This document shows, one piece after another, positions 1 through 64,000 of a stretch of 64,000 bases of DNA (position 1 is the stretch's first letter; every line of letters starts with the position of its first letter). This stretch comes from Flexibacter flexilis DSM 6793 (GTDB lineage Bacteria > Bacteroidota > Bacteroidia > Cytophagales > Flexibacteraceae): positions 124,001 through 188,000 of the forward strand of contig NZ_FOLE01000001.1 of assembly GCF_900112255.1 (NCBI RefSeq), written 5' to 3'. The position numbers and the translations under genes are program-made. Under the pieces are notes generated by a model. It worked only from the letters and a program-made list of their open reading frames with translations, made no database searches and was not told where the DNA came from.

Positions 1-1121
1 CACTCCACCAACTGTGTACCCAAAATCGGGGAAATAATATGTGCCACCGAATACGCTACCGTATAAAGTGCCATATACTGGCCGCGTGTACTAGGACGCG
101 ACCGCTCTACCACAAAAGAGCTCATAAATGGCATGGCGAGTATTTCGGAAAATGAAATGATCAATACATACGCCACAATCGCCCACAAGGCCTGCGCTTC
201 CACCGCCAAAATCAGGTACGACAACAACATTAGCCCCACTCCTACCATGATGATGCGCGTAGGCTCTGATTTATGTTGAAGTTTGTAAACCACCACCATC
301 TCCACCAACACAATTACCACACCGTTCAGGGACATGAGCAAGCCGATCGAAAATTCGTCTAAGCCACAATTGAGTTTGTAATGAAGCGGCAGCGTAGAAA
401 AAAACTGAAAAAAGCCCGTCGCATACAAACTCACCAGCACCACAAAAACCACAAAAAACGTGTCTCTATACGGAGAATTTTTGCGCTTAAACTCCTTTTG
501 ATCAGCTACATGCAATGTATCATGCGCATGCGTAGGAGGCACTTTTGGTAAAAATATTTGCAACAGAATACCTGCCGAAATGCAAGTAAGTCCATCGGCC
601 ACAAAAAGCCATTCGTAACTATAATGTGCCATAATGCCGCCCAACGTAGGCCCTAGAGCAAACCCCAAATTATTGGACAATCTACTCAGCGAATAGGCTC
701 TTGTACGCGTTTCGGGCGTACAAAAATTAGCAACAGAGGCTGCATTAGCAGGGCGCAAAGCCTCAGAAGCAATCGCAGTAATGACCACCATCACGGCAAC
801 GGCTTCAAAGGTTTTGGCTAACACTAGCACCAGAAATAACATGCCACCCAAAACCAAACTACCCAATTGCACTTGCTTACAACCCCACGAGTCGGAAAGT
901 TTGCCGCCAATGAGTGCGCCCACCACCGAACCCGCGCCAAACAAACTCAAAATAATACCTGATTGCACTACCGAAAAATGCAAATGGTGAGTCAGGTACA
1001 CACTCATGAACGGCAATACCATCGTTCCACTTCGGTTGATGAGCATAATAAAAGCCAGCAGCCAAATGTTGCGCGGCAAACCACTAAAAGCATTTTTGTA
1101 GAGCGTATATATAGATTTCAT
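1..1121 (-). CDS. MFS transporter (3' part missing)
   Basis: Major facilitator superfamily exporter of the inner membrane, probably a drug or metabolite efflux permease of the 12-helix type. The reading frame opens with MKSIYTLYKNAFSG at 1121 and stays open for about 373 codons to the left edge, so the C-terminus lies outside the window. Visible features are strongly hydrophobic helices, the loop 2-3 signature GGKLSDSWG (the MFS G-x-L-x-D motif) and a second-helix region rich in small residues (GAGSVVGALIGG). No substrate can be inferred. It is the last visible gene of a minus-strand series; the S41 peptidase upstream has its own terminator, so this gene probably has its own promoter. Confidence 0.85.
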   Translation of the reverse strand, partial: MKSIYTLYKNAFSGLPRNIWLLAFIMLINRSGTMVLPFMSVYLTHHLHFSVVQSGIILSLFGAGSVVGALIGGKLSDSWGCKQVQLGSLVLGGMLFLVLVLAKTFEAVAVMVVITAIASEALRPANAASVANFCTPETRTRAYSLSRLSNNLGFALGPTLGGIMAHYSYEWLFVADGLTCISAGILLQIFLPKVPPTHAHDTLHVADQKEFKRKNSPYRDTFFVVFVVLVSLYATGFFQFFSTLPLHYKLNCGLDEFSIGLLMSLNGVVIVLVEMVVVYKLQHKSEPTRIIMVGVGLMLLSYLILAVEAQALWAIVAYVLIISFSEILAMPFMSSFVVERSRPSTRGQYMALYTVAYSVAHIISPILGTQLVE

Positions 1122-1144
1122 GTTAATACAGTGTACAATGTTAA

Positions 1145-1184
1145 AAATAAAAAAGGTGTTGGTTTGTCTGTACAAACCAACACC
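1145..1184 (-). terminator. Rho-independent terminator after the S41 peptidase
   Basis: A perfect 13-bp stem (1155-1167 with 1172-1184) with a CTGT loop is followed, on the minus strand, by a run rich in T. It lies 33 bases past the stop codon of the S41 peptidase and just before the start of the MFS gene. Confidence 0.85.
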
Positions 1185-1216
1185 CAAAATATAAAATATC
1201 CTACGTTACAAGCGTT

Positions 1217-2878
1217 TTATTTTTTACCCTTCAAAATGTTTTGATATTCCGTTGGGCTTTGTAAAACCTTTAGAGCTGCTTGCAAATCTACGTCATTATC
1301 AAAAGAGGCTTCTTTTACACCTTTCTCATAATAATAACGCGAAACGATTTCTTGTTCGAGGTATTCTTTAATTTCCTCTTTGTTTTTTACCAAATCAAGT
1401 TCTTTGTTATGAGAAACACGTTTTTTGAGTTGGTCTATTTGCTCTTTGATATCGTCGTAATATTTTTCCTTTTTGGCGTTGGCCGTCAAGTCGTTGAGGT
1501 CTGTTTCTACTTTCGTGATGTAGTCGTATTCCTTACCGCTGAGCCATTTCATAAAATGCTCGTATTCAGCGTCAGAGACTTTAAATTTCTTAGCCGAAAC
1601 AATACTCTGATGCGCTGCTGCATATTCGGTGGCATAGTCAAACAACAAGCCTTTATTAAGCAAACTTATCGTAATTGGAGCAGTGTTAGGACGCTCTACA
1701 TCAACGTCTGGTGTTACGCCACCGCCATCATACACCACGCGGCCATTGCTTGTTTTGAATGCCACGCGCAAAGAATCCGCAATGCGGCTTGCCGCGCCAT
1801 CTTCATTTTTATGCGAATAATCAATGGCCTGAATGCAACGACCACTCGGAATATAATACTTCGCCGTCGTGATTTTGAGTTGCGAGTTATATGAAAGTGG
1901 GCGCGTAGCCTGCACCAACCCTTTACCAAAAGTACGTTGGCCAACCAAAACACCTCTATCGTAGTCTTGCATTACGCCCGCCACGATTTCGGAAGCCGAC
2001 GCACTGCGGCCACTGGTCAGAATCGCCACAGGAATATCTACGTCCAAAGGTGGGTTCAGGGCTGTATAGTTTTTGTTCCAGTCCGTCATTTTGCCTTTGG
2101 TACTTACCACTAACTTATCTTTTGGCACAAAAAGGTTAGCAATGTTTACGGCCTCGTTGAGCAAACCGCCTGGATTATCGCGCAAATCAAACACGATTTT
2201 TTTCGCGCCTTTTTCCTTGAGTTCCGTTACGGCTTTGCGCACTTCTTTGGAAGCGTCGGACGTAAAATCCGTCAGATGCAAATAGCCGACCTCATCGTTT
2301 ACCATACCATAATACGGCACGTTGTCGATCTTGATGCGTTGGCGCGTAATTTCGATGTTCATCGTCTCTTTTTGCCCAAAACGCTTTACTTTCAGCTTCA
2401 CGGCTGTTCCCGCTTGGCCTTTGAGCAACTTGCTCACATCGTTAGAATTTTTCTTGGCCGCGTCCACGCCATCTATTTCCAAGATTTCGTCGCCGATTCT
2501 AAGGCCTGCCTTTTGCGCTGGGAAATTTTCGTAAGGCATGAGCACCAACGTTTTATTATTGCGTTTGCCAATGATTGCGCCGATGCCGCCATACTGACCA
2601 GTGGTCATGGTGCGGTAGTCCTCGATTTCGTCTTCGGGAATGTAATTGGTGTATGGGTCAAGTGAATTGAGCATGGCATCAATTCCCGTTTTCATCAATT
2701 TGTTAGGGCTCACTTCGTCCACATAATAAGTATTGACTTCCTTAAAAAGTGTGGCGAAAATGTCCATGTTTTTGGCTATCTCAAAGTATTTTTCGGTGGG
2801 ATTGCCAGCAGCAATAGTCAGCGCAGCCGCGCCAATAATTGTACTGGGAATGAGCCATTTTTTAAGTCTTGTATTCAT
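1217..2878 (-). CDS. S41 family C-terminal processing peptidase
   Basis: Periplasmic serine protease of the CtpA/Prc type (S41 family). After an N-terminal membrane anchor or signal (residues about 8-26) come the N-terminal helical part, a PDZ domain (about 90-165, with the GLRIGDEILEIDG segment) and the S41 catalytic domain. The catalytic serine sits in GRSASASEIVAG and the catalytic lysine in GQRTFGKGLVQ, so both members of the Ser-Lys dyad are present. A lysine/glutamate-rich helical tail of over 100 residues follows, as is common in Bacteroidota. It lies 72 bases downstream of rnpA on the same strand, a frequent arrangement in this phylum, suggesting co-transcription. The ATG at 2878 gives a normal signal-anchor start. 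Confidence 0.93.
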   Translation of the reverse strand: MNTRLKKWLIPSTIIGAAALTIAAGNPTEKYFEIAKNMDIFATLFKEVNTYYVDEVSPNKLMKTGIDAMLNSLDPYTNYIPEDEIEDYRTMTTGQYGGIGAIIGKRNNKTLVLMPYENFPAQKAGLRIGDEILEIDGVDAAKKNSNDVSKLLKGQAGTAVKLKVKRFGQKETMNIEITRQRIKIDNVPYYGMVNDEVGYLHLTDFTSDASKEVRKAVTELKEKGAKKIVFDLRDNPGGLLNEAVNIANLFVPKDKLVVSTKGKMTDWNKNYTALNPPLDVDIPVAILTSGRSASASEIVAGVMQDYDRGVLVGQRTFGKGLVQATRPLSYNSQLKITTAKYYIPSGRCIQAIDYSHKNEDGAASRIADSLRVAFKTSNGRVVYDGGGVTPDVDVERPNTAPITISLLNKGLLFDYATEYAAAHQSIVSAKKFKVSDAEYEHFMKWLSGKEYDYITKVETDLNDLTANAKKEKYYDDIKEQIDQLKKRVSHNKELDLVKNKEEIKEYLEQEIVSRYYYEKGVKEASFDNDVDLQAALKVLQSPTEYQNILKGKK

Positions 2879-2950
2879 GGTATTTTACTTTGAAAGGGTT
2901 TGTAAATAAAACAAATTTGTTGGCCTAATATTTTAACCAACCCCAAAAAA

Positions 2951-3376
2951 TTAGGTGTTTGGCGTTTGTGCCAAAGCCGTTTTTAATTTCTCTACTGCCC
3001 AAATTAGTTTTTTTTCGATAATTTGAAAAGGCAATATTTCTTTAGCGGTATAAATAAAAGCAATATGCAGTTGTTTTTCGGGATAAATGGGCGGCCAATT
3101 CACCAAATGTTTTTGCAGGCGATAAGCCTCACGGATGCGGCGTTTGAGCAAGTTACGCACGACGGCACGCTTGAAATTACGGCGTGGCACACTGATAAGT
3201 ATTTGTAAATCATCACCTTTTGCTTCGCCTTGGGGTTGATACTTGGCCAAGATGCGCAGCGGATACGCCGAAGCCGAGGCATCGTGTTGCCTGAAAAGTT
3301 CGTCTATACTTTTGCGACTACACAAACGCTCATTTTTACCAAATCCAAACGACAAAGAAGCCTTATTTTTATCCAT
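2951..3376 (-). CDS. rnpA: Ribonuclease P protein component
   Basis: Protein subunit of RNase P, which matures the 5' end of tRNAs together with the catalytic RNA. The start MDKNKASLSFGFGKNERL at 3376 is preferred over an upstream in-frame start at 3409 because the conserved region begins there. The family signature is visible as SVPRRNFKRAVVRNLLKRRIREAYR (shown here only as SVPRRNFKRAVV then RNLLKRRIREAYR), the RNR motif that binds precursor tRNA. Length about 141 residues is slightly longer than the enterobacterial protein but normal for Bacteroidota. Upstream sits a stem-loop that ends the preceding YfiR gene. Confidence 0.93.
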   Translation of the reverse strand: MDKNKASLSFGFGKNERLCSRKSIDELFRQHDASASAYPLRILAKYQPQGEAKGDDLQILISVPRRNFKRAVVRNLLKRRIREAYRLQKHLVNWPPIYPEKQLHIAFIYTAKEILPFQIIEKKLIWAVEKLKTALAQTPNT

Positions 3377-3410
3377 AATCACCAAAAACGAAAGGGCAAT
3401 TATACACAAA

Positions 3411-3437
3411 TGCCCCGACTTTTGCGCAGTCGGGGCA
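3411..3437 (-). terminator. Stem-loop after the YfiR-family gene
   Basis: A 10-bp perfect GC-rich stem (3411-3420 with 3428-3437) with a seven-base loop lies 56 bases past the stop of the YfiR-family gene on the minus strand. The following T tract is short (TTTGTGTA), so it may be only partly efficient and could pass transcripts into rnpA. Confidence 0.6.
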
Positions 3438-3492
3438 TTGTTTCAAATTCCGATTCTAAGCTAACACATTGAGCAAATTGATACTAAATATT

Positions 3493-4002
3493 TTAACCAA
3501 CCATAATGGCCAAGCGACTCAACTCGCCCGAAACCTTTAGTTTGGCCTTACCTGTGGCATGTTCATTGATTTCAAAACGCCATTTGCCGTCTCGTACCAC
3601 AAAGTTAATACAACTTCCTTTTTGTGCAAGCCCATCTTTAGCCGTAACAATAAGCGTTCCTGCGCCAACTTGTTTAATCGCCTCTGCCAGCTCATTACTT
3701 TTGGGTGTCGGGATATAAAGCAACTGACAATCAGATACTTTACTTACATCAGAAAAACGTTTAACGATTATTTTTTTGCCGTTTACGTAACGAGTAGAGG
3801 CGATACGCTCCAAATCAGGCATCACTGTTTCATTACCCAATACACCTATTACAAATTCTGGTTGTGCACTGCTCTCTGGCCACTGTATGTATTTGAGAAA
3901 ATTCATCACAAACATACTATGAAATTTATAATCATCTTGGGCATACGAAATAGACACAACCCCGTGAAATAGTATCAGAATTGAAAGTATTATTTTTTTC
4001 AT
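3493..4002 (-). CDS. YfiR family protein
   Basis: Small periplasmic protein of the YfiR/DUF4154 family. In Pseudomonas YfiR is a periplasmic redox-sensing repressor of a diguanylate cyclase, but in Bacteroidota the partner is unknown and no cyclase gene is adjacent here. The start MKKIILSILILFHG at 4002 is chosen because it begins a standard signal peptide cleaved near SYAQ; an in-frame codon six residues earlier is less likely. Family features visible are KYIQWP near residue 38, VIGVLG, the VKRFSD segment, a CQLLYI strand and the C-terminal KVSGELSRLA. It has its own terminator. A -7-like element (4023-4030, CAAAAATA on plus) lies just upstream. Confidence 0.82.
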   Translation of the reverse strand: MKKIILSILILFHGVVSISYAQDDYKFHSMFVMNFLKYIQWPESSAQPEFVIGVLGNETVMPDLERIASTRYVNGKKIIVKRFSDVSKVSDCQLLYIPTPKSNELAEAIKQVGAGTLIVTAKDGLAQKGSCINFVVRDGKWRFEINEHATGKAKLKVSGELSRLAIMVG

Positions 4003-4020
4003 AAACACAATATTTTGCAA

Positions 4021-4237
4021 TACAAAAATAATGCGCTTTATACCATGAATATGTTACGACAAAATAATATTTTGATTACTAAAATATATACATTTAAAAA
4101 TAATCAAATCAAAAATAATAATAAGAACAAACCAGCTAATTAAAATAAAAATAAACGTATTTAAGCAAAAAATAAATAAAATTATATTTTTGTTAATATT
4201 TTCTAATTGTTATCTAAAAACAACCTGAATATAAAAA
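4021..4237. other. AT-rich intergenic stretch
   Basis: Extremely AT-rich spacer between the YfiR start and the terminator of the DUF779 gene. No open frame or conserved structure is visible apart from a possible -7 promoter element at 4023-4030 for the YfiR gene. Confidence 0.5.
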
Positions 4238-4259
4238 ACCCAACCTTGTAAGATTGGGT
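4232..4259 (-). terminator. Terminator after the DUF779 gene
   Basis: Stem ACCCAA/TTGGGT (4238-4243 with 4254-4259) followed on the minus strand by a run of T (4232-4237), 18 bases past the DUF779 stop codon. Confidence 0.75.
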
Positions 4260-4277
4260 CTTATTAGTTAATTTATT

Positions 4278-4661
4278 TTAAGAAACTGCACTGGTTACAG
4301 GTACAAGATTGTCTAGCTCGTCTTCCGTAAAAATTCTTGAGCGAATCAGGAAACGAACGCCGTGCGGGATTTCGATAGAAAAACTCGCGCCCCTACCCTC
4401 CACTACGTCCAAGGTGAGTTGCGTATGCTTCCAATACTCGAACTGAAAGCCGCTCATATAAAATTTTGCGCCATGTACTTCGCCCAAACAAACGTCGCTT
4501 TCGCCCAAGCGAAATTCGCCTTCCTCGAAACACATCGGGGCAGAACCATCGCAGCAGCCGCCGCTCTGATGAAAAATAATGTTGCAGCCATGCTCAGTGC
4601 GTAACTTATCCATGAGGGCGCAAGCCGCTGGCGTGGCCAAAATTCGTGCTACTGGTGTCAT
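4278..4661 (-). CDS. DUF779 domain-containing protein
   Basis: Small cytoplasmic protein of the DUF779 family, length 127, matching the family size throughout. The diagnostic segments are FHQSGGCCDGSAPMCF (a cysteine cluster, probably metal-binding), LGESDVCLGEVHG, FYMSGFQFEYWKHTQL and the IPHGVRFLIRSR region near the C-terminus. The family is well known to be encoded beside NAD-dependent acetaldehyde-type aldehyde dehydrogenases, and such a gene lies upstream on the same strand at 5479-7002. The biochemical role is unknown. Here the two are separated by more than 800 bases with two stem-loops, unlike the usual tight pairing. Confidence 0.88.
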   Translation of the reverse strand: MTPVARILATPAACALMDKLRTEHGCNIIFHQSGGCCDGSAPMCFEEGEFRLGESDVCLGEVHGAKFYMSGFQFEYWKHTQLTLDVVEGRGASFSIEIPHGVRFLIRSRIFTEDELDNLVPVTSAVS

Positions 4662-4735
4662 TTGGTTTTGGAGTTTGAGTTATAAATTTTTAAATCAATT
4701 ATTTAACCTATTTGCTTGATTTTTAGTTTACACAA

Positions 4736-4762
4736 TAGCCCAAACGTAAAACGCTTGGGCTA
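4736..4762. terminator. Stem-loop upstream of the DUF779 gene
   Basis: An 8-bp stem plus two inner pairs (4736-4746 with 4752-4762, one mismatch, loop TAAAA). No strong T run follows on either strand. It lies 75 bases upstream of the DUF779 start, so it could be a leader attenuator or the end of a transcript reading through from the aldehyde dehydrogenase. Confidence 0.45.
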
Positions 4763-5367
4763 TAGAACAACAAACAAACACACATAAATAATATTCTTAA
4801 AAACAGGATTACAAGCTACTTTTATCGAGTAACTCGCAACACTTTTGAGACTCTCGGCAGAGAAAAAATCACGCAAAAAGTATCAAAACTTAATATATAC
4901 TTCAATAATAGAATTAGTCATAAAAAACTTTTTCTATCAAAAAAAAGCCTTCTATTTCGTATTCCAAACCATGATTTGTAGTAGCGTAAACAGAGGCTTT
5001 TTAATATCTTATCGTACCAAAATATACGACATTGTTTATTCTACATCATTTGCCCAAAAATAACCTACATATTAGCTGATATTAACCAAAGGCAAACATC
5101 TGGGTACTAAAGTATCGCCTCCATTTAGAGCGCAACGCAATCACTTATGCAGTCCAATCGGAGATACAGTTGCACACAAGGCTACTTGCATACCATAGAA
5201 GCATTTTTAAAAAGGATTTTTCTTCAGTATTAACAACCCAATCAGTTCCCTACTTTTAGGTTAAGTTTAATGCTTATTCGGATATAAAACTGACTTGTTT
5301 TTATTCAAAATAAATCTTCATAATCCAAAAAATGTTGGTCGCTCGAACAACGATGTCGAAATGGAAT

Positions 5368-5406
5368 TTGAAACAGGCATTAAACAAATGCCAACACCTG
5401 TTTCAA
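5368..5406 (-). terminator. Stem-loop after the aldehyde dehydrogenase
   Basis: A perfect 10-bp inverted repeat TTGAAACAGG/CCTGTTTCAA (5368-5377 with 5397-5406) encloses an alternative small stem GGCAT/ATGCC. It is 72 bases past the aldehyde dehydrogenase stop. The T tract on the minus strand is weak, so termination is probable but not certain. Confidence 0.55.
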
Positions 5407-5478
5407 CCCCAAAAAATAAACTATTTAATTAACAATGAATTGCAGAATAATTCTAACAACTACTACCGTTGGTATCTA

Positions 5479-7002
5479 TTAAAAGAAACCAAGTTTGTTT
5501 TTGTTGTAAGAGATAAGCATGTTTTTGTTTTGGCGGAAGTGGCTCAACATCATTTTATGTGTTTCGCGACCGAAGCCAGACTTCTTGTAACCACCGAATG
5601 GCGCGTGAGCAGGGTATGCGTGGTAGCAGTTCACCCAAACTCTACCTGCTTGGATAGCGCGTGGCACTTGGTATAATTCGTGCGCATCGCGAGTCCAAAC
5701 ACCAGCACCTAAGCCGTAAGAGGTATCGTTTGCGATTTCGATAGCTTCTTCAGTTGTTTTGAAAGTTGTAACACAAACTACTGGTCCGAAGATTTCTTCT
5801 TGGAACACACGCATTTTGTTGTGGCCTTTCAAAATAGTTGGTTGGATGTAGTAACCGTTTTCCAAACCGCTGTTTTGGTGGAAAGCAGCACCGCCTGTAA
5901 GAACTACTGCACCTTCAGACTTACCGATTTCGATATAAGACAAGATTTTTTCGTATTGGTCTTTAGATGCTTGTGCGCCCATCATGGTGTCCATAGACAA
6001 TGGGTTGCCCATTTTGATCGCTTGTACGCGAGCCACCATTCTTTCCAAGAATTTGTCGGCGATAGACTCATGTACCAAGATACGTGAAGGACAAGTACAA
6101 ACTTCACCTTGGTTCAAAGCGAACAAAGTTGCACCTTCCAATGCTTTATCGAAGAACTCGTCGTCTGCGTCCATTACGCTTGGGAAGAAAATGTTTGGTG
6201 ATTTGCCACCCAATTCCATTGTTACAGGAATGATATTTTCTGAAGCGTATTGCATGATAAGACGGCCAGTAGTTGTTTCGCCAGTGAAACCAACTTTAGC
6301 GATACGCGTAGAAGTAGCCAAAGGCTTACCAGCTTCCAAACCGAAACCGTTTACTACGTTAAGAACGCCAGCAGGGATAAGGTCGCCGATTAGTTCCATC
6401 AATACCATGATACCAGTTGGAGTTTGTTCAGCTGGTTTCAACACGATACAACAACCAGCAGCCAAAGCAGGAGCCAATTTCCAAGCAGCCATCAACAATG
6501 GGAAGTTCCAAGGAATGATTTGAGCGATAACACCCAAAGGCTCATGCACATTGATAGACACTGTAAATTCGTCTAATTCAGTAGCAGTACCTTCTTCCGC
6601 ACGGATAACACCAGCGAAATAACGGAAATGATCTACTACCAATGGCAAGTCAGCGTAAGTAGTTTCACGCAAAGGCTTACCGTTATCTACTGTTTCAACA
6701 GCAGCCAAATAATCAAGATTTGCTTCAATACGATCAGCAATTTTCAATAGCATGTTGCTACGGAAAGTTACAGACGATTTAGCGAAAGAATCAAAAGCAG
6801 CGTGTGCCGCGTCAAGAGCTAATTCAATATCTTCTTTAGTAGAACGAGCAGCTTTCGTGAAAACTTTGCCGTCCAATGGAGATACGTTGTCGAAATAGTT
6901 GCCGTTTGCTGGAGCAACCCATTTGCCACCGATAAAGTTATCGTACTTGTCTTTAAATGCAGGGCGTGCCACTGCTGGACTTGGTGCTGTTAATGTAGCC
7001 AT
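5479..7002 (-). CDS. NAD-dependent aldehyde dehydrogenase (acetaldehyde type)
   Basis: Cytoplasmic NAD(P)-dependent aldehyde dehydrogenase, 507 residues, oxidising a small aldehyde such as acetaldehyde to the acid. The oxyanion asparagine is in IIPWNFPLL, the Rossmann glycine pair in [11 protein letters not shown], the general base glutamate in MELGGKSPN, and the nucleophilic cysteine in [11 protein letters not shown]. The active-site variant GEVCTCPSR and the C-terminal [19 protein letters not shown] segment match the ExaC/AldB/AcoD branch, which is the branch normally paired with DUF779 proteins. A promoter-like element lies at 7082-7111. It is probably a monocistronic gene ended by the stem-loop at 5368-5406. 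Confidence 0.93.
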
Positions 7003-7081
7003 GATTGTATGAAATTTTTTTGATTAAGTGAATAGTTTTAGACTTAAGAAGGAAGAACCTCAGTTGTCGTTCAAACCTTTG

Positions 7082-7111
7082 CAAAGGTAGTATTCTGTAT
7101 CACGTTTCAAC
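7082..7111 (-). promoter_or_regulatory. Promoter-like element of the aldehyde dehydrogenase
   Basis: On the minus strand a perfect -7 box TACCTTTG (7089-7082) lies 18 bases below GTTG (7111-7108), a one-mismatch version of the Bacteroidota TTTG -33 box. It is 80 bases upstream of the start codon. Confidence 0.5.
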
Positions 7112-7189
7112 AATCACAATTCTATCAACTGTATTCTTTATTCTATCAAATGCAAAATTTTATAATGTTACTGCACAGGGTGTTTTATA

Positions 7190-8212
7190 TTATGTTTGGC
7201 TTTCTGGATTTATTACATACTTTTTTCGGTACACTCGCACAAAGATAATAAAGTAGGAAATCAGCAAAGGCCCCATCACCAAACCCATAATACCCAGAAT
7301 TGGCACGCCCAAAATAACGCCCACCAACGTAATGAGCGGATGAATATCACCCATCTTGCTGGCAATGAACATTCGTAGTACATTATCAATGTTCAGCACC
7401 ACGATAGCCCCGTAAAGTAATATCCCGATGCCGCCAAAGTTGTCGCCTTGCGCCAAGGCAATCAGGCCAGCAGGCACCCAAATAAGCGGCGTGCCCAAGA
7501 CAGGAATAAAAGACATAAAAAAGCCCACCATTCCCCAAAACAATGCGTCGGAAAACCCAAAAACCCAAAAACCTAATGCAAGCATCGTGGCCTGAATCAA
7601 CGAAATAAGCCCTTGCCCAATGATGTTGGAATGAATGTTATTTTCTAAATCTAAACCCAATTGTTCGAGCGTGTCAGGCTCAAAAGGCAAGTAAACGTAC
7701 AAGCCTTTGCGGAATCTTTCTTGTTCCACAAACATATAGTACAGCACAAAATACATGAGTCCCAAGCCCACCAGCATATCCGTAGCTTCCGCCAAAAACG
7801 ACGGAAACAAGCCTCCCGCCCACTTGCCGACGTTCTCGGCAACATTGTTCATCATGGCCTTATCGCGGAGCTTAATACCCGACATGGCCTCAATTTTTTC
7901 AACAAAAAGCAAAATATCTTGTATGTGTGATGTATAGTAAATTATTTTATCAGTTAGCATGATACTTAGCAACAAAAAAGGCAAAACTATTATCAAAAAA
8001 GACAAAATAATAATACTAAATACTACCAATTGTTTGTGCCAACCTCTGCGTAACAGTTTGTTATATGGTTTGCGAAAAATCACGTATAACACCGTACTTG
8101 CTACCAAGTAACTAATGTAAGTACGCATATTCAATACAATAAATAAGCCCAAAAGCACAACCAGAATAACCAAGATATTGCGGCGTTGGGAAGAGGTATA
8201 AATACTGTTCAT
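7190..8212 (-). CDS. AI-2E family transporter
   Basis: Polytopic inner-membrane protein of the AI-2E/PerM (UPF0118) family, about 340 residues. The start MNSIYTSSQRRN at 8212 is preferred to the in-frame start 20 codons earlier, which would add a hydrophilic leader. It shows the usual pattern: two N-terminal helices, a third helix pair, a soluble loop (about residues 90-135), then a C-terminal bundle with the family segments GLISLIQAT, FIPVLGTPLIW and GVPILGIMGLVMGPLL. Family members export autoinducer-2 or act as ion antiporters; the substrate here cannot be told. The first codons and upstream region are partly duplicated at 28085-28290. Confidence 0.9.
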   Translation of the reverse strand: MNSIYTSSQRRNILVILVVLLGLFIVLNMRTYISYLVASTVLYVIFRKPYNKLLRRGWHKQLVVFSIIILSFLIIVLPFLLLSIMLTDKIIYYTSHIQDILLFVEKIEAMSGIKLRDKAMMNNVAENVGKWAGGLFPSFLAEATDMLVGLGLMYFVLYYMFVEQERFRKGLYVYLPFEPDTLEQLGLDLENNIHSNIIGQGLISLIQATMLALGFWVFGFSDALFWGMVGFFMSFIPVLGTPLIWVPAGLIALAQGDNFGGIGILLYGAIVVLNIDNVLRMFIASKMGDIHPLITLVGVILGVPILGIMGLVMGPLLISYFIIFVRVYRKKYVINPESQT

Positions 8213-8708
8213 GTTTTTTGTTTTTGATTGATTGGCTGGTTTGGGGTACAAATATAATAGTTGTATCCACAAAGCGGCAGTACAATGGAGGCGCGGACGA
8301 TTTACGGGATTTTACAATGTTATCAAATCATAACTCTATTAAATTTTTCCCAAAGAAAGTACCTAGACGGAAGGCGGCTTGCATGCACAAAAACACTAAA
8401 GGCAAGCAACCAGCGAATCCGCAGACCAAAAAATTACAATAAAAAGACAAAAACACTTGCGAAAGCACCGAATATTTCGAGTTTTGCACAAGAATATACA
8501 AAACTTTAATACAATAAGTAAAAGCAAAAATCGAAAAGACTAAAAATACAATAAAAACATATTTTTATACAAATAAGTAAATTAAATACGAAGTAAATTG
8601 CCCAACTGGCCATGTTTCAGAAAGTTTTATCCTTGTACAAATTATGAGGATTGGAGTGAAATCATTAAAACTCATTTACAAATAATACATAATAAAATAA
8701 CAATAATT
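8213..8708. other. Intergenic region between AI-2E transporter and immunity array
   Basis: Divergent intergenic region carrying the transporter promoter side on the minus strand and the array start on the plus strand. A perfect -7 box (TATATTTG on minus, 8256-8249) lies upstream of the transporter without a well-placed -33 box. Two blocks, 8180-8300 and 8437-8507, are similar to 28090-28290. No gene is visible. Confidence 0.6.
8437..8507 (+). repeat. Intergenic repeat, copy A
   Basis: About 70 bases that align with 28220-28290 (copy B) and in its first 55 bases with 30388-30441 (copy C). Shared landmarks in order are ATAAAAA, ACAAAAACRYTTG, a variable centre, then TTTTGCA and, in A and B, AAAACTTT. 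It marks the left edge of the immunity array. Confidence 0.65.
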
Positions 8709-9134
8709 ATGAGTATAATACAATTTAAAGATCGCAATTTTAAGCTTGCAGTTATTCAAGAGTTAATGTACAACAAGAAACTGCTCTCTCCTGAATTTGA
8801 TATATGGGAATCGGCCAACAATTTTTTTGATAGAAAAATAGACATTAACCAAGAGGGTTACGAAATCATACCTGAAGTACTTGAATATTATTTAAATATA
8901 GAAATTACAGAAGAATTGGCTAAGAATATTACCAAAATATATCAGAATGGTGGAGATGATGTCTATATGAATATTATACCGTATTGGGACGGCGAAGATG
9001 ATGAATTTAATATCAAGTCGGCAGAAGACGCTAAATATTTTCCAAACATGAAAAACGCTGTTGTTTTTTATGATAACGATGATTCAATTTTGGATGCATT
9101 TAGAAAACAAGGAATTGATGCTAAATGGCTATAA
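8709..9134 (+). CDS. DUF6892-like putative immunity protein
   Basis: Small acidic protein of 141 residues beginning MSIIQFKDRNFKLAVIQEL. The start at 8709 is chosen because the family-like segment FKDRNFKLAVIQELM begins there; the longer frame from a TTG has no support. The overall look (an FxLAVIQELM helix, a hydrophobic EVLEYYLNIEIT segment, a D/E-rich WDGEDDEF loop and a C-terminal VVFYDNDDSILDAF strand-helix) resembles DUF6892 proteins, which occur in polyimmunity loci. It opens the plus-strand array and has only four bases before the next gene start. The function as an immunity protein is inferred from context. Confidence 0.6.
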   Translation: MSIIQFKDRNFKLAVIQELMYNKKLLSPEFDIWESANNFFDRKIDINQEGYEIIPEVLEYYLNIEITEELAKNITKIYQNGGDDVYMNIIPYWDGEDDEFNIKSAEDAKYFPNMKNAVVFYDNDDSILDAFRKQGIDAKWL

Positions 9135-9138
9135 TTCA

Positions 9139-9746
9139 ATGAAATATCGCAAAATTGAAGGAAACATTGAAGGCGTTCCGTTTATCTTGATTCAAAAATC
9201 AGATTTAAGGAATTGGAATGGATTTTATTTGCCTGATAACAACAAAAATATCCTGATTTAGAGATTAATCATCAGCCATATAGTATGTACGAGGACAATG
9301 ATTTCGGAAACCCAAAAACCGATTGGGGTTTTGTTATTGGCAAAATTTTGAAAGAATGCAAATCTCCTTTCAAAATCCATCTTCGGGATTTTGAAGTAAT
9401 AGTTGTAGATCCCAGTTATTATACCGCTTGGGAAAGTGACAATTTTTGGATTTGCGAAGACTCTGGCAACTTGTATTTTATTCTAAATATCCAGAATGAT
9501 TTTATTAACCCGATAAGCTTCAAACCTGAACATTTAACAAAAATGCGAAAAGAGTGTAGTTTACAGATTTTATTAACCAGCTGTAACTACCGTATTTTAG
9601 CATCTACCGAACATGGATTAGATGATAAAAACTTAATTTTTGCAGACCTAAATATTTGTCCTGGTTTGTACAATATTGATTTGTATGTCGAAAAAAATGA
9701 TTATCCAGAAGTAGTTATTTATAAATTTGATTTATTGAAAGCATAA
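9139..9746 (+). pseudogene. Imm21-like immunity gene with a frameshift
   Basis: Two open frames that read as one protein interrupted by a single-base loss. The first part starts at 9139 (MKYRKIEGNIEGVPFILIQK) and stops at 9259-9261. The second continues in another frame as YPDLEINHQPYSMYEDNDF from about 9249, with its first ATG at 9285. Restoring one A in the run at 9244-9248 joins them into about 202 residues. The N-terminal pattern G-x-P-F-I-L-I-x-x-S-x-L-x-x-W and the VGK/IVVDP strands resemble Imm21-type immunity proteins. It may be a true pseudogene or a homopolymer sequencing error; the C-terminal frame is otherwise intact. Confidence 0.6.
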
Positions 9747-9750
9747 TCTT

Positions 9751-10308
9751 ATGAGTACATTTATCACAGCAATTCTTTACAAGAAAAACGAAATAAACGA
9801 GGATGCGTTATTCAATTATTTTAAACATCTTCCTAATAATTTGCAATTTACAGATTCTGTTGCAAAACAGCATTTTGTACACACAGTAATTAGCCCTGAA
9901 GTTTCAGCGATTTTTCATTTTGTGAACGGATATTCAAGCCGTGCGAAATGCTTTGGGCTGCAATGCGAACTATTCCAGCAGGAAAATCTACTATTCCTCA
10001 TCAAAGATGAATTATTGCAGCATCAATCTGAGCTTTGTATTTATTCGCATCTGTATTGCGATATGGATGGTTTTGAGGAAAATACCAAACTCACCGAAAA
10101 GGGTTTTGAGATTAGGCAGGTGATGGATGGAGAGTACATGAAAATTTACAAAGAAGACGAAAAACCAACAGAAACGCTCATGCTGAAAAGCCCAGCCCAA
10201 CGAAAAAAATATCCAGTAGATTGTATTTTGGAAGAGTTGAGAATTACTGAAAAAGAGATTATTGACGCTTTGTATCGTATTGAAAAAGAAGGAAAATATC
10301 TGGTATAA
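9751..10308 (+). CDS. Hypothetical protein of the immunity array
   Basis: A 185-residue soluble protein not recognised as a known family. It begins MSTFITAILYKKNEINEDAL, has a strand-rich middle (HTVISPEVSAIFHFVNG, LLFLIKDELL) and a charged helical C-terminus (ILEELRITEKEIIDALYRIEKEG). There is no signal peptide or membrane segment. It starts four bases after the previous stop, so it is very probably co-transcribed and its role is likely of the same kind as its neighbours, but this is inference from context only. Confidence 0.6.
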   Translation: MSTFITAILYKKNEINEDALFNYFKHLPNNLQFTDSVAKQHFVHTVISPEVSAIFHFVNGYSSRAKCFGLQCELFQQENLLFLIKDELLQHQSELCIYSHLYCDMDGFEENTKLTEKGFEIRQVMDGEYMKIYKEDEKPTETLMLKSPAQRKKYPVDCILEELRITEKEIIDALYRIEKEGKYLV

Positions 10309-10337
10309 TTTGCCTTAAAATAGTATTTTAAATTGAA

Positions 10338-11126
10338 ATGAAGATGAATAAAGACGACAACAAAATATCATTCTCGTTTTACCATCAAAATTATTTTAGG
10401 GATAAACAGAATTTGAAGAAATTATGGAATTTGTTAGATACCAAACTTGTAAATCCAACACGTTTTGATACCGTAGAACGTGCAAAAAAGGAATTTACAC
10501 AAGATTCCGTAGAACAGGCCTATAACGAATACCTCGGCAAAGAGATGCTATTTGTAAAAGGTTCAAAATTAGGTTTTTGTCTTTCTATACACACATTTAG
10601 CAATCCTTCAATCACCGTTTCTACTTTCTATTTTAACGAAAAATTGGCAGATCCCAAAAATATGAATTGCTGGTTTGAATGGATTAAAAAATTTTGTGAG
10701 CATTTCCCCATTTTTTTTGGTTATGGATGTAGTTTCAAAGAATACAATTTGAAACATAAAGTAATTACAGAACTTGGCGGCGGAAAACAAATAATTGGTG
10801 CTGTGGGAGTTTCGGCTTTGGAGTTTCTTAAATACAATTCAGGAATTTATTGGACAACCATTTTAGGTAATGCATTGGTATCAGAAACAAATGTGGACAA
10901 ATTAGATAAAAATGAGATGGTTACCGTTTCACAAATAAAACACCATCAAGCAATGATTACTTTGAATGAAAATATTTTACAAACGGATTATAGCACACGA
11001 TTAATGCATGAAAAATCCATTGCAGAAATACTTAATCCAGCGTATTTTTTCGATAGAAATTATCCTAATTTTGAGTATAAACAAGCGAATGAAATTCTAA
11101 ATAAAATTTCAAATCAGCAGCGATGA
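10338..11126 (+). CDS. Putative immunity protein (DUF3396/Imm52-like layout)
   Basis: Soluble protein of 262 residues. An N-terminal alpha/beta region (ISFSFYHQNYF, SKLGFCLSIHT) is followed by a central helix with WFEWIKKFCEHFP and FGYGCSF, then GIYWTTILGNALV, and a terminal segment ending NEILNKISNQQR. The order FGYG, then G-x-Y-W-x-x-I-L-G, recalls the DUF3396/Imm52 type of immunity proteins, and a similar layout is seen in the product of 25139-25912. The similarity is weak and not proven. Its last bases overlap the next start (ATGA), indicating translational coupling. Confidence 0.55.
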   Translation: MKMNKDDNKISFSFYHQNYFRDKQNLKKLWNLLDTKLVNPTRFDTVERAKKEFTQDSVEQAYNEYLGKEMLFVKGSKLGFCLSIHTFSNPSITVSTFYFNEKLADPKNMNCWFEWIKKFCEHFPIFFGYGCSFKEYNLKHKVITELGGGKQIIGAVGVSALEFLKYNSGIYWTTILGNALVSETNVDKLDKNEMVTVSQIKHHQAMITLNENILQTDYSTRLMHEKSIAEILNPAYFFDRNYPNFEYKQANEILNKISNQQR

Positions 11127-11563
11127 ACGGTAAAATAAACATATTTTTCTACTATCAGTTTTTTGGTGAAAATAAACAAAAACCGTTGAACGTACTTTTG
11201 CGGTGCGCCAAATCATTTGCATCACGGGCAAATCAGGCAGAAGAAGATTGGGCAGACAAGCAAATGGAGCTTTCGCGTGATGTATTGCTTGAGCAGATAC
11301 TTATGCAGACGGAATGTTCAACATATCTGTTAATTGGTTGCACCGAAATTTCGCCTGAGGGAGACGATTTGTATGCTGAAAATTGTAATGGAAATCCCAT
11401 AAATTTTTGGTATGCCGAAACAAAATACGGAAACCCTTGGATTGTAATTTCGCAAGCCAATACTGAAAGTGAATTTATGGAAATACTTCGCAACGACGAG
11501 GATATGTGGCGAATGGAACCAATTAATCCTCAATATATTTCAGCTATTTTTTATACTAAATAA
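11123..11563 (+). CDS. Hypothetical protein coupled to the upstream gene
   Basis: A 146-residue soluble protein, family not recognised. It starts within the stop codon of the previous gene (ATGA overlap of four bases), a sign of coupled translation. It has an N-terminal strand NIFFYYQFFG, a helical stretch with EEDWADKQMELSRDVLL, and a C-terminal part with IVISQANTESEFMEILR and ISAIFYTK. There are no catalytic-looking motifs. The tight coupling suggests the two products act together or protect against the same toxin. Confidence 0.6.
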   Translation: MNGKINIFFYYQFFGENKQKPLNVLLRCAKSFASRANQAEEDWADKQMELSRDVLLEQILMQTECSTYLLIGCTEISPEGDDLYAENCNGNPINFWYAETKYGNPWIVISQANTESEFMEILRNDEDMWRMEPINPQYISAIFYTK

Positions 11564-11572
11564 TTAAGAACA

Positions 11573-12163
11573 ATGAGTATTTTTTTTGAAAAAAACTTTC
11601 CAATCCATGCGTCATTGCAATTAATTGATGTGAGTAACATTGTTTCCAAGCTGTCATTTTGTTTTGTAAAAGAATTACCAGCTAATGATAAAATGCCACT
11701 TCAACATATCTATTCAAGATACGAGAATGGCGACAAACAGGTATTTATTTATTTTAACGACCATTTATTAGGTGTAGAATATTTTTGCATTAGAGGATTA
11801 AATGAAGAATCTGTTATTGAAGCAGGTAAGGAATTATGCGAAAGTATCAAAGTTTATACTGTTGAAGAGCTTTGGGAAGAATATCAGTCTTGCGCTGACG
11901 AATCAAAATTGGCATCCATTGTTGCTCGTTTTTTTGTGCTTGGGATGAATGGATTCGATAAAGGTTTGTTATTATGCTATTCACAGTTTATAAGAGATAA
12001 GCGCGAACCTGTTTGGGAAACTACAAGAATGGGAATTAGTTATCTTGGCTGGATAGAATTTAAACCATTATTGGAGGATGAAGCTAAAGAGTCGTCGTTT
12101 AAAGGAAATTCATTTAAAGAATTGATTGATATATTAGAACGTAATATTTGGAGCAAGATATAA
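11573..12163 (+). CDS. HEAT-like putative immunity protein, paralogue 1
   Basis: A 196-residue soluble protein. The N-terminal half is strand-rich (IYFNDHLLGVEYFCIRGL); the C-terminal half is helical, with two HEAT-like helix pairs (LASIVARFFVLG, FDKGLLLCYSQF, TRMGISYLGWIEFKPLLEDEA). The same architecture, including VEYF/RYFYVKG, the EELWEEYQ/EDLVKNF helix, and the W-x-E-F-K-P-L-x-E motif, recurs in the product of 20488-21060, so the two are paralogues. HEAT-like repeat proteins are frequent in polyimmunity loci. No enzymatic residues are visible. Confidence 0.65.
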   Translation: MSIFFEKNFPIHASLQLIDVSNIVSKLSFCFVKELPANDKMPLQHIYSRYENGDKQVFIYFNDHLLGVEYFCIRGLNEESVIEAGKELCESIKVYTVEELWEEYQSCADESKLASIVARFFVLGMNGFDKGLLLCYSQFIRDKREPVWETTRMGISYLGWIEFKPLLEDEAKESSFKGNSFKELIDILERNIWSKI

Positions 12164-12250
12164 AATAAAAGAAAACCATTTTGATAAGGCAATAGCTCAA
12201 ATGGACTCTGTAATTTAATGGAATAATAACTGTATGAGAAAATCGTAAGT

Positions 12251-12895
12251 ATGGGCAAAATCAAAAGGCGACTAAAAATAGGTGATATATTCGCCATTAA
12301 TTTACCTGATGGAAGTTGCGTTACAGGACGGATAATGTTCTATACAAAAAAACAACTTCCATTAAATAACGAAGATAGCAAGACTAATCAGGGCACATGG
12401 ATGATGACAATCGGTGGCGGGGTGTATGTTGATATTTATAAAGACTTGAAACAAAAACCCGATTTATTGATTTCTGAACCATTGTTTCGTGGCATTTTTA
12501 TTTCTACCGCATTGCTTTCTGACGGTACTTGGGAAATTATTAGCAATGTTCCTGTTAACCCACAAGACGTTGAATTCCCTCAGTACGTTATAAGTATTCC
12601 TCCTGGGGTTGGTTCATGGTTCTATGTTCGGGGTGAAGTATGCTTGAGTTTACCAGGCGAAAAAGGTTATAATCAATGGCATGGAATATCGTGCAAGATG
12701 ATTATGCACACCGATATTACTCGGTTTATTTTAAAATACTTGAATTTACAAGAAACAAAGGATTCGTTGGAAAAAATGGATCTCAGGTATCATCCTGAAA
12801 AAAATCTAGTTTATGAAACTTTAGGCTTAAATCCTGACGAATCTTATGACTCTTTTTCAAAAAGAAATGGATACGACATTGGTAGATTCTTCTAA
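12251..12895 (+). CDS. Imm26 family immunity protein
   Basis: A 214-residue soluble protein whose N-terminus KRRLKIGDIFAINLPDG is the hallmark of the Imm26 family (R-x-K-x-GD-x-F-x-I-x-L-x-DG), followed by a strand with TGRIMFY. Imm26 proteins are predicted immunity partners of polymorphic toxins. The C-terminal part (about 100-214) contains a second beta region and a helical DLRYHPEKNLVYETLGLNPDES tail (given here in parts: DLRYHPEK, ETLGLNPDES). It is in the plus-strand array, 87 bases after the previous gene. Function is inferred from the family. Confidence 0.72.
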   Translation: MGKIKRRLKIGDIFAINLPDGSCVTGRIMFYTKKQLPLNNEDSKTNQGTWMMTIGGGVYVDIYKDLKQKPDLLISEPLFRGIFISTALLSDGTWEIISNVPVNPQDVEFPQYVISIPPGVGSWFYVRGEVCLSLPGEKGYNQWHGISCKMIMHTDITRFILKYLNLQETKDSLEKMDLRYHPEKNLVYETLGLNPDESYDSFSKRNGYDIGRFF

Positions 12896-12906
12896 ATCTT
12901 TCAATA

Positions 12907-13449
12907 ATGACTGAGCAAACAATTCCATATCTGTACATTCTACGAATTGAGACCATTATTCGTCTTGATGATATTGAAATACAAGGTATTGTAAAAGATG
13001 GAGAATACGAACTGGAAATAGACCAGCAATGGATTCCTGTGTACGTGTGTATCCCACGAATTAATACATCATCTAAACCTATTTATAGAATGGAAATTTC
13101 TTCCGCAAATAAATGGATAAGTAATGTATTAAAGGTTTATAGACGTGTAACAGGAGATAGTAAAATTAAGCTAAAAAACAGTGATGGCAATATTTTCAAT
13201 GTTCATTATAAAACCTGCGGCAAAAGCAACGGTGTTTATGTTTCGGGTTATTTTGAAAAAGAACCTGAAACGGAAAGTTTCCCCTTTCGTTGCCGCCTGA
13301 CAGGGCACGAATATATATCAGGAATCGCAACCGAAACCAACAGATTTCCAAAGCGATATTTGCATCTTGATGGACTGACAATCTCGCAAACATTAATGTT
13401 GATTGAAAATTTACAATTTAGAGATGTTTTGTTAGAAGAAGTGCTTTAA
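12907..13449 (+). CDS. Hypothetical protein of the immunity array
   Basis: A 180-residue beta-rich soluble protein, family not recognised. It has an N-terminal run of short strands (IRLDDIEIQGIVKDGEYEL), a central SANKWISNVLKVYRR helix and a C-terminal LTISQTLMLIENL helix. It starts 11 bases after Imm26 and is followed 19 bases later by another unknown gene with a similar early segment (E-I-x-G-I-V-x-D/N-G), so the two may share an N-terminal fold. No signal peptide is present. Confidence 0.58.
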   Translation: MTEQTIPYLYILRIETIIRLDDIEIQGIVKDGEYELEIDQQWIPVYVCIPRINTSSKPIYRMEISSANKWISNVLKVYRRVTGDSKIKLKNSDGNIFNVHYKTCGKSNGVYVSGYFEKEPETESFPFRCRLTGHEYISGIATETNRFPKRYLHLDGLTISQTLMLIENLQFRDVLLEEVL

Positions 13450-13468
13450 CTTTGATATTTAGTAAATT

Positions 13469-13864
13469 ATGAATTTTACAGAAGAAGGTAGTTTGAACGC
13501 ACTTATATTAGCACATCAATATTTTACGTTGCTCGAAATTGAAGGTATTGTAGATAACGGTTCTACTTTGCGCTTAGGTCATGTAGAAATTGATAAATAT
13601 TACGCAGGTTACAGAGTTTTTTCACACGGTTTTTCATCGGAATTAACTCATAATTCGATGTTTAGATTAATGCCATTCGACGTTCCTGTTGTAAATCGTT
13701 CGGGAATTGCAGCAATTTTTCAGGCTTCAATTCATAATGAAATTCCAGAGGAGTATTTTGCAGGTTGGGTGAATCAAAATAGAAAATCAGATCTGAAAAA
13801 ATGGATTTCGCAGATGAATAAGTACATTAAAAAAATGCTTAAAGAAACAAAAACTAGTAAATAG
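13469..13864 (+). CDS. Hypothetical protein of the immunity array
   Basis: A 131-residue soluble protein, family not recognised. It begins MNFTEEGSLNALILAHQYF, then LLEIEGIVDNGSTL (similar to a segment of its upstream neighbour), FRLMPFDVPVV and a lysine-rich C-terminal helix NKYIKKMLKETK. It is followed five bases later by the next gene, so it belongs to the same transcription unit. No function can be assigned. Confidence 0.57.
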   Translation: MNFTEEGSLNALILAHQYFTLLEIEGIVDNGSTLRLGHVEIDKYYAGYRVFSHGFSSELTHNSMFRLMPFDVPVVNRSGIAAIFQASIHNEIPEEYFAGWVNQNRKSDLKKWISQMNKYIKKMLKETKTSK

Positions 13865-13869
13865 GACAA

Positions 13870-14634
13870 ATGAAACGCGAACAACTTTTTGACTCAGTAT
13901 GTAATCAAATTAATGAAATTGAAGGCTTTCCTATTAGTTTTGGTTGTGAAAAATTACATGGAGCTTATGCTGATTTTCAGCGGCTTTTTCCTATATATTG
14001 GCCTAAGGTCAAGCAATTTGTAAATCTCAATTATAGTTTTATTATCAAAGATTATCAATTCTTTTTAGCTCTTGATAAATTCATAAATCCGTCCATTTTG
14101 TTGGCAACATTGGCATGTGCGGCAGGTGCTGAAAAAGGATATTGCAAACAATGGTATTCGATTATTGCCAAATTATCATCATTTCAAAAAAACAATAATG
14201 AGCATATACATAATTTAAAAGATATGCTTGTGTTCAACGCATTATCTGGTGAATTTGATATTGAACAGTTTAAGAATTGGCCTCTTTATCCCGAAACAAG
14301 AGCGACAGAAGTACGTGTGTTATATGCGTTGATGACAGGAAATTCATTATCAATCGATTCGGATAAATTATATTTCGACAATGCTCTTTGGTTACAATTT
14401 TACAATTCATTAAAAAATAATGATATAAAAAATACAAAGGCTGTTTTAATCAACTTTGCTGAATATTTCTGGAATAATTGTGAAGTAAACGAAACGCCAA
14501 TATATTCTCCAGAACAATATCCTTGTTTTGAACCCGATTACAACGCAGCATTAGCAATTGCCTCTTATCATTTTGACAAAAAAACAGATTTTGTTGAAGA
14601 AAAATATGAAAAATTCTACATTGGTGCTTTGTAA
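13870..14634 (+). CDS. Hypothetical helical protein of the immunity array
   Basis: A 254-residue, mostly alpha-helical soluble protein with many aromatic residues. It has segments LLATLACAAGAEKGYC, VRVLYALMTG and AVLINFAEYFWNN, and a C-terminal EPDYNAALAIASYHFD motif. The helical-bundle pattern with a terminal aspartate-tyrosine-alanine segment recalls several helical immunity families, but no specific family can be named. Spacing to both neighbours is five and twelve bases, consistent with one operon. Confidence 0.57.
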   Translation: MKREQLFDSVCNQINEIEGFPISFGCEKLHGAYADFQRLFPIYWPKVKQFVNLNYSFIIKDYQFFLALDKFINPSILLATLACAAGAEKGYCKQWYSIIAKLSSFQKNNNEHIHNLKDMLVFNALSGEFDIEQFKNWPLYPETRATEVRVLYALMTGNSLSIDSDKLYFDNALWLQFYNSLKNNDIKNTKAVLINFAEYFWNNCEVNETPIYSPEQYPCFEPDYNAALAIASYHFDKKTDFVEEKYEKFYIGAL

Positions 14635-14646
14635 TAAAAATTTGTT

Positions 14647-16077
14647 ATGAATATGAATAAATTTTTTGAAAGTTTATATGCCTACATAGATTCTGTTTTA
14701 GAAGACGGATTGATCTATTATTCAACTCCCATTAATCAAGAACGTGGTATTTTGGGCGGTATGGTTTATTGTATCGTAGATGGTGTTAAGAATTATAATT
14801 TAGGGAAGGAAGTAGAGAAAAAATTAGACGATTTTCAAATTGAAATTGAAGACGAATATGTGTCTATGTATGCATTAACTAAGTTATTGCCTGTAAATAG
14901 AAGGATAAAATATATTTTTCAGAAAGGGCAGCCAATAAAAGCTGAGGTTTATTCTACTCAAATGATAATTGACGATTTTATCAATGATTTAAAAAATGGG
15001 TATTCTTATAAAGGTTTTGTTAGAGTTGAAGCCGAATTTCAATATATTATACAAGATAAAAATTTGAAATTATCTGGAAATATAATCAAAACTAATTCAG
15101 ATTTAACAACTGTTAATTCTGATAAAATTTATGATGACAATTTAGAACTACTTTATTATTCCTTAGACGGTAAAATCGACAAATTTCATTTTGTATTTGA
15201 AAACGATTGTTTGTCAATATTTAGTAAGCCAGCTTTTCCTGAATACAATTTTTTAGATTTGAATGAAACGATTAACATGGAACTTGATGAAAATAATAAA
15301 GATGAAGTATTTTCATTTTTAGAATCGTTGAACGAACATAAGATAGCAAAAGCCATAGAAGTTTTAAAAACCAAGCCTGAGTGGTATGCGAGAGCTGAAG
15401 CAAGGTATTTGAATTTTATAAAAACTAGATTAAAAAATCCGGAAGCTGGTTTAGAACAATTAGCTGATATAAAAGTAATAACGCAATTAGATGTTTCTCT
15501 GATGATGGGTAAAGATATTGATAAAAACTTTATATCGCTTAGCTATTTAGACGATTCACAAACCTGCTTTATTGTCGATTATCTTGGTGCTATGGTACGC
15601 AATGCTTTTCATTCAGAAGATTTGATAGCTGAGATGAAAATATTGGTAGAAGATGACGATGATCGTGTAAGAGAAATTCATAAAAAATATTCGGATATTT
15701 TGGATAAATGGATTAAAAATGAAATAGAATTCTATAATGGCGGTTGGTTTGGAAAAATTAATAAGAAATTGTTTGATATGTATGTTGAGAAATTATTATT
15801 TGACCATACAGACTTTTCTAGTGCGAACAAATCATTGGTAATGAATGAATTTATGTTTTTTTTAGAAAATAAACCAGAATCTAGCCTACTTATTGATATT
15901 TTTCAATCAACCTGTCCAAATTTGGGCTGTATGTTCTGGATTCTGCCCAATATTCCTGATACTATTTGGGGTGATGTTAAGCCTTATTTTCCTAAATCGG
16001 TATTAAGTTTCCAACGCTCAGCCAGCATTAAAATTGGTGATGATGGCCAATGGAATGACATAACATCTGAACATTAA
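14647..16077 (+). CDS. Hypothetical large protein of the immunity array
   Basis: A 476-residue soluble acidic protein, family not recognised. The first half is alpha/beta (LIYYSTPINQERGILGG, YSYKGFVRVEAEFQYI). The second half looks like a helical repeat (EVFSFLESLNEHKIAKA, FIVDYLGAMVRNAF, FSSANKSLVMNEFMFFL) ending in a QRSASIKIGDDGQWNDI tail. No signal peptide, transmembrane segment or nuclease-like motif is visible. An alternative start is six bases downstream (second methionine). The role is presumed protective from context; an effector role is not excluded. Confidence 0.58.
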   Translation: MNMNKFFESLYAYIDSVLEDGLIYYSTPINQERGILGGMVYCIVDGVKNYNLGKEVEKKLDDFQIEIEDEYVSMYALTKLLPVNRRIKYIFQKGQPIKAEVYSTQMIIDDFINDLKNGYSYKGFVRVEAEFQYIIQDKNLKLSGNIIKTNSDLTTVNSDKIYDDNLELLYYSLDGKIDKFHFVFENDCLSIFSKPAFPEYNFLDLNETINMELDENNKDEVFSFLESLNEHKIAKAIEVLKTKPEWYARAEARYLNFIKTRLKNPEAGLEQLADIKVITQLDVSLMMGKDIDKNFISLSYLDDSQTCFIVDYLGAMVRNAFHSEDLIAEMKILVEDDDDRVREIHKKYSDILDKWIKNEIEFYNGGWFGKINKKLFDMYVEKLLFDHTDFSSANKSLVMNEFMFFLENKPESSLLIDIFQSTCPNLGCMFWILPNIPDTIWGDVKPYFPKSVLSFQRSASIKIGDDGQWNDITSEH

Positions 16078-16128
16078 TAATACAATATAAATCAAACTGA
16101 TTTTATAATATTTCACTAACCAACAATC

Positions 16129-17142
16129 ATGGAATTATCTACAAGTATAACCCAGCAATTAAGCAGATTAGGCATTGAAATTGACAAGGACACACAGCTT
16201 GTGAAAATTAGTACCGACGAAACAGCATTTGTTGTGCCAGAGCCAATGAGTTGCTTTCTGAATAGTTGGAATAAATTCAAGAAAAAGCTGTTTTTCGATA
16301 AATATGAAGAAGGTATTCCCACGAACCCTATCGAAATAATATATCCAGATGAAGTTGATCGAGAAAATCAAGCAATTAGCGGTCAACCATTTGTATCAAT
16401 GTTTTGGGACAGCCATTATTCGTACTACATGCTCAGGGCAGACGATCCAAACCCTGACGATCCAGACTATTATTTCCTTGATCATGATGATTATGAGTCT
16501 GAAGAGCTAGAGCCACAGGGCAAACTAAGCGATTTGCTTTCATGCCTATACACGCGCGAACAGGCAAACGCGCTTGTAAAAGAAGAAGTGGACGAGGATG
16601 AAGTGGAGGAAATTGGCCTTTACCGCTGGATTTGCGATACTTATGGAAATCCTGTTGAAAGAATTAAGGCTGAAGATTGTGAGATTGAATCGCTTAAAGG
16701 GTTGGATGTTTATACGGATTTGAAAATTCTAAGTCTTTCCAACAACAATATTTCAGATATTTCTAAGCTTGATGCGCTAAAAAATTTGGAAGAATTGTCA
16801 TTGAATTATAATCAGATTACGGATATTTCGGCAGTTGCAAACAAAATACGATTAAAGTATTTTTCCATCAAGGAAAATAATGTTATTGATATTTTGGCTC
16901 TCGAAACCTGCGAAAATCTTCAAATTTTGGATTTATGCAACAATAAAATTTCCGATATTTCGCCCATTAAAAAGCTACATCAGCTAAAAAATATCTTTTT
17001 GAGGAACAATCCGATTAATGATTATTCACCTCTGGCATCATTACCCAAATTAGAACTGGTTACAGTTAGTAAAATCAGTGATGATGAGTTGGCGAAGTTA
17101 AAACAATTATTGGGCGAAAAAGTAAAAATTGACAACAACTAG
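16129..17142 (+). CDS. SMI1/KNR4-like domain protein with leucine-rich repeats
   Basis: A 337-residue soluble protein. Residues about 1-160 look like a SUKH (SMI1/KNR4) type domain with an FVSMFWDSHYSYYML core and an aspartate-rich loop (DDPNPDDPDYYFLDHDDY). After a linker (EEVDEDEVEEIG), residues about 195-320 form SDS22-type leucine-rich repeats of 22 residues, with the repeated pattern L-x-x-L-x-L-x-x-N-x-I-x-D-I-S. SUKH domains are widespread immunity modules; the LRR part probably binds a protein partner. Combining both in one polypeptide is less usual. Function is inferred from family and context. Confidence 0.68.
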   Translation: MELSTSITQQLSRLGIEIDKDTQLVKISTDETAFVVPEPMSCFLNSWNKFKKKLFFDKYEEGIPTNPIEIIYPDEVDRENQAISGQPFVSMFWDSHYSYYMLRADDPNPDDPDYYFLDHDDYESEELEPQGKLSDLLSCLYTREQANALVKEEVDEDEVEEIGLYRWICDTYGNPVERIKAEDCEIESLKGLDVYTDLKILSLSNNNISDISKLDALKNLEELSLNYNQITDISAVANKIRLKYFSIKENNVIDILALETCENLQILDLCNNKISDISPIKKLHQLKNIFLRNNPINDYSPLASLPKLELVTVSKISDDELAKLKQLLGEKVKIDNN

Positions 17143-17163
17143 TTAATCTTTATATATTGTGTT

Positions 17164-18123
17164 ATGAGTAAATTACAAGATTTAATTTTCAGTAAAGACT
17201 TAGAAGGCATTGCAAACCTCGTGAAGTCAGGCCAAGCTACTGCTAACGATGAAAATGGAGAACGTACTGCGCTTTCCTTAGCCGCAGCCTGCGGTTATAC
17301 GGATGTAATGAAGTGCCTGATTGAACTTGGAGCTGACATTAACAAATCCAATAGCGGAGATTTGGGTTACACGCCAATTATTGAGGCTGCCCGAGAAGGT
17401 AAATTGGAAGCTATTACGTTTTTGATAGAGGCTGGTGCGAATGTCGAATCTGTTGATACACGCAATGGAACCGCCTTGTTGCATGCTTGCATTTCTGCCC
17501 ACAACGATATTCTTCAGTTATTAATCAAGGCTGGGGCTAACGTAAATGCAACTGATAACGACGGTCAAACGCCTTTACATTACTTATGTCGTTTTGCGGT
17601 TTCGTGGGGAAGTGGGATGGTTTCCGAGACAATCAATGGCGTTACAAAAAAGATTGAAAATCAACGATTTAAACAACATACCGAAATATTTTTAACCTTG
17701 CTTAAGAATGGAGCAGACGTAAATCTTGTAACCAATTATGGTTTTACAGCCCTTACGCTTGCTGCCGATACTGATGCTTATCAGTTTATTCCGTTGTTGG
17801 TTGAGAAAAAAGCGGATGCCAATTTTCAGAATTCCAAAGGTTTTGCGCCAATGCATGCCGCCTGCGAAAAAGGCAATTTGTTGGTGGTGGAAGCCTTGAT
17901 AAAATGCGGTGCTAATGTCAATGTAATTGATAACGATGGTTTTACACCGCTTTTAGGTGCTTGTATGTCTTCTAACGTGGCCATTGCAAAAATTCTTTTA
18001 ACCAATGGAGCAAAAAAAGACATTCCTGCGAAAATATCTTACGGAAAAGTGGCCGCAGGTGATATTCCTTTGAATGTAGCCGAAAAAATTGGTAATCAGG
18101 AGATGATTAATCTTTTGAAATAA
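17164..18123 (+). CDS. Ankyrin repeat protein
   Basis: A 319-residue protein made almost wholly of ankyrin repeats. At least seven are visible with the T-x-L-x-x-A-x-x-G-x-x-x-x-x-x-x-L-L-x-x-G-A-D pattern, for example in ALSLAAACGYTDVMKCLIEL, LHACISAHNDILQLLIKAGA and MHAACEKGNLLVVEALIKCG. There is no signal peptide. Ankyrin proteins are recurrent in polyimmunity loci as generic toxin-binding scaffolds. It lies 21 bases after the SUKH-LRR gene on the same strand, probably co-transcribed. The exact partner is unknown. Confidence 0.85.
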   Translation: MSKLQDLIFSKDLEGIANLVKSGQATANDENGERTALSLAAACGYTDVMKCLIELGADINKSNSGDLGYTPIIEAAREGKLEAITFLIEAGANVESVDTRNGTALLHACISAHNDILQLLIKAGANVNATDNDGQTPLHYLCRFAVSWGSGMVSETINGVTKKIENQRFKQHTEIFLTLLKNGADVNLVTNYGFTALTLAADTDAYQFIPLLVEKKADANFQNSKGFAPMHAACEKGNLLVVEALIKCGANVNVIDNDGFTPLLGACMSSNVAIAKILLTNGAKKDIPAKISYGKVAAGDIPLNVAEKIGNQEMINLLK

Positions 18124-18303
18124 TTGACGGTAATCAGTATTAAGTTTTAAGCATTAAATCTTAAGGGTGATGATGAAAAATCGAACTATTTTGTGTATGA
18201 ATATGCATAATTTATGCAGATTTTGCCACTATTAGTAAGAAATATTTTTTTTAACATCACCCCTATTTACAATAAAATTTCACAAAAAATAAATTCAAAA
18301 AAG

Positions 18304-18810
18304 ATGAAAATTTTGACATTTTTAGTGCTGTCTTTTGTGTTTTTTCACAACCTTCAAGCAAATAATATTGAAGCCTTTTCTAGTAATAAAAATTTGATAT
18401 TATCTTATCAAAATTATCCTGATTCCTCCTCTCTTGACAATCGCTTTGATTTATATATAAGTCTTTTATTTAAATATGATATACAGGTTGATAGTATTTT
18501 AGGTGAAGAGTCGGTAAAAGGATATGATAAATATGATGAATTTTTCGATTATCGTAAAAATAAAATAAGAGTTTGGTTAGACAGAGGAGCTGTTTATAAA
18601 ATTTTGACAAAAGACAAGACAGTTGATTTTTTAGGTACGCATATTGGCAATAATGTTCAATCTTTCAGAAAAGTTTTTGGCAAATCTAGGAGAGAAGAAA
18701 AAGGTGCTGTCCATTTTAATTTTGACGGCACATACATCGTTGTAAAATATAACCCAAAAACAAAAATAACCTTGGGTGTTTTTATCATGAATGAAGATTA
18801 TGAGAAATAA
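18304..18810 (+). CDS. Secreted hypothetical protein of the immunity array
   Basis: The start at 18304 is preferred over an upstream in-frame codon because MKILTFLVLSFVFFHNLQA forms a typical signal peptide, with cleavage after LQA. The mature part is about 149 residues, strand-rich, with a WLDRGAVYKILTKD segment and a terminal FDGTYIVVKYNPKTKI hairpin. It is not recognised as a family. It is the only clearly exported product in the array, so if it is an immunity protein it would act in the periplasm. It overlaps the next SMI1 gene by up to 20 bases, suggesting coupling. Confidence 0.6.
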   Translation: MKILTFLVLSFVFFHNLQANNIEAFSSNKNLILSYQNYPDSSSLDNRFDLYISLLFKYDIQVDSILGEESVKGYDKYDEFFDYRKNKIRVWLDRGAVYKILTKDKTVDFLGTHIGNNVQSFRKVFGKSRREEKGAVHFNFDGTYIVVKYNPKTKITLGVFIMNEDYEK

Positions 18811-19267
18811 AATACCCAAATTTAATATAGAAATGAGTTTGCAAGGAGATCCATTAAGCGTAAACGACATAGAAAAAGCAGAGGAACAATTAGGACGGCA
18901 AATACCTGACGAATACAAAGCATTTTTACTTCAATTCAATGGTGGACACCCTGAACCATGCAATTTTGTACGCCCAATGCATGATACCGCAATAGATAGT
19001 GTAAGCCTTTTTTATGGTTTATTTTTAAAATACTCTTATAATTTGATTGGGATATACAATGAGTACGCAATGCGAATGCCTACTGAATTTTTGCCAATAG
19101 CAAGTGTTGGAGGTTGTCAAATTTGTATTTGCACAGATGGTGAAAATATTGGAAAGCTTTACTTTTGGGATAGTGATGAAGAAAATCCTGATGAAGAACA
19201 ACCATGTTACGATAATATTTATTTATTGTCGGATTCTTTTACTGCTTTTATAAACTCTTTATCTTAG
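18791..19267 (+). CDS. SMI1/KNR4 (SUKH) family immunity protein
   Basis: A 158-residue SUKH-superfamily protein. The characteristic core is present: LSVNDIEKAEEQLGRQIPDEY (read as IEKAEEQLGRQIP then DEYKAFLLQFNGG), followed by PTEFLPIASVGGCQICI, a Y-F-W-D strand and the C-terminal SFTAFINSL helix. This is the canonical domain of bacterial toxin immunity proteins. The start may be at 18791 or at an ATG nine bases downstream; both overlap the end of the secreted-protein gene. It is eight bases upstream of the next gene. Confidence 0.85.
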   Translation: MKIMRNKIPKFNIEMSLQGDPLSVNDIEKAEEQLGRQIPDEYKAFLLQFNGGHPEPCNFVRPMHDTAIDSVSLFYGLFLKYSYNLIGIYNEYAMRMPTEFLPIASVGGCQICICTDGENIGKLYFWDSDEENPDEEQPCYDNIYLLSDSFTAFINSLS

Positions 19268-19274
19268 TATTGTT

Positions 19275-20288
19275 ATGCTTTTAAGCACTCAAAAACTAAT
19301 TAAATACCTCAAAATTTCTGATAAAAAGGATATTTCAGTTATTCAGTTTTATATCAATGTGGCATTATTAAGCGGTAACAAATCGGATTCGGATGCTTTA
19401 TTGAAAATATTTTTATCAGATCCAACCGAATATAGTTATTCAGTTTTTTTTGATTTATTTTTCAAATTTGGAGATAAAAAATATGCTGAAGAAATCTATT
19501 CAATAAGTGTCAAAGATGGCATTCTGCAAGAAAATATGCCTTGCGAAATTCTTGAACTTTTCGGAAGATTTCAATTCGAACCTACCAAAAATTTGTTGAT
19601 TAAGTACGCATTGAATATTGATATTGAAACCGATCACTATTTGAGTTTAAGTGCCATACAAGGCTTATTATACTTCGATTGTACAGATTATCATGATATT
19701 ATCAAAGAAAAAATTGAAGCATGCTATGATAAAAATATATTTTCAGAATTTGTCCCGACACTTGTATGCAAATTACGGGATAAGAAACCAGTTTTAGAAC
19801 GATTGTATGAAACAGGCTGTAAATATGCTTCAACCGATTGTAATGCAGGTATTGTATTAGGATTTTCATTATGTGGAGACGAAGGCAAAAAATACTTTTT
19901 ATCGTTATTGTTCGACAAGCATTGGGAAATGTATTCCACTGGTACAGGGAATACAAAATTTGCCTACAAAGGATTATTAAATTTAAAAATAAGCATATTA
20001 GAATTATTTAGAATAATAACGACATTTGAAGATATCGAACAACTCTCTTATGGCGTAAACCTAATTCTTTCGTTTATTGAATGTAAAGCGGATGATTATA
20101 CAGACGAGCTAAGTGAATCTTTTTTAGACATTTACACCCAACTTTTTTTACATAATAATACCGAAATCAATATACTAAAACTTGCCCGTAAAGTAGCGTC
20201 ATCTGATAGGACTTATCATGTAAAAAAAATAATTGAACTAAAAATAATGGAAAGTTTTACCAAAAATAATTATCTTTGCGCCATATAA
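19275..20288 (+). CDS. Hypothetical helical-repeat protein of the immunity array
   Basis: A 337-residue soluble, predominantly helical protein, likely an alpha-solenoid: repeated helix pairs such as SVIQFYINVALLSGN, EILELFGRFQFEPTKNLLI and YLSLSAIQGLLYFDC are visible. The family is not recognised. It follows the SMI1 gene by seven bases and is followed by a 199-base gap, so it probably ends one segment of the array. No catalytic motif is seen. Confidence 0.58.
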   Translation: MLLSTQKLIKYLKISDKKDISVIQFYINVALLSGNKSDSDALLKIFLSDPTEYSYSVFFDLFFKFGDKKYAEEIYSISVKDGILQENMPCEILELFGRFQFEPTKNLLIKYALNIDIETDHYLSLSAIQGLLYFDCTDYHDIIKEKIEACYDKNIFSEFVPTLVCKLRDKKPVLERLYETGCKYASTDCNAGIVLGFSLCGDEGKKYFLSLLFDKHWEMYSTGTGNTKFAYKGLLNLKISILELFRIITTFEDIEQLSYGVNLILSFIECKADDYTDELSESFLDIYTQLFLHNNTEINILKLARKVASSDRTYHVKKIIELKIMESFTKNNYLCAI

Positions 20289-20487
20289 AATATAGCTCGA
20301 AAATAACCCAAAAATCTAGGTATTACACTTAAAACAAGCCACACAAACTATACAATAGCTACACATAAACCACTTAAAATATATAAATTCATAAAGTAAT
20401 TGTATTATTAAAAATAAGCGAAGATAATTTGGGTATTATCTCTAAAATTAACAGTCATAAATAATAAATCTTTTAAAATAAACGCAG

Positions 20488-21060
20488 ATGGAAAAGCAAC
20501 AATATTTGGTGATTTCTGAAGAAACTAGCCTTGCCGATATCGCTAATAAATTTTATTTTTATAAGTGGGATTGGATGGATGAAGTAGATGAGCAAGAATC
20601 CAGTCCTTACACTCGATGGTATCTTGACAAGCAAACCAATACGAGCATCTATTACAGAGAAGAACAGAAAGATGTATTTTCATCAAGGTATTTTTATGTA
20701 AAAGGTACTGATATTGATAACACCATCCTGCAATTACGAGATGCGGCAACCATTTTGTCTCAAGAAGATCTGGTAAAAAATTTCAATCAAGAAACCGATA
20801 GTTTAAAGCGTGGAAGTGCAATTTATCAGCTTGGCATTATTCTAACTCTTGAGGCGTTTACGCCATCAATCTTGGCAGTTTTTGCGGCAGGCCTGCAAGA
20901 CAGTATTCCAGGCGTTCGTATTGCATCACTTTGGGGTATGGCGTGGCCGCATTGGGCTGAATTTAAACCGTTAGTTGAGCAAGCTCTACAAGATGAGGAT
21001 ACTGGGGTGCAAAAAACTGCGAAAGCATTGCTTAACGCACTTGAAAAAGCCAATAAGTAA
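20488..21060 (+). CDS. HEAT-like putative immunity protein, paralogue 2
   Basis: A 190-residue soluble protein, paralogous to the product of 11573-12163. It has an N-terminal beta region (TNTSIYYREEQKDVFSSRYF), the EDLVKNF helix and two C-terminal HEAT-like helix pairs (GIILTLEAFTPSILAVFAAG, GVRIASLWGMAWPHWAEFKP). The shared W-x-E-F-K-P-L motif near the end supports paralogy. It is preceded by 199 non-coding bases that may carry a promoter, and followed 12 bases later by the WGR gene. The role is inferred as immunity. Confidence 0.65.
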   Translation: MEKQQYLVISEETSLADIANKFYFYKWDWMDEVDEQESSPYTRWYLDKQTNTSIYYREEQKDVFSSRYFYVKGTDIDNTILQLRDAATILSQEDLVKNFNQETDSLKRGSAIYQLGIILTLEAFTPSILAVFAAGLQDSIPGVRIASLWGMAWPHWAEFKPLVEQALQDEDTGVQKTAKALLNALEKANK

Positions 21061-21072
21061 GCATTTGAAAAT

Positions 21073-22356
21073 ATGAAAAAATGGCTTGAATACAACGACG
21101 AAAATTCCAGCAAATTCTGGGAAATAGAAGTAATTGATAACATTTTTTTTGTGCGATACGGCAAAATCAATTCTGATAGAAAAACGCAAGAAAAGGCATT
21201 TGCCAACAACGAAATTGCGTTAAAAGAAGCGAATAAACTAATTGCCGAAAAAATGAAAAAAGGTTATACAGAAAATGGCAATAATACGTTTATTACTAAA
21301 AAAAATTCTAAAAATTTATCCCCGTATTTGAACGATATTTATGGGCTTGATCTGAATTGGGATCATAGTCTTGACGACTGTGATATAAATATTTTTCCAA
21401 ACTTTTGCGTTGAAAGTATTTATTCAATTGGCAGTACGGGGCACAACCATTTGGTTAAATGTATTTTACCTGAAGTCGATCCTCAGCATTATCCTATTGC
21501 TATATATAGCGAAGAGGAAGGCACGTCAAAAGTGATTGCAGCTACGATCGAAACGTGGTTTCCTTCTTATTTAATTTATAGGGTAAACAATTTAATGGAA
21601 TATTATTGGCATTGCGAAAAGAATGGCTATCTGGATAGTGCTGAATTTACCATCAAAGATTTGAATAATATCTTAGAATTTAGGGAAAATATCACTGCAA
21701 TTTGCAAGGATTTCGACAATGAAAACTTTTTGTATATTCTTCCAAATCTTTTTAAAACTATTGAAACAAAATCAAAAGATCAATGGAATTATAAAGAATA
21801 TCTCAAAATAGCTGAAAAAGGATCTGTTATTTCTAAATACATTGCGTTAGAACAAAATAGTTCCGAAGTTGAATTGTCTCAATTTTTCATTGAAAATAAA
21901 ACGTTTAACGCCGCTATTTTTGCTCTTTTTAAACCCAATACTGTTGTAAAGCAAGAGATTGCATTAGAGGTGTTCAAAAGAAGGCTGAATCACGATTTTG
22001 GCAATAGCTCCGAAATTATAAACCTAATAATAAACTGTGCAAACAGTTGTAATTCATATATCAGTAAAGATTCTCCCTATAAACCATTGCTGGAAATTAT
22101 AGTCAGTAAATCAGATAACAACATTATTTTTAGTGATGAATTTTTTGAATTAGGTAAACGATTAAAAAAGGCTGAATTATACAATGAAGCCATTTCTGCA
22201 TTCGAAAATGCGATGTATTTTAGTACAGGTGAAAATGAAGAATTTCATTTCAATGCCTTCAAAGCTTTAAAAGGAATTGCAAAAAAAATTAATGATAAGG
22301 CGTATGAGAAGTACATTTCTAAATATGCAAAAATCGTAAAAGAATACGAGGAATAG
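21073..22356 (+). CDS. WGR domain protein
   Basis: A 427-residue soluble protein. Residues 1-68 are a WGR-type domain (KFWEIEVIDNIFFVRYGKI, then TQEKAFANNEIALKEANKLI), a small module otherwise known from PARPs and MolR-type proteins where it binds nucleic acid or protein. The middle (about 90-200) contains an alpha/beta region with IAIYSEEEGTSKVIAATIETW, which is reminiscent of SUKH-type folds. The C-terminal 100 residues contain TPR-like helices (AELYNEAISAFENAMYFSTG). Such WGR proteins are common in polyimmunity loci. The precise function is unknown. Confidence 0.72.
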   Translation: MKKWLEYNDENSSKFWEIEVIDNIFFVRYGKINSDRKTQEKAFANNEIALKEANKLIAEKMKKGYTENGNNTFITKKNSKNLSPYLNDIYGLDLNWDHSLDDCDINIFPNFCVESIYSIGSTGHNHLVKCILPEVDPQHYPIAIYSEEEGTSKVIAATIETWFPSYLIYRVNNLMEYYWHCEKNGYLDSAEFTIKDLNNILEFRENITAICKDFDNENFLYILPNLFKTIETKSKDQWNYKEYLKIAEKGSVISKYIALEQNSSEVELSQFFIENKTFNAAIFALFKPNTVVKQEIALEVFKRRLNHDFGNSSEIINLIINCANSCNSYISKDSPYKPLLEIIVSKSDNNIIFSDEFFELGKRLKKAELYNEAISAFENAMYFSTGENEEFHFNAFKALKGIAKKINDKAYEKYISKYAKIVKEYEE

Positions 22357-22370
22357 AAATCGAAAATACC

Positions 22371-23627
22371 ATGAAAGACAAAGATTATTTAAAGTCAGAA
22401 GAAATAATAAATGCTTCTTTGGGAGGGTTTATGGGCAAAACGCTGACGAATGAAACCAAAGGTATTGAATTATTTCATACATTTAAAGGCGCAAAAACAT
22501 TTGCACCTTTATTGGTAGCACCCAATATTGAATATATTCGGATTCGCACAGATGCAAAAATCCCTGAATTTGATAGCATTGTGGAGTTAAATAAATTACG
22601 GAAAATTGTACTTGAAGGTAATTTAACAATCAATTCGCTTACTGCACTTGAAAAATTTCCGAAACTAAAGGAGTTAGAACTTCAAAAAATATTTCCATTG
22701 CTGGATGGTTTAAAGCTAAACATCGAGAAATTAGAAATTGCAAGCACGACTTTGGATAAAGTTAGTTATTTGCGCAATATGCCCAACCTCAAACATGTAT
22801 CTTTGGGCAATAGTGTCATTTATACCAATATCAATGATTCAACAGATTTCTCGGCAATAAAGCAAATAGAATACCTTTATATTCTTTCAAGAAGCTTGAC
22901 CAAATTAGACAATCTGAAAGTATTAAAAAATCTACGCTCTTTGTGGATTCCTGCTAATAGAAAACTTAAAAGCATCGAAGGTATTCAAGAAATGAATAAT
23001 CTTGATGTTTTTGCTTTTTACAGAACTGATGTTAAAGATTTATCGCCAGTTTCAGGACTAAATTTAAAATACATTTCTGGTGGAGAAACTAATATTAAAA
23101 CCCTTAAAGGTGTTCATCTAAAAGATATTATACGGCTTGAATTAAACAGCACACTTCTGAAGAAATTTGATGCTGAATCAATGCCAAATCTTGAATATCT
23201 TAGCCTGTTTAATACTCCTTTAAATAGCCTTAATGAGCTTGAAAACTTCTCCTCAATAAAACAATTATCTCTTGAATCTTGTAATGATATTTCGGATTTT
23301 TCTATTTTAGGTAAAATGCCTAATTTAGAAATTCTTGATTTGCATAAAATTTCAATACCTGAGGATACACTCATTAAGATATTGGATGCTCCAAAGCTCA
23401 AAATTATCAATGTTGAAGGAAATGACGCGATAAAAAACATAGAGCCGAATAGTGCTATAACAAAGGCTCGTGAACGAAATATTCATTTCTGTTATAAAAA
23501 CAGAGAGTATGCCGAATTTATGCGTAATTATGATAAACGCTTTGGCACTCTGGCATATTATATGCATCTTTTTGAAGGTGATAAAAACAAATGGACTTAT
23601 CTTTCAGATAAAGGGTTTCATGTATAG
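22371..23627 (+). CDS. Leucine-rich repeat protein
   Basis: A 418-residue soluble protein dominated by leucine-rich repeats from about residue 50 to 360, of the irregular bacterial type with L-x-x-L-x-L and N-L-x-x-L units (for example MPNLKHVSLGNSVI, LKNLRSLWIPANR, MPNLEYLSLFNTPLN). The last 60 residues are a basic aromatic tail with FMRNYDKRFGTLAYYMHLFE. There is no signal peptide, so it stays in the cytoplasm. It lies 14 bases after the WGR gene and is probably co-transcribed with it. It is presumed a toxin-binding immunity scaffold. Confidence 0.78.
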   Translation: MKDKDYLKSEEIINASLGGFMGKTLTNETKGIELFHTFKGAKTFAPLLVAPNIEYIRIRTDAKIPEFDSIVELNKLRKIVLEGNLTINSLTALEKFPKLKELELQKIFPLLDGLKLNIEKLEIASTTLDKVSYLRNMPNLKHVSLGNSVIYTNINDSTDFSAIKQIEYLYILSRSLTKLDNLKVLKNLRSLWIPANRKLKSIEGIQEMNNLDVFAFYRTDVKDLSPVSGLNLKYISGGETNIKTLKGVHLKDIIRLELNSTLLKKFDAESMPNLEYLSLFNTPLNSLNELENFSSIKQLSLESCNDISDFSILGKMPNLEILDLHKISIPEDTLIKILDAPKLKIINVEGNDAIKNIEPNSAITKARERNIHFCYKNREYAEFMRNYDKRFGTLAYYMHLFEGDKNKWTYLSDKGFHV

Positions 23628-23705
23628 ATGATTGAAATTTTCATGGATTTATCTTGCATCAAAAGCGAATAAATATTTTTCTAAAACTGTTGTTATAGTT
23701 AAGCG

Positions 23706-23713
23706 TAAGTTTG
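23706..23713 (+). promoter_or_regulatory. Possible internal promoter -7 box
   Basis: A perfect Bacteroidota -7 box, TAAGTTTG, lies 18 bases upstream of the gene at 23732 after a 104-base gap. No good TTTG is found at the expected -33 distance, so the promoter is tentative. Confidence 0.35.
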
Positions 23714-23731
23714 AAATAAATATAAAACAGA

Positions 23732-25039
23732 ATGGAGAATAAATCAACTTTATTTCATATTGGAGATGAATTTTATTGCCGAATAATTAAAGGTCATCAA
23801 GAATCAGATTATGAAGATTTGATTCATAATTTATATTATCCTGAAGAAATATGGAATTGGAATGCAGAAAAAGGAATGCACCTTAATCCTAAAACTGATA
23901 TTTCGGAAGAAGAATTGGTTCAGTTTGATGGCAATGATATTATACTGGAGATAGCAAAATTTGTGCAAGGGAATAAGGTTTCCTCTTGGTTATTAGCACG
24001 TTTATGGTACTTAACAGATGGGTATATTATAAACACAATAAATAGTTTAGATAATAATTTGGTCGGCAGTTCAGATGGTGGCGATTTTTATACTTACATG
24101 CTTATCGAAAATACTCGCGAACCTATTGGAGTTCTAGAATTTAGAGGCTCACCCGATTATTCAAGTATTACTATTACAAAGAGATCAGTGGATTTTAAGG
24201 TCCAAAATTTAACGCATTTCTATCGTCAATTTGCAGCTAAATTATTGGATGAACAAAGGCAGTTGAGCATTTGTGAAATTACAGTAAAAGACCCAGAATT
24301 ATTATTATATCCCTACAAATACGGTTGGAATGGACAAGAATTATTAAGATATTCGGAATACGATGTTCTTGAATGGTTTACCAATAATGGAATGCAGGAA
24401 TTAAGGCTAATTTTAGAAACTGCATTAGAAAATATAAAAAATAATCCTCTACATCATTTAGAAAAAGGAATCAGAAATACCGTAATTTCTCAAATAAAAT
24501 CGCATAAAATATTTACACAGCATTACAAAACGTCTGACTTTTCGATTATTCAACGTTTAGAAATGCATTGTATTCAATATACTGGAAAAATTTGGAGTGA
24601 TATTTGGCCAAATAATGAGACATTCAAACGATTACAGCAAGTTTTTTATCAATTAAAATCTTCTAAAATTCAATCCAGTAAAATCGTATTTTCTTTTGAA
24701 AAAGAATGGAAATATATGCAACAATGGGTAGAAGAAACATATTTAACAGATACCAATCACAAACGCCATAAATTCGCCGCTTCATTTGTTGGACTCGCTA
24801 TGGTTTTATCAATTCATAATATACGCAATAATTCAAAAAATGAGGTTGATTCAGCGTCAAATTGGGAAATAGATTCTGAAACAGATTTTTACATAGAAGA
24901 TATTCATTTTTATGCAGCTTGTGCTTATGCAAATGGGCTTCCGTATAAAAAAGATGGCTTCGAAATTGGCGATTCGCAGAAGTATCTAACATTTTGGCGA
25001 TGGTGGCTTTTTGAGGCAATACCGCAAGCATATCGTTAA
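23732..25039 (+). CDS. Large putative immunity protein with Imm5-like C-terminus
   Basis: A 435-residue soluble protein. The N-terminal 240 residues are unrecognised alpha/beta (GSSDGGDFYTYMLIENTREP, SITITKRSVDF). The C-terminal part is helical and contains FAASFVGLAMVLSIHNIRN, then ACAYANGLPYKKDG and the aromatic FWRWWLFEAIPQAYR end, which recalls the Imm5 family. The family is named from memory of the terminal W-x-W-W-L-x-E-A-I-P pattern and is tentative. A -7-like promoter box precedes it. It is flanked by gaps of about 100 bases. Confidence 0.55.
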   Translation: MENKSTLFHIGDEFYCRIIKGHQESDYEDLIHNLYYPEEIWNWNAEKGMHLNPKTDISEEELVQFDGNDIILEIAKFVQGNKVSSWLLARLWYLTDGYIINTINSLDNNLVGSSDGGDFYTYMLIENTREPIGVLEFRGSPDYSSITITKRSVDFKVQNLTHFYRQFAAKLLDEQRQLSICEITVKDPELLLYPYKYGWNGQELLRYSEYDVLEWFTNNGMQELRLILETALENIKNNPLHHLEKGIRNTVISQIKSHKIFTQHYKTSDFSIIQRLEMHCIQYTGKIWSDIWPNNETFKRLQQVFYQLKSSKIQSSKIVFSFEKEWKYMQQWVEETYLTDTNHKRHKFAASFVGLAMVLSIHNIRNNSKNEVDSASNWEIDSETDFYIEDIHFYAACAYANGLPYKKDGFEIGDSQKYLTFWRWWLFEAIPQAYR

Positions 25040-25138
25040 GCCAAACGAGATAATAAAGGAAAAATAACTAACAGAAATACAGGATTGAATCAAAGTCAAA
25101 ATTAGTTGTATTTTTACTAGAAGTTATATTTAATTTAT

Positions 25139-25912
25139 ATGCATCATATGAAAAAAGTAATCATGGCTCTTGTGGGAAATCATCGTTTTTATGACTTAGA
25201 GGTTTTAGCTTCGGTTATTAATATTTTTGAACAAGATAATCTATTAAAACCAGAATATTATTCCTCTGATGATCGTATGTATTACGACTATAATCACGAT
25301 GATATTATTTCATTTGCGACTGGCGATGTATTACCGTTTGACTTGCAGATTCGGCGTAAAAAACGTATCAAATACAACTCAATAATAAAACTTGATGACA
25401 GACCTGGAATAAATATAGATTTCGGTCAGAATATTGCCTCGAAAGATTTGGCGTATTCTTTTGCGTTTGCCAATCGTTTAGCAGAAACATATCGTCCCGA
25501 TTTTGGCTGGATGCATCTATTTTCTGGTAATCAACCACCTTTTGAAGATGAGTTGGCCAGAAATATATATCGAATTGATATTGGCATGAGTGGCATTGCT
25601 CCCCGATATGATCGGTACGGTCCAGGTGGGCTTGGACTAAGAACCTTTATCGGGCCACGCTATGTTGAAATTTTTGGGCGTGAGCTACTTCTCTCCACCC
25701 CAGCACATATAAAAGAATTATCGTGGGGCGGGATTTGTATTGATCTCGTTCCAAATCCATGGCAGGCTACGCCAGAGGACATAATTCCTGTTTGGCAGCA
25801 GTCCATGGAACATCTGCGTTCTGCACAAGTATTTACGCATATCGAACTGAATGATGTTGGGGCTGTATCATTTGAAGTGAATAAACATCCCTTATCTCGT
25901 AGAACCCTTTAA
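25139..25912 (+). CDS. Putative immunity protein (DUF3396/Imm52-like layout)
   Basis: A 257-residue soluble protein. The start may be at 25139 (MHHMKK) or at the methionine three codons later, 25148. It contains FGWMHLFSGN, a glycine/tyrosine-rich GIAPRYDRYGPGGLGLRTF loop, then GPRYVEIFGRELLLSTP and WGGICIDLVPNPW. The order of the FGW, G-x-R-x-F-I-G and W-G-G-I segments resembles the DUF3396/Imm52 type and the product of 10338-11126, but similarity is weak. It is likely an immunity protein by context. Confidence 0.55.
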   Translation: MHHMKKVIMALVGNHRFYDLEVLASVINIFEQDNLLKPEYYSSDDRMYYDYNHDDIISFATGDVLPFDLQIRRKKRIKYNSIIKLDDRPGINIDFGQNIASKDLAYSFAFANRLAETYRPDFGWMHLFSGNQPPFEDELARNIYRIDIGMSGIAPRYDRYGPGGLGLRTFIGPRYVEIFGRELLLSTPAHIKELSWGGICIDLVPNPWQATPEDIIPVWQQSMEHLRSAQVFTHIELNDVGAVSFEVNKHPLSRRTL

Positions 25913-25926
25913 ACTGAAGAAGTAAC

Positions 25927-26007
25927 ATGAATTGGCACAAACAAGTATTGCCCTACGAGCAGGCGATAGGCGATGTTACCTGGGCGCGCACGTTTGGCAG
26001 CGAGTAG
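25927..26007 (+). pseudogene. Short gene fragment, 26 codons
   Basis: A tiny open frame (MNWHKQVLPYEQAIG...TFGSE) sits 14 bases after the previous stop and 21 bases before the next start. It is visibly richer in G and C than the surrounding array genes and stops abruptly, so it looks like the 5' remnant of a lost gene. No family can be assigned from 26 residues. Confidence 0.35.
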
Positions 26008-26028
26008 TAAGATTAGTGAAAAAACATT

Positions 26029-26451
26029 ATGAAAAAAAGTGAATTAAGTACAGCGCAAATTTCTCAAATCGAAATGATTTATTCTCTGATGAAAAAAGCA
26101 GGTTGGAATGGAAGAATATCTAACGATTTGTTTTTCAATAAAGAATTTTATTTTCCGCACGAAGCTGTATTTGATTATCACAATAGAGAATCAAATCTCG
26201 TTTTTATGTTTTCTTCATCAAAGGCAAAGGTTGATATCACTATCTCTGACAAATTTGGATATCTAAATTTTGTTGTATCCGTTGATGGCTGTTTTGAGAA
26301 ACTGTATGAAATATTGACAAAGTTTCAGAATGCTCTTTCTTGTACAAATTATATGGATTTTATTCGGGAAGTTATTTTAAATTTCCCAGATAAAACATTC
26401 ATTTACGAAAATGATGAGCTTAAAATATTAAAGCTAAATAAAAATGGATAA
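26029..26451 (+). CDS. Hypothetical protein of the immunity array
   Basis: A 140-residue soluble protein, family not recognised. It opens with a helical segment (LSTAQISQIEMIYSLMKKAG), continues with strands (AVFDYHNRESNLVFMF, KVDITISDKFGYLNFVV) and ends in a lysine-rich tail. Its last eight bases overlap the next gene, which suggests translational coupling with the DUF3859 protein. Confidence 0.57.
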   Translation: MKKSELSTAQISQIEMIYSLMKKAGWNGRISNDLFFNKEFYFPHEAVFDYHNRESNLVFMFSSSKAKVDITISDKFGYLNFVVSVDGCFEKLYEILTKFQNALSCTNYMDFIREVILNFPDKTFIYENDELKILKLNKNG

Positions 26452-27697
26452 ACAAACTATAGAAAACGAATTAATTAATTCGTATTTGGAAGCAGAAAAT
26501 GCTAAAAAATTGAATTTAGATTTTAAAGAAAAAAAAGCCATTTTCAACAACTATTACGACCAATTAGTTGAAATAGAGCCAAGTCTCACACCAGCAAAAG
26601 TGGCTAATTTTATTTCAGATCAACTAAAAGCTGAATACGGTAAAATTTACTTTTTAGTTTTCAATATGCGACTCGAAAGTATAACGTTGCCTTTGAACGA
26701 AGTACTTCTTACGGTGGATATTCGAAAAGCAGGCACCTTCCAAAAACCTGATGTCGATAACCTGATGCCCGACGATATGCACATTATCGACCCAAGCGGC
26801 AAGGTGGAAGCTGATGTAGAGGTGTATTTTGGTGTTGCCTTCGTCGTTACCAATCTTACTAAACAACCGATCACCATCGAATACCGTTTGGAATATCCGC
26901 CCATGACCAACCCCGATACTGGAAAAACCAATACGGGTTCGTCAGAAAAAATCAAATTTGATCCTGGCGCAACCGAAAAAGGCCATTATTACTATTTCCT
27001 CGACGAATGGGAAATGGTGGAAGGTGCTTGGGAATTTTCGTACACGGCTCCTAATGGCATGAGACTTTCGAAAATATTTGACGTAAAGAAAAATATTTTG
27101 AGCAAAAAAATTGAAGCAAAAACTGACTTGCCAAAGCAAGAACCTCATCAGAGAAAAAGTTTTTACTACTTAGAAATGATTGCCGAACCAGGCGGAATGA
27201 GTGAAGTATTTGAAATGGTTTCAGGCTCTGCCGAAAACATAAAAAACATGATAACAAGCAGAATAAAAACGGCTATGGGTTTTTATGCTTTACTCTCATA
27301 CGGACAGACAATATTGATTCACAAGTACATAGATGGAGTGCGTACAAATTCCATTGATGCTCACCAGTTTTTGAAGGTAAATATACCTAACAAATTATCC
27401 GCTTCTTTTTCGGAGGACAACAAACCTGTAATACTGGATATTGACGGGAAACCAATCGACAAATCAAGTCTTGTTGATTTTCTCTTTGATTATGTTGCTT
27501 TTGATGAAAGTACAGAAACAGTTTTTTGGGGCGATTGGGAATCCAAATTAGGGGCACTAACAGGCGATATTGCCTCAAGCCAAGAAGAAATATATTTTGA
27601 TGGAAATATACTCACAGCAGATACGGTCAATGAATTCAATTCGGGCGAGTCTTATTCGATTGAAGAATTTATGGAAATATGTAAAAAACCTGTTTAA
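26444..27697 (+). CDS. DUF3859 domain-containing protein
   Basis: A 417-residue soluble protein. Residues about 90-215 match DUF3859: a beta-sandwich with FGVAFVVTNLTKQPITIEYR, the proline motif EYPPMTNPDTGKT, and FLDEWEMVEGAWEFSY. The rest (215-417) is unrecognised alpha/beta with EMIAEPGGMSEVFEMVSGSA and an acidic end. DUF3859 domains are known in bacterial polyimmunity contexts but have no proven activity. It overlaps the preceding gene by eight bases and is the last gene of the plus-strand array, 13 bases before a large palindrome. Confidence 0.72.
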   Translation: MDKQTIENELINSYLEAENAKKLNLDFKEKKAIFNNYYDQLVEIEPSLTPAKVANFISDQLKAEYGKIYFLVFNMRLESITLPLNEVLLTVDIRKAGTFQKPDVDNLMPDDMHIIDPSGKVEADVEVYFGVAFVVTNLTKQPITIEYRLEYPPMTNPDTGKTNTGSSEKIKFDPGATEKGHYYYFLDEWEMVEGAWEFSYTAPNGMRLSKIFDVKKNILSKKIEAKTDLPKQEPHQRKSFYYLEMIAEPGGMSEVFEMVSGSAENIKNMITSRIKTAMGFYALLSYGQTILIHKYIDGVRTNSIDAHQFLKVNIPNKLSASFSEDNKPVILDIDGKPIDKSSLVDFLFDYVAFDESTETVFWGDWESKLGALTGDIASSQEEIYFDGNILTADTVNEFNSGESYSIEEFMEICKKPV

Positions 27698-27710
27698 GGC
27701 AACTCATGAT

Positions 27711-27758
27711 GTTCAGCGTTTGCACCATAGTCAGGCGGCTATAGTGCGAACGCTGAAC
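27711..27758. repeat. Large palindrome at the end of the immunity array
   Basis: A 15-bp inverted repeat with one mismatch (27711-27725 with 27744-27758: GTTCAGCGTTTGCAC / GTGCGAACGCTGAAC) continues inward as ATAG/CTAT around an eight-base loop. It separates the last array gene from the convergent Fur remnant. Neither side has a clear T run, so it is either a shared terminator without a typical tail or a recombination-type structure. Confidence 0.7.
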
Positions 27759-28080
27759 CTACAAAGAACAATCCTTACAAATTCCTGTCAGCACACAATT
27801 AACATTTTCGACGTGATAACCACTCGGAACAGCAAAACGAACCGCTTCGGGCAAACATTCTATGGTCTGGCATTGAGTACAGCGAAAATGAAAATGATTG
27901 TTAGTGAAAACTTTTTCGTCACATTTCACACATACCGCAAAATACTGCTTTCCGTCCTCTCTATGATTTTATGTACTAATCCATCTTCACAAAAACGGTT
28001 TAGCACTCTGTAAATAGTAGCTCGGTCAATTGCTACGTCTATTTTTTGTTCAATGGCATCACTGCTCATGGCCTTTAATG
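27759..28080 (-). pseudogene. Broken Fur-family regulator
   Basis: Minus-strand remnant of a Fur/Zur-family metal-dependent repressor. The first part reads AMSSDAIEQKID then IDRATIYRVLNRFCEDGLVHK, the winged-helix DNA-binding half. After a two-base frameshift near GAGAGGAC (about 27950-27965) it continues as DGKQYFAVCVKCDEKVFTNN, HFHFRCTQCQTIECLP and NCVLTGICKDCSL, the metal-binding dimerisation half with paired cysteines, to a stop at 27759-27761. The normal N-terminus is missing: upstream sequence is replaced by a copy of the AI-2E gene start. It cannot make a functional protein. Confidence 0.8.
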
Positions 28081-28084
28081 TACT

Positions 28085-28290
28085 TGCTTGCGGTCTTGGG
28101 AGGAAGTATAAATGCTATTCATGGGTTTTGTTTTTGATTAGGCGATGCGTGCGAAGCACAAATAAGTTGTATTCACTTGGCAGTAGAGGGCGACATACGC
28201 TGCACAGACCAACCAAGCACAATAAAAACACAAAAACGCTTGGAAAGGCGCACAGATTTAAGATTTTGCAAAGAGGTATATAAAACTTTG
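28085..28290 (-). repeat. Diverged copy of the AI-2E gene start and upstream region
   Basis: On the minus strand, 28122 down to about 28085 reads MNSIYTSSQ, identical in protein to the AI-2E transporter start at 8212, with synonymous base changes. Upstream (28123-28200) the sequence remains alignable to 8213-8300 through TTTTGTTTTTGATT, ACAAATA, GTTGTATYCAC and GGCAGTA. After a stretch absent here, 28220-28290 aligns to 8437-8507. The copy is fused to the inside of the Fur remnant, so it is debris of a rearrangement. Confidence 0.72.
28220..28290 (+). repeat. Intergenic repeat, copy B
   Basis: Second copy of the short repeat also found at 8437-8507 and 30388-30441, in the same orientation. 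Common landmarks are AATAAAAACACAAAAACGCTTG and GATTTTGCAAAG (compared in segments), here followed by TATATAAAACTTTG as in copy A. It lies immediately upstream of the AbiL-like pair. Confidence 0.68.
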
Positions 28291-28374
28291 ACAGGGCACG
28301 CACTCATAAACGTGAAAATTTCACACAAAACAAGAAATAATATTTTTTATTTTTTAAAACACAAACAGATTAAG

Positions 28375-28382
28375 TATATTTG
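28375..28382 (+). promoter_or_regulatory. -7 promoter box of the AbiL-like pair
   Basis: TATATTTG, a perfect Bacteroidota -7 box, lies 22 bases upstream of the ATPase start codon. The -33 position is a T-rich run without an exact TTTG. Confidence 0.45.
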
Positions 28383-28404
28383 CGTGAAATAATCACACAA
28401 GGCT

Positions 28405-29757
28405 ATGTTAATAAGATTTGTATTAGAAAACATGTTCTCTTTTGGCGAAAGAAAAGAGTTTACTACAATACCCAATACGAGACTAAAAACATTACAGGAT
28501 CATAAGTATAATGTAAGTGGATTTGAAATACTCAAACTTTCATCCATTTACGGGGCAAATGGCGCGGGAAAATCAAACTTAATTAAATCTCTTTTTCAGC
28601 TTCAAAAACTGATTACGAGAGAAGAAATCCCCTTCAAATTAAAAGACACTCAGTACAAATTTGGTCGTCAAAAGGAACAAGTTTTAGCAGTTGAATTTAT
28701 TCAAGAGAATACGCCTCTATACTATGGAATCGTATTTTCCGAAGATAAAATACTAGCAGAAGAATTGTATATCTCTGGACTGGGCAAAAAAGAAGATAAA
28801 TTAATTTATGAAAGAAAAACCATTGATGAAAAAACTACAATTAAATTTCTTGATGAATTTGAAAATGACGAAAAAAGTCTGGTTCTCAAGGATGTTTTAT
28901 TAGAAGAGTTTGTAAAACCCAATGAGCCAGTATTAAAATTATTATCGAATAGAGATAATAAATTTTTAAAAGATGTGAAGAAAGCGTATGGATGGTTTTC
29001 TGAAACGCTGCAAATCATAACACCAGATTCAAAACCAAGAGCATTAGCCCATAAAATTGATACTGATATTGATTTTAAAAAATATGCAGAAGATTTAATG
29101 CGCTCTTTTAATATTGGGATTAAATCTTTAGGAACCGAAAAAAAGAATATTCGAGAATTTTTCGGAGAAGATAATGAGAATGAGCTTGACAAGCTGATAA
29201 AAGAAGTGGAAGATTCGCCTAAAAAAATGCTGGGACTACGAAGCAGACGTGGAGATGAATTAGTCTTAGTGAAGGAGCATGATACGATTTGGGTTAAAAC
29301 TTTAAAAGTTGAACATTCTTCAAATAACAATTCTGCTTTTTTTGATTTGGATGAAGAGTCTGACGGAACCGTAAGACTATTAGATTTTGTACCAGCTTTC
29401 AAAAATGTAATTTCGTCAGAAAAAGTATATGTTGTTGACGAAATAGAAAGAAGCATACATCCACTTTTAATAAAAGAGCTTGTTAAAAAATTCTCGTTAG
29501 ACAACCAAACTAAAGGGCAATTGCTATTCACAACACACGAATCTAACTTATTAGACCAAGAAATCTTTAGGCAAGATGAAATTTGGTTTGCAGAAAAAGA
29601 TTTGAATGGCTCTACGGATTTGTACTCGTTGAGCGATTTTAAGGAACACAAAACAATTGATATTAGAAAAGGCTATCTTAATGGTAGATATGGTTCAGTT
29701 CCATTCTTGGGAAATTTAGAAGACTTAAAATGGCACAATTATGATTTTAAGCAATAG
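28405..29757 (+). CDS. AAA family ATPase (AbiLi/RloA-like)
   Basis: A 450-residue cytoplasmic ATPase of the OLD/AAA15-like group. The N-terminus (MLIRFVLENMFSFGERKEF) is typical of RecF-like structural-maintenance ATPases. The Walker A motif is GANGAGKSN at about residue 51; the signature and Walker B region is VYVVDEIERSIHPLL near 345, followed by the switch FTTHESNLLD. It overlaps the RloB gene by 17 bases, so they form an operon. ATPase plus RloB is the composition of the AbiL abortive infection system and of RloAB pairs, in which the ATPase is thought to sense phage and control the TOPRIM-like partner. The assignment to anti-phage defence is inferred from this pairing. Confidence 0.82.
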   Translation: MLIRFVLENMFSFGERKEFTTIPNTRLKTLQDHKYNVSGFEILKLSSIYGANGAGKSNLIKSLFQLQKLITREEIPFKLKDTQYKFGRQKEQVLAVEFIQENTPLYYGIVFSEDKILAEELYISGLGKKEDKLIYERKTIDEKTTIKFLDEFENDEKSLVLKDVLLEEFVKPNEPVLKLLSNRDNKFLKDVKKAYGWFSETLQIITPDSKPRALAHKIDTDIDFKKYAEDLMRSFNIGIKSLGTEKKNIREFFGEDNENELDKLIKEVEDSPKKMLGLRSRRGDELVLVKEHDTIWVKTLKVEHSSNNNSAFFDLDEESDGTVRLLDFVPAFKNVISSEKVYVVDEIERSIHPLLIKELVKKFSLDNQTKGQLLFTTHESNLLDQEIFRQDEIWFAEKDLNGSTDLYSLSDFKEHKTIDIRKGYLNGRYGSVPFLGNLEDLKWHNYDFKQ

Positions 29758-30391
29758 GCTTTTTGAAAGACAAGCTCCAAGCAGAGAAGCGAAAAGTGTA
29801 TATATTTTCTGCGAAGGAGCCAGAAGAGAATATCAATATTTCAACTATTTTAGAGAAATTGATTCTCGTATTAAAGTTGAGGTAAATAAATTAAAATCAG
29901 ATGAAAACAATTCGCCGAAAGGTCTTTACGAATTAGCCGAAAACTCATTTATTGGAGAAAAACCAAAATTTACAATCCAAGAAAATGACGAAATATGGAT
30001 TGTTTTAGATACTGATCCAGACAAGGCCAATAGCCGAGCAGAACAAATAAAACAAGTGAAAGAAGATTGTCAATCAAAAGGCAATTGGTTTGTTGTAGAA
30101 AGCAATCCTTGCTTTGAAGTTTGGTTATTCTTCCATCAAAATGAAAAATTTGAAGCGTTTGACGCTGATGATTTTTGTAAAGGTTGGAAACAAAAAGTAG
30201 GTGAGCAAGGCGGATTTGATTCGAGAAAACATCCTATTTTTATAGAAGAGGCCATTCGCAATGCTGAAAGGAATTACCGAACGAATGAAAATAACAGGCC
30301 ATTAAAAGGTTCGTCCGAAGTTTATTTATTAGCAAAGAGTATATTCGCTGTAATTAAAAACAAAATAAGAGCAGCCAAAAATAAATTATAA
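29741..30391 (+). CDS. rloB: RloB family protein (AbiLii-like)
   Basis: A 216-residue soluble protein of the RloB family, with a TOPRIM-like fold expected to bind Mg2+ and cut nucleic acid. Visible motifs are VYIFCEGARREYQYFNYF (the glutamate of the TOPRIM motif), EIWIVLDTDPD (the D-x-D motif) and the family signature VESNPCFEVWLFFH. The C-terminus is helical and basic. It starts inside the ATPase gene. In AbiL-type systems this component is the likely toxic effector released upon infection. Copy C of the short repeat begins at its stop codon. Confidence 0.85.
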   Translation: MILSNRLFERQAPSREAKSVYIFCEGARREYQYFNYFREIDSRIKVEVNKLKSDENNSPKGLYELAENSFIGEKPKFTIQENDEIWIVLDTDPDKANSRAEQIKQVKEDCQSKGNWFVVESNPCFEVWLFFHQNEKFEAFDADDFCKGWKQKVGEQGGFDSRKHPIFIEEAIRNAERNYRTNENNRPLKGSSEVYLLAKSIFAVIKNKIRAAKNKL

Positions 30392-30441
30392 AAACACAAA
30401 AACGTTTGCAAAAGCCATACTTATTTAGGATTTTGCAAAGG
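30388..30441 (+). repeat. Intergenic repeat, copy C
   Basis: Third copy, matching the first 55 bases of copies A and B (ATAAAAACACAAAAACG, TTGCAAAAG, TTTAGGATTTTGCAAAG). It starts at the stop codon of rloB, so copies B and C flank the AbiL-like pair as direct repeats. Confidence 0.65.
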
Positions 30442-30504
30442 AATGCCAAGCAAGATAACGGTTTGTTTATACGGATGTTAGTAACAATTTAAAAATAAAA
30501 CAGA

Positions 30505-31020
30505 ATGACGGAAAAAATCATATCACTACATAAGTATTGGATATATGCTGACAAAATGAGATTACTTTTTAGAAATGCTGTAAAAGAAAATGCAGAAGAA
30601 ATACAAAAAGAGTCTCATAACGAAATAGAAGCATTTGTCAAAACACATTTAATGTTATTAGGTGAATTTGGTATTTTTAAAAGTTTTTGGTATAGTTCAT
30701 TATATACAGTAATCGAAGGTTATCAAGATTTGAAGTTATCAATTCCTGAAATAGACGAGTTACTTGATGCCGAAAATATTGGCAAGCTGAAACTTTTTAG
30801 AAATGGAACATATCATTTTCAAAAAGAAATTTACAATCATAAATTATTAGCAGTAGACCAATCAGACGAATTTGTTGAGTGGATTTATAAAATCCATAAA
30901 GAATTGGGAAATCACATTATAAAGGCTGGAATGAGTCAATTTAGCGAGGATGCGCAAAAGAGTATAAAAAACAATATGAACTCTATATTTGGAGTAGATT
31001 TATCAAATTTACTTGAATAA
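30505..31020 (+). CDS. Putative HEPN-like protein
   Basis: A 171-residue, mainly helical soluble protein. It contains the segment KLKLFRNGTYHFQKE, in which R-N-G-T-Y-H fits the R-x4-6-H motif of HEPN ribonucleases at the right place (start of a late helix after a four-helix core). The early part (DKMRLLFRNAVKENAEEIQKE) and LGEFGIFKSFWYSSLYTVIE are helical as expected. No partner nucleotidyltransferase gene is adjacent. It lies after the AbiL-like pair and before lysS, 114 bases past rloB. The HEPN call is from the motif and helix pattern only. Confidence 0.5.
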   Translation: MTEKIISLHKYWIYADKMRLLFRNAVKENAEEIQKESHNEIEAFVKTHLMLLGEFGIFKSFWYSSLYTVIEGYQDLKLSIPEIDELLDAENIGKLKLFRNGTYHFQKEIYNHKLLAVDQSDEFVEWIYKIHKELGNHIIKAGMSQFSEDAQKSIKNNMNSIFGVDLSNLLE

Positions 31021-31102
31021 AAACTTCCTACAACAAGAGTAATTGTTGCACACGGCTCCCTGCCCCAATCAAAAAGTAGAACATGATTCTAATATTCACC
31101 AC

Positions 31103-31130
31103 GGCCTGTGTTTCGCATAGGCCATTTTTA
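31103..31130 (+). terminator. Terminator after the HEPN-like gene
   Basis: A stem GGCCTGTG/CATAGGCC type hairpin (31103-31123, with G-T pairs) is followed by ATTTTTATTTTG. It lies 83 bases past the stop and insulates lysS from the accessory region. Confidence 0.72.
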
Positions 31131-31176
31131 TTTTGCCCACCACACACGGGCTGTTTTAGCTAAAATCTTATTTGTA

Positions 31177-31208
31177 TTTGGTGGCATAAGGCTTTTTAGT
31201 TAGTTTTG
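31177..31208 (+). promoter_or_regulatory. lysS promoter
   Basis: TTTG (31177-31180), a 20-base spacer and TAGTTTTG (31201-31208) give an exact match to the Bacteroidota sigma-ABfr consensus TTTG-N19-20-TAnnTTTG. It lies 84 bases upstream of the lysS start codon. Confidence 0.8.
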
Positions 31209-31292
31209 CGCCTCATTTTCAGACAACTGAAAAGGCCTGAAAATCAAGGCCAATGCGTTATAGCACCCATTATTTTATTCAATAAAAACAAT

Positions 31293-33008
31293 ATGCATCT
31301 TAGCGAACAAGAATTACAACGCCGTCAGAAACGCGAGGAACTGATGCGTATGGGCATCGACCCATATCCTGCTGCGCTTTACGAAGTAAATGCCACAGCC
31401 GCCGACATTCACCAAAACTACGAAAGAAATAAGCTTGATTATAAGAATATATCGTTAGCGGGTCGCTTGATGAGCTTCCGTATCATGGGAAGTGCCTCGT
31501 TTGCCGAATTGCAGGACAGCACAGGCCGCGTACAGTTGTATTTCCGTCGCGACGACCTCTGCCCTACCGAAGACAAAACTTTATACAATACTGTTTTCAA
31601 GAAATTGCTGGACATCGGCGATATTATTGGCATAAAAGGTTTTGTGTTCACGACCCAAACAGGCGAAATCTCGGTACACGTAACCGAATTTACCTTATTG
31701 AGCAAATCCCTGAAGCCTTTGCCTATCGTGAAAGAAGCCGACGGCGTGGTACACGATGCCGTTACTGACCCCGAGCTTCGTTACCGTCAGCGTTACATGG
31801 ATTTGATTGTGAATCCGCACGTAAAACACGTGTTCGTACAACGCGCCAAAATAGTTAGCACGATGCGCCGTATGTTCGACGACAGGGGTTGGTTGGAAGT
31901 AGAAACCCCGATTTTGCAACCGATTCACGGCGGCGCGTCGGCACGTCCGTTCAAAACGCACCACAACACGTTGGATATGCCATTGTATATGCGTATCGCT
32001 AACGAATTGTATCTCAAACGCTTAATCGTAGGCGGTTTTGAGGGCGTGTATGAGTTCGGGAAAATGTTCCGCAACGAAGGCATGGACAGAACCCACAACC
32101 CAGAGTTTACCTCGTTGGAATTTTATGTGGCTTACAAAGATTACAATTGGATGATGGACATCACCGAAGAAATTTTTGAGAAAGTAGCCAACGCCCTTCA
32201 CGGCGACACAAAAGTAACCGTAGGCAGCAACGTAATAGATTTTGCAGGGCCGTACCCGCGTCTGAGCATCGCGCAAGCCATCGAAAAATACACAGGCGTA
32301 AACGTGGAAGGTATGGACGAAGTTACACTTCGCCAATATTGCCGCCAATGGGGCATCGAAGTAGATGAAACCATGGGCGTAGGCAAATTGATAGATGAGA
32401 TTTTCGGGGAAAAAGTAGAAGGCGAACTCATTCAGCCGACATTTATCACGGATTACCCCGTAGAAATGTCGCCGCTTACCAAAAAACACCGCAGCAAAGC
32501 AGGTTTGGTAGAGCGTTTCGAACTTTTCTTGAACGGAAAAGAAGTTGCCAACGCTTATTCGGAACTTAACGACCCTATCGACCAACGCGAACGCTTTGAA
32601 GACCAATTGCATTTGGCCGAGCGCGGCGACGAAGAGGCCATGGCCATGGACGAAGACTTTTTGCGTGCCTTGGAATACGGTATGCCACCAACGGCAGGTA
32701 TCGGCATCGGTATCGACCGCCTCACGATGATGATGACCAACCAACATTCTATCCAAGATGTGTTGTTCTTCCCGCAAATGAAGCCCGAAAAACGCGCCGT
32801 GTTGCCAGTAGCCGCCGACTTCGTGGCATTGGGTGTGCCTGCGGAATGGGCGGAAGTATTGGTTCGTTTGAATTTCCCGTCGGTGGACGAGTTCAAGGCG
32901 GCCAACGCCAACAAATTGCTCAACGATTTGGGCGGTTTGCGCAAAAAAATGAAATTGGACATTAAAGCCGCTACGATTGACGAAATCAAAGCATGGCAAG
33001 GTAATTAA
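31293..33008 (+). CDS. lysS: Lysyl-tRNA synthetase
   Basis: Class II aminoacyl-tRNA synthetase that charges tRNA-Lys. The start [18 protein letters not shown] at 31293 is chosen because the LysS homology begins there. The N-terminal anticodon-binding OB-fold (about 55-160) is followed by the catalytic domain with motif 1 (around VETPILQP), motif 2 ([15 protein letters not shown]) and motif 3 ([14 protein letters not shown]). About 65 residues follow the usual end ([11 protein letters not shown]): a helical extension with [19 protein letters not shown], as in other Bacteroidota LysS proteins. It is monocistronic, with its own promoter and terminator. Confidence 0.97.
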
Positions 33009-33017
33009 TTGATACAC

Positions 33018-33057
33018 AACCCTTATGGGCTTAAAAACTTATAAGGGTTATTTTTTA
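33018..33057 (+). terminator. lysS terminator
   Basis: A perfect 9-bp stem AACCCTTAT/ATAAGGGTT (33018-33026 with 33041-33049) followed by ATTTTTTAT, directly after the lysS stop codon. Confidence 0.88.
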
Positions 33058-33065
33058 TAAAAGCT

Positions 33066-33118
33066 AATAAGGCTTCAAAATACACACAAGAAATTCTTGG
33101 GTATCTTGAAGCCTTATT
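33066..33118 (-). terminator. Terminator of the lactone catabolism genes
   Basis: A perfect 13-bp outer stem (33066-33078 with 33106-33118) encloses a smaller CAAGAA/TTCTTG stem. On the minus strand it lies 28 bases past the semialdehyde dehydrogenase stop and is followed by T-rich sequence. Confidence 0.8.
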
Positions 33119-33145
33119 GTTTGTTATTACCTAAAAAAAGAACCG

Positions 33146-34588
33146 TTATACGTTACCGATACACATATACTTGATTTCGGTGTAGTCCTCGATTCCGTAT
33201 TTAGAACCTTCTCTTCCTTGTCCAGAATATTTAATGCCACCAAATGGCGCAACTTCCGTAGAAATAAGACCTTCGTTGATGCCTACCATGCCGTATTCTA
33301 AAGCCTCGCTTACGCGCCAGCTTCGCTTTACGTTGTTGGTGTATAAGTACGAAGCCAAACCAAAAATCGTATCGTTGGCCATCGCAATCGCTTCTTCGTC
33401 TGTTTTGAAACGGAACAACGGCGCGATTGGTCCAAAGATTTCGTTTTGCGCAAATTTCATCTCTGGCGTAGCGTCGGCGATAACCGTCGGCTCAAAGAAA
33501 TAATCGTTCAAGGCTTTGCCGCCTGCCAATACTTTGCCGCCTTTGGCCTGCGCGTCGGCTACAAAATCTTTACAAGAAGCAATGGCTCTTGCGTGAATAA
33601 GTGGCCCGATGTTTACGCCTTCTCCCAAACCGTTACCGATTTTTAGGTTTTGTACGGCTTTGGTGAACTTTTCGGCAAACTCGTCATAAACGCTGTCGTG
33701 TACCAAGAAACGGTTCACACATACGCAGGTTTGGCCAGCATTGCGGAACTTGGCAGCCACCGCACCTTTTACGGCAAGGTCAATGTCGGCATCTTCAAAC
33801 ACAATAAAAGGCGCGTTGCCGCCCAACTCAAGACTCAATTTTTTGAGCGTGCCCGCACTTTGATTTACCAACAATTGCCCCACTCGCGTAGAACCCGTGA
33901 ACGAAATTTTGCTCACTTTTTCGCTTTCGCAAAGCAACTTGCCCGAATCGGGCGCATTGTCGTTCACGAACATATTAAACACACCTTTCGGAAAACCTGC
34001 TTCGTCGGCAAGTTTGGCCAAAGCCAAAGCCGTGAAAGGTGTCAGTTCGCTGGGACGAATCACCACCGTACAGCCCACCGCCAAAGCGGGAGCAACTTTG
34101 CGCGTAATCATGGCCAAAGGGAAATTCCAAGGCGTAAGCGCACCAACCACCCCGACAGGCTGACGAATCACTACAATTCTTCTGTCTGGCGTGTAACCCG
34201 GAATCGTGTCGCCATACACGCGTTTGGCCTCTTCGCCGAACCATTGAATAAACGAAGCACCGTAATCCACTTCGCCCAAACTTTCGGTCAATGGCTTGCC
34301 AGACTCTAAAGTCATAATCGTGGCAATGGCTTTTTTGTTAGCCACAATCAATTCAAACCATTTATCCAAAATAGCCTGTCTTTCTTTGCCCGTTTTGCTT
34401 TTCCATGCAGGAAAGGCAGCGTGCGCGGCATCAACCGCTTTTTGGAGCAATTGCGTTCCGCTATTGTATATGCTACCGATTTTTGAGCCATCGGCAGGAT
34501 TCGTTACATCAAACGTTTGAGCGTATTCGGCTACCCATTCGCCATTGATATAAGATTTATCGAAAATTAAACTTTGGTATTCAGACAT
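33146..34588 (-). CDS. NAD(P)-dependent succinate-semialdehyde dehydrogenase
   Basis: Cytoplasmic aldehyde dehydrogenase of 480 residues in the GabD branch, oxidising succinate semialdehyde to succinate. Conserved elements are LTPWNFPLAM (oxyanion Asn), KPSEL-type RPSELTPFTAL, the ISFTGSTRVGQ Rossmann turn, ELGGNAPFIVF (catalytic Glu), and NAGQTCVCVNR (catalytic Cys, with the second Cys two residues on that is typical of redox-regulated succinate-semialdehyde dehydrogenases). It is the last gene of a three-gene minus-strand set behind an alcohol dehydrogenase (43-base gap) and a lactonase, matching BlcA/AttK in function. Confidence 0.92.
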   Translation of the reverse strand: MSEYQSLIFDKSYINGEWVAEYAQTFDVTNPADGSKIGSIYNSGTQLLQKAVDAAHAAFPAWKSKTGKERQAILDKWFELIVANKKAIATIMTLESGKPLTESLGEVDYGASFIQWFGEEAKRVYGDTIPGYTPDRRIVVIRQPVGVVGALTPWNFPLAMITRKVAPALAVGCTVVIRPSELTPFTALALAKLADEAGFPKGVFNMFVNDNAPDSGKLLCESEKVSKISFTGSTRVGQLLVNQSAGTLKKLSLELGGNAPFIVFEDADIDLAVKGAVAAKFRNAGQTCVCVNRFLVHDSVYDEFAEKFTKAVQNLKIGNGLGEGVNIGPLIHARAIASCKDFVADAQAKGGKVLAGGKALNDYFFEPTVIADATPEMKFAQNEIFGPIAPLFRFKTDEEAIAMANDTIFGLASYLYTNNVKRSWRVSEALEYGMVGINEGLISTEVAPFGGIKYSGQGREGSKYGIEDYTEIKYMCIGNV

Positions 34589-34631
34589 GATAATTTCTTT
34601 TTCTATTCAACAAAATATTTAAGAAGAAAGA

Positions 34632-35759
34632 CTAATCAAAAATGATTACTTGTCTGATGGCCTCGCCAGCCGCCAATCGCTCAAAACCTTCGTTGATGTC
34701 TTCCAATTTCAGGCGGTGCGTAATGAGTTTTTCCACAGGCAAACGGCCAGTTTGGTAAAGTTTCAGGTACGCAGGAATATCTCTAATCGGCACGCAACTA
34801 CCCAAATAACAACCTTTTAGGCTCTTTTCGTCGGCTACCAATGCCAACGGCGAAAGGCTCAAACGTGCGTCTGGGTGCGGCAATGCTCCCGTAACCGTCG
34901 TACCGCCACGCTTGGTAGCATTGTAGGCAAATTCTAAGGCAGGAACTACGCCCGCAAATTCTACGGAAATATCTACGCCGCCATCGTTGTTGGCTTTCAA
35001 GTTCTTCAAAGCGTCTGCGTCGGCAGAATTAACCACTTCGTGCGCACCAAATTCTAAAGCTGAATTTCTTTTGTATTCGCTAATGTCAGCCGCAATCACT
35101 TTGGACGCGCCCGCAGCATTAGCCCCAAGAATTGCCGAAAGGCCTACGCCACCGAGTCCGACTACCAAAACGCTGTCGCCTGCTTTCACTTTGGAAGTGT
35201 TCACGACTGCGCCCATGCCCGTCATTACGGCACAGCCAAACAAAGCAGCAATTTCAAACGGAATAGTTTTGTCTATTTTCACCAAAGAATCAACAGAAGC
35301 AACCGTATAATCAGCAAAACCAGACACGCCAAGGTGATGGAAATAATATTTGCCGTCTTTTTTGATGCGTCGGTGTCCGCCCAACAAAACGCCTTCGCCG
35401 TTGGCTTTCGCGCCATTGGCACAAAGCGCAGGACGACCACTTTGGCAGTTCACACAATGACCGCAAGAAGGCAAGAACGAGAAAACCACGTGGTCACCTA
35501 CGGCGTATTGCGTAACGCCTTCGCCTACTTGTTCTATCACGCCTGCCGCTTCGTGGCCAAGTACCATTGGCAATGGTCTTGGGCGATTGCCATCAATCAC
35601 CGAAAGGTCAGAGTGGCACAAACCCGCCGCCTTTACCTTGATGAGTACTTCTCTTGAGCCTGGAGGGTCGAGTTCTACTTCTTCAATTTTCAACGGAAGT
35701 GATTGCGTATAAGGTCTTTGCAAGTGCATTTCGTGTAATACCGCAGCTCTTGTTTTCAT
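34632..35759 (-). CDS. Zinc-dependent alcohol dehydrogenase
   Basis: Medium-chain zinc alcohol dehydrogenase of 375 residues. The catalytic zinc ligands are in AGLCHSDLSV (Cys), GHEAAGV (His-Glu) and FGCAVMTGMG (Cys). The structural zinc Cys set is CGHCVNCQSGRPALC. The NAD-binding loop is VVGLGGVGLSAI with an acidic residue (AADIS) after the second strand. It stands between a lactonase gene and a succinate-semialdehyde dehydrogenase gene, so the inferred substrate is 4-hydroxybutyrate, oxidised to succinate semialdehyde. In Agrobacterium the corresponding step is done by BlcB; whether this protein is orthologous is not claimed. Confidence 0.9.
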   Translation of the reverse strand: MKTRAAVLHEMHLQRPYTQSLPLKIEEVELDPPGSREVLIKVKAAGLCHSDLSVIDGNRPRPLPMVLGHEAAGVIEQVGEGVTQYAVGDHVVFSFLPSCGHCVNCQSGRPALCANGAKANGEGVLLGGHRRIKKDGKYYFHHLGVSGFADYTVASVDSLVKIDKTIPFEIAALFGCAVMTGMGAVVNTSKVKAGDSVLVVGLGGVGLSAILGANAAGASKVIAADISEYKRNSALEFGAHEVVNSADADALKNLKANNDGGVDISVEFAGVVPALEFAYNATKRGGTTVTGALPHPDARLSLSPLALVADEKSLKGCYLGSCVPIRDIPAYLKLYQTGRLPVEKLITHRLKLEDINEGFERLAAGEAIRQVIIFD

Positions 35760-35794
35760 ATATGTTTTATTTTTGAAATGGTTAAAAAAATATA

Positions 35795-35836
35795 AAGGCA
35801 GCGGCTAAGAATGGTGTTCCATTCAGCCACCGCCTT
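35795..35836 (-). terminator. Intercistronic stem-loop between lactonase and alcohol dehydrogenase
   Basis: A long hairpin: a 12-bp outer stem with two mismatches (AAGGC...GCCTT) and a perfect 6-bp inner stem GAATGG/CCATTC. On the minus strand it is followed by TATATTTTTTTAA, so it looks like a real terminator placed 24 bases after the lactonase stop and 36 before the alcohol dehydrogenase start. Confidence 0.72.
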
Positions 35837-35859
35837 CATTAATAAAATTGTATTAATGT

Positions 35860-36654
35860 TTAAGAGTAAAACTCTGGTGCTTTTTTGAACGATGGCCACG
35901 CGTCTGGGTCGTGTCCTGTTACCACCAAAGCGTCGTATCTTTCGGCAATGTAGCGCAACTTGGCTACCGAACGTACCGAGTCTATCGCCGAAGCCAAGAA
36001 ACCTGGCAAGGCCTTATCGTTCCAGTGGTCTAATGTATAAGACGCATCAACCGCCAATACCAAAGAGCCTGTTTCTGGCAATGTAATAAGGAAACTTGTG
36101 TGGCCTGGTGAGTGGCCTGGTGTGAATATCATTTTGATAACGCCGTCGCCATAAAGGTCAAACTCATCGTTTACTTCGCCATTCAAGAAGTGCCATTTTA
36201 GCCCTGGCTTGTCAAAATCTTTTTTGATATAACCGCCCGCCGCAAACCAATCTGCTGTATAAGCGTAGTCATATTCTGCACGTTGTACGATATGTGTAGC
36301 GTTCGGGAAACGACCAATCGCGCCTGTATGGTCGAGGTGTAAGTGGCTTTGCAACACGTATCGGATACTTTCTTTACTGATTCCAAGCGAAGCAAGTGCA
36401 TTTTCGCAACCTTCGGCTTCGGTCATCTCTGGCCAATAGATTTGCGTGATGCCGCCCCAGTGACCTACTGGGTCCGTGGCACATTCTACGGCATTGCCGC
36501 CATCTATAATTACGTTGCCTTTCGGGTGCGTGATGAGATACCAAGGTACTGGAATTTCGTACGGCTCCAAAGAAGCATTCATTTTGATGTTGTTTTCCTT
36601 GCACTTCAATACGCCCGTTTGGAACATATAAAGTCTAATTGGTTGTTCTGACAT
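35860..36654 (-). CDS. AttM/BlcC-like lactonase (metallo-beta-lactamase fold)
   Basis: A 264-residue metallo-beta-lactamase-fold hydrolase of the N-acyl-homoserine lactonase / gamma-lactonase family. The zinc motif HxHxDH is SHLHLDHTGAIG near residue 110; further ligands are H in TPGHSPGHTSF, D in LAVDAS and H in VTGHDPDAW. No signal peptide. Family members open acyl-homoserine lactones or gamma-butyrolactone. The two downstream genes fit the conversion of 4-hydroxybutyrate to succinate, so the physiological substrate is more likely gamma-butyrolactone or a similar small lactone than a quorum signal. It begins the minus-strand set. Confidence 0.87.
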   Translation of the reverse strand: MSEQPIRLYMFQTGVLKCKENNIKMNASLEPYEIPVPWYLITHPKGNVIIDGGNAVECATDPVGHWGGITQIYWPEMTEAEGCENALASLGISKESIRYVLQSHLHLDHTGAIGRFPNATHIVQRAEYDYAYTADWFAAGGYIKKDFDKPGLKWHFLNGEVNDEFDLYGDGVIKMIFTPGHSPGHTSFLITLPETGSLVLAVDASYTLDHWNDKALPGFLASAIDSVRSVAKLRYIAERYDALVVTGHDPDAWPSFKKAPEFYS

Positions 36655-37304
36655 AATTGGTTGGATTTATTGGTAGTTTAATTAAAAATACTGTGCAATA
36701 AAGTTGTACAAATTATTTTAAAATACAAAACATTACTAAAAAATATTGATTAAAATTACATTAAAGGCATTATCAAGCATTGTTAAATATTTCTTATTGA
36801 GGACTTAACAAAATACAGGACTCCCCTACTAAAATACTAACCTATGCGCAAATGAGCAATATTTAACCTTAATAATTTCTCCTACAAAAAGCCTAAGACT
36901 AAAATAATTCAACTATAATTATGATTTTAAAAAGTCAATGTTATTAAAATTAAAGGCATAATTAAAACTTTTTTGTTCAAAAAAATTGGCGGCAGACGCA
37001 GAGATAATCGTAAAATGAGCACCCGTTTTCCCAAAAATCAATACGCAAAAAAACCAAACAGCTAATTATTGTTTTCTTTGATAACAAAGACAATGTATGT
37101 AATGTTCTAAAAATAAACTTACGTTTGTTGTGTAAATGACAAAATAAATTATGATTTCACACAAAAGCATTTTTAAATCCTAAACCAAATTGGGTTTGGG
37201 AATGAAGCCGCCACATGCGATGCGGGATGTTGATGTACAACGAAGTAAATATAAGACTTATTGCTTCAAATAAAAGCAAAAAATAAAACTATCTTATCAA
37301 AAAT
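36655..37304. other. Long AT-rich intergenic region
   Basis: About 650 bases upstream of the lactonase and downstream of the amylase. Very AT-rich with no gene or clear structure. The lactonase promoter must lie in its first part, but no exact TTTG-TAnnTTTG pair was found. A small GC-rich patch at 37204-37232 has no recognisable content. Confidence 0.5.
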
Positions 37305-37342
37305 AAAGCAGCCCATAAGACCGAAATCCTATGAGCTGCTTT
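37305..37342 (-). terminator. Terminator of the alpha-amylase gene
   Basis: An 8-bp stem AAAGCAGC/GCTGCTTT extended inward by CATA/TATG (37305-37342), 22 bases past the amylase stop, followed on the minus strand by TTATTTTTGAT. Confidence 0.75.
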
Positions 37343-37364
37343 TGTTAAAGACTTTTATGTCAAA

Positions 37365-40193
37365 TTAAGGCTTTACAATCAGGCTCTTAGCTGCTGTTTG
37401 GCCATCGCGCATCACCATTTGCAAGCAATACACACCCGCAGGTAAATGTTGCAAATTAAGCGTAGCTTGTGCGGCTGTTACACTGAACGTTTCGAGTTGT
37501 TGGCCTTGCACGTTTAGTACCGTAATTTGGGCTATTTCGTAACCTTCCGCTTTCACCGAAACAATGCCTTTGGCAGGATTCGGGAAAACATCAATGGCCG
37601 CCGCAAGTGCTACCGAATTGCGCACCGACGTAACCGCCAACGCAGGCGATTGCCCCAAACAACCCGCCGAGTTGGTTACACGCACCGCATACGAACCGCT
37701 TTGCGTTGGCACATAATACGCAGACATTGCGCCGCTAATCGTGCCATTGTTGCGCAACCATTGGTAAGTAGCATTCGGGTACGCAGGCGCAAACAACGTA
37801 TCATGGCTTTGCGTAATGGTTGGCGTTGGAGCTTGCACGTATTCCGTAATTACGATAGTGTCTCGCGCCGAACAGCCCGTAATCGTATTTACTTTGGTGG
37901 CAATGTACGTGCCTGCCGCAGTTATCTGAATAATATTGCTGCTGGACAGCACATTACCCGACAAATCGAACCATTGATAAGTATAATTTGTCCCCGAAAG
38001 TGCATTAATAATATTGCTGTTGCTGCAAATGGCTCTGTCCGCACCCAAGTCGATGGCCGCAGGCGTAAACGAAGGCGCAGCCGCCGTATTTACGACACGC
38101 GGCGCAGTGTATGAGGCTTTTAACCAAACTTTTTGGGAAGGATTAGCCGCCGACGCATTACGCACCCTAAACATCAACCAACCCGATTCCATTGGTAAGT
38201 ATGTTTTAGTCAAATTACCTGTACCCGTTACGCTGTCGATGGCGTTGCCGCATTGGTCAGTAATCAGTGCCGTAATAGGTGTATTGGTTTGCGAAGGATA
38301 CAAATTGTAAGTAACGGGCTTATTCATTTCCACAAAAATTTTGCCTGCCGTACGCGGTGCAAGCGAACCCGCAGGCAACGCGCCGCTTTGTTGCAAAGAA
38401 CGTGCGTGTTTGTCGCCCAAATCGTTGGCCATTTCCCATTCTTGCGTCGTGTTCAGGGCTTCGGGCGCAAAATCCGAATCTATATCAATGCCCACAGGTG
38501 CCCAAATCGAATAACCTCTACGCAAAGCAGTGCCATCGCAAGGCGGCGTAGTAATGTTTACACGTTTGTCATTTTGCACTACTCTAATTTCGGTGCTGCT
38601 GCCCGCGTAGTCTTTTAGTTGCGTACCTGGTGCAAATTGCGTGTCAATCCAATGCGTTTGGGCACTTGACCAACTATCATTGATACCAATTACGGCTTTG
38701 CCGCTACGCTCAATAATCAGGTGGTCAGGCGTTTGCATACGCACCAAATACGACGCTTTCTTAAAACCTAATTTCTGATGACAACGAATAATATTGGCTA
38801 TGTCCGAACGCACAGGCAAATCGGTAGTGCTGGTCGGTAAGTGTGAGTAACGCTTGCCTGTCGTGCCCACATCAAACAAATCTTCAAAGAAAACAACAGG
38901 TGTTCCGTCTATGGCCATCATGGCGGCGTAAGCTGCCGCAAAACGCGGTTCGCGTGGGTCGATGTTACGCGCCAACTCGTCACCGCTTGTCCAGCTTGCG
39001 GCGTTGCCGCTACCATCTACGGGATAATTGCCGTTGGTTTGCAACGGCGGACGGAATGTATCGTGGTTGTTGATAAACGGCGCGGTACGGCTACGGTTAT
39101 TTTGTTGTTCGGCAGGCAAATTACTCAAATCATAGTTGCCCATTCCGTACACCAAAGCCGAAAGTCCCGAACTGCCAAAACCTCTGTAAGCAAAATCAAA
39201 AGTTCCTGCACGATTTTGTACGGCATCTGCCCACGCATCCAGCTCGCTTTTGCCGCCTACCCATTCGCCTACGGCAAACATCGAATCTGCGCCACTGGCA
39301 AAGCCTGCGTTATAACGCATGTTCCACATCATATCTTCGGATACTGCCGACGGGAAATGTTTCACCGCATCAAGGCGATAGCCATCTATACCCGTTTGTT
39401 TTTTCATCCAAGTAAGCCACTCACGCGCACCGTTGCGCATATAGGCACTACTTTGAGCAGGATTATAAGTAGAAATAGAACTCAAACCGATAGCATCATC
39501 GCGGTAGGCAATATCCGTCCCGAAGCTCACACCGCTCAAGTCGTCGCCCGTGAAACGCGCATCGGTAGGCGTTGGATAAAAGTTTTGCCAGTTTTTCGGC
39601 CAACGGCCTTTTCTTGCCAAATAATTGGCTGCCGTCTCGTCGGTGGCTGGGGTTTCGTAACAGGCATAACGATAATTTTTGTAGCCGCTGGTCGGGTCTG
39701 TGGGCAAATTGCCGACTTGGTTATAAAACGTAACGGCGGCGGGGTCTTGTCCGCCAGCACCCGATGCGCTGCCAGCATCGTTCATGTGGTTAAGTACCAC
39801 GTCCTGAATTACTTCTATGCCGTTGGCATGCAAAATCGCCACCATACGCAAAAACTCATCTTTGTCTCCAAACGGCGTTTTGAGGTTGCTTTTTTGGTAT
39901 TTATCGCCCAAGTCGTAGTGGTCGAATGGCACATAACCCACGCTTTGCGGATTGGCATTTTTTACATTTACGGGCACCCATACGGCATTAATTCCCATTG
40001 CGCGTAGGCGTGGCGCAAGCTCGGACAAATAATTGGCCCAACCTTGCGGGTAATTATTGTTTTTAAAATTCCACCAAAAGCCCTGCAAAATAACGCGTTG
40101 GCGATTTTGAGCAAATGCGCTGCCTGTTGCGGCCAGCCATAGGGCTAAGGAAAAAATAAAAAGTTGTGAAATACGTCTGGTGTAGTTTTTCAT
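37365..40193 (-). CDS. Secreted GH13 alpha-amylase with T9SS sorting domain
   Basis: Secreted starch-degrading enzyme of about 942 residues. The ATG at 40193 (MKNYTRRISQLFIFSLALW) is preferred to a TTG three codons earlier and gives a signal peptide ending at AFAQ. The GH13 barrel shows region I DVVLNHM, region II GYRLDAVKHFP (nucleophile Asp), region III VGEW (acid/base Glu) and region IV FINNHDTFRP (Asp). A beta-sandwich follows, then an Ig/PKD-like part (about 715-860) and a C-terminal type A sorting domain (IDVFPNPAKG, LPAGVYCLQM, KSLIVKP) that sends the protein through the type IX secretion system. Confidence 0.93.
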   Translation of the reverse strand: MKNYTRRISQLFIFSLALWLAATGSAFAQNRQRVILQGFWWNFKNNNYPQGWANYLSELAPRLRAMGINAVWVPVNVKNANPQSVGYVPFDHYDLGDKYQKSNLKTPFGDKDEFLRMVAILHANGIEVIQDVVLNHMNDAGSASGAGGQDPAAVTFYNQVGNLPTDPTSGYKNYRYACYETPATDETAANYLARKGRWPKNWQNFYPTPTDARFTGDDLSGVSFGTDIAYRDDAIGLSSISTYNPAQSSAYMRNGAREWLTWMKKQTGIDGYRLDAVKHFPSAVSEDMMWNMRYNAGFASGADSMFAVGEWVGGKSELDAWADAVQNRAGTFDFAYRGFGSSGLSALVYGMGNYDLSNLPAEQQNNRSRTAPFINNHDTFRPPLQTNGNYPVDGSGNAASWTSGDELARNIDPREPRFAAAYAAMMAIDGTPVVFFEDLFDVGTTGKRYSHLPTSTTDLPVRSDIANIIRCHQKLGFKKASYLVRMQTPDHLIIERSGKAVIGINDSWSSAQTHWIDTQFAPGTQLKDYAGSSTEIRVVQNDKRVNITTPPCDGTALRRGYSIWAPVGIDIDSDFAPEALNTTQEWEMANDLGDKHARSLQQSGALPAGSLAPRTAGKIFVEMNKPVTYNLYPSQTNTPITALITDQCGNAIDSVTGTGNLTKTYLPMESGWLMFRVRNASAANPSQKVWLKASYTAPRVVNTAAAPSFTPAAIDLGADRAICSNSNIINALSGTNYTYQWFDLSGNVLSSSNIIQITAAGTYIATKVNTITGCSARDTIVITEYVQAPTPTITQSHDTLFAPAYPNATYQWLRNNGTISGAMSAYYVPTQSGSYAVRVTNSAGCLGQSPALAVTSVRNSVALAAAIDVFPNPAKGIVSVKAEGYEIAQITVLNVQGQQLETFSVTAAQATLNLQHLPAGVYCLQMVMRDGQTAAKSLIVKP

Positions 40194-40368
40194 TTGGTTC
40201 AAAAAAATTTAACAGTGATTTATTCGGATTGCAAAAATATTGTTTTCATGGTAAAATCCATATCATTCCCAAAAGGTATTCTATAAAAAAGAAGCGGAAT
40301 CTTTCTACAAACAATTCGCGGCACAATCCGTTTTGAGGGAATAGGACACAAAAAATGCAAATGACCTT

Positions 40369-41070
40369 ATGAAAAACTATTTGATTGTAGGCGCGTCGTC
40401 GGGGATTGGGGCGCAACTATGCCAGCAGCTGGCCGCACACACACAAAACCGCGTTTGGGGCACTTATTACCAACACGAAACCGTTAGCTCCGCTCCTAAC
40501 CTTTCGTATCATTACCTCAACGTGCTGGACGACAACCTTAATTTTGATTTTTTGCCTGATACTTTAGACGGATTGGCTTTTTGTGTGGGTAAAATTTCGC
40601 TCAAACCTTTTTCGCGCATTTCGCAAGCCGAGTATATCGCAGACTATCAGGCGCAAGTCTTGGGAGCAGTCAAAACCATTCAGGCCGTATTGCCACGCCT
40701 GAAAGCCGCACCCAATGCCTCGATTGTTTTATTTTCGACGGTGGCCGTACAGACGGGGTTTAGTTTTCATGCGCTGGTAGCCGCCTCCAAAGGTGCCATA
40801 GAAGGAATTACACGCGCTTTGGCTGCCGAACTTGCCCCAAAAATTCGGGTAAATGCGCTTGCCCCTTCCATCACGGACACGCCATTAGCCCAAAATCTGC
40901 TCAATACACCCGAAAAGAAAGAAGCCAACGCCCAACGCCACCCACTCAAAAAAATTGGTTCGGCTGCCGACCTTGCCAACGCCGCCGAATTTCTACTTTC
41001 TGAGCAATCGGGCTGGATTACGGGGCAAATCGTGGCCATCGACGGCGGCATTTCGAGTTTAAGGATTTGA
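40369..41070 (+). CDS. SDR family protein lacking the catalytic tyrosine
   Basis: Short-chain dehydrogenase/reductase fold of 233 residues. The NAD(P)-binding motif is VGASSGIGAQL at residue 7; the catalytic serine is in VLFSTVAVQ and the lysine in VAASKGAIEG. At the position of the usual Tyr in YxxxK there is valine (V-A-A-S-K), so the classical proton donor is absent. The C-terminus has the expected DGGISSLR. I recall close relatives in other Bacteroidota with the same replacement, so it is probably a subfamily trait rather than a local mutation. It lies 101 bases upstream of a patatin gene on the same strand. Confidence 0.87.
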   Translation: MKNYLIVGASSGIGAQLCQQLAAHTQNRVWGTYYQHETVSSAPNLSYHYLNVLDDNLNFDFLPDTLDGLAFCVGKISLKPFSRISQAEYIADYQAQVLGAVKTIQAVLPRLKAAPNASIVLFSTVAVQTGFSFHALVAASKGAIEGITRALAAELAPKIRVNALAPSITDTPLAQNLLNTPEKKEANAQRHPLKKIGSAADLANAAEFLLSEQSGWITGQIVAIDGGISSLRI

Positions 41071-41171
41071 TTAAATAACATTCCTTACAAAAAAATAATT
41101 GGCAGGCCTGTAACCCTTTTTGTGCTCGGCAAACGTCTTAGAGAAAAGTAACAATCTATTCTCTACAAAAG

Positions 41172-42833
41172 ATGAGCAACAATAACACAAAACTTCAAAT
41201 CGGACTTTGCTTGGCGGGTGCCGTTTCGGCGGGAGCTTACACGGCTGGCGTAATGGATTATTTGCTGGAAGCGTTAGAGGCTTGGCAAAAACGAAAAGAC
41301 AATAATACGCCCAATACGCCCATGCACGAGGTGGAAATTACGGTGATTGGTGGCGGTTCGGCGGGTGGCATGACGGGCATCATTACGGCGGCAGCCATAC
41401 AAGAACATTTCGAACCGATTCGCGGCCTCGGTGGCGACCTAAACAAACAGCAACCACAACACAAACTTTATAACGCTTGGGTGGATTTGAGCAGTAACGA
41501 TATGCTCAGCGTAATGCTCGACGCGCAAGACCTCAAAGGCGGCAAACTTCCCTCCTTGCTCAATTCGAGTTTTATTGACGGCATTGCTAAAAAAATAACT
41601 ACCGTCAGCACCGACACGCCACCCAAACGCCCCTATTTCAACCCCAATCTTAAAGTTTTTGTATCGCTGACCAACCTACAAGGCCGCAGTTTTAAAGTGC
41701 CATTTATGGGAGGAGGCGCAAACGACTATATCGTGAAATATCACAACGATTACGCGTGTTTTATGCTCGCCGACTCCGAAAGCGACTATAAAAAAGATGG
41801 TTGGATGCCGCTGAATTTTCAAAAAAAACTCAATACCGTAGTTGCCGAACAAGCCGCTATGGCAACAGGTGCATTTCCTGTGGGACTACAAGCCCGAACG
41901 TTGCGCCGAGAGGTAAAATATTTAAAAGATTTACAACTTTCTCGCGTCAATTACAAAGAATCTATAGACTTAGATGACAAATTGTATCACGAAACCCTCA
42001 ACATCGACGGCGGCATACTGGACAACGAACCTTTTCAGTTGATGGAGGAAATATTGGGTATGGACGAAAAAGACAAAAACACCGAAACTTTCGACAAAAC
42101 GGTTTTGATGATTGACCCGTTTCCGAGCGTGGGCAAACCCGAGAAAATGCAAGAAAACAGTCTTATTCCCAATGTCTTATCTTTGCTAAATGTACTCGTT
42201 ACGCAAAGCGGGATTCAGCCGCAAACACTGGCGCAACTTAGCCAACAACAAGGGCAAAAGAATACCCTTGACCCGTTTATGATTTCGCCAGTACGCTACG
42301 AGAAGAAAAAAAATATTGAAACAAAAGTAGAAGGCGGCAAGGCTTTGGCTTGCGGCGCGGTAAGCGGATTTAGTGGTTTTTTGCACAAAGAATTTCGGAT
42401 ACACGACTATTTTATGGGCAGGGCCAATTGCGAAAAATTCTTGCGCGATTATTTCACTGTTCCCGCCGACACCACCAACCGCATTTTTACGGAAGGCTAC
42501 AAACACGTAACCGACAAAACAATGTTTATTACTGAAGATGAAGGTAAAAAACGTTTACCGATTATTCCGCTTTTTACTCCCGAACAATCCGAAGGCTATA
42601 TGCCCGTGTTCAGCAACGGAGCGCAATGGCCTACGGTTTCGCCCGTGCATTTTGACCGTTACAAAAAACAGCTAAAAGAGCGAATCGGGCTTACGATTTT
42701 CAATGTACTACCTAATGCGCCGCTCCAAGTCGGAGCTTGGACTATGGGCAAACTGGGTTTCAATGCTTATTTGGCCGAAAAAAGTCTTACCCAACTCAAC
42801 GAGTACCTGAAAGAACACGAACTTATCCGATAA
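41172..42833 (+). CDS. Patatin-like phospholipase family protein
   Basis: A 553-residue patatin-fold acyl hydrolase. The oxyanion loop is at the N-terminus (GLCLAGAVSAGAYTAGV), the nucleophile elbow G-x-S-x-G is GGGSAGGMTG and the catalytic aspartate is in NIDGGILDNEP. No signal peptide is present, so it is probably cytoplasmic or membrane-peripheral. The protein is much longer than a minimal patatin, with an unrecognised C-terminal part containing FHKEFRIHDYFMGRANCE. It likely cleaves membrane lipid acyl chains; the substrate is unknown. It shares a bidirectional terminator with the convergent sulfatase gene. Confidence 0.87.
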   Translation: MSNNNTKLQIGLCLAGAVSAGAYTAGVMDYLLEALEAWQKRKDNNTPNTPMHEVEITVIGGGSAGGMTGIITAAAIQEHFEPIRGLGGDLNKQQPQHKLYNAWVDLSSNDMLSVMLDAQDLKGGKLPSLLNSSFIDGIAKKITTVSTDTPPKRPYFNPNLKVFVSLTNLQGRSFKVPFMGGGANDYIVKYHNDYACFMLADSESDYKKDGWMPLNFQKKLNTVVAEQAAMATGAFPVGLQARTLRREVKYLKDLQLSRVNYKESIDLDDKLYHETLNIDGGILDNEPFQLMEEILGMDEKDKNTETFDKTVLMIDPFPSVGKPEKMQENSLIPNVLSLLNVLVTQSGIQPQTLAQLSQQQGQKNTLDPFMISPVRYEKKKNIETKVEGGKALACGAVSGFSGFLHKEFRIHDYFMGRANCEKFLRDYFTVPADTTNRIFTEGYKHVTDKTMFITEDEGKKRLPIIPLFTPEQSEGYMPVFSNGAQWPTVSPVHFDRYKKQLKERIGLTIFNVLPNAPLQVGAWTMGKLGFNAYLAEKSLTQLNEYLKEHELIR

Positions 42834-42840
42834 TAAAACA

Positions 42841-42878
42841 AAAGAGCCTATAACATTTTCATTGGTGATAGGCTCTTT
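42841..42878. terminator. Bidirectional terminator between patatin and sulfatase genes
   Basis: A perfect 11-bp stem AAAGAGCCTAT/ATAGGCTCTTT (42841-42851 with 42868-42878). T-rich sequence follows on the plus strand (CTCGTTTTTT) and on the minus strand (TTGTTTTATTA). Confidence 0.88.
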
Positions 42879-42886
42879 CTCGTTTT

Positions 42887-44809
42887 TTACTTCACTTTAT
42901 TCAAACCGTTCAGGAACATATATTCGGCGGTTTGGTATTGGCAAATTGTTTTACTTTTCAAATAATCAGAAACGGGAATGGGTTTTTCCTCGCCTGTTTT
43001 CGGATTGAATTTATATTGCGTAACAGATTTTTGCGTTCCCAAAATCAGCAAAGTATCGTGTTGGATATAGCCTAATTTTTGGTAGTTGCCAATGAAAGCG
43101 CGTTCTTCTTCGGGTTTCATGGTCAAGACATTTTTACCATAAAACGTGCTGTTATAATTCCAATTCATCAATGCCAAAAGCGTTGGGGCAAGGTCTATTT
43201 GGCTACACAACTTCTTGATATTCTGTGCACCAATCAATTTTGGGCTATAAATCATCATCGGAATTTGGTATTCCAACACTGGCAATTCGGCACGGCCTGC
43301 GCTGCCGCCGCAATGGTCGGCCACCACCACAAAAATCGTGCTGTCTGCCCAAGGTTTATTTTGGACGGATTGGAAAAACTCGCGCAAAGCGTAATCCGTG
43401 TAGGCCACGCCACCGCGACGGTCTTTAGAAAATTCTTTGCCCACCACATTTGGGAACGTATAAGGTCGGTGGTTAGACGTAGTCATCACGTACATAAAAA
43501 ACGGCTCTTTGGCTGCGTGCGCCGCGTCCGCTTCCCTGACGGTGCGTTTGTACATATCGCCATCGCACACGCCCCAAACGTTGGCAAAAGTGATTTCTTT
43601 TTCAGAAATAACATCTCTGTCCACTATCTCGAAACCATTGTTAGAAAAGAAATAACTCATGTTGTCGAAATAGCCGTAGCCACCATAAATAAACTTGTTG
43701 GTGTAGCCTTTTTGCTTAAAAATCGTGCCCAACGAATACAAATTTTCGTTGTTGGGGCGGCGCACAATGCTCGTGCCCGGTGTGGGCGGAATGCTCAAAT
43801 TGATGGCTTCCAAGCCGCGTACCGTACGCGTGCCATTGGCGTAGAGATTAGAAAAAAACATGGATTTTTCGGCCAACGAATCCAAAAACGGCGTTTTGAT
43901 GTCGCGGTCATTGCCAATGTACGACATATATTCACCGCTCAAACTTTCTACCGTAATGAGCACGACGTTGTAACGACGTTCCGCGCCTTGTGCCGTCGTG
44001 TGGCGCACAGGATTTAAGACGTTTTGTGCGTCGATGTACTGGCTTTCAGGGGTTTGTAAAATGTTACGCAATTCCGTAAAAGCCTGTTTGTTATCTACGG
44101 TTTGGTAAAATTCTGCATAATCAATTTTGTTGTTGCGAATGGCCTCAAAAAACGAATAAATCGCATTTTTGGAAAGTTCTTTGTTGTATTTGTTGGTAGA
44201 AATTTCTGTCCAATCGAAGTCCACGAAAAACCACGAAAACGCCGTCAGTAGCAGCAACGCGCCACCCGCCACCAAGCGTTTGCCGAAAGGCGTTTGAGCG
44301 GCTAAAATATCATCCAAAATCTGCGTTTTGCGCAAAGTCCACAAAATGCCCGACGTAATGAGCACAATCGCCGTAACGAGCAAAGGCATCGGGTAAGATT
44401 CCATGATATTGCCGACCACTTCGTTGGTATAAATCAGGTAGTCCACCGCAATAAAGTTGAAGCGCACGCCAAATTCTTCCCAAAACAAAAACTCCGCAAA
44501 CGACACGTACACGAGCAAAGCCACCACCAACGTATAAAAAACATAGGTCAGCACTTTGTAGGTTTTAGTCTGAACAACTTTTAGGGGCATGAGCACTTCG
44601 AACAGCCAAAACGGAAGCATGAAATACGAAAACGTAACCGTATCGAAAAACAAAGCTGTTCCAAACGTTTTGAGCAACTCGCCCAGCGAAGTGGAAATCT
44701 CGCTAAACGAATACACCAACAAAACCAAGCGAGAAAAAAAGGCAATACTTACCAAAAGGCAATAAAGGAGAAGCAGGCCGCCGAGGCGGTGGCCAAAAAG
44801 ACGTTTCAT
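42887..44809 (-). CDS. LTA synthase-like sulfatase family protein
   Basis: Inner-membrane protein of about 640 residues with five predicted N-terminal helices (about 5-200) and a periplasmic alkaline-phosphatase/sulfatase-fold domain. The start MKRLFGHRLGGLLLLYC at 44809 is chosen because it begins the first helix; the longer frame starts at TTG. Conserved parts are the nucleophile segment LITVESLSGEYMSYIGN, NLYANGTRTVRGLEAI, and VVADHCGGSAGRAEL followed by the metal-binding H. Members transfer phosphoglycerol or phosphoethanolamine groups to envelope glycans. In a Gram-negative bacterium this is not lipoteichoic acid synthesis; the acceptor is unknown. Confidence 0.87.
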   Translation of the reverse strand: MKRLFGHRLGGLLLLYCLLVSIAFFSRLVLLVYSFSEISTSLGELLKTFGTALFFDTVTFSYFMLPFWLFEVLMPLKVVQTKTYKVLTYVFYTLVVALLVYVSFAEFLFWEEFGVRFNFIAVDYLIYTNEVVGNIMESYPMPLLVTAIVLITSGILWTLRKTQILDDILAAQTPFGKRLVAGGALLLLTAFSWFFVDFDWTEISTNKYNKELSKNAIYSFFEAIRNNKIDYAEFYQTVDNKQAFTELRNILQTPESQYIDAQNVLNPVRHTTAQGAERRYNVVLITVESLSGEYMSYIGNDRDIKTPFLDSLAEKSMFFSNLYANGTRTVRGLEAINLSIPPTPGTSIVRRPNNENLYSLGTIFKQKGYTNKFIYGGYGYFDNMSYFFSNNGFEIVDRDVISEKEITFANVWGVCDGDMYKRTVREADAAHAAKEPFFMYVMTTSNHRPYTFPNVVGKEFSKDRRGGVAYTDYALREFFQSVQNKPWADSTIFVVVADHCGGSAGRAELPVLEYQIPMMIYSPKLIGAQNIKKLCSQIDLAPTLLALMNWNYNSTFYGKNVLTMKPEEERAFIGNYQKLGYIQHDTLLILGTQKSVTQYKFNPKTGEEKPIPVSDYLKSKTICQYQTAEYMFLNGLNKVK

Positions 44810-45020
44810 TTGATGAAATATGTTTAGATTGTTATGGGTTTCTTCTTCCACCGTTGCTTTGTTATCACAACGATAGGCTTCAAATATACTTTGGAATACA
44901 TTTTGTATCCAAACCAAGAAATTAACTTTAACTTGTTTTTAAGCTAACACAAGCATAATATACAGGTTATTAGTTTATTAAAACATGTAACTTTCGTTAA
45001 TTTATAATTATTACAAACAA

Positions 45021-45047
45021 AAAAGGCCTGAATGTATCAGACCTTTT
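45021..45047 (-). terminator. Terminator of the TerB-like gene
   Basis: An 11-bp stem with one mismatch (45021-45031 with 45037-45047), 36 bases past the stop, followed on the minus strand by TTTGTTTG. Confidence 0.78.
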
Positions 45048-45083
45048 GCTTTAAAAAAATAAAGAAAGAAATACGTTTATAGG

Positions 45084-45524
45084 TTAAATATTTTCGGAAT
45101 AGTGAATATAAATTTCGAGTTCGGCGCGAACGGCTTCATGGTCGGCATCATCGTCGGCGGCGGTGATCAGAGCTTTGACCAAGCCACTCAAAATATTTTC
45201 GGCAAAACCCAGCTTTCGCGCCAATTTAATACAAAGTTCCACTTCCCTTTCGTCGAGTTTATTGTCGGCCAACATCATGCACACCAAATCGAACACTTGC
45301 CCGATGCGTTCTTCTTTGCTTTCGGGCATTACGAAAGGCGTATGCGGTTCGTGAAACAGAATTTGGTGCATTTGCTCTCTGGAAATATCGTGGCGTTCGC
45401 CAATATCGTACAAATATTGGCGTTCGGCTTGCGCCAAATCATCATCAATCATGGCCAATTCAAAAAGGCATAAAAAATGGCTTTTTAAGATTGCATTATT
45501 AGTTGTTCGGGTGAGTTGTAGCAT
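45084..45524 (-). CDS. TerB-like tellurite resistance family protein
   Basis: A 146-residue, all-helical acidic soluble protein with the TerB pattern: FELAMIDDDLAQAERQYLYDI (in parts FELAMIDDD, AERQYLYDIG), and a second repeat CMMLADNKLDEREVELCIKLA (in parts MMLADNKLDERE, CIKLARKLG). The two D-x-D/E acidic turns suggest metal binding. The start at 45524 (MLQLTRTTN) is an ATG; the frame extends only to a TTG upstream. TerB-like proteins are often single genes in Bacteroidota with no proven link to tellurite. Confidence 0.8.
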   Translation of the reverse strand: MLQLTRTTNNAILKSHFLCLFELAMIDDDLAQAERQYLYDIGERHDISREQMHQILFHEPHTPFVMPESKEERIGQVFDLVCMMLADNKLDEREVELCIKLARKLGFAENILSGLVKALITAADDDADHEAVRAELEIYIHYSENI

Positions 45525-45768
45525 AGTATGTATTGTCAAAATTGATTTCTAAAAATAGAGATTTTTTGGTAAAAAGAAAAGCATACTATCCCCGCCATTG
45601 GGTTCCCTTTTTTATTTGGCCAAACGCTTATATAGAAAAACAACATTTGGAATGTATGCGTTGTATTTGTATGTTTACCCAATTTTGAGTAATCCAACTC
45701 ATAAATTTAATAAAAAATATCATTTCAGTTCCAACTAATCGTTCAAAATTTTAACTCCTTCATTTTCG

Positions 45769-47319
45769 ATGAGTACAACGACGACAACTACAACCAAACA
45801 AGGGCATCCGCCTGGGTTATACCTCCTTTTCGCAACCGAAATGTGGGAACGTTTCAGCTACTACGGTATGCGCGCCATTTTTGTTTTATACCTAACGCAG
45901 GCCTTACTTTTAGATAAAAATGTAGCCACAGACGACTATTATGGCAGCTATACAGGTTTGGTATATCTTACGCCACTGATTGGCGGCTACGTATCGGATA
46001 GATATTGGGGCAACCGCCGTTCTATTTTGGTAGGTGGTTTAATCATGGCTTTAGGACAATTATTAATGTTTATAAGTGCCAGTTTTTACCAAAATTTCAG
46101 TGTCTCTCATAATGTTATGCTCCTTGGGCTACTCGCTTTAATTGTTGGTAATGGTTTTTTCAAACCTAATATTTCTACGATGGTAGGCCAGTTGTACCCA
46201 GAAGGCGACAGCCGACGCGACAGTGCCTATACTATTTTCTATATGGGTATCAACTTGGGGGCGTTCTTCTCTCCTATTATCTGCGGTTTCTTGGGCGATA
46301 CTGGTAACCCTGCTGACTTCCGTTGGGGCTTTTTGGCTGCATGCGCTGGCATGGTTGTCAGCATTATTACTTTTGAATTGCTCAAAAATAAATATTTAAT
46401 AACACCTGAAGGTGGTGCTATTGGTGGCACCCCTGAAAAAGTAGCCCAAATAGAAGACAACACCCCTAAGAGAAGTATTTCTGAAAATATAGGTTGGGCA
46501 ATCGGTGCATTAGTTTTAGCTGTGGCATTCTTCTATGGTGCTAACATAGACCTTATTGGTTCATTTATTTTCTCTCTTTCTATTATTGCTCCTCTGTACA
46601 TTATTTTGGACAAAAGCCTGAACAGAGAAGAGAAAGAGCGTATTAGCGTAATTTATATTGCAGCCTTTTTCGTGATTGCCTTCTGGGCGGCTTTTGAACA
46701 AGCTGGCACATCACTCACCTTCTTTGCCGACGAACAAACCGACCGCGTCGTATTTGGGAAAGAAATTCCAGCGAGTGCGTTCAATAGTATCAATGCTATA
46801 TTTATTGTGTTACTTGCACCAATTATCTCTATTATTTGGGTGCAATTGGCCAAGAAAGGTTTAGAGCCTGCTTCTCCAGCCAAGCAAGCCTTTGGTCTTC
46901 TATTTTTATCTATTGGTTATCTTGTAATTGCTTTTGGCGTAAAAGATTTAAACCCTAATGTAAAAGTAAGCATCATGTGGCTAACATCCTTGTATTTCTT
47001 GCACACTATCGGCGAGTTATGTTTGTCTCCTATCAGCCTTTCGATGGTAAACAAACTTGCACCTCCTCGTTTTGCAGCCTTACTAATGGGTGTTTGGTTT
47101 TTGTCGACTGCCGCAGCTAACAAATTGTCTGGAACTTTAGGTGCTTTGTACCCAGACGAAAAACTTATTGCAGCAGGCAAAATCCCATCTATATTTGGTT
47201 TCCAAATCACCAATCTATACGAATTTTTTATGGTATTCGTGGTATTTGCTGGCGTGGCTTCATTGTGCTTGTTCCTACTTTCTTTCCGCATGAAGAAAAT
47301 GATGCACGGCAGAGGTTAA
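45769..47319 (+). CDS. POT family peptide transporter
   Basis: Proton-dependent oligopeptide transporter (MFS) of 516 residues with about 14 hydrophobic segments. The first-helix proton motif E-x-x-E-R-F-x-Y-Y is present as TEMWERFSYYGMR, the loop motif as YVSDRYWGNRRS, and the PTR2-type FYMGINLGAFFSP segment and the late GELCLSPISLSMV segment are clear. It imports di- and tripeptides into the cytoplasm. It is a single gene sharing a bidirectional terminator with the convergent GAF gene. Confidence 0.93.
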   Translation: MSTTTTTTTKQGHPPGLYLLFATEMWERFSYYGMRAIFVLYLTQALLLDKNVATDDYYGSYTGLVYLTPLIGGYVSDRYWGNRRSILVGGLIMALGQLLMFISASFYQNFSVSHNVMLLGLLALIVGNGFFKPNISTMVGQLYPEGDSRRDSAYTIFYMGINLGAFFSPIICGFLGDTGNPADFRWGFLAACAGMVVSIITFELLKNKYLITPEGGAIGGTPEKVAQIEDNTPKRSISENIGWAIGALVLAVAFFYGANIDLIGSFIFSLSIIAPLYIILDKSLNREEKERISVIYIAAFFVIAFWAAFEQAGTSLTFFADEQTDRVVFGKEIPASAFNSINAIFIVLLAPIISIIWVQLAKKGLEPASPAKQAFGLLFLSIGYLVIAFGVKDLNPNVKVSIMWLTSLYFLHTIGELCLSPISLSMVNKLAPPRFAALLMGVWFLSTAAANKLSGTLGALYPDEKLIAAGKIPSIFGFQITNLYEFFMVFVVFAGVASLCLFLLSFRMKKMMHGRG

Positions 47320-47352
47320 TAATTTTGCCTGACAAGAAAATACATTCACATA

Positions 47353-47392
47353 AAAAAAGTCCCTGCATTCGTTCGTTTGCAGGGACTTTTTT
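47353..47392. terminator. Bidirectional terminator between peptide transporter and GAF genes
   Basis: A perfect 15-bp stem including flanking A and T runs (47353-47367 with 47378-47392), loop TTCGTTCGTT. It works for both convergent genes. Confidence 0.9.
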
Positions 47393-47404
47393 ATTTGTAT
47401 CGAA

Positions 47405-48709
47405 TTAGTTACTTAATCGTTCATAATTTTCGCGACTCGCCTCCATTTCTTCCATCGCCTGCCGCAATTCCTCTTCTCTGGCGCGGAGGTCTTCGGCTTG
47501 TTTTTGGGACTGTTCGAGCAGCATTCTGGTTTCTCGGTTAATATTGTCGCTGAACACGTTGGCGGCCAAAATCTCGCCACATTTGAGCAACAAATCTTTA
47601 TCATAATCCGAGAACAAATAAAAGGAAGCTATTTCGATGACACCTTCGCAATTTTCGTTATAAATCATCGGGACAATGATAAGGTTACGCGGCGGTGCTT
47701 CGCCCAAACCTGACGTGATATTGAGGTATTCTTTCGGGATTTCTTTCAGGTAAATAATATCTTTTTCCAAAAAACAAGCTCCCAACAAGCCTTCTCCAGA
47801 ACGAATTGTTTTTTCTACGTGCTTCTTGCGGTTATAAGCATAGCAGGCTTTCAGAGAAAGTGATTCTGTTTTTTTATTAAAAAGATAAATCCCTCCTTGT
47901 GAAGCGTTTACGCTTTTCACCAAAAAGCTAATCATCCAATCAAAAGCTTCTTCTCTGCCTTGGTTTTGACGAATAAGCGCATTAAAATCACTGGTAGTGG
48001 TTGCGATTTTGTTACGCATTTCGGCATCCTTACGCGCCAACTCCATTTCTTTGAGTAGTGCGTTCATTTCCTGATTCGTTTTCTCAATCCCTTTATTTTT
48101 GAGCTCGCTTTCATCCAAGAGCTTCTGAACTTTGTTATTATTTTTTCCTTCAATCAATTTAAAAATAACCATCGAAAGCGAAACAACACCAACAGCCAGT
48201 ACCACCGAAATCGTATTGATGACGCTACTACTCAAAATGCTACTGTCCACATCAAACGTAATTAGCTCATTCCAATACGGAAGCCCGATATTGAACACCG
48301 CACAAACGCCAATCGTAAACACCAGTTCCCAAGTATCTTCGAGTTCAAAAAACAAGAAGGGGAGCGTAAAAAAGCTGTAAATCATAAGGTAAAAACCCAG
48401 AAATACTTCGTTTTCGTTTTGAGAAGCGGCCACATAAAACGTCCCCGCGCACACAGTCGGCATAATCGAAACCAAAATGCGCGGCAAAGTATGAAAGCCA
48501 AAATGATTGAGTGCAACAGACCCCGTCAGGATAATAAGGGAGGCAATAGGCAAAAAAGACAACACAGGCATATATATCCACGCAACTGCCAAGAAAACAG
48601 GCGGAATCACGCAAAGCGCAATGGCTACTTGGTTGGTTAGGACAATTTTTTCGTTTAGGCTTTCAGAGTAATGCGGCTGTGTGCCTGCATAGAAGAGTTT
48701 TTTGAACAT
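47405..48709 (-). CDS. Membrane GAF-domain protein
   Basis: A 434-residue inner-membrane sensor. The start MFKKLFYAGTQPHY at 48709 is an ATG; the longer frame starts at GTG. Six hydrophobic segments (about 25-205) are followed by a coiled coil (about 215-265, LKNKGIEKTNQEMNALLKEM), a GAF domain (about 270-395, GIYLFNKKTESLSLKACYAY) and a second coiled coil of glutamate/arginine-rich sequence to the end. There is no histidine kinase, GGDEF or phosphatase output domain, so it must signal through a partner or be a truncated sensor kinase form. This layout is frequent in Cytophagales. Confidence 0.82.
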   Translation of the reverse strand: MFKKLFYAGTQPHYSESLNEKIVLTNQVAIALCVIPPVFLAVAWIYMPVLSFLPIASLIILTGSVALNHFGFHTLPRILVSIMPTVCAGTFYVAASQNENEVFLGFYLMIYSFFTLPFLFFELEDTWELVFTIGVCAVFNIGLPYWNELITFDVDSSILSSSVINTISVVLAVGVVSLSMVIFKLIEGKNNNKVQKLLDESELKNKGIEKTNQEMNALLKEMELARKDAEMRNKIATTTSDFNALIRQNQGREEAFDWMISFLVKSVNASQGGIYLFNKKTESLSLKACYAYNRKKHVEKTIRSGEGLLGACFLEKDIIYLKEIPKEYLNITSGLGEAPPRNLIIVPMIYNENCEGVIEIASFYLFSDYDKDLLLKCGEILAANVFSDNINRETRMLLEQSQKQAEDLRAREEELRQAMEEMEASRENYERLSN

Positions 48710-48817
48710 ATAAAACAGAGTTTTTGATTGGTTATACACAAAGTTAAAAAAACACTCATCAATTTTTATACTTTATTCAAAAATCAAGCTCAAAAAACCT
48801 ATTTTTTTTACAAAAAA

Positions 48818-48848
48818 AATGGGTATCCGTTGATTACGAATACCCATT
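48818..48848 (-). terminator. Terminator of the M23 peptidase gene
   Basis: A 9-bp stem AATGGGTAT/ATACCCATT followed on the minus strand by a run of eight T, six bases past the stop codon. Confidence 0.88.
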
Positions 48849-48854
48849 CTGAAT

Positions 48855-49976
48855 TTATCTAATTCTTAATCGTCGGCCTGCCCGTAACACAGAGCGCGGC
48901 GAAATACCATTCACACGACACAAATACCGAACCGTAGTGCCGTATTTGCGTGCTATGCCGCCCAACGTATCGCCAGAACGGATGCGATGGTAAGATAATT
49001 TTCGCGCCGATTTGGTGATATAGTTAAACGTACCAGGCGTAAGTACAAATTCGTCTGAATATAATTTTTTGTGCCTAAAATCGTACATATCTTCAGGGTT
49101 AATCGGGTTGCCCTGATAGCGAACTTCAAAGTGCAAGTGCGGCCCCGATGAGCGGCCTGTACTTCCCCCAAATCCTAAGAAATCCCCCGCTTTCACCAAT
49201 TGTCCCGGTTCGGCTTCCGCACGGCTCAAATGCCCGTAAAGCGTCTCCAAGCCGTTGTAATGGCGCACAACCAAGTGATTGCCATAGCCTCTGCGGTCGT
49301 AGTGTCGCACCCGCACGATGCCATCAAACGCCGCAAAAACGCTGTCGCCAGTATCCAGTTCTAAGTCTGTGCCATAGTGGAAACGGTAGCCTCTACGCCC
49401 AAAACGCGACGTAATGTAGGTGTCCTTCAGCGGCATAGCCCAGTTCAGGTTTTTAGCCGTATCGTACAGTAAAATATTGATTGTATCTGCAAATTGCGTG
49501 CCGTCTATGCGGTACGGATTCACGCGTTTAGAATCCCAAATGGCATAATATTCGGTAGCTTTTACCCAAGTAGAATCTACGTTTACTTCTTCTTCCTCCT
49601 CCACGATGCTCAATTCGCCATCGCCAATGGTGCTGGTATCTTCGGCCATGATTGGCAGTGGTTTTACAGGAATATTAATCGTAGAATCTTCTACAAAATG
49701 TTTCTTTGGTGCTGGCGTAAGGTCTGTTACTTGCGGTGTAATTGTTTTCTTTACGCCATTGGTTTTTCTTCGTTTATTACTACTTTTCTTCGCTGCGCCG
49801 TATTTTACATTTTTCTTAGAACTAATCTTCGGAGCTTTTACGCGCATCAAATCTTTCTTGATAGGCTTTTTACGTTTCTTTCTGTGTTTGCCTTTTTGCT
49901 TGCCATATACATCGGCAAAAAGCGTTGCGATAATGAGCAAACAAGCCAAAATCACGAATCCAACTTTCTTTAACAT
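48855..49976 (-). CDS. M23 family peptidoglycan endopeptidase with LysM
   Basis: Periplasmic or outer-membrane associated zinc endopeptidase acting on peptidoglycan cross-links. An N-terminal signal peptide (MLKKVGFVILACLLIIATLF) is followed by a very basic lysine-rich linker (about 27-75) and an acidic stretch (EEEEEVNVD). The M23 domain (about 185-300) carries the zinc ligands in FHYGTDLEL (H-x3-D) and PHLHFEVR (H-x-H), both intact. One LysM module closes the protein (YHRIRSGDTLGGIARKYG). All metal ligands are present, so it should be active, unlike EnvC-type activators. Confidence 0.92.
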   Translation of the reverse strand: MLKKVGFVILACLLIIATLFADVYGKQKGKHRKKRKKPIKKDLMRVKAPKISSKKNVKYGAAKKSSNKRRKTNGVKKTITPQVTDLTPAPKKHFVEDSTINIPVKPLPIMAEDTSTIGDGELSIVEEEEEVNVDSTWVKATEYYAIWDSKRVNPYRIDGTQFADTINILLYDTAKNLNWAMPLKDTYITSRFGRRGYRFHYGTDLELDTGDSVFAAFDGIVRVRHYDRRGYGNHLVVRHYNGLETLYGHLSRAEAEPGQLVKAGDFLGFGGSTGRSSGPHLHFEVRYQGNPINPEDMYDFRHKKLYSDEFVLTPGTFNYITKSARKLSYHRIRSGDTLGGIARKYGTTVRYLCRVNGISPRSVLRAGRRLRIR

Positions 49977-50039
49977 TCAATCAAAAATAAAAATTCTACT
50001 CAATACAATACTGGGAACAATGGTTACCCAAAACAACTA

Positions 50040-50077
50040 TTTAGCCTTACCAGTCCCGAAAGTCTGATAAGGCTAAA
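50040..50077 (-). terminator. Stem-loop after trxB
   Basis: A perfect 10-bp stem TTTAGCCTTA/TAAGGCTAAA (50040-50049 with 50068-50077), 44 bases past the trxB stop on the minus strand. The T tract that follows is weak. Confidence 0.65.
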
Positions 50078-50120
50078 CGCATATAACACAAACAAGTATT
50101 TTGTTTATGAACGAGTTACA

Positions 50121-51062
50121 TTAAGCAATTATTTCTTTCGCAGCCAAAAAACGTTCGGCATCCAGTGCCGCCATACAGCCCGTACCCGCTGCCGTAATGG
50201 CTTGGCGGTACACGTGGTCTTGCGCATCGCCGCAAGCAAACACGCCTTCGACGTTGGTACGCGCACTACCTTTTTCGGTAATGATATAGCCGTTTTCGTC
50301 CATTGTCAATTGCCCTTTGAAAATGCCCGTGTTCGGCTCATGGCCAATTGCCACAAAAAAGCCAGTTACCGCAATTTCTTTTTGTTCTTTGGTCGCTATG
50401 TTTTCTACGCGAATGCCTTCTACGGCGTGTTCGCCCAATACTTCCAACGTTTGGGTATTATACAAAACCTCAATGTTTGGCGTATTTTTTACGCGATTCT
50501 GCATGATGGTAGAAGCACGCATTTCGTCGCGGCGCACAAGCATATAGACTTTTTTGCAAAGTTTAGACAAATAAGTTGCCTCTTCGCAAGCAGTATCGCC
50601 TGCCCCAACGATGGCCACTTCCTGACCTCTAAAGAAAAATCCGTCGCACACAGCGCAAGCCGAAACGCCCGAACCGTTCAAACGCGATTCTGATTCCAAA
50701 CCCAACCATTTGGCCGAAGCACCCGTAGCGATAATGACCGCATCCGCCGTAATTTCGTGCGTTTCGTCAATCACTACTTTGTGCGGATAGCCCGAAAAGT
50801 CCACCGACGTGGCCAAACCGATGCGAATATCTGCACCAAAACGCTCTGCTTGGCGTTGGAAATCCATCATCATTTCAGGGCCTTGTATGCCATCAGGATA
50901 ACCTGGAAAATTTTCCACGTCGTTGGTGATAGTCAATTGGCCACCAGGCTGCCCGCCCTGATAAAGTACAGGTTTGAGGCCAGCACGCGAAGCATAAATA
51001 GCCGCCGTGTAGCCCGCAGGACCTGAACCGATAATGAGACAGTGTGTTTTCTCTGTTGTCAT
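50121..51062 (-). CDS. trxB: Thioredoxin reductase
   Basis: FAD-dependent disulfide reductase of 313 residues, reducing thioredoxin (or a bacilliredoxin-like partner) with NADPH. The FAD-binding GSGPAGYTAAIYASRAG, the redox-active CxxC in SACAVCDGFF, the NADPH-binding GAGDTACEEA and the C-terminal GVFACGDAQD segment are all present. Its length is typical of low-molecular-weight TrxB. The next upstream gene on the same strand is the bacillithiol gene bshB1, 191 bases away, so both serve cellular thiol redox, although the gap suggests separate promoters. Confidence 0.95.
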   Translation of the reverse strand: MTTEKTHCLIIGSGPAGYTAAIYASRAGLKPVLYQGGQPGGQLTITNDVENFPGYPDGIQGPEMMMDFQRQAERFGADIRIGLATSVDFSGYPHKVVIDETHEITADAVIIATGASAKWLGLESESRLNGSGVSACAVCDGFFFRGQEVAIVGAGDTACEEATYLSKLCKKVYMLVRRDEMRASTIMQNRVKNTPNIEVLYNTQTLEVLGEHAVEGIRVENIATKEQKEIAVTGFFVAIGHEPNTGIFKGQLTMDENGYIITEKGSARTNVEGVFACGDAQDHVYRQAITAAGTGCMAALDAERFLAAKEIIA

Positions 51063-51253
51063 TTTCTACTAATATTTTAAGAATTCAAAAAAACAAAATA
51101 ATATGTTGAATGCCAAGAAAGCGTTTGTTTAATTTTCTTTTTGGATAGATAAAAAATTGATAAACAATCAATTAACCTCACAAAAAGACATTCTATCAAT
51201 AGAACATTCTGTATATTATTAAAGTTTCTGTTTTTAGGGATAAAAGCCAATTT

Positions 51254-51976
51254 TTAGGCCAAATCAAACAAATCGCGCACGCCAATATGTCTTTCTTTGA
51301 TGAAACCTTCGGCAAACGTAAAGCCTACGGGGTGCCCCATTTCGCGGCTACGTGCTTCCACAAAATTCAGGAAGTCGGGGCGAGAAATATAGGTCTGAGG
51401 TTCGGCACTATTGGGGTCAAAAAACTGCGTTTTGTAGGCGCGAATCGAATTGATTTTGGTGTCCCAAAAGTCGGTGATGTCCACTACAAAATCAGGTTTG
51501 AGGTAGCGGTCTTGGATATAATGATACACGGCTTTTGGTCGCCATGCCGTTTGCAATTGCTCTTCTGTATCAACGGTTTGCACTTTGCTCAAGCCCGACA
51601 AAAAACACGCTTGCGAAGTAAGTGCAGAGGCTTTTCCGTGGTCGGGGTGTCGGTCGTCTGGGGCGTTGCATATCACAATTTCGGGTTGGTAGCGGCGTAT
51701 CATCTGCACCACTTGCAACTGATGTTCTATGTTATTTTCAAAGAAAACATCTCTAAATTTCAGGTTTTCGCGCACGGTAAGCCCTAATACTTTGGAGGCT
51801 TCTGCCGCTTCCAAATCGCGCTTGTGCGGCGTGCCACGCGTTCCCATCTCGCCTCTGGTAAAGTCCACGATGCCAACTTTTTTACCTTTGGCAATGTGGC
51901 TGGCTATTGTGCCACCGCAGCCCAATTCGGCATCGTCGGGGTGCGCCGCGAATACCAAAATATCTAATTTCATCAT
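51254..51976 (-). CDS. bshB1: Bacillithiol biosynthesis deacetylase
   Basis: Zinc-dependent N-deacetylase of the PIG-L/LmbE family that removes the acetyl group from GlcNAc-malate in bacillithiol synthesis. The motif AHPDDAELGCGG near the N-terminus holds the zinc ligands, and the third is in DRHPDHG. The long segments VDFTRGEMGTRGT and YKTQFFDPNSAEPQTYISR (read in parts, YKTQFFDP, EPQTYISR) are specific to BshB1. It has 240 residues, the usual length. The start may be either of two adjacent ATG codons (51976 or 51973). Confidence 0.93.
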   Translation of the reverse strand: MMKLDILVFAAHPDDAELGCGGTIASHIAKGKKVGIVDFTRGEMGTRGTPHKRDLEAAEASKVLGLTVRENLKFRDVFFENNIEHQLQVVQMIRRYQPEIVICNAPDDRHPDHGKASALTSQACFLSGLSKVQTVDTEEQLQTAWRPKAVYHYIQDRYLKPDFVVDITDFWDTKINSIRAYKTQFFDPNSAEPQTYISRPDFLNFVEARSREMGHPVGFTFAEGFIKERHIGVRDLFDLA

Positions 51977-52594
51977 TGTTACTAAATTATTATTATAAAG
52001 AAATACTTAACAGATATATTTTTTACTAACGAAGTAGTTGCCAATTTAGTTGCAAAGGCCGCAATGCATGCACAAATCCGCAAACATATAGAGCAAATAA
52101 CAGATTTTTCGTTGCAAGTGGTTGATTGTTCGAGACAAATGATAGATTGTTCGTTGCAAGTGGCTGATTGTTCGAGACAAATGATAGATTGTTCGTTGCA
52201 AGTGGCTGATTGTTCGAGACAAATGATAGATTGTTCGTTGCAAGTGGCTGATTGTTCGAGACAAATAACAGATTGTTCGTTGCAAGTGGTTGATTGTTCG
52301 AGACAAATAACAGATTGTTCGTTGCAAGTGGTTGATTGTTCGAGACAAATAACAGATTTTTCGTTGCAAGTGGTTGATTGTTCGAGACAAATGATAGATT
52401 GTTCGTTGCAAGTGGCTGATTGTTCGAGACGAATAGTAAATGATATTCACTACCGTGCGTATTTACTAGTACAAGCGATAAAAGACACACCAATGCGTGT
52501 CAATGCCACATTACCGAAAGCCTATAAAATAAAAGTTGGCGTAAACCTTGCGGCTCACACCAACTTTTCCGTACACATTTTTAGTAAAAAACGA
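51977..52594. other. Non-coding region holding a minisatellite
   Basis: About 618 bases between bshB1 and the DUF4293 gene. The central 336 bases are the 42-bp tandem repeat described separately; the flanks hold no recognisable gene. Because 42 is a multiple of three, several long open frames cross the repeat on both strands; none resembles a protein family. Confidence 0.6.
52108..52443. repeat. 42-bp tandem repeat, eight units
   Basis: Eight consecutive 42-base units start at 52108 (period checked: the eighth begins at 52402). Units differ mainly at three places: GGTTGA or GGCTGA, AATGATAG or AATAACAG, and GATTG or GATTT before the next TTCG. The last unit decays. Each 42-mer is itself two diverged 21-base halves (on the minus strand ACAATCAACCACTTGCAACG then ACAATCTATCATTTGTCTCG, differing at about six positions). 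It is a minisatellite, likely variable in copy number. Confidence 0.92.
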
Positions 52595-53077
52595 TTAGCG
52601 CAAACGGTCTGCCGAACGCACCAATTCGTCATCGCGACGAATGAAACGACGTGCCACCAAGTTGAGCAACATGGCCACCAACGGAATGTAAACCGCCATG
52701 CCGTAGCTTCCCAAACGTTGCGGTTCGAAAAGCAATTCGGCTTCTTTGGTCGTGAACAAAGCCGCAGCCAAAGCCGCCGTCATGAGCAAGGAATTAACCG
52801 CACAAACCATCATTTGTTGTTTGCGATTCTTGTACAAAAAGATAGTAGCGATGGCCAAAAGTGCCGACACGAGATAGAGTGCGGCAATGTACCACACGTT
52901 TTTTTCTAATAAAATTTGAGGGTTGCCCGACGCCACTACCGTCTGATGGCGAAGCACAAAAGCCGAAACCGTCGCTTCTTGTGTAGTGCTGCCTTTCGTC
53001 CAGACATCAAAGCCCACAGCCGCACCCATACAAAGAGCCACGCCCAAAAGCAACAGAGATTGTATTCTTTGAATCAT
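52595..53077 (-). CDS. DUF4293 family membrane protein
   Basis: A 160-residue inner-membrane protein with four hydrophobic segments. It matches the DUF4293 family found only in Bacteroidota. The start MIQRIQSLLLLGVALCM at 53077 is chosen because M-I-Q-R-I-Q-S is the family's typical beginning; a longer frame reaches 53113. Visible segments are NVWYIAALYLVSALLAIATI, MMVCAVNSLLMTAALAAALF and IPLVAMLLNLVARRFIRRDD. The function is unknown. A -7-like box (53111-53118) lies upstream on the minus strand. Confidence 0.85.
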   Translation of the reverse strand: MIQRIQSLLLLGVALCMGAAVGFDVWTKGSTTQEATVSAFVLRHQTVVASGNPQILLEKNVWYIAALYLVSALLAIATIFLYKNRKQQMMVCAVNSLLMTAALAAALFTTKEAELLFEPQRLGSYGMAVYIPLVAMLLNLVARRFIRRDDELVRSADRLR

Positions 53078-53184
53078 TGTTTTGGTATAAAGAAAATAAT
53101 TATTGCGGCGCAAAAGTAGTGAATTGCCCGTAAGAGCTAAAACAAAAAGTGCAAATTAACGCGGCAAGATTATTTTCCCCCAAA

Positions 53185-53222
53185 ACAAAAAGCCCCAAGA
53201 TTTAAGGCTCAGGGCTTTTTGT
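53185..53222 (-). terminator. Terminator of the SiaC-like gene
   Basis: An 11-bp stem ACAAAAAGCCC/GGGCTTTTTGT (53185-53195 with 53212-53222), 20 bases past the stop; the stem ends themselves carry the A and T runs. Confidence 0.85.
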
Positions 53223-53242
53223 TATTAATTGACATAGATATT

Positions 53243-53665
53243 TTAAACACTTCCATTGATAAGATTTTGTTGCTCATCGTCATTAGTATCGTCGATGGAA
53301 ATAAATTCAAAGGGCAGTTGTAAAATTTCGCTAAAATCTATACCAGCCTGTTTAATATCTTCATCATCAGCGGCATAGCACCAAATAATTTTTAATTTAT
53401 TCGTTTCGGAACAAACTGCTGACAACTTAGCCATTATCTCGTACACACACTTAGCAGAAGCCGTATTAAAATATTTAAAATAAATTTTTATCTCGGTTTG
53501 CACCTGTGGATTTGCTTTGTACTGGTCTATCCAAGCAAAAAGCGGACGATAAAAAGCCACGGCATCTTCGCTATACGAGCAGCCCGAAATACTAAGCATA
53601 CCTGCCTCCTCGCCAAAATTAACGTGTGGTGTACAATACGTAGGTTCTATTTGTAGCAATTCCAT
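53243..53665 (-). CDS. DUF1987 / SiaC-like regulatory phosphoprotein
   Basis: A 140-residue cytoplasmic protein of the DUF1987 family, whose Pseudomonas member SiaC is phosphorylated by a SiaB kinase, dephosphorylated by SiaA and controls a diguanylate cyclase. Family features visible are TPHVNFGEEAGMLSISGCSY, the serine/glutamate ISGCSY-SED turn, and IKIYFKYFNTASAKCVYEIM (given in parts, YFKYFNTASAK). The Thr/Ser phospho-site region F-N-T-A-S is present. No SiaA or SiaB-type gene is adjacent. It is a single gene with its own terminator. Confidence 0.85.
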   Translation of the reverse strand: MELLQIEPTYCTPHVNFGEEAGMLSISGCSYSEDAVAFYRPLFAWIDQYKANPQVQTEIKIYFKYFNTASAKCVYEIMAKLSAVCSETNKLKIIWCYAADDEDIKQAGIDFSEILQLPFEFISIDDTNDDEQQNLINGSV

Positions 53666-53780
53666 AATTTAAAAAACTTTATAACCGAAACGTAGGGATT
53701 TATACCTTAAAAATCAAATTTTAGGCCAAATTAAATAGATTACACACCAAAAAAACAAACAACAACGCAATAAGTCATTT

Positions 53781-56606
53781 TTATATCAACTTTTCTTTTA
53801 GGAATTGAGCTGTAATGTTGGTATCAGCCACCGCAGCCATTTGTTCGGGCGTTCCCTCAAAGCAAAGTTGGCCGCCTTTGTCGCCACCATCTGGCCCCAA
53901 ATCAATAATCCAGTCCGCACACTTAATTACTTCCGTGTTATGCTCGATTACCAACACCGAATTGCCGTTTTCTACCAACGCATTCATGGCTTTGAGCAAT
54001 TTACTAATATCGTGGAAATGTAAACCCGTAGTCGGTTCGTCAAAAATAAACAAAATACCGTTGTTATGTTCGGCATTTTTGCCCAAAAACGAAGCCAATT
54101 TCACGCGTTGCGCTTCTCCCCCACTTAGCGTACTGGACGATTGCCCCAAACGCACATAACCCAAGCCCACTTCTTGCAAAGGTTTTAGCTTTTCTGTAAG
54201 CCGAGGTTTGTCCGCAAAAAATGCCAAACTGTCTTCTATCGTCATTTCAAGAACGTCTGAAATGTCCTTGTCCTTGTATTTCACATCTAAAATTTCTTGC
54301 TTGAATCGCTTCCCATGACAGCTCTCACATTTGAGTTTGATGTCTGCCATAAATTGCATTTCTACAACCGTTTCCCCTTCGCCTTGGCACACTTCGCAAC
54401 GGCCACCGTCCACGTTAAACGAAAAATGAGCAGGTTTATAACCACGCGTTACGGACAATGCTTGCTCTGCAAAAAGGCTACGAATCGCGTCATAAGCCTT
54501 GATGTAAGTTACTGGATTTGAGCGAGAAGATTTGCCTATTGGATTTTGGTCAATAAATTCTACTTGCGTAATCATGTCCAGATTTCCCGCCAAGCGGTCA
54601 AAAGCCCCCGTTTCGTCGGCTGCATTTCCGTGCATTTTGGCCAAAGCTGGGTATAAGATTTTTTTGATAAGTGTTGATTTGCCCGAGCCACTCACACCCG
54701 TAATAACACTAAACACTCTAAGCGGAATTTTAACCGAAATATTTTTCAAGTTATTTTCCCTTGCTCCAATGATTTCGATGTTATCAAACCAACGCCTTCT
54801 TTGGGTCGGCACAGGAATTTGCTCTATGCCATTCAGGTATTTATAAGTATAAGATTGTGTCGCGGTATCAGTATTTAATTCCCTAAAATCTCCCTGAAAA
54901 ACCAACGTTCCGCCACCGCTACCCGCCTCTGGCCCGATGTCAATGATTTGGTCGGCGGCCTGCATTACCTCTTCCTCATGCTCCACCACAATGACGGTAT
55001 TGCCCAAATCGCGCAAAGATTTAAGCACGCCAATGAGTCGTTGCGTGTCGCGTGGATGCAAACCGATGCTTGGCTCATCGAGAATATACATCGAACCCAC
55101 CAACGCACTGCCCAACGAGGTTGCTAACTTAATACGCTGAAATTCACCGCCTGAAAGCGTATTAGTAAGTCGATTTAGGGTCAAATAACCTAAGCCAACC
55201 TCTTCCATGTAACGTAATCGGCTACGGATTTCGGCCAAAATTTGGCGAGCTACTTGCGCCTCATAATCCGAGAGTTCGAGCGTTTCGAAAAACGTACGTG
55301 TTTCTTTGATAGGCAACAACACCAAATCCGTAATGGATTTGCCGCCAATTTTAACATAAGCCGCATCTTTACGCAAGCGTGAGCCTTTGCAGTCAGGACA
55401 ACTTGTTTTGCCTTTATAACGCGAAAGCATCACACGATACTGAATTTTGATAGTCTGCGACTCCAAGTGCTCAAAAAAGCTATTCAAACCGCCAAAATAT
55501 TTATTTCCTGTCCATAACACTTCTTTTTCGGCCTCCGTGAGGTCTTCGTAAGCCCTATGAATCGGGAAATCAAAGCGGATTCCGTTGCGCAAAAGTGGCT
55601 TAAGCCACTCTTCGCGCATTCCTTCGCCACGCCAAGGTGCAATTGCGCCATCAAAAACCGACAATGTTTTGTCTGGAATAATCAAATCGGGGTCTAAACC
55701 CAATACCCTGCCGAAGCCTTCGCACGTTTTGCAAGCCCCGAACGGATTGTTAAAGCTAAAAAGATTAACACTCGGCTCTTCGAAAGCGATGCCGTCCAAC
55801 TCAAATTTATCGGAAAATGTATAGGCTTTATCGCCAACTACGTCCACCACACACGAGCCCGAACCTTCGTAAAAAGCGGTTTGTACCGAGTCGGAAAGTC
55901 GGAAAATATTGTCATCGTCGTTGTGTTTGACGGCAGTTCTGTCAATAAGAATATATACTTTCTCCGAATCGCTTGGCAAAGTTTCGGGTGTAAGCTCTTC
56001 GATAAAAAGTGTTTCGCCCTTCACGACAATACGCGTAAAACCTTTTTGCAGCAAAATTTTCAGCTCGTCGGCCATGCTGCGGCCTTCGTGTATCACCAGC
56101 GGGGCGAGAATAAGCAAGCGTGTATTTTCGGTTAAATTTTGAATAAAATTCACCACATCACCCACCGAATCACGGCGCACGATTTGCCCACTCACGGGCG
56201 AATAGGTTTTGCCAATTCGTGCAAAAAGCAGCTTAAAATAATCGTAAATTTCGGTAGTAGTTCCCACCGTAGAGCGCGGATTGCGGGTATTTACTTTTTG
56301 TTCAATGGCAATGGCTGGCGAAACGCCTTTGATGTATTCTACTTCAGGCTTTTCCATTCTGCCCAAAAACTGGCGAGCGTATGAACTAAGACTTTCCACG
56401 TACATACGTTGGCCTTCGGCAAAAAGTGTATCAAAAGCCAGCGAGGATTTACCCGAGCCCGAAAGCCCCGTAACCACCACCAATTTATAACGCGGAATTG
56501 CTACGCTCAAATTTTTAAGATTATTAACCTTTGCTCCTTTGATTATGATAAAATCTTTGGGGCTTAATGTATCCAGCAAAGCAGCATTTTGGGAAGCAGT
56601 TGTCAT
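53781..56606 (-). CDS. uvrA: Excinuclease ABC subunit A
   Basis: DNA damage recognition ATPase of nucleotide excision repair, 941 residues, working with UvrB and UvrC. It has two ABC modules with Walker A GLSGSGKSSLAFDTL near residue 48 and GVSGSGKSTLIKKIL near 645, and two signature motifs LSGGEFQRIKLA and LSGGEAQRVKLA. Zinc-binding cysteine sets are CPDCKGSRLRKDA in the first module and CEVCQGEGET with CESCHGKRFK in the second. The length is normal. The region upstream of the start has no obvious LexA-type palindrome. Confidence 0.97.
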   Translation of the reverse strand: MTTASQNAALLDTLSPKDFIIIKGAKVNNLKNLSVAIPRYKLVVVTGLSGSGKSSLAFDTLFAEGQRMYVESLSSYARQFLGRMEKPEVEYIKGVSPAIAIEQKVNTRNPRSTVGTTTEIYDYFKLLFARIGKTYSPVSGQIVRRDSVGDVVNFIQNLTENTRLLILAPLVIHEGRSMADELKILLQKGFTRIVVKGETLFIEELTPETLPSDSEKVYILIDRTAVKHNDDDNIFRLSDSVQTAFYEGSGSCVVDVVGDKAYTFSDKFELDGIAFEEPSVNLFSFNNPFGACKTCEGFGRVLGLDPDLIIPDKTLSVFDGAIAPWRGEGMREEWLKPLLRNGIRFDFPIHRAYEDLTEAEKEVLWTGNKYFGGLNSFFEHLESQTIKIQYRVMLSRYKGKTSCPDCKGSRLRKDAAYVKIGGKSITDLVLLPIKETRTFFETLELSDYEAQVARQILAEIRSRLRYMEEVGLGYLTLNRLTNTLSGGEFQRIKLATSLGSALVGSMYILDEPSIGLHPRDTQRLIGVLKSLRDLGNTVIVVEHEEEVMQAADQIIDIGPEAGSGGGTLVFQGDFRELNTDTATQSYTYKYLNGIEQIPVPTQRRRWFDNIEIIGARENNLKNISVKIPLRVFSVITGVSGSGKSTLIKKILYPALAKMHGNAADETGAFDRLAGNLDMITQVEFIDQNPIGKSSRSNPVTYIKAYDAIRSLFAEQALSVTRGYKPAHFSFNVDGGRCEVCQGEGETVVEMQFMADIKLKCESCHGKRFKQEILDVKYKDKDISDVLEMTIEDSLAFFADKPRLTEKLKPLQEVGLGYVRLGQSSSTLSGGEAQRVKLASFLGKNAEHNNGILFIFDEPTTGLHFHDISKLLKAMNALVENGNSVLVIEHNTEVIKCADWIIDLGPDGGDKGGQLCFEGTPEQMAAVADTNITAQFLKEKLI

Positions 56607-56688
56607 CGAACAAAAGATTTGAATTGAGAGGTAAAAATATTGTTAAAACACCGAACAGGCAAGTTTTGTTGCAAAAGCCCTTAAAAAG

Positions 56689-56718
56689 AAAAACCCCCGA
56701 CGTTTGTCGGAGGTTTTT
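56689..56718 (-). terminator. Terminator of the beta-helix T9SS gene
   Basis: A 13-bp stem with one mismatch (56689-56701 with 56706-56718), carrying its own A and T runs, 32 bases past the stop. Confidence 0.85.
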
Positions 56719-56749
56719 CGTATAAGTTTAGCGAAAAGCTATACTCAAA

Positions 56750-59059
56750 TTATTTTACGAATTTACCAGCGTAAGATTGGCCGTTTACGTTTACGTTGTA
56801 AACATACATACCTGAAGCCAAGCCTGATACATTGATACCTGTAGTGTTAGAACCAGCGTAAAGTGTTACGTTTTTAGTTGCAACAACTTGACCCATTAGG
56901 TTGCGTACTACGATTTGAGCAGCAGTTTCTTTTTCTACTGTCATTTGGAAACGAGCAACCTCAGTAGCAGGGTTAGGGAATACAGTCAAAGACTTCGCTT
57001 TAGCAGCATTTCCTTTCACAGACCAAGGGTTCAAGTTTTGCTCACCATCTTGTGAATCAGCACCTTTTTGAGTATCAGCACTAGCACGTGCAGTTCCATC
57101 AACATCTGTTGAAACCAAAGACAAGCGTGGAGCTCTTAGAGCAGGATTTGTGTAATCAGCAGTAGAAACGTGTAGGTCTCCAGCAGCTTCATCAACAAAA
57201 GACACTTCAGTTGAGTCAGAGTAACCAGCACCATCAAGGCCAGCAGCTTTCCAAGCAGCTAATGTTGGATAAATAGTATGCTCATCAGCCACTGCGTCAT
57301 AATAAACACCTAACGCAACATTTGTAGTATCAAAGCCAAAATAATTGTTAGACTCTACATTAGCAATAGTTGCATCGCCAGCATAACGAACAAGGTAAGA
57401 CAATGAAGTATCACCTTCTGCATAAGTATTGCGGTTTACCACGATGTTATTTCTTAAAGATACAACATCAGCTTCGTCGTCCTCTGAACCATACAGATAT
57501 ACTCCTGCAAATTTGTGAGCAATATCACCAACTAAATCAGTAGGTCTATTCATCACAATTGTATTGTGATTAATATTTTGAGTTCCACCACTCACCAAAA
57601 CACCAGACGACGTCCAGCCCATAGAGCGAATACCAAAAGCCAACGGTAATCCACCATCAGTCATGTCTGCACTATAAAGATAAACACCACTAATAAAGTT
57701 ATTGTAAATATTAACAACCCCCCCTGTATTTGATGCGGTATCTGCTATTATAACAGAAGATGAACGAATACCTATCGCATTAGCTACTACGCCATCGGAC
57801 ACAAAAATATTTGATATTTTATTGCCATAGACATCAAGAGTAAAAGGCAATTGAGCATCAATACCAAGTGCAGTACCGTCTTCAAAAGTTGTGGTCAAGT
57901 TCGTAATTGTATTGCCATAAAGTTTAGAAGCACCCATGTCTTTAATAGGCTGGATACCAATACAATCGCCGCCACCAGCTTCTACATTAGAGAATGTATT
58001 ATTATACACTTCACAATCAGTACAAGTAGAATTGACAAAGCCTACGGCATCATCAGTAACGAAATTAGTGATAGTGTTATTTCTGAATATAGTACCACTT
58101 GTTATCTGACTACGAACCATTTCGGATGCACCAGCAACATAGTTTTCAACCCCTGCATCTATGATATTATTCTCAATAATCATTCCCCTTGTAGGAACAT
58201 TATCTCTATTAGAACCAACTTGCAAAATAGTCATATCAGAAGCCGTAGAAGGCTGGTGAATCACATTCGTAATTTGGTTATTAACAAAATGTAAACTGTC
58301 TTGTTCAAGGAAGAAAGCGATATTAGTTGTTCCTCCTGTATTACCACCACCAGCTGAGTCTATTTTACAATTGACTACAATGTTGCCTCTATCATGCAAA
58401 TTGGCATCCGTAGCAGAGCCAGGATAATCACTAAATAATGAAAATGCACGGTTACCAACGCTTACAATGCGAAGATTATCGAATGTATTATATCGTAATG
58501 GACGAGTAGCTGCGCCAAAACTTGTAGCAGAAGCGATACCGCGAGACGCTGTATTCAAAAGCTGACCGCGCGAGTTCATACGGATAGTAAAGTTTTTGAA
58601 AGTACAGTGTTCTGCACCACTCAACTGCATACCACGATTGGTACGATTAGCCGCATTGCCACCATCACCATCTTCGAGATTAAGACCATCAAGTGTAACC
58701 CAAGATGCCATGTACACGTTAATTACCGTAGCACCAGCAGTAGCAGGACGAACAAATACACCTGCCTCAGCTGCGGCAGCAGGATCTTTTTGGAAAATAA
58801 CTTGGCTTGAAGCACTTGCACCCACTGTAGCAAGGGAGTCAATCGTAAAACGCTCTGGGTAAACACCTGGCGTTACATTAAAAGTTACTCCACCAGGACC
58901 TACGCCAGCAACTTTCAACGCCGCTACTGCCGAAGTAAATGAAGTATAGTTATCCGCGCCTGTTCCAGCAGGATTAATGGTCTTTACGCCAGAAAGCTGA
59001 CCGTAAGACGAAAATGCTATGGCCATACTAGCCACAGAAAGAGATAAGAATTTTCTCAT
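56750..59059 (-). CDS. Secreted right-handed beta-helix protein with T9SS sorting domain
   Basis: A 769-residue secreted protein. The signal peptide is MRKFLSLSVASMAIAFSSYG. Residues about 25-110 match the usual N-terminus of such proteins (TINPAGTGADNYTSFTSAVA), then a long parallel beta-helix with many N-x-I/F repeats (for example NNTITNF, YNNTFSNV, YGNTITNL, INHNTIVMNR). The C-terminal sorting domain has LTVFPNPATE, the VRNLMGQVV strand and SGLASGMYVYNV, ending in KFVK. Parallel beta-helices bind or cleave polysaccharides, but no catalytic residues can be named. It has a clear promoter at 59108-59139. Confidence 0.88.
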   Translation of the reverse strand: MRKFLSLSVASMAIAFSSYGQLSGVKTINPAGTGADNYTSFTSAVAALKVAGVGPGGVTFNVTPGVYPERFTIDSLATVGASASSQVIFQKDPAAAAEAGVFVRPATAGATVINVYMASWVTLDGLNLEDGDGGNAANRTNRGMQLSGAEHCTFKNFTIRMNSRGQLLNTASRGIASATSFGAATRPLRYNTFDNLRIVSVGNRAFSLFSDYPGSATDANLHDRGNIVVNCKIDSAGGGNTGGTTNIAFFLEQDSLHFVNNQITNVIHQPSTASDMTILQVGSNRDNVPTRGMIIENNIIDAGVENYVAGASEMVRSQITSGTIFRNNTITNFVTDDAVGFVNSTCTDCEVYNNTFSNVEAGGGDCIGIQPIKDMGASKLYGNTITNLTTTFEDGTALGIDAQLPFTLDVYGNKISNIFVSDGVVANAIGIRSSSVIIADTASNTGGVVNIYNNFISGVYLYSADMTDGGLPLAFGIRSMGWTSSGVLVSGGTQNINHNTIVMNRPTDLVGDIAHKFAGVYLYGSEDDEADVVSLRNNIVVNRNTYAEGDTSLSYLVRYAGDATIANVESNNYFGFDTTNVALGVYYDAVADEHTIYPTLAAWKAAGLDGAGYSDSTEVSFVDEAAGDLHVSTADYTNPALRAPRLSLVSTDVDGTARASADTQKGADSQDGEQNLNPWSVKGNAAKAKSLTVFPNPATEVARFQMTVEKETAAQIVVRNLMGQVVATKNVTLYAGSNTTGINVSGLASGMYVYNVNVNGQSYAGKFVK

Positions 59060-59107
59060 AGCACTTTAGAATTAGTTAAGAAATTATTAAATTTTGGTTA
59101 GCAATTA

Positions 59108-59139
59108 CAAATGTATTGAATTAACACCTAAAATCCAAA
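59108..59139 (-). promoter_or_regulatory. Promoter of the beta-helix T9SS gene
   Basis: On the minus strand TTTG (59139-59136), a 20-base spacer and TACATTTG (59115-59108) exactly match the Bacteroidota promoter consensus, 49 bases upstream of the start codon. Confidence 0.8.
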
Positions 59140-59278
59140 CATTATAACACATATTTTGGCATTTTAACAATAAAGTATCTTATTTCCCTTATTCTTCCGT
59201 AAGCTGTTTTATTGTGTTATTGTTTGCAATGTTAAGACAATGTAAATACAGAAAAAGTTTAGAAAAAATGAATAATTT

Positions 59279-60631
59279 TTAAATAATGCCCACTTTTTGA
59301 GCAATTTTTATCAAATATTCATCATTTTGCCACTGGTTTTCAATATCTTCTTCAGCCATCACTATTTGCATAATTCTGTCCTGCTCCTGCCCCGAAGCCA
59401 AAGCCTTGCTATACGGCTCTTTGCTAAAGGTAACTTGCGAATATAACGGAATCCATTTCTCTGGAAACAATGTTTGCAAACGCATTTCTATTTTTTTGCG
59501 CAAAATAAAAGCAGGCGAAGACACCAAGTCGCGCATTTCAATAAAATTTTGCAAGGCTAATTCTGCTATCGCATCAGTATTTGGCTTACGGCTACGCTGA
59601 TACACTTCCAAAGCCTCTTGCCAACTTTCGCTATTATCGATGGCTTCACTCAATACCGTACAATCCTCAAAGCCAGCATTCATTCCCTGACCAAAAAATG
59701 GTGTGATGCCGTGCGCCGCATCTCCTATCAAAGAAGTAGCGTTGCGCGTCCAAGGATAGCATTTAATCGTAGGCAGCGAAGCAGTCGGGTTAGCAAAGAA
59801 ATCTTCCTCTAAATGGTGCATTAATGGCCGCGCATCAGGGAATGTTTTAGAAAAAAAATCGTCCACTTTCTCTGGTGTCGTAAGCGTGGCAAACGACGGG
59901 TCTCCCTCATACGGAAAAAACAGCGTACAAGTAAACGTACTATCAATATTTGGCAAAGCAATCATCATATAATGACCGCGTGGCCAAATATGTAACGCAT
60001 TTTTATCCAACGCAAAACCTCCATCAGGCAAGGCCTCAATATTCAATTCCTTGTAGGCATGGTCAATGTAATGTTGCTGATATTCAAATCTATCCGTTTT
60101 TTGCATGGAAGCACGCACCGCCGAAAATGCCCCGTCTGCCCCAAAAATGGCATCGGCTTTTACCGCAAATTGCTCGCCAGTGGGCATGTGCTGGATAGTG
60201 GCTGTCGTAGTCGCAAAATCAACTTTTACGCATTTTTGCTCGAAGTGAAACGCTACATTTGGTTCATTTTCAAGCAACTCCAGTAGTTTGGCATTCAGCG
60301 TCCCGCGCGAAACTGAATAGATACAAAGCCCATCTTTGCTATACGGCAAAAACGAAACCGTGCCATCTACATTATGAATACTGCGGCCATACATCGGGAT
60401 ACTAATTTCTTTTATCTCGTCGCCAATGCCAATGGACTGCAAAGCCCGCCACCCCCTATCGCTCAACGCCAAATTGATAGAACGGCCATCAAAACGTTGC
60501 ACTTTACGCATATCCGCTCGGCGTTCGTAAATATCTACTTTACAGCCTTTACGAGCCAAATAAAGCCCCAACAGTGTGCCTACCAGCCCACCGCCAAAAA
60601 TAATAACATGAGAAGAATTTGTAAATTTCAT
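59279..60631 (-). CDS. kmo: Kynurenine 3-monooxygenase
   Basis: FAD-dependent aromatic hydroxylase of 450 residues that converts L-kynurenine to 3-hydroxykynurenine with NADPH and oxygen (tryptophan degradation and NAD synthesis branch). The FAD-binding fold is at the N-terminus (IIFGGGLVGTLLGLYLARKG), the family-specific substrate region includes RSINLALSDRGWRAL, and the second FAD motif is SLIGDAAHGITPFFGQG. The C-terminal part contains helices less hydrophobic than in the membrane-bound eukaryotic enzyme. No other kynurenine pathway gene is in the window. A good promoter lies at 60751-60780. Confidence 0.95.
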   Translation of the reverse strand: MKFTNSSHVIIFGGGLVGTLLGLYLARKGCKVDIYERRADMRKVQRFDGRSINLALSDRGWRALQSIGIGDEIKEISIPMYGRSIHNVDGTVSFLPYSKDGLCIYSVSRGTLNAKLLELLENEPNVAFHFEQKCVKVDFATTTATIQHMPTGEQFAVKADAIFGADGAFSAVRASMQKTDRFEYQQHYIDHAYKELNIEALPDGGFALDKNALHIWPRGHYMMIALPNIDSTFTCTLFFPYEGDPSFATLTTPEKVDDFFSKTFPDARPLMHHLEEDFFANPTASLPTIKCYPWTRNATSLIGDAAHGITPFFGQGMNAGFEDCTVLSEAIDNSESWQEALEVYQRSRKPNTDAIAELALQNFIEMRDLVSSPAFILRKKIEMRLQTLFPEKWIPLYSQVTFSKEPYSKALASGQEQDRIMQIVMAEEDIENQWQNDEYLIKIAQKVGII

Positions 60632-60750
60632 AGATATTCGATTGGGCTATAAGAGCTTGTGTATGAGATTTTTACATAAAAAACTCATAACCAATCTACG
60701 TGTTTAAACAAACAAAAAATCCATTACATCCAACAAGCAGATGCAATGAG

Positions 60751-60780
60751 CAAATGTAACAGTATTTTGAATTGAGCAAA
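60751..60780 (-). promoter_or_regulatory. Promoter of kmo
   Basis: On the minus strand TTTG (60780-60777), an 18-base spacer and TACATTTG (60758-60751). It is 120 bases upstream of the kmo start, implying a leader of about 110 bases. Confidence 0.68.
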
Positions 60781-60861
60781 CTTTCCGCACAAAAACTGTG
60801 TGTTTTTTTTGAAAAAAACACCTATCTCGCAAGCCAACAGTTACTTTTTTATCAAAAATAA

Positions 60862-60888
60862 AAGCGATAAAGTATGCCCTTATCGCTT
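60862..60888 (-). terminator. Terminator of the second patatin gene
   Basis: A perfect 9-bp stem AAGCGATAA/TTATCGCTT (60862-60870 with 60880-60888), 14 bases past the stop, followed on the minus strand by TTTATTTTTGAT. Confidence 0.87.
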
Positions 60889-60901
60889 CGTTGGTTGACG
60901 T

Positions 60902-61666
60902 TTAATTGGTTCGCATTTTCAAAAATTCAGCTTCAAATTTCTGTGCCTGCACGTAGCCCAATTCAAATATTTCGTCCATTTTATCAAAATCAAAAATACC
61001 GTAATTGCTGATATTGGGTGGCTCGATATACACATCGCACCAATCCATTTTGTGGTCTATGGTATTGTTGAGGGAGAGTTCTAAGGTGCGTTGAATAAGC
61101 TGTTTATAACTCAATTGGCCATCAATTCGGCTTACGGCACTTACATTTACACCGATAATTTTGTCGCAGCGGTCGCGCAAAGGCGCAACAGGGAAATTAT
61201 CCAAAATACCGCCATCCGACAAATAACTATCCTCGTAGCGCACAGGCTGAAACACCAACGGCACGCAACACGAAGCACGCACGGCCAAAGAAAGTTTGCC
61301 CGTATCAAAAACACGCGTTCGAGCATTGGTCAAATCCGTCACCGTAATGGCTACAGGAATTTTGAGTTTGCCAATCGTATCGTGTGGAATATAACTTTTC
61401 ACGATTCGCTCAAACACATTGGATTTGAAAATACCTCCATTGATAATAGATAAATTCGTGAAATTGAAAAAATTCTCGGCTTTGGTAATGGCATGAATTT
61501 CTTTGGGGCTATAACCTGCCGCATAAAAAGCCGCCACCAAAGATCCTGCACTTGTCCCCGAAATAAGCGATGGCTTTATTCCGATTTCCTCCAAATACTC
61601 CAACACACCTAAGTGCGCAATGCCCCGAATGCCGCCACCAGAAAGAGCTAATCCTATTCTGTTCAT
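60902..61666 (-). CDS. Patatin-like phospholipase (RssA type)
   Basis: A 254-residue compact patatin of the RssA/YchK type. The oxyanion loop is SGGGIRGIAHLGV, the nucleophile G-x-S-x-G is GTSAGSLVAA and the catalytic aspartate is in LSDGGILDNFPV, with all members of the dyad intact. No signal peptide or membrane segment is present. It is unrelated in length and gene context to the larger patatin at 41172-42833. The substrate is probably a phospholipid acyl ester. Confidence 0.9.
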   Translation of the reverse strand: MNRIGLALSGGGIRGIAHLGVLEYLEEIGIKPSLISGTSAGSLVAAFYAAGYSPKEIHAITKAENFFNFTNLSIINGGIFKSNVFERIVKSYIPHDTIGKLKIPVAITVTDLTNARTRVFDTGKLSLAVRASCCVPLVFQPVRYEDSYLSDGGILDNFPVAPLRDRCDKIIGVNVSAVSRIDGQLSYKQLIQRTLELSLNNTIDHKMDWCDVYIEPPNISNYGIFDFDKMDEIFELGYVQAQKFEAEFLKMRTN

Positions 61667-61801
61667 AAATTTTTATTTAAATTTTAGAATACCGCTATCA
61701 AACAAAAACCTATAAAAAAAACACTTACAATATTTTTATTTTAATTTATTCAAGATAACACCTAACAGAATGCAAAATTATAGAAACATTTATCCAAAAC
61801 A

Positions 61802-61835
61802 AAAAGCCCCCAAGCATAGCGGCTCGGAGGCTTTT
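61802..61835 (-). terminator. Terminator of the DUF4397 gene
   Basis: An imperfect stem AAAAGCCCCC/GGAGGCTTTT (61802-61811 with 61826-61835, one mismatch) with inner pairs, 26 bases past the stop, preceded on plus by A-rich sequence that gives the T tract on minus. Confidence 0.82.
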
Positions 61836-61860
61836 CTTAATTATAAATTATCAAGCAATA

Positions 61861-62583
61861 TTAGTTGTGTTGGATAACCGTGTAGCCCAAACCTAAACTG
61901 CCTGAACCTGTTACGCTACCACGCAAAACAACCGTATAGTTTTTGCCTGCACTAAACGTTTCTACTACGTCAATGGGGCTGTATTTGGTTGTTGTTTTCT
62001 TTGTATTTTGTCTAATACGCCAATTTACTTGGCCAGCGTCTATCGCTTTGAATGCCGTGATCGTAGTAGTAGCTGCACGGAAAGCACGAGAGCTAAAAAT
62101 AACGCTAGCAACTGTAGCCGTATCCACCACTTCGGCGGTGTCGGCAGAAGCCGAAAGTTGCAAGAAACGAACTTGCGCTTTGCCATCTACTGCCGCAGGA
62201 AAAGATTCTGTAACAATAAGAGGAGCACTTACATCAGTGGCAAATACTGAATAGTATTTACCCTTCAAAAATGTTGCTTGCGTAGTAGTTGCTGTACGTT
62301 TTCCCGTAGAATCAAAGCCGATGGTATGCAAACCTGTTTTTACAGAAGAATAAAGTGCCGTAGAACCCGAATTTGCCCCTAAAGCTAAATTTGTTTGGCC
62401 AACAGCGGCATTATCGTACAAGAAATCAAGGCTTTGGTTATTTGCCCAAAAGTTAAAACCAGCCACGTTGGTAGTTGCCGTAGCTGTAGAAGGAACTGGC
62501 GTAGGATACTCTGGGTCTTCGCAAGCAAATGAAAAAGCAGCCAAAGCAGCTATCAAAATTTTGTTAGTTATTTTCATTTTCAT
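61861..62583 (-). CDS. DUF4397 domain-containing lipoprotein
   Basis: A lipoprotein of about 240 residues. The start MKMKITNKILIAALAAFSFACED at 62583 (or two codons on) gives a signal peptide with the lipobox SFAC, so the mature protein starts at Cys and is lipid-anchored. The rest is a DUF4397 beta-sandwich: VAGFNFWANNQSLDFLYDN (in parts), VRFLQLSASADTAEV and a terminal YTVVLRGSVTGSGSLGLGY. It is downstream of a TonB-dependent receptor on the same strand with a strong hairpin between, and is probably its surface or periplasmic accessory. Confidence 0.85.
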   Translation of the reverse strand: MKMKITNKILIAALAAFSFACEDPEYPTPVPSTATATTNVAGFNFWANNQSLDFLYDNAAVGQTNLALGANSGSTALYSSVKTGLHTIGFDSTGKRTATTTQATFLKGKYYSVFATDVSAPLIVTESFPAAVDGKAQVRFLQLSASADTAEVVDTATVASVIFSSRAFRAATTTITAFKAIDAGQVNWRIRQNTKKTTTKYSPIDVVETFSAGKNYTVVLRGSVTGSGSLGLGYTVIQHN

Positions 62584-62602
62584 TAAAATCTTTTGTGAAA
62601 AG

Positions 62603-62627
62603 GAGTGCTGCATTAGGCGCAGCACTC
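62603..62627 (-). terminator. Intercistronic hairpin between receptor and lipoprotein
   Basis: A perfect 9-bp stem GAGTGCTGC/GCAGCACTC with a seven-base loop, 37 bases past the receptor stop and 19 before the lipoprotein start. The T tract is short (CTTTTC), so it may attenuate or stabilise the transcript rather than end it. Confidence 0.65.
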
Positions 62628-62664
62628 TATGAGTTTAATATTTGATAATCAACTAATTTTAATC

Positions 62665-64000
62665 TTAGAAGATATAACGCACGCCCACTTGTGCTTGCCA
62701 ACGTGAGTTAAGTTGGCTCACTTGCCATGCGCGAGTAGGTGAAGAAGCCGTACCGCTACCGAAGCTAAATTGTGGGCGGCCAGTAGCTGCATCCAAACCT
62801 TTGTAGTTCAAAAGTTCATAGCTTTGGTTAGTTACGGTATAGTCTCTACCCCAATCTTTATTCAACATATTGCCTGCATTGATTACGTCCAAAGAAAGTT
62901 GAAGCGTATGTTTGTTTTTAGCAGTATTGATAAAGAATTCTTGCATTACACGAAGGTCGAAACGATGTGTCCAAGGCGTACGAGCAGCATTGCGTTCTGC
63001 GTAGTTACCTTTGCGGTCTTTCAAATAATCATCACCATCAATAAAAGCATTCAATTCAGCCCATTGTTGGTCTAAAGAGCGTTTATCTGAAGCACTAGCA
63101 GGCACAAGCAAAATTTCATCGCGAGAGGCAGGCACATAAATCAAGTCGTTGGCTGTAGCACCGTCACCGTTAAGGTCGTTGGTATAAACATACGAGAATG
63201 GCTGACCCGATTGGCCGTTATAGAACAAAGAAACAGTTGTTGCAAAATGTTTCGCATATTCTTTGCGGTACGAGAAAGCACCCATCAAACGATGACGAAT
63301 ATCAAACTGCGAGTAAGCCAATGGCAATGTGTTCGGGCCTGCTACTTGTTGGTTAAATTCCCAAACAGAAGCTGCCGTAGAGCTACCACCCGAATATACA
63401 TCGCGAGATTGGCCATACGTATAAGCTGCCGTAGCGAAGAAACCATGTTCGAATTTCTTTTGCAATTGCGCAGTAAGGCTGTATTGGTAACCTTTGCTTG
63501 TGTTATCCAACAAAATTACGCTGTTGAAGTTGGTACTATTGATAAAACGTTGAGAAGGATATACAGGACGGCCATCACCTACAAGCAACGAGTCTCCGCC
63601 TTTTTTCGACTGCTCAAATGATTTCAAGTTAATATCTTTTGGCAATACGTCGTTAAGTGTTTTGGTAAACATCGCTTCCACTGTTGCTACTAAGCCCCAA
63701 GGCAACGCTCTGTCCACCGCCAAGTTGAAACGCAACAATTGCGGCATTTTGAAATTACGGCTCGTAACCGCGATGCTACCTTTAGAAGCTGCACCACTTT
63801 GATATTTAGCTTTAATAGAATCTGGAACAACTGCACCAAGAGCAGGAGCAGCCGTGCCACGCAAATCTACGCTACCAAAATCTACACCAGTACCACCATA
63901 TTGGTTAGAAATCCAAACATAAGGCACGCGACCAGAGAAAACACCAGCACCGCCGCGTACTTGCGTCATTTTATCACCTTTCACGTCCCAGTTAAAGCCT
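62665..64000 (-). CDS. TonB-dependent receptor, C-terminal part
   Basis: Outer-membrane TonB-dependent receptor whose N-terminus lies beyond the right edge; the frame is open from 64000 (GFNWDVKGDKMTQVRGGAG) to the stop at 62665, about 444 codons. The visible part is the beta-barrel of the Oar/carboxypeptidase-regulatory type: VFSGRVPYVWISNQYG, alternating aromatic strands, MEAMFTKTLNDV-type VEAMFTKTLNDV, and a final strand ending VGVRYIF with the C-terminal phenylalanine needed for BAM insertion. The ligand cannot be told. Confidence 0.88.
   Translation of the reverse strand, partial: GFNWDVKGDKMTQVRGGAGVFSGRVPYVWISNQYGGTGVDFGSVDLRGTAAPALGAVVPDSIKAKYQSGAASKGSIAVTSRNFKMPQLLRFNLAVDRALPWGLVATVEAMFTKTLNDVLPKDINLKSFEQSKKGGDSLLVGDGRPVYPSQRFINSTNFNSVILLDNTSKGYQYSLTAQLQKKFEHGFFATAAYTYGQSRDVYSGGSSTAASVWEFNQQVAGPNTLPLAYSQFDIRHRLMGAFSYRKEYAKHFATTVSLFYNGQSGQPFSYVYTNDLNGDGATANDLIYVPASRDEILLVPASASDKRSLDQQWAELNAFIDGDDYLKDRKGNYAERNAARTPWTHRFDLRVMQEFFINTAKNKHTLQLSLDVINAGNMLNKDWGRDYTVTNQSYELLNYKGLDAATGRPQFSFGSGTASSPTRAWQVSQLNSRWQAQVGVRYIF

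Follow-up and report, generated by a model that had tools for sequence, protein, structure and literature searches.

A duplicated AI-2E transporter start and a dispersed leader-like element at an immunity and defence locus of Flexibacter flexilis DSM 6793: a possible tandem join of two leader-headed locus versions

In the present study, we analysed a window of 64,000 nucleotides from Flexibacter flexilis DSM 6793 (contig NZ_FOLE01000001.1, positions 124,001 to 188,000), in which the start of an AI-2E family transporter gene is present twice, each time together with a copy of a dispersed, leader-like element. Our preferred reading, to which we assign a probability of about 0.42, is that the duplicated unit comprises the AI-2E start and the leader of an integron-like cassette system, and that two leader-headed versions of the locus, one with an immunity gene array and one with AbiL, may have been joined in tandem.

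The duplicated transporter start and its surroundings

The features of the locus are as follows (window positions).

7193-8212, minus strand: intact AI-2E family transporter gene (PF01594, E 6.7e-42)
8178-8229, minus strand: first copy (A) of the start of AI-2E with its leader, identical to the second copy (B) at 44/52 positions
8230-8420, minus strand: upstream spacer of copy A, ~130 nt longer than the spacer of copy B
8709-27697, plus strand: low-GC (32.8%) array of immunity-type genes (DUF6892, Imm26, SUKH, ankyrin, LRR, Imm5)
27765-28069, minus strand: Fur-family gene fragment (PF01475), 5' end missing, frameshift near 27956-27965
28088-28139, minus strand: second copy (B) of the start of AI-2E with its leader, similar to copy A up to codon 10-12 and joined to the Fur fragment
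28140-28204, minus strand: upstream spacer of copy B (3/1000 shuffles as good against the spacer of copy A)
28405-29757, plus strand: AbiLi-like AAA ATPase (PADLOC AbiLi, E 5.5e-74; PF13304)
29741-30391, plus strand: AbiLii/RloB-like protein (PADLOC AbiLii, E 2.6e-22; PF13707, E 1.3e-27)
30505-31020, plus strand: ORF of 171 aa, 28% GC, with no Pfam or PADLOC match

The two regions were aligned in blocks, each of which was judged against 1000 dinucleotide-preserving shuffles. Block 1 (8178-8229 against 28088-28139) had a score of 36, the best shuffle reaching 19.5, and block 3 (8418-8510 against 28201-28290) was also strong; in both cases, 0/1000 shuffles were as good, by which chance similarity of these blocks was ruled out. 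The similarity to the AI-2E start that a sequence-only reading of this DNA had placed at 28.1 kb is, thus, present and lies beyond chance, and the AI-2E 5' region is, as that reading held, duplicated in direct orientation, with the array having a copy on either side. The intervening spacers (block 2, 8230-8420 against 28140-28204) were weakly similar (3/1000 shuffles), with a length difference of ~130 nt. The similarity between the loci was not significant to the left of 28088 (422/1000 shuffles) or to the right of 28290 (384/1000 shuffles), and, therefore, the duplicated unit starts at AI-2E codon 10-12 and stops where block 3 ends. Its right side ends just before low-GC genes. Block 3 is as significant as block 1 but not private to AI-2E, since it belongs to an element that occurs 30 times across the genome, as described below; half of the repeat is, thus, a genome-wide leader-like sequence, which the earlier reading had missed.

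Regarding the coding part, copies A and B differ at four positions in codons 1-9 (MNSIYTSSQ), all four of which are synonymous; the chance of this outcome is 0.0012 if changes are even over sites, for a cut at codon 9 that was set after the data had been seen. Codons 10 and 12 carry non-synonymous differences. The reading frame of copy B is MNSIYTSSQDRKQVH, followed by a stop after 15 codons. A single AI-2E match was found in the whole genome, with copy B covering 10-12 codons and no full-length second gene. The synonymous differences in codons 1-9 suggest that both copies diverged as coding sequences and that copy B was cut afterwards, which speaks against its previous description as a decayed copy. 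The changes had also been described as synonymous with small indels, but the two copies differ by more than small indels.

The Fur fragment directly adjoins copy B on the left and lies on the same strand; when its two frames were read as one, PF01475 was matched at 27.0 bits against a cut-off of 23.1. Since this fragment is located between the array and copy B, the exact bracketing of the array that had been claimed does not hold, and a third copy of the element lies beyond AbiL. An inspection by eye of the six-frame lists of 11 loci from relatives revealed no Fur gene within ~1.5 kb of AI-2E. The families of the array were read from 14 of its genes that were scanned. On the other side, AbiLi and AbiLii are neighbours directly behind the element, and their profile matches identify them as a defence pair of the type of the AbiL abortive infection system. 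The gene to the right of the 171-aa ORF encodes a class II tRNA synthetase and is, by reading, probably lysS. We found no evidence of an array expansion by recombination between copies A and B, and the earlier reading of an insertion or expansion at a duplicated transporter 5' region is partly supported.

A leader-like element dispersed over the genome

A genome search with copy B revealed a third similar place at 30388-30440, and the three window copies were combined in a model, R1. Twenty R1 matches were fetched, 15 of which entered a second model, R2; L034, L035, L039, L041, and L042 were left out, and L034 was recovered by R2 as L063. The copies in the window are as follows.

8438-8528, plus strand: element A, heading the immunity array, with a degenerate right arm (R2, 45.6 bits, E 2.0e-11)
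28221-28314, plus strand: element B, heading AbiL (R2, 45.8 bits, E 1.9e-11)
30387-30480, plus strand: element C (L052), heading the 171-aa ORF, with a complete right arm ending in TGTTTATACGGATGTT (R2, 60.2 bits, E 5.7e-16)

With R2, we found 30 genome copies of an element of ~100 bp at E <= 2.7e-4, the next match being at 0.055; 15 of the 30 had been in the R2 model itself. Clear copies in the window were limited to those at 8438, 28221, and 30387. A weak match was also observed at 59465-59518 (15 bits, E 0.0011 for the window), and element C begins at the stop codon of the AbiL pair. Within the set of 30, element A is most similar to B and B to A, which indicates that the two go back, along with the AI-2E start, to a single copy.

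No match to the element was found in the genomes of 58 relatives under stricter search filters. In a class sample of 394 other genomes, in which 10 candidates were scored per genome, also under stricter filters, nine had one weak match each at 20.5-22.8 bits; in the genome of F. flexilis itself, 29/30 copies scored at least 25.2 bits and the 30th scored 22.8.

Downstream of each of the 30 copies, the nearest ORF with a minimum length of 70 aa is on the strand of the element, at a median distance of 43 nt; the genes that follow are mostly low in GC and look foreign for the most part, and GC is lower downstream than upstream in 27/30 (means of 32.4 vs. 40.6). The element itself consists of an A/T-rich stretch and two TTTG boxes at a fixed spacing, and intact copies end on the right with YGTTTATRCGGAT directly followed by GTT, where the foreign genes begin; the attI-like arm is missing in about half of the copies. 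The single-strand folds of elements A, B, and C share no structure that would represent a conserved hairpin or terminator, and their fold z values ranged from -2.24 to -0.16 (minus strand) and from -1.85 to -0.86 (plus strand). Two Rfam matches were obtained, both below the gathering score and far from the repeat. The element may be a dispersed promoter and attI-like leader, and we infer both its landing-site and its promoter function.

Cassette-like signatures in this genome and in relatives

As a rule, the start of an integron cassette is complementary to the sequence near its own end. In five of the 14 anchored islets, the sequence with which the element ends on the right recurs, as its reverse complement, 4-11 nt behind a stop codon of that islet (L028, 12/12; L047, 10; L048, 10/12; L064, 11/12; L050, 9/12). 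No such signature was found in the other nine anchored islets or in the three islets of the window, and 16/30 element copies are without an anchor. Inner cassettes with complementary ends were also found in L047 (10 and 10) and, by eye, in L028 (9/9) and L050 (8/9). In a stricter pairing test, which covered 11 of the 14 anchored elements and left out L067, L068, and L073 with no recognisable right arm, 5/11 own pairs reached 8/10, compared with 1.86 on average and at most 6 over 600 derangements, which is weak, while 4/11 own pairs reached 9/10 against 3/110 cross pairs, which is better. Among 82 low-GC genes, four showed a complementarity of at least 9 nt, the permutations having a mean of 0.16 and a maximum of 2. 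Three of these are the L047 cassettes, and the fourth, in L074, is a gene read as an insertion-sequence transposase; since its inverted pair is located at a transposase-like gene, it is not regarded as cassette evidence.

Sites resembling attC lie between such genes. A model built from ten of these, R3, found 12 sites in the genome, namely, the ten training sites and two more, one behind an element (C5:280713) and one with no element in front (C4:297649). As detected by R3 rather than IntegronFinder, clusters of at least two attC-like sites without an integrase are present, for example, in the L028, L047, L064, and L050 islets. One site, L047_2, has a clear hairpin of 20 bp; across the sites, covariation was not above that of shuffles, and the fold z values for three of them were weak (-1.77, -0.67, and -0.31). 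A plain scan for arm complementarity was discarded as a detector of attC because sites were not separable from the background in 4/5 control loci. No attC-like site was found in the window (one match at E 0.2 and, in another scan, a best E of 1.2). Seven genome matches to the integron integrase model TIGR02249 were obtained, none of which exceeded the cut-off, and a genome search with the integrase of a relative gave no match at E <= 1e-25. Given that neither an integrase of the genome nor an attC-like site of the window was found, the only link between these two gene groups, the array and AbiL, and the cassette system is the element in front of them.

R3 also matched in 16/58 relatives under stricter filters, with the matches forming arrays in several of them. 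Seven fetched stretches contained 29 sites, including eight in L136 and five in L133; in both of these, SSB lies ahead of the attC-like array, and in L133 SSB is itself preceded by an integrase gene (integrase-side platform at 4047-5444 of L133, attC-like array to 11146). The best PDB match of this integrase was IntI4, in two stretches (E 6.7e-34), and its score with the integron-integrase model was 191 bits, which is below the cut-off of 265. It appears to be without the usual integron-integrase insert because the IntI4 stretch between the two matches was unaligned. Integrases that were at least 60% identical and nearly full length were found in five relatives (G044, G011, G019, G013, and G034), all of which had attC-like matches; partial integrases were found in G055, which had no attC-like matches, and in G012, which had one. 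The integrase and attC-like matches were on the same contig in G044, G013, G019, G034, and G029, and separate in G011. In another relative (G014, C1), eleven integrase matches were observed, several of which had nearly equal scores.

Nine distinct integrase/SSB contigs were compared, and an SSB gene was present in six (L133, L136, L138, L141, L142, and L145) and not found in L143, L144, or L146. As a group, these six represent Cytophagales/Chitinophagales contigs with an IntI-like tyrosine recombinase and an attI-like core, often with SSB. Among the platform contigs, L133, L136, and L138 carry attC-like arrays. A core, CGTNTAT-N6-GTT, was present near the integrase or SSB gene in 8/9 distinct contigs, L138 being the exception, with a pattern that was picked after the sequences had been seen and with the relatives of the integrase from Firmicutes (L147-L156) and L157 left out. 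The same post hoc pattern was found in 2/30 copies of the element in its strict form and in 10/30 in a relaxed form, the latter being present in element C and not in A or B. The contigs that combine an integrase, SSB, the attI-like core, and attC-like sites possibly represent an integron platform of Bacteroidota.

Origin of the locus and competing explanations

In the reading that we prefer, the element would be the dispersed promoter and landing site of an integron-like cassette system that works without an integrase in this genome. AI-2E would once have had a single leader beside it, behind which the immunity array was located in one lineage and AbiL in another, and the array version and the AbiL version would subsequently have been joined in tandem beside AI-2E. 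The likeliest route is that DNA from a related strain was taken up and recombined homologously on the AI-2E side, while the other side was closed by an illegitimate join between a Fur gene and codon 10-12 of AI-2E; the AI-2E start that the recipient already had would have been left as a stub fused to the broken Fur gene. A mechanism of this kind, in which one junction is homologous and the other illegitimate, has been described previously (PMC3240628). Homology-facilitated illegitimate recombination of this type, which we propose for the present locus, would yield both a stub and an additive insertion.

This reading draws on the borders of the duplicated unit, the 30-copy element, the same-strand genes behind it, the cassette signatures of some islets, and the attC-like sites and integrase of relatives, and the synonymous differences between copies A and B are consistent with divergence of two genes that were both functional. 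Evidence against it comes from the negative searches for an attC-like site in the window and for an integrase in the genome, from elements A and B, which have no attI-like right end, from the nine anchored islets with no cassette signature, from the weak pairing at 8/10, from the low covariation and fold z values of the attC-like sites, and from the cassette locus C4:297649 with no element before it. Neither a donor nor an empty site was observed; no same-genus genome was among the relatives returned, and a contig search with AI-2E for other genomes recovered no relative.

A simpler history, which we consider less probable, is a tandem duplication of AI-2E within the genome, after which one copy was cut by a deletion into the neighbouring Fur gene, with the array and AbiL arriving later and unrelatedly and the element being uninvolved. 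The direct orientation and the fused stub suit a duplication plus deletion, both copies are on one chromosome, and a donor was not found. However, the restriction of differences in codons 1-9 to synonymous ones (0.0012, with the post hoc cut) means that, under this history, a full-length second gene had to persist; furthermore, the duplicated unit ends with the element, right before low-GC genes. The nature of the element may also be viewed differently. On a tentative reading, it would be a promoter that is mobile or has been copied many times, or else a REP-like repeat, which became fixed before acquired genes and has no role as a recombination landing site. The fixed spacing of the TTTG boxes, gene starts at a median of 43 nt past the element, the lack of the attI-like arm in about half of the copies, and the negative search for an integrase in the genome agree with this. 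Mobile promoters and REP-like repeats are likewise dispersed non-coding repeats before genes, but they differ from the present case, in which cassette junctions lie at the end of some element copies, exactly at the right end in five islets. This right end also resembles the attI-like core of integrase-bearing relatives at an equal distance from GTT, and terminal repeats or target duplications were not noticed by eye in the copies.

It appears improbable that each islet was brought in by a mobile element other than an integron, one that has a terminal sequence of its own and whose left end is the dispersed element. The single left-end sequence, followed by many different cargoes, speaks for such an element, but an all-against-all blastn comparison of the downstream 5 kb revealed no right end common to all islets, only pairwise repeats, and the right ends that do recur are attC-like.

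The system that we propose resembles an integron (Pc and attI, cassettes, attC) in the leader before the first cassette, the complementary cassette ends, and the attC-like sites between cassettes, some of which form tandem arrays in relatives; it differs in that ~30 leaders are spread over one genome, in which an integrase gene was not found. As in CALIN, attC-like sites occur without an integrase, here in the genome and not in the window; in contrast to CALIN, most of these sites are behind a conserved leader, and many islets have a leader without a recognisable attC. According to the IntegronFinder 2.0 paper, an integron typically carries a single attI near its integrase, and in Bacteroidetes only In0 had been seen before a complete integron was found in Salinibacter ruber (PMC9024848). 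Bacteroidota are named among the phyla with integrons in a paper on archaeal integrons (PMC9668308). In the open-licence literature, nothing was found on dispersed leaders or multiple attI sites, a negative result that is weak at this scope.

A wider reading, on which we place rather little confidence, is that one integron leader has spread to ~30 places, which serve as separate pads for defence, immunity, and accessory islets, with the integrase being missing or external. Known integrons have one landing site next to the integrase, whereas some 30 leader copies would precede acquired islets here. If this reading is correct, the element would be part of a lineage of Bacteroidota integrons with an insert-less integrase, often paired with SSB, and its own attI core; many positions on the chromosome could simultaneously maintain and express cassette genes; and the element would provide a sequence tag for locating defence and immunity islands in the lineage. 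The platform in relatives, with its IntI-like integrase, often SSB, the attI-like core, and attC arrays, would make the function of an integron of Bacteroidota directly testable.

Regarding the content of the islets, Rpn/PDDEXK_2 genes were considered as candidate movers; of 21 in the genome, five are in the listed islets (L028, L050, L062, L064, and L073), and, therefore, they are not a general mover. The L050 and L064 islets carry near-identical Rpn-like genes at their right ends (87% over 761 nt). In the L074 islet, an ORF located 2073-2513 behind the element resembles a small transposase of the insertion-sequence/REP type and has an inverted pair of 15 nt at its ends. Another short repeat of 44-87 nt is common to intergenic stretches of the L049, L070, L071, and L073 islets.
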